A DNA stretch of 36,737 nt, from positions 1 through 36,737 of the forward strand of contig JAISEM010000022.1 in the NCBI GenBank assembly GCA_031264105.1, in the 5' to 3' direction. Shown in pieces: positions 1 through 36,737 of this stretch. The DNA is from Endomicrobium sp. (lineage in GTDB: Bacteria > Elusimicrobiota > Endomicrobiia > Endomicrobiales > Endomicrobiaceae). Below the pieces are notes generated by a model that saw only the letters and a program-made list of their open reading frames with translations, ran no database searches and had not been told where the DNA came from. The position numbers and the translations under genes are program-made. Positions within the stretch are counted from its first letter, which is position 1. The number at the start of each line of letters is the position of its first letter.

Positions 1-116
1 TACTTTTCTTTTAATACCTTCTCTGTTTATTGTATTAACTAGCTCTTCAAACCCTTCTCCTGTTCAAAAAATTCCTGATCTTTTTTGCTCCATTTCACTA
101 GTTTATCTGTCGACAT
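1..116 (-). pseudogene. Transposase N-terminal fragment, frameshifted and cut by the window edge
   Basis: On the minus strand an ATG at 116 follows a purine-rich GGGTGG stretch and opens a frame starting MSTDKLVKWSKKDQEFF. After about 18 codons it runs into a stop, while the next frame continues with TGEGFEELVNTINREGIKRK. The two pieces join if one base is restored near position 64. The joined start resembles the N-terminus of mutator/IS256-type transposases, but the piece is short and the catalytic region lies outside the window. I see the frameshift directly; the family is an inference. The stretch 117-269 between this and secA holds no convincing gene. Confidence 0.4.
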
Positions 117-269
117 AAAAAGCCACCCTCTTACCATTTGGATTTTTTATTGGCTACAAGGTAGACAAGTCACGAAAAATAGCAACTGTAGACTCGATCA
201 TAATATACAAACTCCTCTCCTTCTACCTTATAGCGATTGAAATCTTCTTCTAATATTTCTTTATTTCTC

Positions 270-2861
270 TCATCCACAACACTTTTTGTATTTTTTACCG
301 CTGCCGCAAGGGCAAAGATCATTTCTGCCTATTTTATTTAAGTCTTGTGGTTTAACTTTTTTATCATTTATTTTATTTTCAAGTTCATGACTTATTTGCG
401 CCGATTCCTGGCTTACGTTTTGGGTTTTAACATTTACTTGAACTTTGAATACGTATTCTATCGTGTTTTCTCTTATTCTTTTCATCATAGACTCAAACAA
501 GGAAAAAGACTCTTTCTGATATTCAATCTTAGGATCTTTTTGAGCATATGCTCTAAAGCCTACGCTATGTCTCAATTGATCAAGTTCATACAAGTGATCT
601 TTCCATGAAGTATCTATCATTTGCAATAAAACCATTCTCTCTATATGAGCAAATAATTCAGGCGTAAGCTCTTCCTTTCTCTTTTCATAGCATTCAACAA
701 TTCTATTGTAAATATCTTCTTGAAGAGCTTCTTTAGTTAACAAGTTTATTTCATCTCTATTTTCTATTTCATATTTTATTCCAAAAGTTCTAAACAAGCA
801 TGCATCAATGCTTGTAAAATCCCATTCTTCGGCATATTTGCCTACACACCGAGTATCAAGATTTTCTTCAACTGACTCTTTTAACATATCTTTTATCGTA
901 TCAGAAACGTCTTCGCCTTCAAGTATTTCATTTCTAAGTCTATAGACAGCTTCTCTTTGCTTATTCATAACATTGTCAAAATCTATAAGCTGTTTTCTTA
1001 TGTCGAAATTCATACTTTCAACTTTTCTTTGAGCATTTTCTACAGCTTTAGATATCCAAGGATGTTGTATGTCTTCGCCTTCTTTTAGACCAAGTTTTTG
1101 CATCATTAAAGACATTCTGTCAGAGCCAAATAAACGCATAAGCTCGTCTTCCATAGACAAATAGAATCTTGTAGCGCCATCATCACCCTGTCTTCCTGAA
1201 CGTCCTCTTAACTGATTATCTATTCTTCTAGACTCGTGTCTTTCAGTACCTATTATATGAAGTCCGCCGAGATTTTTAACTTCTTCATTTTGAATTGGAT
1301 CTCCTGCTCCAAGAACAATATCTGTTCCTCTTCCTGCCATATTTGTGGCTATTGTCACAGCACCTTTTGCTCCGGCTCCAGCAATTATTTGAGCTTCCTG
1401 CTCGTGGTATTTAGCATTTAAAACATTGTGAGGAATGCCTTTTTTTCTAAGCATTGAAGAAATCTTTTCAGACTTTTCAATTGATCTTGTACCAACAAGA
1501 ACAGGTTGCCCTTTTTTCCATAAATATTCAATTTCTTTTACTATAGCTTCGTCTTTTTCTTTTTCGGTTCTATATATAACATCCCCATGATCTTTTCTCG
1601 CCATAGGATTATTTGTAGGAACTTCTACAACGCCAAGTTTATAAATCTCCCAGAATTCTTCTGTTTCCGTGGAAGCCGTACCAGTCATACCAGATATCTT
1701 TTTGTACATTCTAAAAAAGTTTTGGAAAGTTATAGTTGCAAGAGTTTGGTTTTCATCAGCTATTTTTAAATGCTCTTTTGCTTCTATTGCCTGATGAAGA
1801 CCATCAGACCATCTTCTGCCTGGCATTAATCTTCCTGTAAACTCATCAACTATTACAACGTCTCCGCCTTTTACTACATACTCAATATCTTTGCGGTACA
1901 AGTTGTGAGCTCTTATCGCTTGGGTTATATGATGTACCCATTCAGATTGTAAATCGTCATATATATTCTTCACACCCAAAAATTTTTCAGCTTTTTGAAC
2001 GCCTTCTTCTGTTAAAACAACTGAATGATTCTTCTCATCTACAAGATAATCGTACCCTTTCGATAAATCTACATTATCGTATTTTGCTTTTATCTCTTCG
2101 CTTTCTGTAATTCTTCTACCTTTAAGCATAGGGACTATTCTATCTGAAATATAATATTTATCACTAGATTGCTCTGCAGCGCCAGAAATAATAAGAGGCG
2201 TTCTTGCTTCGTCTATAAGAATAGAATCAACTTCGTCTATAATCGCATAGTTTAATGGACGCAAAACTCTGTCATCTTTTGAAATTACCATGTTGTCTCT
2301 AAGATAATCAAAGCCAAGCTCGTTGTTTGTAACATAAGTTATATCGCAGTTATATGCTGCTCTTCTTTCTTCTTTGCTTGCGTCATGACCTACATTCCCT
2401 ACCGTAAGACCCAATTTCTCATAAACCTTTCCCATCCATTCTTTATCTCTTTTTGCAAGATAATCGTTTACGGTAACAACATGCACACCTGCTTGGGGCA
2501 GAGCATTAAGATATGCGGCAAGAGTTGCGACTAATGTTTTACCTTCTCCAGTTCTCATCTCGGCGATTCTGCCTGTATGGAGAATATATCCGCCAATTAT
2601 TTGCACATCAAAATGTCTTAAGCCTATTGTTCTAATAGACGCTTCTCTTACGCATGCAAAAGCTTCTGGCAAAATATCGTCTAATGTTTCGCCTTTTGCG
2701 AGTTTATCTCTAAATTCAATGGTTTTTGCTTTTAATTCGTCATCGTTAAGTTTTTTTATAGAGGCTTCAAGAGAATTTACTTTTTCCACTACTGGTCTTA
2801 TAGCTTTTATATCTCTCTCGTTTTGCGAACCGAAAATTTTACCCAAAATGTTTTTTAGCAT
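270..2861 (-). CDS. secA: Preprotein translocase ATPase SecA
   Basis: SecA is the cytosolic ATPase that pushes unfolded preproteins through the SecYEG channel. The 863-residue chain is normal length. The Walker A motif GEGKT lies near residues 105-109 and the DEAD-type box appears as DEVDSILIDEARTP. The helicase-like second half has the motifs MAGRGTDIVLG and QLRGRSGRQGD. The chain ends in the zinc-binding tail CPCGSGKKYKKCC, which in other SecAs contacts SecB or ribosomes and lipids. The ATG at 2861 is preceded by an AGGAAGG ribosome binding site. It is the last gene of the minus-strand run that includes signal peptidase LepB, which fits a shared export role. No lesion is visible. Confidence 0.98.
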   Translation of the reverse strand: MLKNILGKIFGSQNERDIKAIRPVVEKVNSLEASIKKLNDDELKAKTIEFRDKLAKGETLDDILPEAFACVREASIRTIGLRHFDVQIIGGYILHTGRIAEMRTGEGKTLVATLAAYLNALPQAGVHVVTVNDYLAKRDKEWMGKVYEKLGLTVGNVGHDASKEERRAAYNCDITYVTNNELGFDYLRDNMVISKDDRVLRPLNYAIIDEVDSILIDEARTPLIISGAAEQSSDKYYISDRIVPMLKGRRITESEEIKAKYDNVDLSKGYDYLVDEKNHSVVLTEEGVQKAEKFLGVKNIYDDLQSEWVHHITQAIRAHNLYRKDIEYVVKGGDVVIVDEFTGRLMPGRRWSDGLHQAIEAKEHLKIADENQTLATITFQNFFRMYKKISGMTGTASTETEEFWEIYKLGVVEVPTNNPMARKDHGDVIYRTEKEKDEAIVKEIEYLWKKGQPVLVGTRSIEKSEKISSMLRKKGIPHNVLNAKYHEQEAQIIAGAGAKGAVTIATNMAGRGTDIVLGAGDPIQNEEVKNLGGLHIIGTERHESRRIDNQLRGRSGRQGDDGATRFYLSMEDELMRLFGSDRMSLMMQKLGLKEGEDIQHPWISKAVENAQRKVESMNFDIRKQLIDFDNVMNKQREAVYRLRNEILEGEDVSDTIKDMLKESVEENLDTRCVGKYAEEWDFTSIDACLFRTFGIKYEIENRDEINLLTKEALQEDIYNRIVECYEKRKEELTPELFAHIERMVLLQMIDTSWKDHLYELDQLRHSVGFRAYAQKDPKIEYQKESFSLFESMMKRIRENTIEYVFKVQVNVKTQNVSQESAQISHELENKINDKKVKPQDLNKIGRNDLCPCGSGKKYKKCCG

Positions 2862-2909
2862 AGCTATATTACCTTCCTCTAATTTTAGAAATAATTTTCA
2901 TATGGACTG

Positions 2910-2915
2910 ATTATA
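2910..2915 (-). promoter_or_regulatory. Candidate -10 box upstream of secA
   Basis: TATAAT reads on the minus strand about 49 bases before the secA start, in the gap between hemW and secA. The -35 is weak (TTTATG with about 18 bases between), so this may be an internal promoter of the operon and not its main one. Confidence 0.4.
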
Positions 2916-2922
2916 TAATTTA

Positions 2923-2944
2923 TTTACATGTACATAAATGTAAA
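2923..2944. repeat. Inverted repeat upstream of secA
   Basis: TTTACAT at 2923-2929 and ATGTAAA at 2938-2944 form a perfect 7-bp inverted repeat with an 8-base centre. It lies just upstream of the candidate secA -10 box and 17 bases after the hemW stop. Its position fits an operator or a weak transcript hairpin; no T-run follows, so a terminator is unlikely. Confidence 0.35.
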
Positions 2945-2960
2945 AGCTTTGCAAATTTTA

Positions 2961-4046
2961 TTAAACAATAAATTTTGATGCGATTTGATTGAAAACAAAA
3001 ACGTATTCTTTAGAAAGTTTTATTTTTTCTTCTTCTTGTATAAGAGTTTTTTCTTTTAAACATTCTAATAAAATGACTTTATGTTGCAAAGATTTGAAAT
3101 CGTTTACAGATAGCCCTTCAGACAAAAGTCTTAAGCCCAATATTATTGTTTCAGTTGCATAAAGCTTTTCATCTATATAATCATTTTCTATAGCGCAGTC
3201 TAAGTTATTTTCTATAAAATTCATGTATTTATCAATATCTTCTATATTTTTATATCTATTCCTTTCTAAATATCCTGATGCGCCTACTCCAAGACCTATA
3301 TATTCGCGGTTGCGCCAATAGTTTGTATTGTGAAAAGCCTCTTTATTTTTTTTAGCCCAGTTTGAAATTTCATAATGAACGTATCCTTTGCGCTCCAAAA
3401 TATCAACCGTCTTCTCATACATTTCCCGTTGTATTTTATCATCAGTAATACCACCGTTTTTATGAAATGGAGTATTTTTTTCTATTGATAATGGATAAAG
3501 AGACAGATGGTCATTATTAAACAGCAAGGCCTTTTTTAAAACATTTTCCCAGTCGCCAACACTTTGGTTTGTCAATCCATATATTAAATCTATACTTATA
3601 TTATCAAAACCTTCATGTTTTGCCATATCATAAGCGCAACAAAAAGTTTTAAAATCATGTATACGACCTAAATATTTTAAACTTTTATCTTCAACAGACT
3701 GGAGACCTATGCTTAATCTATCAATCCCGAATTCTTTTAGAATATGGAGCTTTTCTTTTGAAACTGATTCTGGGTTAAGCTCAAAAGTAAACTCTTTTAT
3801 TTCTGGGAAATTAAAGTTATTTTTTAAAGACTGTAAGAGTTTTTGTATTTGTTTAGAAGATAAAACAGATGGCGTACCACCTCCAATATATATTGAATCT
3901 ATTTTTTTATTTTTAAACTTTTGGGAATGTTTTATCAAAGAATCAATATATTTATCAGCTAAAAGAACATCATACTTTCTTGAAAAAAAATCGCAATAAA
4001 GACACTTTTGCCTGCAAAATGGAATATGTATATATAAACCTGTCAT
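2961..4046 (-). CDS. hemW: HemW-like radical SAM protein (heme chaperone family)
   Basis: The protein belongs to the HemN/HemW radical SAM family. Right at the N-terminus sits MTGLYIHIPFC followed by the CxxxCxxC cluster motif (Cys 11, 15 and 18 from this start). GGGTPS comes next as the SAM-binding region, then a HemN C-terminal domain with HYEISNWAK and a HNxxYW-type motif (HNTNYWRNREYIGLG). The short N-terminus and roughly 360-residue length fit HemW, a heme-binding chaperone, better than true coproporphyrinogen oxidase HemN, though many databases still call it the latter. A longer reading starts at a TTG (4058); I prefer the ATG at 4046 because the family begins just before the IHIPFC motif. 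Neither start has a clear Shine-Dalgarno site. Confidence 0.88.
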   Translation of the reverse strand: MTGLYIHIPFCRQKCLYCDFFSRKYDVLLADKYIDSLIKHSQKFKNKKIDSIYIGGGTPSVLSSKQIQKLLQSLKNNFNFPEIKEFTFELNPESVSKEKLHILKEFGIDRLSIGLQSVEDKSLKYLGRIHDFKTFCCAYDMAKHEGFDNISIDLIYGLTNQSVGDWENVLKKALLFNNDHLSLYPLSIEKNTPFHKNGGITDDKIQREMYEKTVDILERKGYVHYEISNWAKKNKEAFHNTNYWRNREYIGLGVGASGYLERNRYKNIEDIDKYMNFIENNLDCAIENDYIDEKLYATETIILGLRLLSEGLSVNDFKSLQHKVILLECLKEKTLIQEEEKIKLSKEYVFVFNQIASKFIV

Positions 4047-4062
4047 ATGTATAAACAAGGCA

Positions 4063-4077
4063 CTCGTTTTTAACGAG
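4063..4077 (-). other. Small hairpin between the SPFH gene and hemW
   Basis: CTCGTT at 4063-4068 pairs with AACGAG at 4072-4077 over a 3-base loop, and the minus-strand transcript can add a G-U and a C-G pair. It lies in the 40-base gap just before hemW. There is no T-run, so it is more likely an RNA processing or translation element than a terminator. Confidence 0.35.
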
Positions 4078-4086
4078 CGTCAGAAA

Positions 4087-5043
4087 TTACTTATTCGTTT
4101 TTATCTGTTTTGGATTGTCTTTAAACAATTCCGCTATACCGCCAATAGACGCTGTAACGCCTGCAGTTTCTAAAGGAAGGAATACTTTTGTTGCTTGCCC
4201 GTCAGCTACTTTGCCCAAAGCTTCCAAATACTTTATGGCTATAAGATCGTTTGTAGGTTTGCCTTCGTGTATAGCTTTATAAATCATTTCAATTTTATAT
4301 TTTTCTGCTTCCGCAACTTTTCTTATTGCTTCAGCTTCTCCAGTAGCTTCCAAAACTTGTTTTTCTTTTACAGCCTCAGCGTCAAGAATAACTGCCTGTT
4401 TAGCGCCCTCAGCCTTTAAAATAGCTGCTTGCCTTAAGCCTTCTGCTTCCAAAATATTTGCTCTTTTTTCTCTTTCAGCTTTCATCTGTTTAGACATAGC
4501 GTCAGTAATATCTTTAGGAGGATCTATTTTTTGTATTTCAACTCTTGTAACTTTTACACCCCATTTATCAGTAGCTTCGTCCATTACTACTCTAAGCTGC
4601 ATATTTATTTTTTCTCTTGATGTAAGGGTGCTATCCAGCTCCATGTCGCCTATTACATTTCTTAAATTTGTCTGGGCAAGCTTTAAAGCTGCCAATGCAA
4701 AGTTTTCAATGTTATAAACTACCTTTACAGGATCTGTAACTTGAAAATAAATTATAGCATCTACAACAACAGAAACATTGTCTTTTGTTATAACGCTTTG
4801 TGGAGGAACGTCAATAACACGTTCTCTCATATCTACTCTAAGCATTGTTTGAAATATAGGAACTATAATATTTGCTCCCGAATTTCTTGTACCTGTATAT
4901 TTCCCTAAAGTTTCAATAAGTCCTTTTTCATACTGTTTTATTATTTTTACAGAATTGGCTATAAAAATCACAGCAAATGCCGCAATTATTAACAAAAATA
5001 TAGTCATTTTTCCCCCTAAAGCTAAAGCGTTTATATAATCCAT
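4087..5043 (-). CDS. qmcA: SPFH/stomatin-like membrane protein (QmcA family)
   Basis: This is a band-7 (SPFH) protein, a family that forms oligomeric cages or microdomains in the inner membrane and often partners with NfeD and membrane proteases. One N-terminal membrane segment (TIFLLIIAAFAVIFIANSV) is followed by the SPFH domain, with the family-typical stretches RERVIDVPPQ and ITKDNVSV. A long Ala/Glu-rich coiled coil (about 190-250) follows. The frame extends up to a TTG at 5064, but the ATG at 5043 has an AGGA six bases upstream and begins immediately before the membrane segment, so I take it (318 residues). It directly follows nfeD, the usual partner. The exact subgroup (QmcA, stomatin-like) is inferred. 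Confidence 0.9.
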   Translation of the reverse strand: MDYINALALGGKMTIFLLIIAAFAVIFIANSVKIIKQYEKGLIETLGKYTGTRNSGANIIVPIFQTMLRVDMRERVIDVPPQSVITKDNVSVVVDAIIYFQVTDPVKVVYNIENFALAALKLAQTNLRNVIGDMELDSTLTSREKINMQLRVVMDEATDKWGVKVTRVEIQKIDPPKDITDAMSKQMKAEREKRANILEAEGLRQAAILKAEGAKQAVILDAEAVKEKQVLEATGEAEAIRKVAEAEKYKIEMIYKAIHEGKPTNDLIAIKYLEALGKVADGQATKVFLPLETAGVTASIGGIAELFKDNPKQIKTNK

Positions 5044-5053
5044 TTCTATTCCT

Positions 5054-5473
5054 TTATTTTTCAACTGTTAAAGTTGTACCGTCTAAACTCTTAATTTTTA
5101 CAGTTTCTCCTTCTAAAATTTCAACGCTTGCTTCTGCTCTCCAAACTTCTCCTAAAACCTTTACAAAACCAGGCTTTAATGGCATAATTTTACTAGTAAC
5201 AACGGCTTCAGCGCCTATAAGAGCATCTACATTTGATTCTACAGTTTTTGACTTTTTTATCATTTCCTTAAAGAACGGTCTTACAAAATACAAAGACAGA
5301 ATTGAAATAACAACAAAAACCAAAATTTCAATTAAGTTTGAATTGAAAAGATAAGCTGCCAATGCAGCAAAAATTGCGCCTATTGCAAGACACATGCAAA
5401 AGAACACAGACGAAGTTGCTATTTCACAAATTATAAGAACTATAGCAATACTACACCATAAGATCCATGTCAT
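5054..5473 (-). CDS. NfeD-like membrane protein
   Basis: A short NfeD homologue of 139 residues, lacking the ClpP-like serine protease domain of long NfeDs. It starts MTWILWCSIAIVLIICE and has tightly packed membrane segments over about residues 1-65. A C-terminal OB-fold of the NfeD type follows, with the phrases IGAEAVVTSKI, GFVKVLGEVWRAE and GETVKIKSLDG. NfeD proteins pair with SPFH proteins, and here the SPFH gene is next. The start is fixed by ATGA coupling with lepB: the lepB stop TGA and this ATG share bases at 5470-5473. A longer frame to 5503 exists but would add residues not seen in the family. Confidence 0.9.
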   Translation of the reverse strand: MTWILWCSIAIVLIICEIATSSVFFCMCLAIGAIFAALAAYLFNSNLIEILVFVVISILSLYFVRPFFKEMIKKSKTVESNVDALIGAEAVVTSKIMPLKPGFVKVLGEVWRAEASVEILEGETVKIKSLDGTTLTVEK

Positions 5474-6246
5474 GATATAAACTTCCAGTGCGTTATGGGC
5501 CAATACAAGAACACCGCTTTTCCTTTTATATACTTATCAGACAACGGTCCCCAGAAACGAGAATCAAAAGAAAAATCTCTATTGTCTCCTACCATCATAT
5601 AACAACCTTCAGGTACAATAACAGGTCCGAAATTATCTCTTATAAACATAGCTGGAATTGAAGTAAACTTTCCATTTTCCCAAGCTTTCTGATAATCTTC
5701 CATTCTTTCAAACAGTTTAAAACTTTGAGCAATAGAGTCATCATTATACTCAACATAAACTTCTTTAATGAAAACGTCATTCAAATAAAGCTTTTTATCT
5801 TTTATTTCAACTTTATCTCCTGCGACAGCGACGCATCTCTTTATAAAATCTTTCTTTACTCCATGTTCTCTTTCAGAAATAGTTAAAGCTTCAGGTGGAG
5901 CTTGGAAAACAATAATATCACCTCTCTCAATCTTTTTTAAAGCAAAATAACGTTTTCCAACATATTTAAATGGAACTCTAAAACCATAAAAGCATTTGTT
6001 AACAAAAAGATGATCCCCTTCAATAAGAGTACTTCTCATGCTTCCAGATGGAATTTTAAAAGCTTGAATTAAAAAAAACATAATAAATGATGCTATTATC
6101 AAAGCCGTCCAAATGGTATCAGCCCATGAATAAACATTTTGAAACAGTTTTTTAGAAGTAGGCGTTTTGAAGCTTTTTTTTAAAAGCTGCATTGTCATAG
6201 CTATCACAAAAATTATACATCCCGCGATAAAAAGCTTTAATTCCAT
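5470..6246 (-). CDS. lepB: Signal peptidase I
   Basis: Signal peptidase I cleaves signal peptides of Sec-exported proteins on the outer face of the cytoplasmic membrane. Two N-terminal membrane segments are visible (about 5-20 and 46-62). The catalytic Ser is Ser69 in PSGSM and the general-base Lys is Lys136 in DFIKRCVAVAGD. The conserved box MVGDNRDFSFDSRFWGPL follows, so all family boxes are intact. Length (258) is ordinary. The ATG has AGGA five bases upstream. It lies between lepA (24-base gap), the classic lepA-lepB order, and nfeD (4-base overlap). Confidence 0.96.
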   Translation of the reverse strand: MELKLFIAGCIIFVIAMTMQLLKKSFKTPTSKKLFQNVYSWADTIWTALIIASFIMFFLIQAFKIPSGSMRSTLIEGDHLFVNKCFYGFRVPFKYVGKRYFALKKIERGDIIVFQAPPEALTISEREHGVKKDFIKRCVAVAGDKVEIKDKKLYLNDVFIKEVYVEYNDDSIAQSFKLFERMEDYQKAWENGKFTSIPAMFIRDNFGPVIVPEGCYMMVGDNRDFSFDSRFWGPLSDKYIKGKAVFLYWPITHWKFIS

Positions 6247-6270
6247 AATATTCCTCTTTATTATTAATAT

Positions 6271-8058
6271 CTACTCATCTATTTTAAGAACAGTAACAAA
6301 AGCCTCTGGAGGAATTTCTACCCTACCAAACTGTCTCATTTTGCGCTTTCCTTCTTTCTGCTTTTCAAGAAGCTTACGTTTTCTTGTAATATCTCCGCCA
6401 TAACATTTTGCAAGAACATCTTTACGCATTGCAGATATTGTTTCTCTTGCTATTATTTTATTGTTTACTCTTGCCTGTATGGGTATTTCAAACATATGTC
6501 TTGGAATTATACCTTTTAATTTCTCGGCAAGATAATGCGCTGAGGTCTGATCTTTATTTTTATGAGTAATAACAGTAAAAGCATCTACAACTTCAGAGTT
6601 TATCATAATTTCCAGTTTAACCAAATCCCCCTGCTTTGGTTCTATATGTTCATAATCAAAAGAAGCATACCCTTTTGAAGCAGATTTTAAAGCATCATAA
6701 AAACCAACTATTATTTCTGCAAGCGGCATATGGTATTTTAGAAGAGCTATTTTTAAATTCATATATTTCATTGAAACCTGTTTTCCTCTTCTCTTCTGAC
6801 ATAACTCAAGCATAGAGCCTAAATATTCAACCGGGCAAATAATAGTGGCTTCAACATATGGCTCCCAAATTTCTTCAATGTCGGCATTATTTGGAAATTT
6901 TGAAGGGTTGTCTATTGTTACATATTTCCCTTTTGTCTTGACTCTATAAACAACGTTCGGTGCCGTAACTAAAAGGCTTAAATCAAATTCTCTTTCAAGT
7001 CTTTCTTTAACTATTTCTAAATGCAAAGATCCCAAAAACCCACATCTAAAACCAAACCCTAAAGCTACGGACGTCTCAGGAAAATATACAAGCGAAGCAT
7101 CTGACAATTTAAGCTTCTCCAAAGCAGTTTTTAAATTGTCGTATTCAGAAGTACTGTTTGGATAAAGACCAGCAAAAACAAATGGATTTATTTCTTTATA
7201 TCCCTCGTGTGGATGTTTCGTTGGGTTTGAAATCTCAGTTATGGTATCGCCAATTTTTATATCCTTAATGTCTTTTATGCCAGCAACCACATATCCAACT
7301 TCTCCTGAAGAAAGGTCAGGAGCTTCTATCATTTTTATTTTCATATATCCGACTTCAAGAACTTCGTATTCCGCGCCAGAAGCCATAAAGCGGACTTTCA
7401 TACCTTTTTTTATTTTGCCGTCAAAAACTCTTATTATAACTATAACGCCTCTGTAAGACTCATAAAAAGAATCAAAAATTAAAGCTGACAAAGGTTCGTC
7501 ATTTACAATTTTTGCAGGAGGAATATTTGAAATAACTGAATCAACTATTTCATTTATTCCTATTGCCTCCTTAGCACTTGCAAGAATAGGTTCTCCATCT
7601 ACGTCAAGACCTTCTTTCATTTGTTCATACGCACTGTCAACATCTGCTGTTGGCAAATCTATTTTGTTTATAACAGGAATTATTTTTAAGTTGGCATTTT
7701 TTGCAAGAATTGTATTTGCAAGCGTTTGAGCTTCTACACCTTGAGTAGCGTCTATAACTAAAATTGCGCCTTCGCAAGCAGCTAATGCTCTTGAAACTTC
7801 ATACGTAAAATCAACATGACCGGGAGTATCTATTAAATTCAGGATATAACTTTGCCCATTTTTATCTGTATAGTTCATTCTGACAGCTTTAGCCTTTATG
7901 GTTATGCCTCTTTCTCTTTCAAGCTCCATACCGTCAAGTATTTGGTCTTTCATTTCTCTTTTGGAAATTGCTCCCGTGTACTCAAGAAGTCTGTCGGCAA
8001 GAGTGCTTTTTCCATGGTCAATATGAGCTATAATGCAAAAATTTCTTATGTTAAACAT
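6271..8058 (-). CDS. lepA: Elongation factor 4 (LepA) GTPase
   Basis: LepA/EF4 is a ribosome-binding translational GTPase. The G motifs are all present: AHIDHGKST near residue 11, DTPGHVDF, and NKIDLP. The C-terminal half has the LepA-specific domain ending RQFGRVEIPPEAFVTVLK. The reading frame opens at a TTG (8061), but the next codon is an ATG (8058) with AAGAGG just upstream, so the real protein has 595 residues, the family norm. It is directly followed by lepB, a widely conserved pair. Confidence 0.97.
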   Translation of the reverse strand: MFNIRNFCIIAHIDHGKSTLADRLLEYTGAISKREMKDQILDGMELERERGITIKAKAVRMNYTDKNGQSYILNLIDTPGHVDFTYEVSRALAACEGAILVIDATQGVEAQTLANTILAKNANLKIIPVINKIDLPTADVDSAYEQMKEGLDVDGEPILASAKEAIGINEIVDSVISNIPPAKIVNDEPLSALIFDSFYESYRGVIVIIRVFDGKIKKGMKVRFMASGAEYEVLEVGYMKIKMIEAPDLSSGEVGYVVAGIKDIKDIKIGDTITEISNPTKHPHEGYKEINPFVFAGLYPNSTSEYDNLKTALEKLKLSDASLVYFPETSVALGFGFRCGFLGSLHLEIVKERLEREFDLSLLVTAPNVVYRVKTKGKYVTIDNPSKFPNNADIEEIWEPYVEATIICPVEYLGSMLELCQKRRGKQVSMKYMNLKIALLKYHMPLAEIIVGFYDALKSASKGYASFDYEHIEPKQGDLVKLEIMINSEVVDAFTVITHKNKDQTSAHYLAEKLKGIIPRHMFEIPIQARVNNKIIARETISAMRKDVLAKCYGGDITRKRKLLEKQKEGKRKMRQFGRVEIPPEAFVTVLKIDE

Positions 8059-8093
8059 CAATCCTCTTCCTTGTTAATAAAATTCTTTTACTT

Positions 8094-8830
8094 CTATTTT
8101 TTGAAAATATTGAAAGAAACGCCTATAGCTACATAAAACATTCTTTCAACATCATTTGGCCAGCTGTAAGCTGAAATCCTTGAATGGTCAAAATAAACTA
8201 TATACCCAAATTCTGTAGTAAGCCAAGGTCCAGTCTTAAAAAACAGTCTGTTTTCCCAATAGATATCTTGACGCAGCGGCTTAAATGTTTCAAAAATTCT
8301 AAGTTGCGAAGTAAATTTTGTGTTCTGGCGATATAAAAAAACATAATCTATAACTGACTCGCCGCCAAAATCTCTTTCAGTTTCAGTTTCTTTTTGATGA
8401 CTAAAAATCTGTTTAAACGCAGCGCCGACTCTGACTTTTAAACCATTCATTGCGCTATTTATATCTGAGACAAAATATAAAAAGAACCGTACGGCTGTAA
8501 ATTTTTATATATCTTATATGTATATACTGAATTATCCAAACTTATAGAATTTAAACCATTAGAAAATGTCTCGCCATAATACTCTTTTAAACTTGTTAGC
8601 CAGTTTGAAAACAAACTATCTCTAACAACAGACGCATCCAATCTTTCTTGCCAAGATTTTGAAAATGTTTCTTTTCCCATCCAATTTTTACTTAAATCTG
8701 TTTGATTATACGAACCTGTAAGAATACCAGAAAACTTCCATAATTTAGGTAAAGATTCTTGTTGAGTCTCTTGTCCGAAAGAACAATCTGCAAGGAACAA
8801 ACAAAATAAAAAAGTTAGAACTTTTTTCAT
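8094..8830 (-). pseudogene. Frameshifted outer-membrane beta-barrel protein (DUF3078-like)
   Basis: Two abutting frames encode one protein. The first part starts at an ATG (8830) with AGGAGA five bases upstream. It has a signal peptide (MKKVLTFLFCLFLADCSFG) and the phrases LTGSYNQTDLS, WQERLDASV and LKEYYGETF. It ends at a TAA near 8459. The second part starts inside and continues with VSDINSAMNGLKVRVGAAF to a terminal aromatic-rich strand ending in FNIFKK. A -1 shift near 8465-8475, in a T-rich stretch, joins them into about 245 residues. The alternating strand pattern and these motifs resemble DUF3078-type outer-membrane proteins. Only one lesion is present, so recent inactivation, a sequencing error or transcript slippage are all possible. 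Confidence 0.72.
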
Positions 8831-8885
8831 CGGATCTCCTAGCAACAATCGGATTATCTATATAGGAATCAACTTTGAGATTATT

Positions 8886-10196
8886 TCATTTTTTAGATTG
8901 TTTCTCAATCAGCTTTTTTCTTAAGCAATCCAAAACAGTATTGACAGTTCTTTCTCTTATATCTTTACGTGTTCCAACAAAATTAAATTTAAAACTTTCA
9001 GTTCTCTTTTTGTCAGCAAAACCAACATAAACTAAACCTACGGGCTTGCCTTTTGATCCGCCGCACGGCCCTGCAATCCCAGTAACCGAAAAAGCGTAAT
9101 CGCTTCCTGTAAGATTTAAAACGCCTTTTGCCATTTCTTCTGCAGTCTCTTTGCTTACAGCTCCAAAATCTTTTATGATTTTTTCCTTAACCCCTAGAAT
9201 CTTAATTTTAGACTCATTGGAATAAGGTACTACTGAGCTCTTAAAATATAAAGAACTGCCAGAAATATCAGTAATAGCAGCAGCTATTTTTCCACCAGTA
9301 CAAGACTCGGCAAAAGAAACATTTTTCCTCTTTTGAATAAGAAGCTTCCCAACTATAGACGCAAGAGTATCTTCGTTATATCCAAAGATATTTTCTTTTA
9401 AAACATCGCTAAATCTTAAATTCAGATTTTTTATTGCGCTGTCTACGGCAAACTCATTAATTCCTGAAACTACAAATTTTATATCTACTATAGAACCACT
9501 AGCTAAAATACCAAACTCCACAGCTGCTTGCGAGTCCACAAATTTAGCTTCTTCAATAATAGGCTTTATTGCCTCTGCAACTGCAGACTCTGACAAACCA
9601 AACACGCGCAAAGAAATATTTTTTCTTATTCCTGAAGAATAACTTTTTAGAAACGGGACAATGTTTTCTTCAAACATCGGTTTCATTTCTCTTGGAGGGC
9701 CTGGAAGTAAAAATAAAGTCTTGCGATATTTTTTACCGTTTTCTTTAAATTCAAAATGCAACATTTGCCCAGGCGCTGTGCCTAAACGATTTTCCAAAAC
9801 TTTGGCGCCTTTAATAATATTTGCTTGTCTTTCATTGATTTTTGGAATTTTTGAGACTGATTTTCTAGAAAAGTATTCTTTTATAGATTTTAAAACTTTT
9901 TCATCACAATAAAGCGAGAGATCTAAACATTCTGCTGCAGTTTCAACAGTTATGTCATCAAAGGTTGGCCCTAGCCCACCAGTGACTATAATTACTTTAC
10001 TCCTTTCAAAAGCAAGATTAAACTGACCTGCTAGATCTTGTTTCCTATCGGTAACGTATGTAACATAAGACAATTCAAGTCCTATATTAAACACTTGCGA
10101 ACCTATATAAGCCGCATTTGTGTTAAGTTTTCCAGCGAGGAGTTCGTTTCCTGTACAAATAAGTTCTATTTTCACTAATTTAAAGACCGATAGCAT
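8886..10196 (-). CDS. cinA: CinA-like protein (competence/damage-inducible, nicotinamide-nucleotide amidase domain)
   Basis: Full-length CinA has an N-terminal molybdopterin-binding-like (COG1058) domain and a C-terminal nicotinamide-nucleotide amidase domain. The first shows [21 protein letters not shown] and [14 protein letters not shown]. The second shows [22 protein letters not shown] and [11 protein letters not shown]. The amidase recycles NMN; in some bacteria cinA is co-regulated with recA and competence genes. The annotated ATG at 10196 overlaps thrC by 17 bases. A GTG at 10175 gives the more family-like start [13 protein letters not shown]. Neither has a strong Shine-Dalgarno site, so the start is uncertain, but the protein is not. 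Confidence 0.93.
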
Positions 10197-11244
10197 CTAT
10201 TATATTTTTCATATTTGCTTTAACTTTTTTTGGTTTTACAGCATTAGAAACCGCCATATCCGGATCTTTTAGCCCGTGTCCAGTCAGTATGCATACAACT
10301 TTTCCTAACTTATTATCTTTAAAGTATCCTTGTTTAACATATTTTATAAGTCCAGCTATAGATGAAGCTGATGCAGGCTCGCAAAAAACACCTTCACTAA
10401 CAGCTACAATTCTATATGCTTCTAATATTTCATCGTCACTTACTTTATCTATAACACCACGCGACTCATCTCTTGCTTCTACTGCTGCCTTCCAAGAAGC
10501 AGGATTTCCTATCCTTATAGCCGTTGCTATTGTTTCAGGTTTTGCTATTGGGTGGCCACCAACTATTGGCGCAGCTCCAGCAGCTTGGAAACCCATCATT
10601 TTTGGTAAAGAATATTTAGAAGAATTTGCTATGTTATAATCTTTATACCCTTTCCAATATGCCGTAATATTGCCAGCGTTGCCAACAGGCATAAATTGAT
10701 AGTCCGGCGCTTGTCCTAAACTTTCGCATATTTCATATGCTGCTGTTTTTTGCCCTTCTATTCTAAAAGGGTTAACCGAATTAACCAGCGTGAGAGAATA
10801 TTTCTCGCTCAATTCTTTTGCAAAGTTCAATGCATCGTCGAAATTTCCATCTATTTCCAAAACTTCTGCGCCATGCATAACAGCTTGAGACAGCTTTCCC
10901 AAAGCTGTTTTGCCTTCAGGTATAAGAACAATACACTTTATGCCTGATCTTGCCGCATAAGCTGCCGCTGATGCAGAAGTGTTTCCTGTCGAAGCGCATA
11001 CAACGGCTTTACTTCCAGACTCAACAGCTTTTGAAACAGCCATTGTCATTCCTCTGTCTTTAAAAGAACCCGTTGGATTCATTCCTTCAAATTTAAAATA
11101 TATTTCTCCGTCAAATCCTATTTTGTTAGAAAGATTTCTAGCTTTTATAAGCGGAGTATTTCCTTCATGTAGAGATATAACCGGCGTATTCTCATTTACA
11201 GGTAAAAATTTCCTGTATCTTTCAATTAAACCTTTGTAATACAT
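10180..11244 (-). CDS. thrC: Threonine synthase
   Basis: ThrC converts O-phosphohomoserine to threonine using pyridoxal phosphate. The start [16 protein letters not shown], the EGNTPL motif, the PLP-binding Lys in [11 protein letters not shown] and the phosphate-cradling loop ([15 protein letters not shown]) are typical of the shorter, plant/archaeal-like ThrC form. A frame extends nine codons further to an ATG at 11271. The ATG at 11244 has AGGA eight bases upstream and matches the family start, so I choose it (354 residues). It is the first gene of the minus-strand run and overlaps cinA. No other threonine pathway gene is in the window. Confidence 0.93.
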
Positions 11245-11306
11245 TTCTTCTATCCTTTTGAAAAACAACATAAAATTTTATTTATTAATTTTATTATTTT
11301 TAGACT

Positions 11307-11338
11307 ATTAAAGCAATAAAAACACACAGAATTGTCAA
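11307..11338 (-). promoter_or_regulatory. Possible promoter for the thrC-led operon
   Basis: A perfect TTGACA reads on the minus strand at 11338-11333. The best downstream -10 is TTTAAT at 11312-11307, which leaves a spacer of 20 bases, longer than usual. The placement, about 60 bases ahead of thrC, is right; the spacing makes it doubtful. Confidence 0.3.
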
Positions 11339-11419
11339 TGCAAAGTTAAAAGAGGAGTGAAAAAAGGGATATTCCTTAATATTGCAAAACCATTTAAAAT
11401 TGTAGAATTCATATAGAGT

Positions 11420-11449
11420 TTCAAACGACCTTTATAAACAAAGTATAAT
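11420..11449 (+). promoter_or_regulatory. Promoter for two small ORFs
   Basis: TATAAT at 11444-11449 with a weak -35 (TTCAAA at 11420-11425, spacer 18) points rightward. The expected transcript would start near 11456 and reach the two overlapping small ORFs at 11512 and 11574. The -10 is perfect; the -35 is only partial. Confidence 0.5.
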
Positions 11450-11511
11450 GAATAATATTCTTTACGCTATTTTTTTTAGGTTTACAAGTCTAAATTTCTT
11501 AGGAGATGAAA

Positions 11512-11583
11512 ATGAAAAATAAGTTTCTTTATATTACCGCTATTACCCCTCCCCCTTCATTATTGGAGGGAAAATGTTTTTAA
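11512..11583 (+). CDS. Possible 23-residue leader peptide
   Basis: The ATG at 11512 follows a good AGGAG site (11501-11505) with a 6-base spacing. The predicted peptide is MKNKFLYITAITPPPSLLEG plus KCF. Its frame runs through the hairpin that covers the next ORF's ribosome binding site and ends 10 bases inside that ORF. This layout is typical of translational coupling. No homologue is recognised; the case rests on the ribosome site, the promoter and the overlap. Confidence 0.35.
   Translation: MKNKFLYITAITPPPSLLEGKCF
11547..11570 (+). promoter_or_regulatory. Hairpin sequestering the ribosome binding site of the 57-residue ORF
   Basis: CCCTCC at 11547-11552 is perfectly complementary to GGAGGG at 11565-11570, which is the ribosome binding site of the ORF starting at 11574. 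The loop has 12 bases. Ribosomes translating the upstream 23-codon ORF would melt it. Confidence 0.45.
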
Positions 11584-11738
11584 TTTTCAACAAGTTTTTT
11601 GTTCTTTTTTTCTCCCTCTTTTTTCTTGTCTCTTTTTATAATATTTCCTACGCATCAAGAGATCAATCTCAATATAGCGCTGAACCAATATTTTGCTTTA
11701 AAAATAAAGGATGCAAAAATTCAAAAGTGGAAGCAAAA

Positions 11739-11747
<9 letters not shown>
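11574..11747 (+). CDS. Small hydrophobic or secreted peptide, 57 residues, unknown
   Basis: The ATG at 11574 has a strong GGAGGG site three bases upstream. The peptide begins MFLIFNKFFVLFFSLFFLVS and continues to a plausible signal-peptide end (YNISYA). A polar tail of about 30 residues follows, with two cysteines, rich in Lys and Asn. It could be a secreted peptide or a single-span membrane peptide. Its last codons and TAA lie inside the tRNA-Ala gene on the opposite strand. I recognise no family. It may be a real small gene, a membrane-toxin-like peptide, or the remnant of a longer exported protein. Confidence 0.45.
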
Positions 11748-11811
<64 letters not shown>

Positions 11812-11864
11812 AACAAATATAAATTGAAGATTTTAAAGACGAATTCTCTAGATTTGCATATAAG

Positions 11865-11894
11865 ATTATACCAGAAAGCCATCTGGAATGCCAA
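11865..11894 (-). promoter_or_regulatory. Promoter of tRNA-Ala
   Basis: The minus strand reads TTGGCA (11894-11889), an 18-base spacer and a perfect TATAAT (11870-11865), about 54 bases before the mature tRNA 5' end. It begins right after the hydG stop codon. Confidence 0.7.
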
Positions 11895-11895
11895 A

Positions 11896-13281
11896 CTATA
11901 TATACTCGTCTCTTATGTCGTTATCTATGTTTGTAAAAAACTTTTCTAAAACTTTTATACTAGTATTATCAAGTTTAGCTTTATGTTCATCAATGAGTTT
12001 ATAGCCCAAAGTTTTAACTTCAGGAGTTGCAAAATCTTCAAGATATTCCTTTAGAGTTACTAAAGCATTAATGTCGCATATATGCTTTATAGCGCCATGT
12101 TTTGCTAAACCCATAAAATGCTCGCCTGTTCTATTTTTGCGATAACACGCTGCACAAAAACTTGGTATTAATCCCTGCGACAATAAAGATTGTACTATTT
12201 GATTTAACGTACGTTGGTCGTTAAGACTAAACTGCCTCTCAAGTTTGTCATTATGTCGCGAAGAATCTTCATACCCGCCAGGCGTAACCTTTGATTCTGC
12301 GCTTATTTGAGAAACACCTAAATTTACAAGCGTATCTCTAATCTGCACAGTTTCTCTTGTAGACATTATTATTCCAGTATAAGGAACAGAAAGTCTAAGA
12401 ACAGCAACTAACTTTTTGAAATCTTCTTCACAAATAGGATATTGAGGGTTTTCTGCATATACGGAGCCAGGAGCTGGCTCTACGCGAGGAACTGAAATTG
12501 TATGAGGCCCAACACTATAAGTTTTTTCTAAATATTCTATATGCATTAACATTGCAAGAATTTCAAAGCGATAATCGTAAAGACCAAGTAAAGGCCCTAT
12601 ACCAACGTCATCAATACCAGCTTTAAAAGCATTATCAACAGCGTTTAGGCGGCTGTCAGGATCTGTTTTTGCGCCTGCAATATGAAGTTTTCTATAAGTA
12701 GCATCGTGGTAAGTTTCTTGAAATATCTGATAAGTACCTATACCAGACTGTTTTAACATTTTAAACTGTTGAGCACTTAAAGGCGCAACATTAACATTTA
12801 CTCTCTTTATTTTATTGCCTTTATATTCTGTATCATAAATAGCTTTTACAGCATCAACATAATAATTTATATTTTCTTTTGAAGAAGCCATTTCCCCTGC
12901 AACCATCAAAATGCGCTTATGCCCTCTTTTAAGAAGTATTTGCGTCTCTTGTTTTATCTCTTGAATAGAAAGTTTTTTTCTTACCGTATGCTTATTATTT
13001 GATGCAAAACCACAATACACACAACTGTTAGCGCAAAGATTACTTATGTATAAAGGGACAAACATTACCACACGCTTGCCATATATCGCATTTTTAACAT
13101 GTTTGGCAGCGTCATAAATCTTTTCTAGTAAAGACGCATCTTTAACAGACAAAAGTTTTGCAGATTCTTCAAGAGTAAGCCTTTTTAAAAGTTTTGTCTT
13201 TTTTAAAATATCGTCTATTTCTTGACGTGAAACATTTAAATTCAATAAAGAGTTTATTTTTGATTCATCTATATGTTTCAA
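11896..13281 (-). CDS. hydG: [FeFe]-hydrogenase maturase HydG
   Basis: HydG is a radical SAM tyrosine lyase that makes the CO and cyanide ligands of the [FeFe]-hydrogenase H-cluster. The N-terminal cluster motif CANSCVYC gives Cys 83, 87 and 90. The feature that separates HydG from its relative ThiH is the second cluster site near the C-terminus, CX2CX22C. It is present here as Cys 376, 379 and 402, with the HydG phrases CYRKNRTGEHFMGLAKHG and LVTLKEYLEDF. The start codon is TTG with a stop codon directly before it, and GGGTGA lies five bases upstream; no nearby ATG exists. It follows thrS by 51 bases. hydE, hydF and the hydrogenase itself are not in the window. Confidence 0.95.
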   Translation of the reverse strand: MKHIDESKINSLLNLNVSRQEIDDILKKTKLLKRLTLEESAKLLSVKDASLLEKIYDAAKHVKNAIYGKRVVMFVPLYISNLCANSCVYCGFASNNKHTVRKKLSIQEIKQETQILLKRGHKRILMVAGEMASSKENINYYVDAVKAIYDTEYKGNKIKRVNVNVAPLSAQQFKMLKQSGIGTYQIFQETYHDATYRKLHIAGAKTDPDSRLNAVDNAFKAGIDDVGIGPLLGLYDYRFEILAMLMHIEYLEKTYSVGPHTISVPRVEPAPGSVYAENPQYPICEEDFKKLVAVLRLSVPYTGIIMSTRETVQIRDTLVNLGVSQISAESKVTPGGYEDSSRHNDKLERQFSLNDQRTLNQIVQSLLSQGLIPSFCAACYRKNRTGEHFMGLAKHGAIKHICDINALVTLKEYLEDFATPEVKTLGYKLIDEHKAKLDNTSIKVLEKFFTNIDNDIRDEYI

Positions 13282-13306
13282 CTAAATCACCCACTTTAAG
13301 TTGATA

Positions 13307-13334
13307 AACGTTGCTATAGTAACAACGCAACGTT
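13307..13334 (-). other. Hairpin between thrS and hydG
   Basis: AACGTTGC at 13307-13314 and GCAACGTT at 13327-13334 make a perfect 8-bp inverted repeat with a 12-base loop. It overlaps the last bases of the thrS stop codon. No T-run follows, so it may stabilise or separate the two messages and probably does not end transcription. Confidence 0.45.
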
Positions 13335-15072
13335 AGATCTCATTTATTCCTGGAACATCTTTTTCTTTTATAAGAGCAATAAAATTATCAATGGTCATAA
13401 CGCCTAAATCTTTATTGCCTCTGGCTCTTACTGCGACTGAGTTTGCCTCTTTTTCTTTATTTCCAACAACTGCCATATAAGGGATCTTCTGCATTGCATT
13501 TTCTCTTATTTTATGGCCAATTTTTTCATTTCTATCGTCAAAAATTGCTCTTATGCTATTTTTCTTTAAAGTTTGTATTAACTCTTTGCAATATTCATAC
13601 TGATCTTCATTTATATTAGCTATTACAACTTGAACAGGAGAAAGCCACAAGGGCAATGCTCCAGCATAATGTTCTAAAAGAACGCCGATAAATCTTTCTA
13701 AAGAGCCCATTAAAGCTCTGTGTATCATATAAGGTCTTGCTTTCTTTCCGGAAGAATCTATATAAGAAATATCAAATCTTTCAGGCAAGTTAAAATCAAA
13801 CTGTATAGTAGAACACTGCCACAATCTTCCTATAGCGTCTTTTATTTTTATATCTATTTTAGGCCCATAAAAAGCACCGCCGCCTTCATCAACCTCATAT
13901 TCATATCCAGTCTTTTTGAGAGCATTTTCTATAGATTTTTGTGCTTTTCCCCAATCAGATATTTCGCCGATATATTTATTTTCCGGCCTTGTGGCTAAAT
14001 AAATTTTGTAATCATTAAAACCAAAAGTTTTGAGACAATCTATAGCCATATTGAAAACTCTAAGCGTTTCCTCTTCAAGCCGCTCAGAAGAAACAATAAC
14101 ATGGCCATCGTCCTGCGTAAAACCTCTTACTCTTAAAAGTCCATGCAAAACACCTGCCTTTTCAAATCTATACACAGTGCCAAGTTCAGCGTATCTTATA
14201 GGGAGTTCTCTGTAAGAATGAAGTTTTGTCTTATACACCATTAAATGCATAGGACAATTCATTGGTTTTACGCGGTAAGGTTTTCCTTCAATTTCCATTG
14301 ACGCATACATATTTTCTGAGTAGGTTTGCAAATGCCCGCTTATTTTAAAGAGTTCTTCGCTTGCGATATGTGGAGTTAGAAGCAAATCATAACCATTTTC
14401 TAGGTGAAAATTTTTCCAATATGTCTCAATAATATTTCTTAAAAGAGCGCCTTTTGGGTGCCACAAAACAAGTCCGCCACCAACAGCATCGTTAATGCTA
14501 AATAAATCCAAGTCTTTACCGAGTTTTCTGTGGTCTCTTTTTTTTGCCTCTTCAATTTTATTTAAATAATCCTCTAAATCTTTTTTTGTAAGGAAAGCTG
14601 TGCCATATATTCTCTGAAGTTGCTCTTTTGAAGAATCTCCTCGCCAATAGGCGCCTGCTACTGAAAGAAGTTTAAAATATTTTAGTTCCCCAGTAGATTT
14701 AACATGAGGCCCTTTACACAAATCGGTAAAAGCTCCCGACTTATATATGCTTACATTATCGTCTGGAATTTGCGAAGCAATTTCAGCTTTATAATTCTCT
14801 CCTTTAGATTCAAATTCTTTAACAGCTTCTTCTTTTGGCATTAAAGAACACACAAAAGGATAGTTTTCTTTTACTATTTCTTTCATCTTTTCTTCTATTT
14901 TTGCTAGGTCTTCAGTAGTAAAAGGTTCTGATCTGTCGAAATCATAATAAAAACCGTCTTCAATAGAAGGCCCTATAGCAACTTTAGTACCTGGAAAAAG
15001 TTCCGTTACGGCAGCTGCCATTATATGAGCCGCAGAGTGTCTTAGAATATCTAAAGATTTTTCATTTTCCAT
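13333..15072 (-). CDS. thrS: Threonyl-tRNA synthetase lacking the TGS domain
   Basis: ThrRS charges tRNA-Thr. The chain opens almost at once with the editing domain (HSAAH, then TDLCKGPH). The class II core follows with MNCPMH and TQDDGH, which carry zinc ligands, plus MIHRALMGSLERF, and then the anticodon-binding domain (DDRNEKIGHKIREN). Most bacterial ThrRSs begin with a TGS domain of about 60 residues. Here the chain is 579 residues and that domain is absent. A stop codon lies immediately before the ATG, so it has not been missed by choosing too late a start. Catalytic and editing residues look intact, so the enzyme should work. Confidence 0.96.
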   Translation of the reverse strand: MENEKSLDILRHSAAHIMAAAVTELFPGTKVAIGPSIEDGFYYDFDRSEPFTTEDLAKIEEKMKEIVKENYPFVCSLMPKEEAVKEFESKGENYKAEIASQIPDDNVSIYKSGAFTDLCKGPHVKSTGELKYFKLLSVAGAYWRGDSSKEQLQRIYGTAFLTKKDLEDYLNKIEEAKKRDHRKLGKDLDLFSINDAVGGGLVLWHPKGALLRNIIETYWKNFHLENGYDLLLTPHIASEELFKISGHLQTYSENMYASMEIEGKPYRVKPMNCPMHLMVYKTKLHSYRELPIRYAELGTVYRFEKAGVLHGLLRVRGFTQDDGHVIVSSERLEEETLRVFNMAIDCLKTFGFNDYKIYLATRPENKYIGEISDWGKAQKSIENALKKTGYEYEVDEGGGAFYGPKIDIKIKDAIGRLWQCSTIQFDFNLPERFDISYIDSSGKKARPYMIHRALMGSLERFIGVLLEHYAGALPLWLSPVQVVIANINEDQYEYCKELIQTLKKNSIRAIFDDRNEKIGHKIRENAMQKIPYMAVVGNKEKEANSVAVRARGNKDLGVMTIDNFIALIKEKDVPGINEI

Positions 15073-15125
15073 TTATCTATACCGTCCTGTTAAGATAAAA
15101 ATTATTAATTTGATTAATTTATATA

Positions 15126-15138
15126 TTGTATTATACAA
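15126..15138 (-). promoter_or_regulatory. thrS -10 box inside a palindrome
   Basis: TTGTAT and ATACAA flank one central base (15126-15138), and the minus-strand TATAAT (15135-15130) lies within this palindrome, about 57 bases before thrS. A clear -35 is not visible. The overlap of -10 and palindrome suggests a possible operator. Confidence 0.4.
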
Positions 15139-15171
15139 CATTTTAATATTTAAAATTTTTCTGTAAAATAG

Positions 15172-15213
15172 AGAAAACAATCAATACTGATTTTTCACTA
15201 TTGATTGTTTTCT
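15172..15213. terminator. 15-bp inverted repeat, probable terminator
   Basis: AGAAAACAATCAATA (15172-15186) is the exact reverse complement of TATTGATTGTTTTCT (15199-15213), with a 12-base loop. On the minus strand it lies 11 bases after the small gene that ends at 15225 and is followed by a T-rich run, so it probably ends that transcript before the thrS promoter. The stem is AT-rich, which fits this genome. A small mobile-element end is an alternative. Confidence 0.6.
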
Positions 15214-15224
15214 TACCTTATACC

Positions 15225-15573
15225 TTAATGATTTTGTCTTCTAAAATCAAACTCTTGTGTCACAGCATCCAATGAAGACATAGCTCTTAAAAGATCTATG
15301 TCCACTAAAGATTCTTGCATAAAATTAAGTATTCTTCCTGTAAATACTCTTCTAATAGCATCTAATACAAAAATATCAGCCTGCTGAGGTATTTCATTTG
15401 AATTTGTTCTTATTTCATTTTCTTCAACAGCATTAACAGCAGTATCTATACCATTTAAGGTATCTATGAATATGATCCTACGCGCATCTTCATTAGAAAT
15501 ACCTTTAATGTCGTTGCTTCTGATACGCAAAAATAAAACACAAAACAATCGTCTCTCTCAAAGTCTTCTTCAT
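15225..15573 (-). pseudogene. Small exported protein with a frameshift after the signal peptide
   Basis: A minus-strand ATG at 15573 starts MKKTLRETIVLCFIFA, a typical signal peptide, but that frame closes a few codons later. The neighbouring frame continues without a stop from the same T-rich spot (about 15525-15540). It reads SNDIKGISNEDARRIIF and then an acidic, helical-looking tail ending EFDFRRQNH. One base difference in a T-run would join them into about 115 residues. The body alone can be read from a TTG at 15548 but would then lack a signal peptide. I recognise no family. It is closed by the inverted repeat at 15172-15213. Confidence 0.5.
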
Positions 15574-15594
15574 ATTCCCATACCCCCTTTTTTT

Positions 15595-15616
15595 ATGGCC
15601 TATATAAAAAGGCCAT
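15595..15616 (-). other. Hairpin upstream of the small exported gene
   Basis: ATGGCCT (15595-15601) pairs with AGGCCAT (15610-15616) over an 8-base loop. On the minus strand it is followed by a run of seven A and a GGGGG stretch just before the start of the 15573 ORF, so it lies in that gene's 5' region. Confidence 0.35.
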
Positions 15617-15917
15617 TGTGGCGATATATATTTGAATTGAAAGATTATCTATTGAAGATCAGAAATTTAAAAGCTTACAACTTTTTTAGATATTTTGCGC
15701 ATATTTTGTAAAAAGAAAAATGCCTATACATATAAACTCAGACTCTGAATAATACACTCTTTATTTGTCTTATCTTGCATTCATACTCTCTCTTTCCTTT
15801 TTTCTATTTATACTTGTTCTCGTTGATACATAAATCTATCGCTTTTAATTCTACATGTCGCAAGAAAATTTCTGAGCTTTTTCGCAAAAAAATGTAAATA
15901 TATCATATACTTTAAGA
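15617..15917. other. Gene-free spacer
   Basis: This is an AT-rich stretch between the divergent small exported gene and dprA. I see no conserved ORF, tRNA or convincing terminator. A plus-strand 38-codon frame at 15595-15711 has no ribosome site. Confidence 0.5.
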
Positions 15918-15947
15918 TTGACTTCTTACTATGTGATTTTTTAAAAT
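15918..15947 (+). promoter_or_regulatory. Promoter of dprA, predicted leaderless
   Basis: TTGACT (15918-15923), an 18-base spacer and TAAAAT (15942-15947) lie directly before dprA. The start codon is at 15957, so transcription starting at the usual distance would give an mRNA with only about 2-4 bases before the ATG. No Shine-Dalgarno site is present, which agrees. Confidence 0.55.
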
Positions 15948-15956
15948 TATTTCCTT

Positions 15957-17051
15957 ATGAACGAAAAAGAGTTGTCTTTATTTAGACTTATTTTATCAAC
16001 TGATATTGGATCTATAAGATTTTTTAGACTGCTTGACACATTTGGCGATGCAGAGTCTATACTTAAAGCAGAAAAGAAACATCTTATATCTGTTGACGGT
16101 ATAGGGAGTGTCCTTTCCGAGTCTATTCTTAATGCTAAAACTTCAAGAAAGGCTGAAAGAGAGCTTGAAGTTGCCGAAAAAAATAATATTTCTATTATGC
16201 TATACAATAGTAAAAATTATCCAAAGTCTCTAAAAGAACTGCCTGCTAAACCTCTTGTTTTATATATAAAAGGCACTATTTTAGATAAAGATTTTGATTC
16301 AATATCAATAGTTGGATCCAGAAAGATAAGTAATTATGGCAAAACTGTAACTTCAGAATTTGCATCTTATTTTGCTAAGAAAGAAATAACTATAGTTTCA
16401 GGGCTTGCAAGAGGCGTTGATACTTTAGCGCATATTACAGCTTTAGAAAATAAATCAAGAACTATAGCTGTACTTGGTAATGGACTTCTTGTAAATTATC
16501 CTCCTGAAAATAAAAAATTACAAGAGCTAATCTCACAAAATGGAGCAGTTATAAGCGAATTCCCTTTAAACCAACTGCCTGATAAAGGAACTTTTCCAAG
16601 AAGAAATAGAATCATAGCTGGATTTTCAAGAGCTACATTGCTTACTGAAGCTGGAATTGGAAGCGGAGCTACCATAACAGCAAGATTTTGTGCAGAATAT
16701 GGGAAAGATGTTTTTGCTATTCCTGGAAGCATTTATTCAAAAGTCTCAAAAGGAACAAATGATCTTATACAAAATGGAGCTTATATGGCCCTAAGCCCAG
16801 AAAATATGAGCGATCAACTTGATTGGATTCTCAAAAAAGAAATAAAGACTCAAAGAAATATAAGCGGCTTAGAAAAACTTGATTTAGCGATACTTAATTT
16901 AATAGAAAGTGAGAGCGAAGGTCTTCCAAGTGATGTAATTGCTGAAAAGTTAAGCGTTAATATTTCAGAAATAGCAACGCCACTTTTGAGACTGGAAATA
17001 ACCGGTCTTATAAAAAATACTCCCGGACAAACATATATAAGGAAGTATTAA
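15957..17051 (+). CDS. dprA: DNA-processing protein DprA
   Basis: DprA loads RecA onto single-stranded DNA taken up during natural transformation. The Rossmann-like core is complete: SIVGSRKISNYGK, SGLARGVDTLAH, AVLGNGL, SEFPL, the signature FPRRNRIIAGFSRATLLTEA, and GSGATITARFAxEYG-type residues leading to FAIPGS. Before it is a helix-hairpin-helix/SAM-like N-terminal part (about 1-75), and after it a winged-helix C-terminal domain (about 300-364). Length is normal and there is no lesion. It begins the plus-strand block dprA-topA-xer. The start has no Shine-Dalgarno site but a promoter immediately upstream. Confidence 0.96.
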   Translation: MNEKELSLFRLILSTDIGSIRFFRLLDTFGDAESILKAEKKHLISVDGIGSVLSESILNAKTSRKAERELEVAEKNNISIMLYNSKNYPKSLKELPAKPLVLYIKGTILDKDFDSISIVGSRKISNYGKTVTSEFASYFAKKEITIVSGLARGVDTLAHITALENKSRTIAVLGNGLLVNYPPENKKLQELISQNGAVISEFPLNQLPDKGTFPRRNRIIAGFSRATLLTEAGIGSGATITARFCAEYGKDVFAIPGSIYSKVSKGTNDLIQNGAYMALSPENMSDQLDWILKKEIKTQRNISGLEKLDLAILNLIESESEGLPSDVIAEKLSVNISEIATPLLRLEITGLIKNTPGQTYIRKY

Positions 17052-17099
17052 AGATGTTTGAGTATTACAAAATACTTATAAGTATAAAGGAGCGACCTA

Positions 17100-19295
17100 A
17101 TGTCTAAATATTTAGTTATAGTTGAGTCGCCAGTAAAAGAAAAAACTATATCAAAAATTTTGGGAAAAGATTTTGAAGTTAAAAGCTCTTACGGACATAT
17201 AAGAGATCTACCTAAAAGCAAACTTGGAATAGATGTAGAAAATAATTTTGAGCCAACTTATACAAACATGCCTAAGGCAAAAGAAGTTATAGTAGCCTTG
17301 AAAAAAGAAGCAGATAAAGCCGACGTAGTTTATCTTGCGACAGATTTTGACCGCGAGGGAGAAGCCATTGCATGGCATTTGAAAGAGGCTTTAAAACTTC
17401 CTGATTCAAAAATTTCAAGAATAACATTTCATGAAATTACACCTGAAGCTATATTAGATGCTGTAAAACATCCAAGAGGGTTGGATATGGATCTTGTAAA
17501 CAGTCAGCAAGCACGAAGACTTTTAGATAGACTCGTTGGGTATAAGATTTCCCCTATTTTATGGAAAAAGATAAAGATAGGGCTTTCAGCAGGACGAGTA
17601 CAGTCTGTAGCCGTAATGATAATATGCGACAGAGAAGAAGAGATTAAAAAATTTGTCTCTGTTGAATATTGGAGCGTAGAGGCTGAACTTACAAAATTAG
17701 ATAAAGAAGCTTTGCCTTTTAAGGCAATACTTGCGTCAAAAGGTGAAGTAAAGTTTGAAAAGCTATCTATAAAAGCAAAAGAAGAAGCTGATTCAATATT
17801 AAATGATCTTAAAGAAGCAAAATATACGGTACAGTCTGTTGAGTCAAAAGAACGCAAACGTTCTCCTTATGCGCCATATGCCACATCTACTTTACAACAA
17901 GATGCCTCAAGACGTTTGGGATTTTCCCCTTCAAGAACAATGGCAATAGCTCAAAAACTTTATGAAGGCATACATATTGGAGGAAGTTCAGAAATAGGTC
18001 TTATAACATATATGAGAACTGATTCCTTAAACATAGCAAAAAGCGCTCAAAGCGAAGCAGTGAAATTTATAGAATCTTCTTACGGTAAAAAATTTCTTCC
18101 AAAAACAGTAAGAGTATATAAAACAAAATCTAAAAATGCGCAAGAAGCTCATGAAGCTATAAGACCAACTTCTCCCAAAAAAATGCCGTCGGAAATAAAA
18201 CAATATTTGACTCCAGAAGAATTTAAACTTTACGATTTAATATGGAAAAGATTTACCGCAAGTCAGATGAGTGACGCTGTATATAACATTATAACGGCAG
18301 AAATTTCAGCAAAAGATTATATGTTTAGAGCCTCTGGCAGCTCTCTTATTTTTGATGGATTTATGAAAGTCTATAACATAAACGATGATGAAAAAGAGTC
18401 AAAACTTCCGCAGCTTACAGAAAATGAACTTTTAAATCTTTTACAAATAATACCGCAACAGCATTTTACAGAGCCGCCTCCTCGTTATAATGAGGCAAGC
18501 TTGATTAAAGCGTTAGAAGAACATGGCATAGGAAGACCATCAACATATGCTCCTACAATTAAAACTATTCTAGATAGACTATATGTACGTCTTGACGGTA
18601 AAAAGTTTATTCCAACAAATCTTGGCATTGTAGTAAACGATGTTTTAAAAAACCATTTCAGCAACGTAGTAAATGTTGAATTTACTGCAAATGTTGAAGA
18701 AAAACTTGATGATATAGCCGAAGATAAAGCGCAATGGCAAAATGTTTTAAAAGCTTTCTATATACCGTTTGATAAACATTTGTCAGAAGCTGAAAAAAAT
18801 CTTCAAAGACAAAAGATACAGCCTCGAATAAGTGATGAAATTTGCCCAAATTGCGGTAAGCGCATGGCAATAAGAGATTCGCGAAGCGGTCAATTTTTAG
18901 GCTGTTTAGGATACCCTGAATGTAGAACTACAATATCTTTGGGTAAAGATGGCAAAAAAATAGAAGGCCCTCAAGAAACTGACATAAAATGTGATAAATG
19001 TGGAAGCATCTTGCTTAAAAAAGTTGGTTTTAGAGGCAAACAATATCTTATATGCAAAAATGAAGAATGTAAAACCACATACAATATAGATAAAAACGGT
19101 AACCCCGTAATCAAACCTGCTCCACAACGTACTGGCATAAAATGTGAAAAATGCGGTTCTGAAATACTTAAAAGAATAGGTAAAAGAGGCCCTTTCCTTA
19201 CTTGTTCGGCATTCCCAAAATGTAGGAATTTACAATGGATACCAAAAGCTCCGAAATCAAAGAAAACGTCAAAGAAGAAAACAGAAAGCAAATAG
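17100..19295 (+). CDS. topA: DNA topoisomerase I (type IA)
   Basis: TopA relaxes negative supercoils by cutting one strand through a tyrosine. The TOPRIM domain starts at the N-terminus (YLVIVESPVKEKTI) with the metal-binding DFDREGEAIAWHL near residue 82. The active-site Tyr is Tyr304 in LITYMRTDS. EAHEAIRPTS and the GIGRPSTYAPTI motif follow. Three C-terminal four-cysteine zinc ribbons are visible (CPNC...C...C, CDKC, CEKC). AAAGGAG lies upstream of the ATG. Its 3' end is overlapped for 61 bases by the recombinase gene. dprA followed by topA is a common bacterial order. Confidence 0.97.
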   Translation: MSKYLVIVESPVKEKTISKILGKDFEVKSSYGHIRDLPKSKLGIDVENNFEPTYTNMPKAKEVIVALKKEADKADVVYLATDFDREGEAIAWHLKEALKLPDSKISRITFHEITPEAILDAVKHPRGLDMDLVNSQQARRLLDRLVGYKISPILWKKIKIGLSAGRVQSVAVMIICDREEEIKKFVSVEYWSVEAELTKLDKEALPFKAILASKGEVKFEKLSIKAKEEADSILNDLKEAKYTVQSVESKERKRSPYAPYATSTLQQDASRRLGFSPSRTMAIAQKLYEGIHIGGSSEIGLITYMRTDSLNIAKSAQSEAVKFIESSYGKKFLPKTVRVYKTKSKNAQEAHEAIRPTSPKKMPSEIKQYLTPEEFKLYDLIWKRFTASQMSDAVYNIITAEISAKDYMFRASGSSLIFDGFMKVYNINDDEKESKLPQLTENELLNLLQIIPQQHFTEPPPRYNEASLIKALEEHGIGRPSTYAPTIKTILDRLYVRLDGKKFIPTNLGIVVNDVLKNHFSNVVNVEFTANVEEKLDDIAEDKAQWQNVLKAFYIPFDKHLSEAEKNLQRQKIQPRISDEICPNCGKRMAIRDSRSGQFLGCLGYPECRTTISLGKDGKKIEGPQETDIKCDKCGSILLKKVGFRGKQYLICKNEECKTTYNIDKNGNPVIKPAPQRTGIKCEKCGSEILKRIGKRGPFLTCSAFPKCRNLQWIPKAPKSKKTSKKKTESK

Positions 19296-20152
19296 ATTCT
19301 TTTGTAAAATATCTTAAAGGCGAGAAAAATTTATCAGAACATACTTTAAGAGCTTATACAAGAGACATGTATGATTTTGCCCTATTTCTAGAAAGCAAAG
19401 ATCTACTTTTATCAATTGCTGATAAATACGATATTCGTGTTTTTTTTGAAAAAATACGCGACAAAGAATTAAGCAAAGCTACACTCGCTAGAAAATTTAC
19501 AACGCTGCGTACTTTTTTCAAATTTCTAATAATAAATAACGTTATACAACAAAGCCCTGTACAAAATATGTCTAGCATAAAAAAAGATAAGAAGGTGCCT
19601 TTATTTTTGACAGAAACTGAAATGCAACAACTTTTAAATTTAGAAAATATAAAACTTCGCGATAAAGCCATGATTGAGCTTCTTTATTCGTGCGGACTTA
19701 GAATAGAAGAGTTAATGAGATTAGATATAAAAAGTATAGACTTTATAGCAAACACTGTTACCGTATTTGGAAAAGGCAACAAAGAAAGAATAGTTCCAGC
19801 AGGAGCTAAATGCATTGAAGCACTGATGAATTATATAAAAGAACGCCGCGAAATAGATCTTCCATATGACGTAAAGTCGCCTATGTTTTTAAATGAACAT
19901 GCTAAAAGGCTAGACCAAAGAACAGCAAGGCGAATATTACATAAATTGTTTATGCAAGCAGGTATTGTAAAAAAAGCAAGCCCTCATACTTTAAGGCATA
20001 CATTTGCTACGCATATTTTAGATAGAGGGTGCGATATAAGGAGCGTTCAGGAAATGTTAGGGCATAAGAATCTTTCTACAACACAGATATACACGCACGT
20101 CACTATAGAAAGTTTAAAGAAAATATATATAAAAACACATCCGCGCAAGTAG
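19235..20152 (+). CDS. Tyrosine recombinase XerC/XerD
   Basis: This is a tyrosine recombinase of the Xer type, which resolves chromosome dimers at the terminus site dif. The N-terminal SAM-like DNA-binding domain (about 18-105) is followed by the catalytic domain. All active residues are present: Arg156, Lys180, His251 and Arg254 (SPHTLRHTFATHILD), His277 and the nucleophile Tyr286 (TTQIYTHV). The ATG lies inside topA, but an AGGA site seven bases upstream supports it. It is the only Xer in the window; I cannot tell XerC from XerD. The neighbourhood is housekeeping, so it does not look like a phage or integron integrase. Confidence 0.93.
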   Translation: MDTKSSEIKENVKEENRKQIDSFVKYLKGEKNLSEHTLRAYTRDMYDFALFLESKDLLLSIADKYDIRVFFEKIRDKELSKATLARKFTTLRTFFKFLIINNVIQQSPVQNMSSIKKDKKVPLFLTETEMQQLLNLENIKLRDKAMIELLYSCGLRIEELMRLDIKSIDFIANTVTVFGKGNKERIVPAGAKCIEALMNYIKERREIDLPYDVKSPMFLNEHAKRLDQRTARRILHKLFMQAGIVKKASPHTLRHTFATHILDRGCDIRSVQEMLGHKNLSTTQIYTHVTIESLKKIYIKTHPRK

Positions 20153-20184
20153 GTTAAACTTAAATCTAGGATATAAATAAATTT

Positions 20185-21099
20185 ATGACACAAAAAGAGT
20201 ATTTTCAACTTTTAATGGAAGAAACAGGTTGCAAGCGTTCTGAAGCAGAGCTTGCGCTTGAGCTTTCAAGTAATAATTTTGAGAAAGCCATTACAACAAT
20301 AGGTTTTATTTTAAAATTTATTACAACGTTCAAAATGAAAATAATATTCCTAAAAGAAAACATATACGGACTTATACATATAGCTGTAAACATAAAAACA
20401 GCAGAAATTGCACGTTTTAGCGTAACATTTTCTTGCAATCCGACTATTTATGAAATTACCACGAACATAGATTGGTTCTCTTATGAAAAAGCTATTTTCT
20501 CGGCCCGTTTAAACTCAGGGGTTATGGAGACATACACAAAAGAAACCGAAGAAAAACTAAAAACTTATATTCAAAAATCCTTAAAAGAACTTATTGTTAT
20601 TTCTCCAGAGAACATCTCTTCAATATTAAAAACTTTTTTTCAGCCAAACGATGTTTATATAGAAATTGAGAACGAGGAATTAAATTTAACTCAATTCAAA
20701 AAACTTCCAGATTATAGCTTGAACCAAAATTTAATATCATCTTCGGATTACGATCTGGGATTTGTAAAACTTGACGTCAAAGTTCTTGAAGATAATGATG
20801 GGAAGTCTGTAAAAAAAATTGCTGAAGGCGACACTGTATTATCAATAATAACTGATGAAAGAGATTTAACGCATTATATTGCTCATTTGATTGGAGGAAT
20901 AGATGATGGCAAAATATGTCCAATCCCTGCGACTGTAAAGAAAATCTTACATAAAGATAACGATTTTGAAATATATTTAAATTACACAACTTCTATAGTT
21001 GGTTTAGCAAAAACAAAAAGCAGTACAAAAGTAAAAGTTTTAGAGCCAAAACATCAGCTCTGGTGGAAAAAAATGCTGCCATGGCGAGATTTATTTTGA
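20185..21099 (+). CDS. Unknown protein with UBA-like N-terminus
   Basis: No family is recognised with confidence. Residues 1-40 (EYFQLLMEETGCKRSEAELA followed by LELSSNNFEKAI) resemble the three-helix UBA-like fold found at the start of elongation factor Ts and NAC proteins. The next 100 residues mix beta strands with a helix. The C-terminal third, from GDTVLSIITDERDL to the end, is strand-rich and ends in a Trp/Lys cluster (HQLWWKKMLPW). It has no signal peptide or membrane span, so it is probably cytosolic. Codon use and composition match its neighbours. It follows the recombinase by 32 bases and is probably co-transcribed. Its length and undamaged frame argue that it is a real, maintained gene. 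Confidence 0.8.
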   Translation: MTQKEYFQLLMEETGCKRSEAELALELSSNNFEKAITTIGFILKFITTFKMKIIFLKENIYGLIHIAVNIKTAEIARFSVTFSCNPTIYEITTNIDWFSYEKAIFSARLNSGVMETYTKETEEKLKTYIQKSLKELIVISPENISSILKTFFQPNDVYIEIENEELNLTQFKKLPDYSLNQNLISSSDYDLGFVKLDVKVLEDNDGKSVKKIAEGDTVLSIITDERDLTHYIAHLIGGIDDGKICPIPATVKKILHKDNDFEIYLNYTTSIVGLAKTKSSTKVKVLEPKHQLWWKKMLPWRDLF

Positions 21100-22194
21100 G
21101 TTTAATTTAAAGTATTCCTCACATCTACCTTGAGCATTTTGGCGAAGATTATAATAGTATAAAGAAATATCATTTTCATGGAAAACACCCGATGGGAATA
21201 ATGATCTTGAATCTTTTGGAGAACTCCACTTTTCGCGGTTTACCGTAGAACAAATAACGACGTCTTTCTTATAATTTATCTTAGCGTCTGCAATATGCTC
21301 ATATTTTTTTACTTTTCCATTATCAACGTACAATGAGCCTAGATTTTCTTCCTTTGAAGCATAATCTTCAGTAGTTTTCCATGAAATAGGGTTAATAATA
21401 ACAGCGTTGTCTGCGCTGGGATTGCAAGAGGATTTATTGCGTCTATGTATTGGAGCTTCTGCGTTATAGCATATAACTACACCTAAATCCCCTTAGAATT
21501 CTTGGCAGGCTTAACATGGGGATATCTGGCATAATATTTTTACCTAATGGATCTCCAATTGCATAAGCAGCTATCATTCTCCTATAAACTTCTGGATTTG
21601 CTTTCATGTAGCTAGCTAAAATTTCCAATATCATAATTGAACCTTGAGAATGTCCAGCTAAAATGAAAGGTCTCCCGTCGTTTAAATTTTTAATATAGTA
21701 ATCAAAAGCCGCAATTATATCTGTCTTTGGAACTCCTCGAAAGTAAATAACAGATTCGAGCATCCAAGTTTTAAAGCATAAGCGGCGTTTAGCTGCCTAT
21801 AATAATATAATAAGGAGCAAAAATATTACCAACTGTTTCAAAAGCTGAAGCCCTAAATTTTAACCAATATTCGGCGCCTTGCCTCATTTGTTTGTTATTT
21901 ATGTCGCAAATAGGATATCCTTCATTTGCTTTCCAAGCAGTAGGATATATAAAAAAATACATCTACTTTATCTTTCAATTCTTCTTTTTTAGGCAGAGCA
22001 ATCCAATTATTAATATCTGAGTAATCGGTCGGACTTATTTTATCTCCCTATACTGGGATATAAAAAGAATTGCCGCCTTGGTATCCCAATAACGACGATT
22101 CTTTTTCAGTTTTGCCGCTTGCGGCATTCAAATTAAAAGATAAAAGTAATAAAGAACAAACTGTGACAGAAATCACTCTATTTTTAGTAAACAT
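21091..22194 (-). pseudogene. Decayed DUF3089 alpha/beta hydrolase, exported
   Basis: The original gene can be followed from end to end. An intact start (ATG at 22194 with GGAGG upstream) opens a signal peptide MFTKNRVISVTVCSLLLLSF. An in-frame TAG follows at codon 49 (22050-22048), then a frame change at a 7-base A/T run (21951-21957) before PTAWKANEGYPICDINNKQM. An apparent 8-base duplication lies near 21798-21813. The catalytic-Ser region ILAGHSQGS is intact in another frame, and at least two more shifts occur around 21765 and 21480-21530. The C-terminal part (VICSTVNREKW, YYYNLRQNAQGR) is in yet another frame. These motifs match the DUF3089 hydrolase family. It overlaps the convergent 304-residue gene by nine bases. 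Confidence 0.9.
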
Positions 22195-22216
22195 CTTCCC
22201 TCCAGTAAAATTTGGA

Positions 22217-23584
22217 TTAATTTCTTATTATTTTAATTGCCTGCTCCAATGTCTCTGCTGCAAATATTTCTATTTTACCTTTATAAGATAAACTTTTCAA
22301 ATTGCCTTTTGATATAACAGCTTTTTTAAATCCGTGTTTCTCAGCTTCATATAAACGCTCTGCAGACAATGCTACAGACCGAATTTCTCCGGCAAGACCA
22401 ATCTCGCCAAAAATAGCAATATTTTTTGGACATATAAAATTAGAATTTGCTGAAGCTATAGCACAAGCAACGGCCAAATCCACAGAAGTTTCTTTAATCT
22501 TAACACCGCCTGCGATGTTTACAAAAACATCTTGCGCTTCAAGAGCCATGCCTATTCTTTTTTCTAAAACAGCTATAAGTATTATTATACGATTGGCATC
22601 ATAGCCTGAAACCATCCTTCGTGGCATTCCAAAAGAAGTACGCGACGTTAATGCTTGCACTTCTAACAGTATAGGCCTTGTCCCTTCCATAGCAACTGTT
22701 ACAACGTTCCCCGGCGCATTAACCGTGCGTTCTCCTAAAAAAATTAAAGAAGGATTAGAAACTTCTCTTAGCCCTTCAGAATACATTTCAAAAATGCCTA
22801 TTTCGCTTGTAGGGCCAAATCTATTTTTATAAGCTCTTAAAATTCTGTAAGTATGTTGACGTTCATTTTCAAAGTATAAGACAGTATCTACTATATGCTC
22901 TAAAACTCTAGGCCCTGCTAAATCCCCATCTTTTGTAACATGACCTAAAATAAATACAGTAATATTCTTAGACTTTGCTATTCTTAGAAGTTCTGCAGCG
23001 GTTTCCCTTACTTGGCCAACAGTCCCTGGAGCACTTGTAAGTTCTGGGTGATATGTCGTTTGTATTGAATCTATTATTAGAAATTGCGGTAATATTTTGT
23101 TTACGCCATCTATAATGTTTTGAAGGTTTGTTTCAGAAGCCAAAAATATATTATCTTTCTTTATTTTGAGACGCTCAGCTCTAGATTTAACCTGTGATAG
23201 AGACTCTTCGCCCGATATATAAAGAACAGTACCATGTTCACTTAAAGATCCTGAAATATGAAGCATCAATGTAGATTTTCCAATGCCTGGCGCGCCACCA
23301 AGCAGTATCAGAGAACCTTGCGCTACGCCACCGCCTATCATATTGTCAAATTCAGATATATTGGTTTTATATCTAGAAAAGTTCTCATCTGAAACTTTGT
23401 TCAGTTTTAAAACTTCGGAAGAAAATCCAGTCAATTGTCTTACATTGGAAGAACTTTTAGAAGATACAGAAAATTTCTCTTCCGTAAAGCTATTCCAAGC
23501 TCCGCAAGACGGACATTTGCCAAGCCATTGAGCAGACTCATATCCACATTGTTGACATAAAAATTTAGTTTTTTGTTTTTTCAT
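22217..23584 (-). CDS. radA: DNA repair protein RadA
   Basis: RadA is a RecA-related, DnaB-like helicase that helps branch migration during recombination, including natural transformation. It has an N-terminal C4 zinc finger (CQQCGYESAQWLGKCPSC) and Walker A GGAPGIGKST. The RadA signature KNRFG is present in RAYKNRFGPTSEIG. A C-terminal Lon-protease-like domain (GGVKIKETSVDLAVA, GEIGLAGEIRSV) completes it. Length 455 is standard. It is the last gene of the long minus-strand operon, eight bases after mlaD. Confidence 0.97.
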   Translation of the reverse strand: MKKQKTKFLCQQCGYESAQWLGKCPSCGAWNSFTEEKFSVSSKSSSNVRQLTGFSSEVLKLNKVSDENFSRYKTNISEFDNMIGGGVAQGSLILLGGAPGIGKSTLMLHISGSLSEHGTVLYISGEESLSQVKSRAERLKIKKDNIFLASETNLQNIIDGVNKILPQFLIIDSIQTTYHPELTSAPGTVGQVRETAAELLRIAKSKNITVFILGHVTKDGDLAGPRVLEHIVDTVLYFENERQHTYRILRAYKNRFGPTSEIGIFEMYSEGLREVSNPSLIFLGERTVNAPGNVVTVAMEGTRPILLEVQALTSRTSFGMPRRMVSGYDANRIIILIAVLEKRIGMALEAQDVFVNIAGGVKIKETSVDLAVACAIASANSNFICPKNIAIFGEIGLAGEIRSVALSAERLYEAEKHGFKKAVISKGNLKSLSYKGKIEIFAAETLEQAIKIIRN

Positions 23585-23592
23585 AAGACTAT

Positions 23593-24909
23593 TTACTTCG
23601 CAGTAATTGCCGCAATACTTATAATACCAAGCAATGCAGCCAAATCTTTATCGTCAATCTCAAGTTTTATATAAGGCGTAACGGCTGTTTTATAAGTGGC
23701 ATCTTCAAGAGCAATTCCTACATAAATCCATTCCGCAATGCCAACTCTTACGCCAACGTCAACTACAGGACCATGCTTTTCTCTTCCAAAGTTATATACG
23801 TTCAAATGAGCTTTAATTCTTCTAAATTCTGCCCAAATAGGGTCAAGGAAAGAGTATCCAAAACCAACACCCGCTTTTCCTCTAATAACACCGCCATATA
23901 CTTCAGATTTTTCAGCTCTAAAGCCAAGCAAAGCATCAAGCTTATTTATATTGTCTTTTTCAGAATTTTCTACTGTAGAATGATCTGCCGCATTAGAAAC
24001 TCCAACATAATAGAATTTATTATGGCTTGGCATTATGCTTATGCCAACATCACTTCTGAACTTTTTGTCCTTCATATCATATCTTCCAGTATAATCCCAA
24101 CTTAACTGAAGTTTATTAGATTTGCCTATAGTGTCTTTTAATCCTTTAGCTGTTTCTTTAGCACAAGCAAATGTCTCTTTTAAATCTTTGCTTATTTGCT
24201 CGTCATTTATAAGTGTAGAAACCATGCCGTTTCCTCCAGATATACGATCTATCAAAGAATCAAGCTTTTCTGAAACATTTCTAATTCGTACTACTACGGC
24301 CCTCAAATCGTCTCTATTTTCTGAAGAAATAGCAGCAAAATCTCGTGAAAATTTATTCAAATTATTTATTATCTCAGAAATATTTTTATTTTCTAAATCA
24401 AGGTTTTGCATAACATCTTTCAAAGAGTATATAGCGTCTGCAAGATTTTCCATCATATCGCCATACTCTTCATTATTTATCGCTTTATCTGCTCTTGTTG
24501 AAATATTCTTTAACATTAGTTCTAAACTTGAAGACGCTTCAGTAAAAATATAATCGCCCTCTTTTAATTCTACTGAGTTCAAATCTCCCGGACTAATTTC
24601 AATATATTTTGTTCCTATAACACCCATAGAAACAATTCTGGCAACACCATTTCTGTACAATTTTACATTCTTATCTATTGACAACTTAAGATTAGCTTGG
24701 GAATCTTCTAAAGAAACTGCTCTAAGAACGCCTACATCGACACCTGCTATTTTAACTTTAGCTTTTTTTGTAACTCCCGAAATATTGTCAAATTTAGCGT
24801 AAACACTGTAAGTCCTTTTTAAAGAAAATGATCCTGCTGCTATTACAGAAACAGCTATAGCTATACTTCCCAAAAATACAAAAATTCCTAACTTTAATTG
24901 ATCTCTCAT
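23593..24909 (-). CDS. mlaD: MlaD-like MCE protein with long stalk and predicted C-terminal beta-barrel
   Basis: The chain has one N-terminal membrane anchor (about 8-28) and a single MCE domain (about 35-115; FDNISGVTKKAKVKIAGVDV and GVIGTKYIEISPG). A long helical, coiled-coil-like stalk follows (about 125-270). Then come about 165 residues of alternating strands: LQLSWDYTGRYDM, RSDVGISIM, KFYYVGVSN, GVGFGYSFLDPIWAEF, VVDVGVRVGIAEW, and VTPYIKLEID near the end. E. coli MlaD is about 180 residues and has no such part. A comparable layout (MCE, stalk, barrel) is known for the diderm Firmicute Veillonella, where MlaD spans the envelope. It overlaps mlaF by four bases (ATGA). The barrel is my reading of the strand pattern. 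Confidence 0.88.
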   Translation of the reverse strand: MRDQLKLGIFVFLGSIAIAVSVIAAGSFSLKRTYSVYAKFDNISGVTKKAKVKIAGVDVGVLRAVSLEDSQANLKLSIDKNVKLYRNGVARIVSMGVIGTKYIEISPGDLNSVELKEGDYIFTEASSSLELMLKNISTRADKAINNEEYGDMMENLADAIYSLKDVMQNLDLENKNISEIINNLNKFSRDFAAISSENRDDLRAVVVRIRNVSEKLDSLIDRISGGNGMVSTLINDEQISKDLKETFACAKETAKGLKDTIGKSNKLQLSWDYTGRYDMKDKKFRSDVGISIMPSHNKFYYVGVSNAADHSTVENSEKDNINKLDALLGFRAEKSEVYGGVIRGKAGVGFGYSFLDPIWAEFRRIKAHLNVYNFGREKHGPVVDVGVRVGIAEWIYVGIALEDATYKTAVTPYIKLEIDDKDLAALLGIISIAAITAK

Positions 24910-25676
24910 ATCCTTTCCATTTCAAATCTTTTTTCTATAAGTATAGGTCCTTGACTTGAACCTCTCACAAATTGTTTTACATACTCGTTTTTAGTATTGC
25001 GAACTTCATCTGGAGTACCGCTAAAAATAATATTTCCTCCATAAAGCATCATTATTCTATCAGCTATTTTATATGCTAACTTCATATCGTGCGTTACGAC
25101 TATAGATGTAATATGTAAATGTTTTTTTAAATTTATTATAAGATCACTTATAACATCAGACATTATTGGGTCAAGACCAGTGGTAGGCTCATCGTATAAA
25201 ACATACTCTGGTTGGTAAGCTATAGCTCTTGCAAGTCCTACTCTTTTTTTCATTCCGCCAGAAAGACTTGACGGATTTAAATGTTCAACATTTTTAAGTC
25301 CCACCATCGCAAGACACTGTTTTACTCTTTGTTTTATTTCACTTTCATTAAGAGTTGTAAGATTTCTTAAACCGAAAGCTACGTTTTCAAAAATATTTAA
25401 AGAATCAAAAAGAGCTACTTCCTGAAATACATATCCTATTTTTTTACGTATTTCATGAAGCTTCTCTAAAGAACATTTTGTTATATCAATACCATCAATT
25501 TCAATAAAACCAGAATCAGGCTTTACAAGACCTATAATATTCTTTAACAAGATGCTTTTGCCAGCGCCTGAAAAACCCATAATAATCAATACTTCTCCTG
25601 CGCGAACGTCTAAATGTACACCGTTCAACACTACATTACTACCAAAATTTTTGTAAATATTATTAACTTTTATCAT
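24906..25676 (-). CDS. mlaF: Lipid-transport ABC ATPase MlaF
   Basis: This is the ATPase of an MCE-type phospholipid transporter. Walker A is GFSGAGKS, the signature is LSGGMKKRVGLARA, and Walker B is YVLYDEPTTGLDP, followed by the switch His in VVTHDM. The 256-residue length fits MlaF. It lies between the permease gene mlaE and mlaD and overlaps mlaD by ATGA, so the three form a complete inner-membrane complex. The start ATG has no strong Shine-Dalgarno site, suggesting translation coupled to mlaE. Confidence 0.96.
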   Translation of the reverse strand: MIKVNNIYKNFGSNVVLNGVHLDVRAGEVLIIMGFSGAGKSILLKNIIGLVKPDSGFIEIDGIDITKCSLEKLHEIRKKIGYVFQEVALFDSLNIFENVAFGLRNLTTLNESEIKQRVKQCLAMVGLKNVEHLNPSSLSGGMKKRVGLARAIAYQPEYVLYDEPTTGLDPIMSDVISDLIINLKKHLHITSIVVTHDMKLAYKIADRIMMLYGGNIIFSGTPDEVRNTKNEYVKQFVRGSSQGPILIEKRFEMERI

Positions 25677-25700
25677 ATATAAATTACTATTATTTATAAA

Positions 25701-26522
25701 CTATTTTATTCTTAAAGATACTAGCAAATTCGTCAAAAAATAATCTGATATAAGGATAAAAACCATTGACGTCATAACAGAACTTGTCGTTGCTTTACCG
25801 ACACCCTCAGCTCCGCCTTTAGCATTGAATCCCTTATGACAAGCTACTATTACAATAACTAATGCAAAGAAAAAAGATTTTATAAATCCATGAAGGAAAG
25901 TGCGAACACCTATAAAATTCAAAGCTTCGCTCCAAAATGCATTTGAAGAAATATCCCAAGTATTAGTTGCAAGAATCATACCGCCATATATGCCAACTAT
26001 GTTTGAAATAACAGTAAGTATTGGAAGCATAAAGAAACAGGCTAAAAATCTTGGCACAGCAAGATATCTTACAGGATTTGTGCCAAGCGTATATAAAGCA
26101 TCTAGCTGTTCAGTAACTTTCATTGAACCGACTTCAGCTGTAATTGCGGCACCGACTCTTCCTGTTACAACTATAGCTGTAAGAACCGGTCCTAATTCTA
26201 TAGCCATAGAAAAACTTGTTATCGTACCGACATATACAGGCTCATTAAACATATTGCTTGTCGTAGAACCTACCTGGAGAGCTAAAACCATACCCATAAA
26301 AAAAGACGTAAGCAATATTATCGGTAAAGAACTCCAGCCAACTTCTACCATCTGCATGACAGTGTTTTTCCATGAAACAAAACCTTTAAATATATCGTTG
26401 ATTGTTTCTTGCGCCATTTTAGTAGCTTTGCCTAAACCTTCTATTGGCACAAAAGATGTATGCTTTAATTTCTCTCTAAAACGTTCAAACTCCATGATTT
26501 TTCTTACACTTGCTTTAATCAT
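25701..26522 (-). CDS. mlaE: Lipid-transport permease MlaE
   Basis: The permease of the MlaE/YrbE family has several membrane spans and the conserved loops VEVGWSSLPIILLTSFFMGM, GPVLTAIVVTGRVGAAITAE and ALYTLGTNPVRYLAVPR. The EQL helix and GPVLTA regions are typical of the family. The N-terminus has an amphipathic stretch (FERFREKLKHTSF). It starts five bases after alr and precedes mlaF by 24 bases. Separate MlaA, MlaB and MlaC genes are not in the window. Confidence 0.95.
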   Translation of the reverse strand: MIKASVRKIMEFERFREKLKHTSFVPIEGLGKATKMAQETINDIFKGFVSWKNTVMQMVEVGWSSLPIILLTSFFMGMVLALQVGSTTSNMFNEPVYVGTITSFSMAIELGPVLTAIVVTGRVGAAITAEVGSMKVTEQLDALYTLGTNPVRYLAVPRFLACFFMLPILTVISNIVGIYGGMILATNTWDISSNAFWSEALNFIGVRTFLHGFIKSFFFALVIVIVACHKGFNAKGGAEGVGKATTSSVMTSMVFILISDYFLTNLLVSLRIK

Positions 26523-26527
26523 AGTAA

Positions 26528-27697
26528 TTAAACTACAATCCTAGGAACATGCGGAGATATTGAGCATGCGACCTCATAATTTATTGTATCTTGAAGCTTT
26601 GCAAGCTCATCGGTTTTTATTTGTTCTGTTCCTTGGGTCCCTATAATAACAACTTCATCGCCAAGAGATACTCCTTTTACATCAGTTACATCTATCATAG
26701 TCATATCCATTGTAATTCTTCCTGCAATAGGGCAACGCTTACCGCCAACCAAAACATCGCCTCTATTTGACAAAAGTCTATTAAGTCCATCTGCGTATCC
26801 AACAGGTATAGTAGCTATAACAGAAGTTTTTTTTGTAACAAAAGTTCTTCCATAGCTTACGCAAAAACCAGATTGAACTTTCTTTAGGAAGGTTATTTTT
26901 GTCTTCCAAGATAAGACCGGCCTTAGCTTTAAGAATCTATCGGAATACTTGAAAGGGTTAAGCCCATAAAGGCTTAATCCCGGACGCACCATATCTAAGT
27001 GAGATTTTTTATATTTAAATAATGCTGTGGAATTTGCTGAATGAGCAATAAATTTTAATCCTAAATTTACTTTTGCAAATTTAACTATTTTTGTAAAAAT
27101 ATCAAGCTGTATTTTTGTAAAAATAGGATCTAAATCAGCGACAGCAAAATGCGTATACATACCTGTCATACAAACCTCTTGAGTTTGGGCTATCTTTTGT
27201 AAAAGATGATGAACTGCTTCTGGCAATATGCCTATTCTCCCCATGCCTGTATCTATCTGTAAATGAAAATTTATTTTTTTATTTAGACTAATAGCTAAAG
27301 CTTCTAATGCAGTAAATTCTGTAACTGTAGAAATTGTCGGTGTAAGGCAATGAGCTATAGCAATTTGAAAATTTTCAAGAGGGAAAATATTTCCCAGAAT
27401 TAAAATATTTGATTTAATTCCTGCTTCTCTAAATTGTATTCCTTCCTCAAGACAAGAAACAGCAAGCCATTGTAGTCCAGCAAATTGAGCTTCTTTCGCA
27501 AGAGCTACTCCTCCGTGCCCATAAGCGTTGGCTTTGATAACAGCCATAACTTTAGTGTCTTTAGCAAGATATCCTCTGATTTTTTTTAGATTGAAGTGAA
27601 AATCACTTTTGTCAATTTCTACCCAGGTTTGTCTAAAAAATACTCTGGGTCTTTTATATGTCGCAGCTAACGCCGAAGGAGGCGGTTGTTTTTTCAT
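26528..27697 (-). CDS. alr: Alanine racemase
   Basis: Alr makes D-alanine for peptidoglycan. The PLP-binding Lys is in VIKANAYGHG and the second catalytic base is Tyr in SYGRTF. GRITMDMTMIDV and the D-alanine-site phrases near the C-terminus are present. The frame extends back to a TTG at 27751, but the ATG at 27697 has AGGA eight bases upstream and begins shortly before the conserved TWVEIDKSDF, so I choose it. It still overlaps the end of dnaB by 44 bases, so the two are co-translated. The gene implies a peptidoglycan-containing wall. Confidence 0.95.
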   Translation of the reverse strand: MKKQPPPSALAATYKRPRVFFRQTWVEIDKSDFHFNLKKIRGYLAKDTKVMAVIKANAYGHGGVALAKEAQFAGLQWLAVSCLEEGIQFREAGIKSNILILGNIFPLENFQIAIAHCLTPTISTVTEFTALEALAISLNKKINFHLQIDTGMGRIGILPEAVHHLLQKIAQTQEVCMTGMYTHFAVADLDPIFTKIQLDIFTKIVKFAKVNLGLKFIAHSANSTALFKYKKSHLDMVRPGLSLYGLNPFKYSDRFLKLRPVLSWKTKITFLKKVQSGFCVSYGRTFVTKKTSVIATIPVGYADGLNRLLSNRGDVLVGGKRCPIAGRITMDMTMIDVTDVKGVSLGDEVVIIGTQGTEQIKTDELAKLQDTINYEVACSISPHVPRIVV

Positions 27698-29066
27698 TAA
27701 TAATATCCTGTAGTTTGGATTCATCAGAGAACTTAGTGTATTCGCCTTCAAAGATTAAATTGATATCTCCCGTAGGTCCATTTCTCTGTTTGCCTATTAT
27801 TAAAGTGGCTTTTTTTTGTAAATTCGGATCTTCTCTATTATAATATCCTTCTCTATAAAGCATAGCAACTACGTCTGCATCTTGTTCAATAGCCCCAGAA
27901 TCTCTTAAGTCTGAAAGTTGAGGTCTACTGTCTTTTCTTCCTCTATCTTCGGTCCTTCTTGATAACTGAGAAAGCACTATTACAGGAATATCCAAATCTT
28001 TAGCTAAAGCTTTAAGAGATCTTGAAATTTCAGAAACTTCTTGTTGACGCGACTCAAGCTTCCGCCCTGATGCTCGTATAAACTGAATATAATCTATAAT
28101 AACTAAAGATAAGGGCGTTCCCTTGCCTTTAAGTTCTGTAGCAAGCTTTCTTGCCCTTGCTCTTAATTCAGTAACGCTTATATCAGAGTCATCATCAATA
28201 AAAATTGGAGCTTCTTCAATTTTTCTGGCAGCATCAGTAAGTCCTGGCCAATCAGAACTGCTATAATGACCATTTCTAAGTTTTACTGAATTAACTCTTG
28301 CTAAAGAAGCTAAAAATCTTAACATTAAAGCATCTTGTTTCATTTCAAGAGAAAAAATGGCAACAGGTTTTTTTTGGTCTACTGCCACATGCTCGGCAAT
28401 GTTTAAAGCAAAAGCTGTTTTACCCATAGACGGACGAGCAGCTAAAATTATAAGTTCAGACGGATGAAGGCCTGCGGTTTTTGCATCTAAATCTGCAAAT
28501 CCGGTTGCAAGACCAGAAATATCTTTTGGATTAGAATGCAATTTTTCAAGTTTTTGGAGCATAGGCATGACAAGATTAGAAACACTTGAAAAACCTTTCT
28601 TGCTTTTTCTCTGTGAAATATTAAATAAAGTCGCCTGTGATTTATCTAATATTTCCTCAGGAGAGTTTTGCTCATTAAAAGCATCAGTAACTATTTCTGA
28701 TCCTGTATTTATAAGCTGTCTGGCTATTGATTTATCTTTTATGATATAAGCATAAGGCTCAACGTTAGCTGCAGTTTGTACAGAGTTGATTAAATTTGCA
28801 AGATAACTTGCTCCGCCGACTTCAGCAAACAATCCATTTTTTTTCAAAGCCTCTGCTACGGTAAACAAGTCTACTGATTGATTTTCAATGTATAGATCGT
28901 GAATTGCTAAAAAGATTTGTCTGTGTATTTCTTTATAAAAATCGCCATCGTTTATTATATCTATAACTTTCAAAATGGCTTCTTTTTCTATAAGCATTGA
29001 GCCTAAGACAGCCATTTCTACATCTATAGCTTGAGGCGGAACCTTCTCTATTATATTATTTGCCAT
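27654..29066 (-). CDS. dnaB: Replicative DNA helicase DnaB
   Basis: DnaB unwinds the replication fork as a hexamer. The N-terminal domain begins PPQAIDVEMAVLGSMLIE. The RecA-like domain has Walker A ARPSMGKT, LVIIDYIQF and the Arg-finger region QLSRRTEDR, and ends with FEGEYTKF. The ORF can be read from a TTG at 29102; the ATG at 29066 (MANNIIEKVPPQ) matches family starts. No intein or insertion is present, and the tail is short. It follows rplI, an order common in many bacteria (rpsF-ssb-rpsR-rplI-dnaB). Confidence 0.97.
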   Translation of the reverse strand: MANNIIEKVPPQAIDVEMAVLGSMLIEKEAILKVIDIINDGDFYKEIHRQIFLAIHDLYIENQSVDLFTVAEALKKNGLFAEVGGASYLANLINSVQTAANVEPYAYIIKDKSIARQLINTGSEIVTDAFNEQNSPEEILDKSQATLFNISQRKSKKGFSSVSNLVMPMLQKLEKLHSNPKDISGLATGFADLDAKTAGLHPSELIILAARPSMGKTAFALNIAEHVAVDQKKPVAIFSLEMKQDALMLRFLASLARVNSVKLRNGHYSSSDWPGLTDAARKIEEAPIFIDDDSDISVTELRARARKLATELKGKGTPLSLVIIDYIQFIRASGRKLESRQQEVSEISRSLKALAKDLDIPVIVLSQLSRRTEDRGRKDSRPQLSDLRDSGAIEQDADVVAMLYREGYYNREDPNLQKKATLIIGKQRNGPTGDINLIFEGEYTKFSDESKLQDIINEKTTASFGVSCDI

Positions 29067-29159
29067 TAAATGCCGTTTATATAAATCTTCTTGCTGATTC
29101 AAAATGCGGCCACAGCAAAACTAAAAGCCCTGCCGATCGATTTTGATTATGCTTAAATA

Positions 29160-29609
29160 TTACTCTTTTTCGCTTATTACCGCAAGTTTTGCTTTTACAA
29201 CAACTTCAGGATGAAGTCTCGCATTTACTTCGTAATTTCCAAGTTTTTTTATATTTTCTGAAAGAAGAATATCACGCTTATTAATTTCAAAACCTTTCTC
29301 TTCAAAAATCTTTGAAAGATTTGAGGGCGTTATAGAACCAAAAATCTTACCATTTTCGCCAATTTTGACTTTAACGATAAATTCAGATTCTTCTATTTTA
29401 GAAGCGATTTCTTTTGCCGCCGCAATTATCTCTTCTCTCTGTTTCTCAAGTTTTACTTTTTCCCTTTCGCAAACTTTGAGACTTGCAGGAGTGGCTTCCA
29501 TTGCAAGATTTTGCGGAACAAGATAATTCCTTGCAAATCCTGGCGAAACTTCTTTAACTTCGCCTTGGCGTCCGACATTAGTAATGTCGGACCTTAATAT
29601 AACTTTCAT
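29160..29609 (-). CDS. rplI: 50S ribosomal protein L9
   Basis: L9 is a two-domain large-subunit protein. The start MKVILRSDITNVGRQGEVKE and the loop GFARNYLVPQNLA are family hallmarks, followed by a long connecting helix and the C-terminal domain (GKIFGSITPSNLSK). The ATG has a GGAGG site. Length 149 is typical. Confidence 0.98.
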   Translation of the reverse strand: MKVILRSDITNVGRQGEVKEVSPGFARNYLVPQNLAMEATPASLKVCEREKVKLEKQREEIIAAAKEIASKIEESEFIVKVKIGENGKIFGSITPSNLSKIFEEKGFEINKRDILLSENIKKLGNYEVNARLHPEVVVKAKLAVISEKE

Positions 29610-29650
29610 TTTTTCCTCCGCAGCATATACAAATCCGCCTCATACAAGAA

Positions 29651-29953
29651 TTAGTTTGACGCGAAAGGCAAAAGAGCTAACATCCTTGCTCTTTTAATAG
29701 CTGTGTCAAGTTCTCTTTGATGCTTAGCGCATGTACCAGTTATACGTCCTGAGAGAATTTTACCTCCTTCAGTTACAAATGCACGCAACAAACTTATATT
29801 CTTATAATCTATTTCTACTTTATCAGCGCAAAAACGGCAAATTTTTCTTCTGATTGATCCGTTCTTTCTAAACTTTCCTCCAGGACGTCCTTGACCTTCA
29901 CCTTGTGATCCTTGAGATCTTGACTGTCCCGCAGGCTTTTTTATAAATGCCAT
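29651..29953 (-). CDS. rpsR: 30S ribosomal protein S18
   Basis: S18 pairs with S6 on the platform of the 30S subunit. The core [20 protein letters not shown] and [10 protein letters not shown] is intact. It keeps the CxxC and the later Cys and His, so it is the zinc-binding (C+) type. The N-terminus carries an added Gly/Gln/Ser/Arg-rich tail of about 30 residues. It has a strong GGAGG ribosome site and lies in the standard S6 operon. Confidence 0.97.
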
Positions 29954-29971
29954 ATTTTTTCCTCCAACCGT

Positions 29972-30439
29972 TTAAAACGGTATGTCTTCATCGTCATTTC
30001 CACCGATACCATCGTACTGCTCGGACGACGTATTGGCGCTGTCAGTAGGTTTTGCGCCTATAGTAGCGTTGTCTTGTCTTGCTACAGAAAGAATTTGAAC
30101 TCGCGAAGCTATAACTTCTAAACGACTTCTTTTTGTCCCGTCGTTTCCTTCCCATTTGTTGGTTTGAAGTCTGCCTTCAATATGAACAGGTACGCCTTTT
30201 TTTAAACGTTCACCGCATCTTTCAGCTTGCTCTCCCCAAACGATAATAGGTACAAACGTAGGATCGGCATCTTTCCATTCGCCTGTTACAGAATCTTTCA
30301 TTCTTCTGCTCATGGCTATGTCAAAAGAACAAACAGCCTTACCCGTTCCGGTACGTCGTAGTTCAGGATCTCTTGTAAGCCTGCCTATCATCATGACAGT
30401 ATTTTGTTCTGGTAAGCGGAGACTATTTTGCTGCATCAT
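29972..30439 (-). CDS. ssb: Single-stranded DNA-binding protein
   Basis: SSB coats single-stranded DNA. It has an OB fold (VMMIGRLTRDPELRRTGTGKAVCSF, then FVPIIVWGEQAERCGERLKKG, then EGRLQTNKW), a short flexible linker, and the acidic tip DDEDIPF that recruits partner proteins. The ATG has a GGAGG site that lies in the end of rpsF, and the genes overlap by 17 bases. Length 155 is normal. Confidence 0.97.
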   Translation of the reverse strand: MMQQNSLRLPEQNTVMMIGRLTRDPELRRTGTGKAVCSFDIAMSRRMKDSVTGEWKDADPTFVPIIVWGEQAERCGERLKKGVPVHIEGRLQTNKWEGNDGTKRSRLEVIASRVQILSVARQDNATIGAKPTDSANTSSEQYDGIGGNDDEDIPF

Positions 30440-30791
30440 TTTTTACCTCCGTCGCCGGATTTTCTGCGAGCTGCTTTGGTTTTGCTGCAGGCTTTGCTAA
30501 AACTTTTTTCTTCTCAACTTTTACAGTAAGAAATCTTATAACCGAATCGTTAAATTTGAAAAAGCTTTCAAGTGAAGCAACCATAGAGCCTTCGCAGCTA
30601 ATCTCCATATAAACATAACTTCCTTCACGAAATTTGTTAATAGGATAAGCAAGCTTTTTCTTTCCAAGCTGTTGAACAGTTTTAATGCTTCCTTTTGCAG
30701 CTTCAATTGTTTTTACTACTTTTGCGGTGAGTTCTTCTACTTTGTCAGTAGGAAGTTCAGGGGAAACAATAAATGCGCTTTCGTAATTCAT
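30423..30791 (-). CDS. rpsF: 30S ribosomal protein S6
   Basis: S6 binds S18 in the small subunit. The protein begins MNYESAFIVSPEL, has GKKKLAYPINKFREGSYVYM, and continues through the ferredoxin-like core to a Lys/Ala-rich tail. It is the first gene of the long operon, with an AGGAGG ribosome site eight bases before the ATG and a structured leader upstream. Confidence 0.97.
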   Translation of the reverse strand: MNYESAFIVSPELPTDKVEELTAKVVKTIEAAKGSIKTVQQLGKKKLAYPINKFREGSYVYMEISCEGSMVASLESFFKFNDSVIRFLTVKVEKKKVLAKPAAKPKQLAENPATEVKNDAAK

Positions 30792-30805
30792 CCTTTACGC
30801 CTCCT

Positions 30806-30832
30806 TTTTGGAATTTCCCAAAAGCGCTTGGG
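30806..30832 (-). promoter_or_regulatory. rpsF leader with two mutually exclusive hairpins
   Basis: In the transcript just before rpsF, one pairing joins 30806-30811 with 30818-30823 (TTTTGG/CCAAAA) and abuts the ribosome site. Another joins 30817-30821 with 30828-30832 (CCCAA/TTGGG). They share bases, so only one can form. A third possible stem lies further upstream near 30849-30872. S6 operons in many bacteria are autoregulated by S6:S18 binding to the leader; I cannot confirm that motif here. Confidence 0.4.
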
Positions 30833-30884
30833 CCTAAGGGTTTAGCCTTACGTATAACGATCCGTAAAGCAAAGTATTGGAGAC

Positions 30885-30912
30885 ATTATACAAAATTAGT
30901 AACGCATTTCAA
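30885..30912 (-). promoter_or_regulatory. Main promoter of the rpsF-to-radA operon
   Basis: The minus strand reads TTGAAA (30912-30907), a 16-base spacer, then a perfect TATAAT (30890-30885). The start is followed by a leader of about 85 bases before rpsF. All ten genes from rpsF to radA lie close together on this strand. Confidence 0.75.
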
Positions 30913-30928
30913 CAGCTACCTCAAAAAT

Positions 30929-32515
30929 TTAATGCCTTACTAATGGAGCTTGGAATGGTTTGGCAGAAAGGATTTCGCTTTTTGTCTTTAGACTTTGATT
31001 TAAAAAGTCAAGTATGCTTTTCTTACCTTCACTTTCAGAAACAACTATAGCTTGAAATCCCCAATTAGCAGGATTTCCTCTTATATATTTACTTGGTATT
31101 ACCACCGAATTTCCATTTACAACAAGGTTATAAATGATTGACGCGCCATCAACGGAATATTTATATAATACTGCTTTATCTTTATATATCCTCAATGCAT
31201 ATTCCCAACCAGAATCAGCAATTAAAAATCCGCTTACTCCCGCAATAAAAGATGACCCTCCCATTCCAGAAATACCGTTTAAGTCTATATAAAAATCTAC
31301 AAAAGAAACTTCATCGTTCCAGTAGTTGCCATTAAAAGATAAGCTTATTTTTATGCCATCGTCTTTTGACGAAATTTTAACAAGTCTTAATAAACCTTCG
31401 TTACGTATTGAAACTCCCTCTGAAATAATTTCAACTGAAGTTTGTCTGTTTGAAACGGCTACTGTTGCTTTTTGACTATCGACATTTGCTGCTACTATTT
31501 TTTTGTCACTATCTTTGACATTTATTGTTTGAAGTCCCAAAAGACGGAAAATATTATTGTATGCTGCGTCAAAAACTCTCTTTCCAGAAGTACTATTTGA
31601 AGATGCGCCTTCTAATACATCTTGTCCGCACAAATAAACAAGTTCGCTTTGCGCATTTGAATATACAGTTTCACTGAAAGAAGAGGAATCTAAATAATTA
31701 TTAATAGCTTGCGCCGCTGAGTGAAGTTTTTCAGAAATATTGGGGTTTAAGGAGATTTTTTCGAAAGATATATCTTTTTTCTGCAAAATATCATTTTTAG
31801 TTTTGACAATATACAAAGGTGTCGCGGGCTTTATATGCCTGCTGCCGTCAAAAAGACCTATTGTATACTCCATAAGTTTAACATTTTGCAAATGTTTTTT
31901 TGTAAGTAAAACAGGCACTATCCTTTCACGTTTAGACTCAAGCCATTTTGCAATTTCCTGTTGGCTATGAGGGAAATTTTTATATAAAGAAAAAACTACA
32001 ACGCCGTCAACGTAATACGCACCATAAATATTACCTTCTATATTATCAGCGTTAACCCAAGACAAACCTCTATCTGCGAAATAATAAAGAATATCATGTG
32101 ATATTTTTGTTGAACTTAAAAATATTCCAAAATTTTCTTTATTGGTATTACCGACAAATGATGATAAATTATCCGAAATATAGTTTTCAAAAATGCTATT
32201 CCTATTATATTTTTTCTTAGAATCTGCTTTTGAAAATTCTGAAAGAACAGTCAAAGCAGGATCAGGACTGAACGATGCCGCAAGTTCAACTTTACCGACT
32301 GAAACAAATTCTTCTAAATTTTCAGATATTGAAGACGTACAGTCATGAGGTACAGCGATACAAAAACGCGATGATAAAACTATTTTATCTAATACTTCGT
32401 TTGAGATATCGGCTGTTTCTGCAAAAAAAACTATATATTTGCTCTCCAAACCAAAACAAGTCAAACTTAAAAACAACAAAAAAAATCCAATAAAAGAAAC
32501 GCTTTTTATATTCAT
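30929..32515 (-). CDS. Exported protein, possibly carbohydrate-binding
   Basis: An N-terminal signal peptide (MNIKSVSFIGFFLLFLSLTC, ending near FG) marks export. The middle contains SHDILYYFADRGLSWVNADN and a long helical stretch, loosely like glycoside hydrolase family 57 or deacetylase relatives, but I cannot point to catalytic residues. The last 150 residues (FVDFYIDLNGISGMGGSSFI, GWEYALRIYKDKAVLYKYS, NWGFQAIVVSE) resemble the beta-sandwich found at the C-terminus of glucodextranase-type enzymes. A role in glycan binding or breakdown is therefore an inference. The gene is divergent from another exported, carbohydrate-related gene, 102 bases away. The -10 box nearly touches the ATG and there is no Shine-Dalgarno site. 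Confidence 0.75.
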   Translation of the reverse strand: MNIKSVSFIGFFLLFLSLTCFGLESKYIVFFAETADISNEVLDKIVLSSRFCIAVPHDCTSSISENLEEFVSVGKVELAASFSPDPALTVLSEFSKADSKKKYNRNSIFENYISDNLSSFVGNTNKENFGIFLSSTKISHDILYYFADRGLSWVNADNIEGNIYGAYYVDGVVVFSLYKNFPHSQQEIAKWLESKRERIVPVLLTKKHLQNVKLMEYTIGLFDGSRHIKPATPLYIVKTKNDILQKKDISFEKISLNPNISEKLHSAAQAINNYLDSSSFSETVYSNAQSELVYLCGQDVLEGASSNSTSGKRVFDAAYNNIFRLLGLQTINVKDSDKKIVAANVDSQKATVAVSNRQTSVEIISEGVSIRNEGLLRLVKISSKDDGIKISLSFNGNYWNDEVSFVDFYIDLNGISGMGGSSFIAGVSGFLIADSGWEYALRIYKDKAVLYKYSVDGASIIYNLVVNGNSVVIPSKYIRGNPANWGFQAIVVSESEGKKSILDFLNQSLKTKSEILSAKPFQAPLVRH

Positions 32516-32524
32516 AATATTGGC

Positions 32525-32533
32525 ATTATATCA
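32525..32533 (-). promoter_or_regulatory. Extended -10 promoter of the exported protein gene, predicted leaderless
   Basis: TGATATAAT reads on the minus strand (extended -10: TG, one base, TATAAT), and only nine bases separate it from the ATG at 32515. Initiation at the usual distance gives an mRNA starting two or three bases before the start codon. The -35 is not recognisable, as often with extended -10 promoters. Confidence 0.55.
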
Positions 32534-32579
32534 AAAGTCTTAAAGCTGCGCTAGTTACATATACTCGTCGCACGTCTAT

Positions 32580-32608
32580 TTGACAGTAAGCATCTATTTC
32601 ATTATAAT
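32580..32608 (+). promoter_or_regulatory. Consensus sigma70 promoter, predicted leaderless
   Basis: TTGACA (32580-32585), exactly 17 bases, TATAAT (32603-32608): a full consensus promoter. The start codon of the downstream gene is at 32618, nine bases after the -10, and there is no ribosome binding site between. Confidence 0.8.
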
Positions 32609-32617
32609 TATCAAATT

Positions 32618-33778
32618 ATGAAAAAATTTAAATTTAGATCTTTAACATCTGCAGTATTGTTATTGCTTTTTCTTTTATCGTCTTATGGAAACTCAAGCTC
32701 CACTATTAAATTAGATTCTGTAAAACCTGACAAAGGAAGATATATACGAGGGATACATCTTTCATCTTGGGTAAGCGGGTCAGAAAAACACAGGAACCTA
32801 GCTCTTGAACTTTTTGACGCTACAGAGTTAAACGCTGCAGTAATAGACATAAAAGAATATGAAGGGCAAGTCTATATAAAAGGTGTGAAAGAAGTAGACT
32901 CAAACAAAGCTTATGTCGCAGCGATTACTGATCTTGAAAAGTATGTTTCTCTTCTAAAAGAAAAAGGTATTTACGCTATTGCAAGAATAGTGGTTTTTAG
33001 AGACAATACTATTTCTAGAAAAATACCTTCTCTTGCAGTTAAAAATCCTGATGGGACTATTTGGACAGATCGAAAAGGAGCAGCTTGGCTTGACCCATAT
33101 AATAAAGAAACTTGGGATTATAATTTAAAAATTGCAGAAAGAGCAATTGATATAGGTTTTGATGAAATTCAGTTTGACTACATAAGATTTCCATCTGACG
33201 GCGACACAAAAAATTGTAGGTATAGCAAGCCTTATTCTGCTACAGAAGCATCAAAAGCTTTGGTTGGTTTTTTAAAAGAAGCAAAAAGACGTATACACCC
33301 TAAAGGAGCAAAAATATCTATTGATGTTTTTGGACTTACAACAACAGCTACAGATGATATGGGGATAGGTCAAAAAATAGTTGAAATGACAGAGCAAGTT
33401 GATTATGTAAGTCCTATGGTTTATCCTTCGCATTATGCAAAGTGGACTTATGGCATAGCAGATCCAAACAAAGAGCCTTATAAAGTTGTATACAATTCTA
33501 TTGAAGGAGCAATTAAGAGAATCAATGCTGAAAAGTTGCGTCCATGGCTCCAGAATTTTAGTCTTGGGTACAAATATGGTCCAAATGAAGTAAGATCACA
33601 AATTCAGGCTTGTTACGATAATAATATAGGTACATGGCTTCTTTGGAACCCTAGATGCGTATATTCAAGAGGAGCTTTAAAGGATAAAAATGAAGGAAAT
33701 ACTTTCCAAGCAAGTAACCCACCTACAAACGAAATGTTAAAAACATCAAGCAAACAACAATCGTCTCAAGATAAATAA
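32618..33778 (+). CDS. Exported putative glycoside hydrolase (DUF4015-type TIM barrel)
   Basis: A signal peptide (MKKFKFRSLTSAVLLLLFLLSS) is followed by a domain matching the DUF4015 putative glycosyl hydrolase family. Its hallmarks are RGIHLSSWVSG, ELNAAVIDIKEYEG, YAIARIVVFRDN, AAWLDPYNKETWDYNLKIAE, and especially GFDEIQFDYIRFPSDG, which carries the likely acidic catalytic residues. VDYVSPMVYPSHY and GTWLLWNPRCVYS follow, as in other TIM-barrel hydrolases. The substrate is unknown. The tail is Ser/Gln/Lys-rich and probably disordered. It is driven by a consensus promoter whose -10 is nine bases from the ATG. Confidence 0.88.
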   Translation: MKKFKFRSLTSAVLLLLFLLSSYGNSSSTIKLDSVKPDKGRYIRGIHLSSWVSGSEKHRNLALELFDATELNAAVIDIKEYEGQVYIKGVKEVDSNKAYVAAITDLEKYVSLLKEKGIYAIARIVVFRDNTISRKIPSLAVKNPDGTIWTDRKGAAWLDPYNKETWDYNLKIAERAIDIGFDEIQFDYIRFPSDGDTKNCRYSKPYSATEASKALVGFLKEAKRRIHPKGAKISIDVFGLTTTATDDMGIGQKIVEMTEQVDYVSPMVYPSHYAKWTYGIADPNKEPYKVVYNSIEGAIKRINAEKLRPWLQNFSLGYKYGPNEVRSQIQACYDNNIGTWLLWNPRCVYSRGALKDKNEGNTFQASNPPTNEMLKTSSKQQSSQDK

Positions 33779-33913
33779 TTTAATGGAAGAGAAGTATTGT
33801 CACCTGAGTTTCTCAAAGAGATCCCCTTTTTTCATCCTTTAAAAAGTACCCTTTTTTACTCTATTTCTCTCTTCTTTCTTCAAAAAATTCTCTTTTTGTT
33901 CTGCTAAAATTTA
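33779..33913. other. Convergent spacer with repeated A/G-rich motifs
   Basis: This lies between the convergent DUF4015 and rpsA genes. On the minus strand it contains two close copies of a motif of the form RTRAAAAAAGGG (33859-33841 and 33835-33821). A similar motif occurs at 11357-11370. T-runs on both strands could serve as terminators, but I see no strong stem. Confidence 0.35.
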
Positions 33914-35587
33914 TTATTCTTCTGACAACAGCTCACCTAAAGTTGGTTTGTCATTTTGGGTTGCAAATTGTTTAACAAGCTCTTTTTCTCTATCAAACTC
34001 AAGTTTTTTAACAGACGCCTCTATTTTTCTTTTAGACAAATCAACTTTAATTATTTTTGCTTCAAGTTCCTCTCCCTCCGTAAAAGGCTGCTGTTTATCA
34101 GATTTTAAAGAAGCAGCTTCTTTGTTCCTTATTGATGCATCCACTCGAGGTTCAAGTTCTAGAAAAGCTCCAAAATCTGTAATTTTTACAATCTTGCCCT
34201 TAACCGTATTTCCTACCTTATATTTCTTATACGGGTCTTCACTAACATGTTTTAAGGAAAGAGAAATTTTTTCATTTTGAGGATTTATTTCCATAACAAC
34301 AACTTCAACTTCATCTCCTTTTTTTAAAACACTTCCTGGGTGGTTTATTTTCTGAGTCCATGAAAAATCGCTTATATGAACAAGACCTTCTATTCCTTCA
34401 GGCAATTTTACAAAAGCGCCAAACGGCATTAGATTTTGTACTATACCTTTAACAGCAGTACCAGGAATATAATGTCTACATACTTCGTCCCAAGGATTGG
34501 GAAGAGTTTGTTTAACAGATAAAGCAATTTTCTTATTTTCTTTATCAACGCTTATAATTTTTACTTCTATCTCTTGCTCTCTTTTTACTTCTCTTTTTAA
34601 CGATGCTTCGCTATCGTTCCATGCATATTCAGAAGAATGAAGCAATCCTTCTATGCCTGGTTCAAGCTCTACAAAAACACCATACTCCATGATTGATGTA
34701 ACTTTTCCCTTTATAATTAATCCTACAGGAAAACGCTCTGCTGCGCAGTCCCAAGGATTTGCAACTAAATTTTTTATACTTAAAGAAATCTTTCCATTAG
34801 CTTTATCAAATTTTATTATCTGAACTTTTATTTTTTGGCCAACATGCAATAAATCTTCAACCTTCTTAACCTTATACCATGCCAACTCGCCAATGTGTAA
34901 TAAACCGTCTATACCGCCGATATCAACAAAAGCGCCAAAATTTGTAATTCTTGAAACTGTACCTTCAAGAATTTGACCTTCTGCAATAGAAGAAAGTGCT
35001 AATTCGCGAGATATATTCTTTTCAACTTCAAGGACTTTTCTGCGAGAAATAACAATATTTCTCTTTTTTATATCAAACTCTGTAATTACAAATTCATATG
35101 TCTTAGCTATATAAACTTTTGCATCTTTTACAAAGTTAATATCAACATGAGAAATAGGAAGAAATGCATTTACTCCGCCTATATCAACAATAAAACCACC
35201 TTTTATATCTTTTAAAATTGTTCCGGAAATACGCTTACTGTTATTAAATGCTTCTTGAAGATTATCAAATTTGTCTTTTTCAAGAATAGCTCTATAAGAT
35301 AAAATAGGACAACCACTCGTGTTTATAACTTTTACCCTTACTTTTGCTCCTACTTTAAGCTCTTGCGGAATTTTACCTTGTTCAAATTCTTTCTTAGGAA
35401 TCATGCCTTCAGATTTTATACCTAAATCAACCATAAAACCATCTGAGTTCTCTTCCATAATAACTACATCAAGTTCTTTGCCTGACTCAATAGTATTTGT
35501 ACCTTCATAACCTTTCATTAAATCAGTCATGCTGATATCTCCGCTGTCATCAAAAACCGTTTTATCTAAATTTTTAGTTTCTGCCAT
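33914..35587 (-). CDS. rpsA: 30S ribosomal protein S1
   Basis: The 557-residue chain is made of successive S1 RNA-binding domains, six in all as far as I can count. The repeated phrase (ITNFGAFVDIGGIDGLLHI, then IMEYGVFVELEPGIEGLLHS, then LMPFGAFVKLPEGIEGLVHI, then ITDFGAFLELEP) is clear in the central ones. The first two domains are more diverged, as in E. coli S1. The chain has an acidic N-terminal lead and a charged end. GAGGAAGG precedes the ATG. Upstream lies transposase debris, which may supply its promoter. Confidence 0.95.
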   Translation of the reverse strand: MAETKNLDKTVFDDSGDISMTDLMKGYEGTNTIESGKELDVVIMEENSDGFMVDLGIKSEGMIPKKEFEQGKIPQELKVGAKVRVKVINTSGCPILSYRAILEKDKFDNLQEAFNNSKRISGTILKDIKGGFIVDIGGVNAFLPISHVDINFVKDAKVYIAKTYEFVITEFDIKKRNIVISRRKVLEVEKNISRELALSSIAEGQILEGTVSRITNFGAFVDIGGIDGLLHIGELAWYKVKKVEDLLHVGQKIKVQIIKFDKANGKISLSIKNLVANPWDCAAERFPVGLIIKGKVTSIMEYGVFVELEPGIEGLLHSSEYAWNDSEASLKREVKREQEIEVKIISVDKENKKIALSVKQTLPNPWDEVCRHYIPGTAVKGIVQNLMPFGAFVKLPEGIEGLVHISDFSWTQKINHPGSVLKKGDEVEVVVMEINPQNEKISLSLKHVSEDPYKKYKVGNTVKGKIVKITDFGAFLELEPRVDASIRNKEAASLKSDKQQPFTEGEELEAKIIKVDLSKRKIEASVKKLEFDREKELVKQFATQNDKPTLGELLSEE

Positions 35588-35645
35588 TTTTACCTTCCTC
35601 TTTTTATAATACTCATGGCCATAGACTAGATAAGCAAGAAAAGAG

Positions 35646-36018
35646 CTAACTCCTTTTTAAGATTATACCTAATTCTTGCTCAATTTCCTCTATTCTCTTT
35701 TTATCTCTCCATTGACATTCTTTCAAATGCAACTCAAAATTTACTTTCTCTCCATTAAGCTTCGCAAGTCTTCTCTTCGTAAATCTCAAAAAACTTTCTA
35801 TCGCCTTTATCTGCCTCTTCTTATATTTGCATATTCCTTCTTATTATTAACTCTACAGTGCTTCTCATATCCTACATCCGCTAGTCCATCGTATGCCGGC
35901 CAACTCTCGCTGTCTATCACCTTCTCTATCACTTATTGTTCCTTTTATAATTCCAATTAACGTTTGCTTCCTTACATCTGGCGCTATCTCACTATATACT
36001 TGCCCTCTCCTCTCATAT
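35646..36018 (-). pseudogene. IS1595-type transposase remnant (C-terminal part)
   Basis: Pieces in different frames on the minus strand add up to the end of an IS1595-family DDE transposase: GQVYSEIAPDVRKQTLIGII, then VIDSESWPAYDGLADVGYEK (with a conserved catalytic Asp, 35920-35885), then IKAIESFLRFTKRRLAKLNG (with the catalytic Glu) and FELHLKECQWR, ending at a stop at 35648. At least two frameshifts separate them. The N-terminal half and zinc ribbon are missing. The remnant begins exactly where the AAA-ATPase-like pseudogene stops making sense. Confidence 0.8.
35662..35667 (-). promoter_or_regulatory. Candidate rpsA -10 box inside the transposase remnant
   Basis: TATAAT on the minus strand lies about 75 bases before rpsA, within the last codons of the IS1595 remnant. 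No good -35 is apparent, so this is only a candidate. Confidence 0.3.
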
Positions 36019-36450
36019 ATCACAAACTCTCCCTGCTTTTTCATGCACCTTCTCTATTTAACTGTGCAAATTTCATTGATAATAGAAGCTCTTTATCTAT
36101 ACATACTTCGCTCTCTTGTGCCGTTAGCTCTACAAACTTGTTAAGTGAAAACTTTAATTATTCAGATGTAGAGATGTTATCTGCGCAAAGTCTAAATGTA
36201 TTACTGGATTTGTCTTCCCCCAGTCACATTTGCCATATATATACAATCCTTCAAATATCTTTTTATTGCTTTTGAATAATTCTTTAAATGTACTTACCAA
36301 CAACGACTTTCCAAATCTTCTTGGCCTAGATAGAAAATACGTACTTCCTGCGCTTATCAACTTCTCTATATGCTCTGTCTTATCTACATATATCTTCTTG
36401 TCTTCTATCAACTTTGAAAACGATTGCGTTCCTATTGCCAGTAGTTTCAT
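36019..36450 (-). pseudogene. AAA-ATPase-like gene (PD-(D/E)XK-associated type), truncated and frameshifted
   Basis: The start is intact: MKLLAIGTQSFSKLIEDKKI, then YVDKTEHIEKL, the family's Walker A variant FLSRPRRFGKSLL, and HLDFAQITS. A stop then falls at 36154. The following codons in another frame carry on with the expected sequence (LKFSLNKFVELTAQE, ELLLSMKFAQL), and a third frame adds IEKVHEKAGRVC. The Walker B region (LIDEYD) should come next but is replaced by transposase sequence. This is the AAA-ATPase-like domain (PF09820 type) that in complete proteins is followed by a PD-(D/E)XK nuclease domain. An AAGGG ribosome site and an extended -10 promoter lie upstream, so a 98-residue fragment could still be expressed. 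Confidence 0.85.
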
Positions 36451-36492
36451 TCTTTTTCCCTTATTTAAAATCTATTGCTATCTTAATATCTT

Positions 36493-36501
36493 ATTATATC
36501 A
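36493..36501 (-). promoter_or_regulatory. Extended -10 promoter of the AAA-ATPase-like pseudogene
   Basis: TGATATAAT reads on the minus strand about 43 bases before the start codon at 36450. A TTTGCA 15 bases further upstream is a weak -35. Confidence 0.5.
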
Positions 36502-36513
36502 ATTTTGTTACCT

Positions 36514-36737
36514 TGCAAAGTTAAAAGTGGACTAATAGAATACTTTAATCCAAGGAAAAGGAGGAATTACAGAGTGGTGCAAATCCACAGGAGATTTACC
36601 AATATTTTCTAATCTATGTTCATAAAAACATCTAAAAAGTTATTGGCGCGTTAATGTGTCTATGCAACCGCATTTATTTGCAAAGCAGTCTCCTGATGTT
36701 ATCGGTTTGAGAAAAAAAGGATAGAATTTGAGACTGA
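36514..36737. other. Edge region without a recognisable gene
   Basis: A minus-strand frame of about 30 codons (YEHRLENIGKSPVDLHHSVI then PPFPW) lies at roughly 36530-36630, but it has no start or recognisable family. The 14-base string at 36514-36527 also occurs at 11339-11352. The rest is cut by the window edge. Confidence 0.3.

What the first reader, a model, noticed from the sequence alone, without database searches (positions are those of the whole stretch)
23593..26522. MlaE-MlaF-MlaD set in which MlaD appears to bridge both membranes by itself
Seen: mlaE, mlaF and mlaD are adjacent, and MlaD is 438 residues with anchor, MCE domain, long helical stalk and a strand-rich C-terminal third of barrel-like pattern. 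Known: E. coli MlaD is short and needs soluble MlaC and outer-membrane MlaA; a long MlaD ending in a beta-barrel is known in the diderm Firmicute Veillonella. Inference: this lineage uses a one-piece lipid conduit from inner to outer membrane, without MlaABC.
Basis: partly seen in the sequence, partly recalled or inferred. Interest (0 to 1): 0.6.

Follow-up and report, generated by a model that had tools for sequence, protein, structure and literature searches.

The report
One-piece lipid bridge in termite-gut symbiont
[quoted passage not shown] this kind of system is already known and looks ancestral in its phylum, but one branch of the phylum has swapped it, in the same chromosomal spot, for a completely different set of lipid-carrier genes.

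Summary
Observation confirmed: mlaE, mlaF and a 438-aa mlaD lie together at 23593-26522 (-). The genome is a Candidatus Endomicrobiellum (Elusimicrobiota). MlaD has an anchor, one MCE domain, about 136 helical residues, ten amphipathic strands and a conserved hydrophobic tail. AlphaFold failed (pLDDT 32, thin alignment), but covariation in 158 homologues pairs neighbouring strands antiparallel (p=1.5e-4), as in an outer-membrane barrel; closure was not resolved. MlaA, MlaC and STAS_2 (MlaB-type) are undetected in this genome; MlaA is absent from 326 of 341 Elusimicrobiota genomes. This is the "MlaEFD-only" long-MlaD architecture described for Veillonella and proposed to be ancestral (Grasekamp 2023): a new member of a known kind. 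New here: dnaB-alr-mlaEFD-radA recurs across the phylum; one clade has a barrel-less MlaD; in one clade (family f21) an mlaA-mlaC-MMPL operon occupies the same alr-radA slot while MlaE and MlaD are gone genome-wide; and in reduced Endomicrobiellum genomes the operon decays although LpxC can remain. The in-place swap is the most interesting result, and an indirect argument that the bridge does the job of the MlaA-MlaC shuttle.

The parts
25701..26522 (-). mlaE, ABC permease, 273 aa
   Evidence: PF02405 1.3e-75; TIGR00056 over cut-off
24906..25676 (-). mlaF, ABC ATPase, 256 aa, with Walker A GFSGAGKS, signature LSGGMKKR and Walker B LYDEP visible in the translation
   Evidence: PF00005 1.6e-35; MlaF model NF008809 matches at 2.1e-59, below its E. 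coli-type cut-off; translation
23593..24909 (-). long mlaD, 438 aa
24838..24903 (-). MlaD residues 3-24: N-terminal inner-membrane anchor helix
   Evidence: hydrophobic stretch in sequence; helix in low-confidence model
24586..24816 (-). MlaD residues 32-108: single MCE domain
   Evidence: PF02470; aligns with solved MlaD chains 7ch8, 6zy2, 6xbd
24124..24531 (-). MlaD residues 127-262: long helical stalk, inferred to form the periplasmic tunnel
   Evidence: helices in model (low confidence); no period-2 pattern
23650..24117 (-). MlaD residues 265-420: ten amphipathic strands, inferred outer-membrane beta-barrel
   Evidence: alternation profile; antiparallel covariation of adjacent strands p=1.5e-4
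23596..23649 (-). MlaD residues 421-438: conserved hydrophobic tail after the last strand (D-x-D-L-A-x-L-x-G motif, starting at D420)
   Evidence: G428 97% and D422 93% conserved in 158 homologues; absent in L043, whose protein ends FTPYLSFKFKF
26528..27751 (-). alr, upstream boundary of the conserved slot (ORF start uncertain, overlaps dnaB ORF)
   Evidence: synteny and similarity across relatives; the G089 homologue is an alanine racemase by Pfam
22217..23584 (-). radA, downstream boundary of the conserved slot
   Evidence: synteny and similarity across relatives

Best explanation
A three-component MlaEFD lipid transporter with a trans-envelope MlaD. MlaE and MlaF form the inner-membrane ABC core; six MlaD subunits are anchored there, their MCE domains make a ring, their long helices a hydrophobic tunnel across the periplasm, and their C-terminal strands fold into outer-membrane barrels that dock the tunnel to the outer membrane, so that phospholipids pass between the membranes (by analogy mainly outer to inner) without the MlaA lipoprotein or the MlaC shuttle. 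Shown here: gene content, domain order, conservation, absence of MlaA, MlaC and STAS_2, and the antiparallel amphipathic strand pattern. Inferred from Veillonella and MCE structures: hexamer, tunnel, barrel closure, outer-membrane insertion, lipid cargo and direction.
For: Domains. MlaA and MlaC absent from the own genome and from 50 of 51 tested genomes; MlaA absent from 326 of 341 Elusimicrobiota; STAS_2 absent from the own genome. LpxC, a BamA-type Omp85 and TamB are present in the own genome, so there is an LPS outer membrane and a way to insert barrels. Covariation: the top six of 45 strand pairs with the full alphabet are sequence-adjacent antiparallel pairs; adjacent versus non-adjacent p=1.5e-4; adjacent antiparallel versus adjacent parallel p=0.0039; paired positions match in hydrophobicity, p=0.002. 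One homologue lacking the tail (L043) ends on an outer-membrane-protein-like last strand FTPYLSFKFKF. The dnaB-alr-mlaE-mlaF-mlaD-radA order recurs across families. In family f21 the same slot holds mlaA-mlaC-MMPL, and every MlaA-positive genome that lacks MlaD (8 of 15) also lacks MlaE.
Against: Both AlphaFold jobs gave pLDDT about 32, so no 3D model supports the barrel. Closure between strands 1 and 10 ranks only 14th of 36. No Pfam, NCBIfam or PDB barrel family matches the C-terminal domain. Relatives in f11, f13 and f14 keep MlaEF with a barrel-less 270-302 aa MlaD and no MlaA or MlaC, so the barrel is not indispensable to the transporter. The operon is decayed or absent in several Endomicrobiellum.
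Confidence: 0.8

Rival explanations
1. The C-terminal strands form an open or soluble periplasmic beta-domain (or bind an outer-membrane partner) rather than a membrane barrel, so MlaD reaches but does not enter the outer membrane.
For: Barrel closure unresolved; no match to known barrel families; barrel-less MlaD versions persist in f11/f13/f14.
Against: Hydrophobic residues alternate and pair in register, as for a lipid-facing wall; the last strand resembles an outer-membrane-protein ending, with one homologue truly ending there; Veillonella's equivalent domain fractionates with the outer membrane (PMC10665443).
Confidence: 0.13
2. The system is a relic under decay in this endosymbiont, with no present function.
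For: mlaE, mlaF, mlaD and radA are broken in Endomicrobium sp. Gx485_bin172, mlaD and mlaE are broken in G017, and both are absent from several genomes of 0.9 Mb or less.
Against: All three genes are intact in the window; mlaD dN/dS is 0.15-0.36 in comparisons that include the window, and the barrel region 0.17-0.22.
Confidence: 0.07
3. A separate, unrecognised outer-membrane or periplasmic partner (non-homologous to MlaA and MlaC) completes the pathway.
For: Profile searches miss non-homologous partners; the barrel-less lineages must manage somehow.
Against: No extra gene lies in the conserved dnaB-alr-EFD-radA block in the families inspected.
Confidence: 0.15

Closest known systems
Long MlaD / MlaEFD of Veillonella parvula (Grasekamp et al. 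2023, PMC10665443)
   Same: mlaEFD operon, no MlaA or MlaC; MlaD about 420-440 aa with anchor, one MCE domain, about 140-150 helical residues and a C-terminal domain of ten strands; LPS outer membrane; TamB present in the genome
   Different: Elusimicrobiota instead of Firmicutes; extra conserved hydrophobic tail after strand ten (the paper notes helical extensions in some members); neighbours are alr and radA, not tolC and tamB; endosymbiont genus in which the operon is being lost
E. coli MlaABCDEF
   Same: MlaE, MlaF and the MCE domain of MlaD
   Different: MlaD is 183 aa without stalk or barrel; needs MlaB, MlaC and MlaA, which are not detected here
MCE tunnels PqiB / LetB and mycobacterial Mce1
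   Same: MCE-based trans-envelope tunnel idea; Mce1 subunits also have one MCE domain and long helices (8fed matched)
   Different: PqiB and LetB stack several MCE rings (own knowledge); Mce1 is a heterohexamer without full barrels (PMC10665443)
mlaA-mlaC-MMPL operon of Elusimicrobiota family f21 (this study, L111, L128, L135, L141)
   Same: occupies the identical alr-radA slot
   Different: no MlaE or MlaD in the genome; RND/MMPL transporter in place of the ABC core, shuttle in place of a bridge

Membership tests
Long-MlaD (trans-envelope) MlaEFD system | mlaE, mlaF and mlaD together | tested here: met
Long-MlaD (trans-envelope) MlaEFD system | MlaD with anchor, MCE domain, long helical region and C-terminal strand domain, about 375-440 aa | tested here: met
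   438 aa
Long-MlaD (trans-envelope) MlaEFD system | C-terminal domain is a closed outer-membrane beta-barrel | tested here: inconclusive
   antiparallel amphipathic ten-strand pattern supported; closure unresolved, AlphaFold failed
Long-MlaD (trans-envelope) MlaEFD system | MlaA and MlaC absent | tested here: met
Long-MlaD (trans-envelope) MlaEFD system | hexamer with hydrophobic tunnel; outer-membrane localisation of the C-terminus | not testable with these tools
   needs multimer modelling or fractionation
Proteobacterial six-part Mla system | MlaA, MlaB and MlaC present | tested here: not met
   MlaA, MlaC and STAS_2 not found in the own genome; PF01740 STAS not searched
Proteobacterial six-part Mla system | short MlaD over the TIGR04430 cut-off | tested here: not met
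   89.8 bits against a cut-off of 135

The most novel reading that the evidence does not exclude
Within Elusimicrobiota family f21, the mlaEFD genes with the one-piece bridge were replaced in their own chromosomal slot by an mlaA-mlaC-MMPL operon, which would be an ABC-free lipid-trafficking route (outer-membrane extractor, periplasmic shuttle, RND-type inner-membrane pump) functionally interchangeable with the bridge.
Probability: 0.5. Interest if true: 0.65.

Novelty: new member of a known kind. Interest (0 to 1): 0.42.

Why it matters
It adds a phylum-wide data set to the claim that a three-gene, bridge-type Mla system is the ancestral bacterial form, and gives two natural experiments: a clade that kept the ABC core but has no barrel, and a clade that replaced the whole bridge in place with MlaA, MlaC and an MMPL pump. 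The second makes it directly testable whether bridge and shuttle do the same job, and whether an RND pump can drive MlaA-MlaC. The loss series in Endomicrobiellum shows when an intracellular diderm stops needing lipid-asymmetry maintenance even though LpxC remains.

Tried and rejected
More diverse homologues from whole genomes are outside the stated input rule of that tool and were not submitted. A first covariation run on 82 sequences (Neff 59) was no better than its parallel control and was discarded; 158 sequences (Neff 100) gave a signal. A search of viral contigs for extra homologues could not be started for lack of conserved blocks; plasmids hold only MCE-domain matches, none covering the barrel. 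Idea that MlaA excludes long MlaD strictly: rejected, because seven MlaA-positive genomes also carry MlaD and MlaE, although the negative association is strong (Fisher p=4e-5, not corrected for phylogeny). Idea that G089's MlaA and MlaC are contamination: rejected, since they sit between alr and radA of the conserved Elusimicrobiota block, repeated in three other genomes.

Full report
WHAT IS THERE. The minus strand of the window carries mlaE (25701-26522, 273 aa), mlaF (24906-25676, 256 aa) and mlaD (23593-24909, 438 aa), with mlaF and mlaD overlapping by 4 bases. Family searches confirm all three; the MCE domain occupies residues 32-108 and occurs once in the whole genome. The nearest named relatives are Candidatus Endomicrobiellum guadaloupense (89% protein identity), E. 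porotermitis and E. devescovinae, termite-flagellate endosymbionts of the Elusimicrobiota; the own genome is 986,526 bases in 54 contigs, 82% complete.

MLAD ANATOMY. Residues 3-24 are the anchor, 32-108 the MCE domain, about 127-262 a helical stalk, 265-420 ten strands of alternating polarity, 421-438 a conserved tail. In 82 Elusimicrobiota homologues the alternation is plain; with 158 homologues (effective number 100) the period-2 pattern of residues 263-420 stands 3.9 standard deviations above column shuffles, while the helical stalk shows none. Mean-field covariation places the best antiparallel ladders on sequence-adjacent strands: the top six of 45 strand pairs with the full alphabet, p=1.5e-4, antiparallel better than parallel for the same pairs (p=0.0039), and paired positions matched in hydrophobicity (p=0.002). 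This is what an up-and-down membrane barrel predicts, and ten is the strand number reported for Veillonella (PMC10665443). Pairing of strand 1 with strand 10 was not resolved (rank 14 of 36), so closure is inferred. One homologue (L043) has no tail and ends FTPYLSFKFKF, an outer-membrane-protein-like last strand. AlphaFold with the permitted eight sequences failed twice. No Pfam, NCBIfam or PDB family matches the strand domain.

MISSING PARTNERS. MlaC and MlaA models find nothing in the own genome or in 50 of 51 tested genomes; across all 341 Elusimicrobiota genomes held, MlaA is found in 15, none of them Endomicrobiellum. STAS_2 (MlaB type) is absent from the own genome (PF01740 was not searched). 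LpxC, Omp85/BamA and TamB are present, so an LPS-bearing outer membrane and barrel insertion are plausible. A published survey reports that LptD and BamBCD are absent from all Endomicrobiaceae (PMC11257099).

HOW IT PROBABLY WORKS. By analogy with Veillonella MlaEFD, where the isolated C-terminal domain fractionates with the outer membrane and mla mutants behave as lipid-asymmetry mutants (PMC10665443), and with solved MCE hexamers: an ABC core at the inner membrane, a hexameric MCE ring and helical tunnel, and barrels holding the far end in the outer membrane. Hexamer, tunnel, cargo and direction are inferred, not shown here.

PHYLUM-WIDE CONTEXT. The order dnaB-alr-mlaE-mlaF-mlaD(long)-radA is found in families f1, f3, f5, f7, f9, f12, f15-f20, f25 and f29, with small gaps where the fetched stretch ends or a gene was not recognised by the simple scan, and so is most simply ancestral to the phylum, in agreement with the published view that long-MlaD MlaEFD is ancestral (PMC10665443). 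Families f11, f13 and f14 keep the genes but encode a 270-302 aa MlaD that stops after the stalk; they form one nested clade (support 0.974 in a tree of Alr, RadA and DnaB), without MlaA or MlaC in the members tested, so the barrel was most simply lost there.

IN-PLACE REPLACEMENT. In family f21, genomes G089, G255, G256 and G258 have mlaA-mlaC-MMPL in exactly the alr-radA slot, with rplI, dnaB, alr, radA, a PIN/TRAM-like gene and ispD/ispF around it (the last names are read from the sequences, not searched); domains were confirmed for G089 (MlaA 1e-59, MlaC 1.3e-39, MMPL 9.7e-28). Their sister G260 still has mlaEFD in the slot, and the clade with the new content has support 0.998. All eight genomes that have MlaA but no MlaD also lack MlaE; all seven with both MlaA and MlaD have MlaE. 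The association of MlaA with MlaD absence is strong (odds ratio 11, Fisher p=4e-5; p=9e-4 in high-quality genomes; no phylogenetic correction). In other families the cassette lies elsewhere in the genome, as if it moves as a unit. The simplest reading is a non-homologous replacement of a bridge by a shuttle. No paper holding MlaA, MlaC and MMPL together was found in the open library; subscription literature was not searched, and from memory hopanoid clusters pair an MlaC-like HpnM with the RND protein HpnN.

DECAY IN THE SYMBIONTS. In genus g1 (Endomicrobiellum) 28 of 42 genomes have an MCE match and 14, all of 0.9 Mb or less and 52-85% complete, have none. Endomicrobium sp. Gx485_bin172 (L009) has broken mlaE, mlaF, mlaD and radA beside intact dnaB and alr; G017 has a broken mlaD with nine in-frame stops and fragmentary mlaE and lpxC. 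G092, G098, G106 and G114 lack MlaE and MlaD yet keep a full-length LpxC match. In the window the genes are intact and under purifying selection (mlaD dN/dS 0.15-0.36 in comparisons with the window).

VERDICT. As a system it is a new member of a known kind. The unexpected part is the in-place swap in another family of the phylum, which deserves a follow-up of its own.

Noticed in passing
L111:8460-12439 (G089), L128:4028-7956, L135:5494-9402, L141:about 8500-12583: mlaA-mlaC-MMPL operon in the alr-radA slot where mlaEFD sits in the rest of the phylum; genomes lack MlaE and MlaD.
   Followed up: yes
L134 (G257), 9074-9967: mlaA alone in the alr-radA slot, with a divergent mlaEFD (24% MlaE, 281-aa MlaD) elsewhere in the genome (L242).
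   Followed up: partly
L105:4998-5903, L106:4626-5438, L107:5001-5813, L109:4935-5747: Barrel-less 270-302 aa MlaD in the same slot, families f13 and f11; most members carry a second MlaE/MlaD set.
   Followed up: partly
L111:11645-12439: The MlaA of G089 begins MRILFLVAVLGVGTGARSVRAQEAAP, without a cysteine, so it may not be a lipoprotein.
   Followed up: no
L043 (G074) and L031 (G001): Two Endomicrobiellum MlaD proteins end at or near strand ten, without the conserved tail; in L031 through an in-frame stop.
   Followed up: partly
L112 and L218 (G017): The mlaE remnant after alr lies about 260 kb from the mlaF-mlaD remnant before radA, so the operon was split by a rearrangement as well as broken.
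   Followed up: partly
window 21464-21763 (-): 99-aa fragment matching only the middle of DUF3089 (alpha/beta hydrolase-like), probably a gene remnant.
   Followed up: no
window 15957-17051 (+): Intact dprA in an intracellular symbiont with a reduced genome.
   Followed up: no
window 30929-32515 (-) and 20185-21099 (+): 528-aa and 304-aa ORFs without a Pfam match.
   Followed up: no
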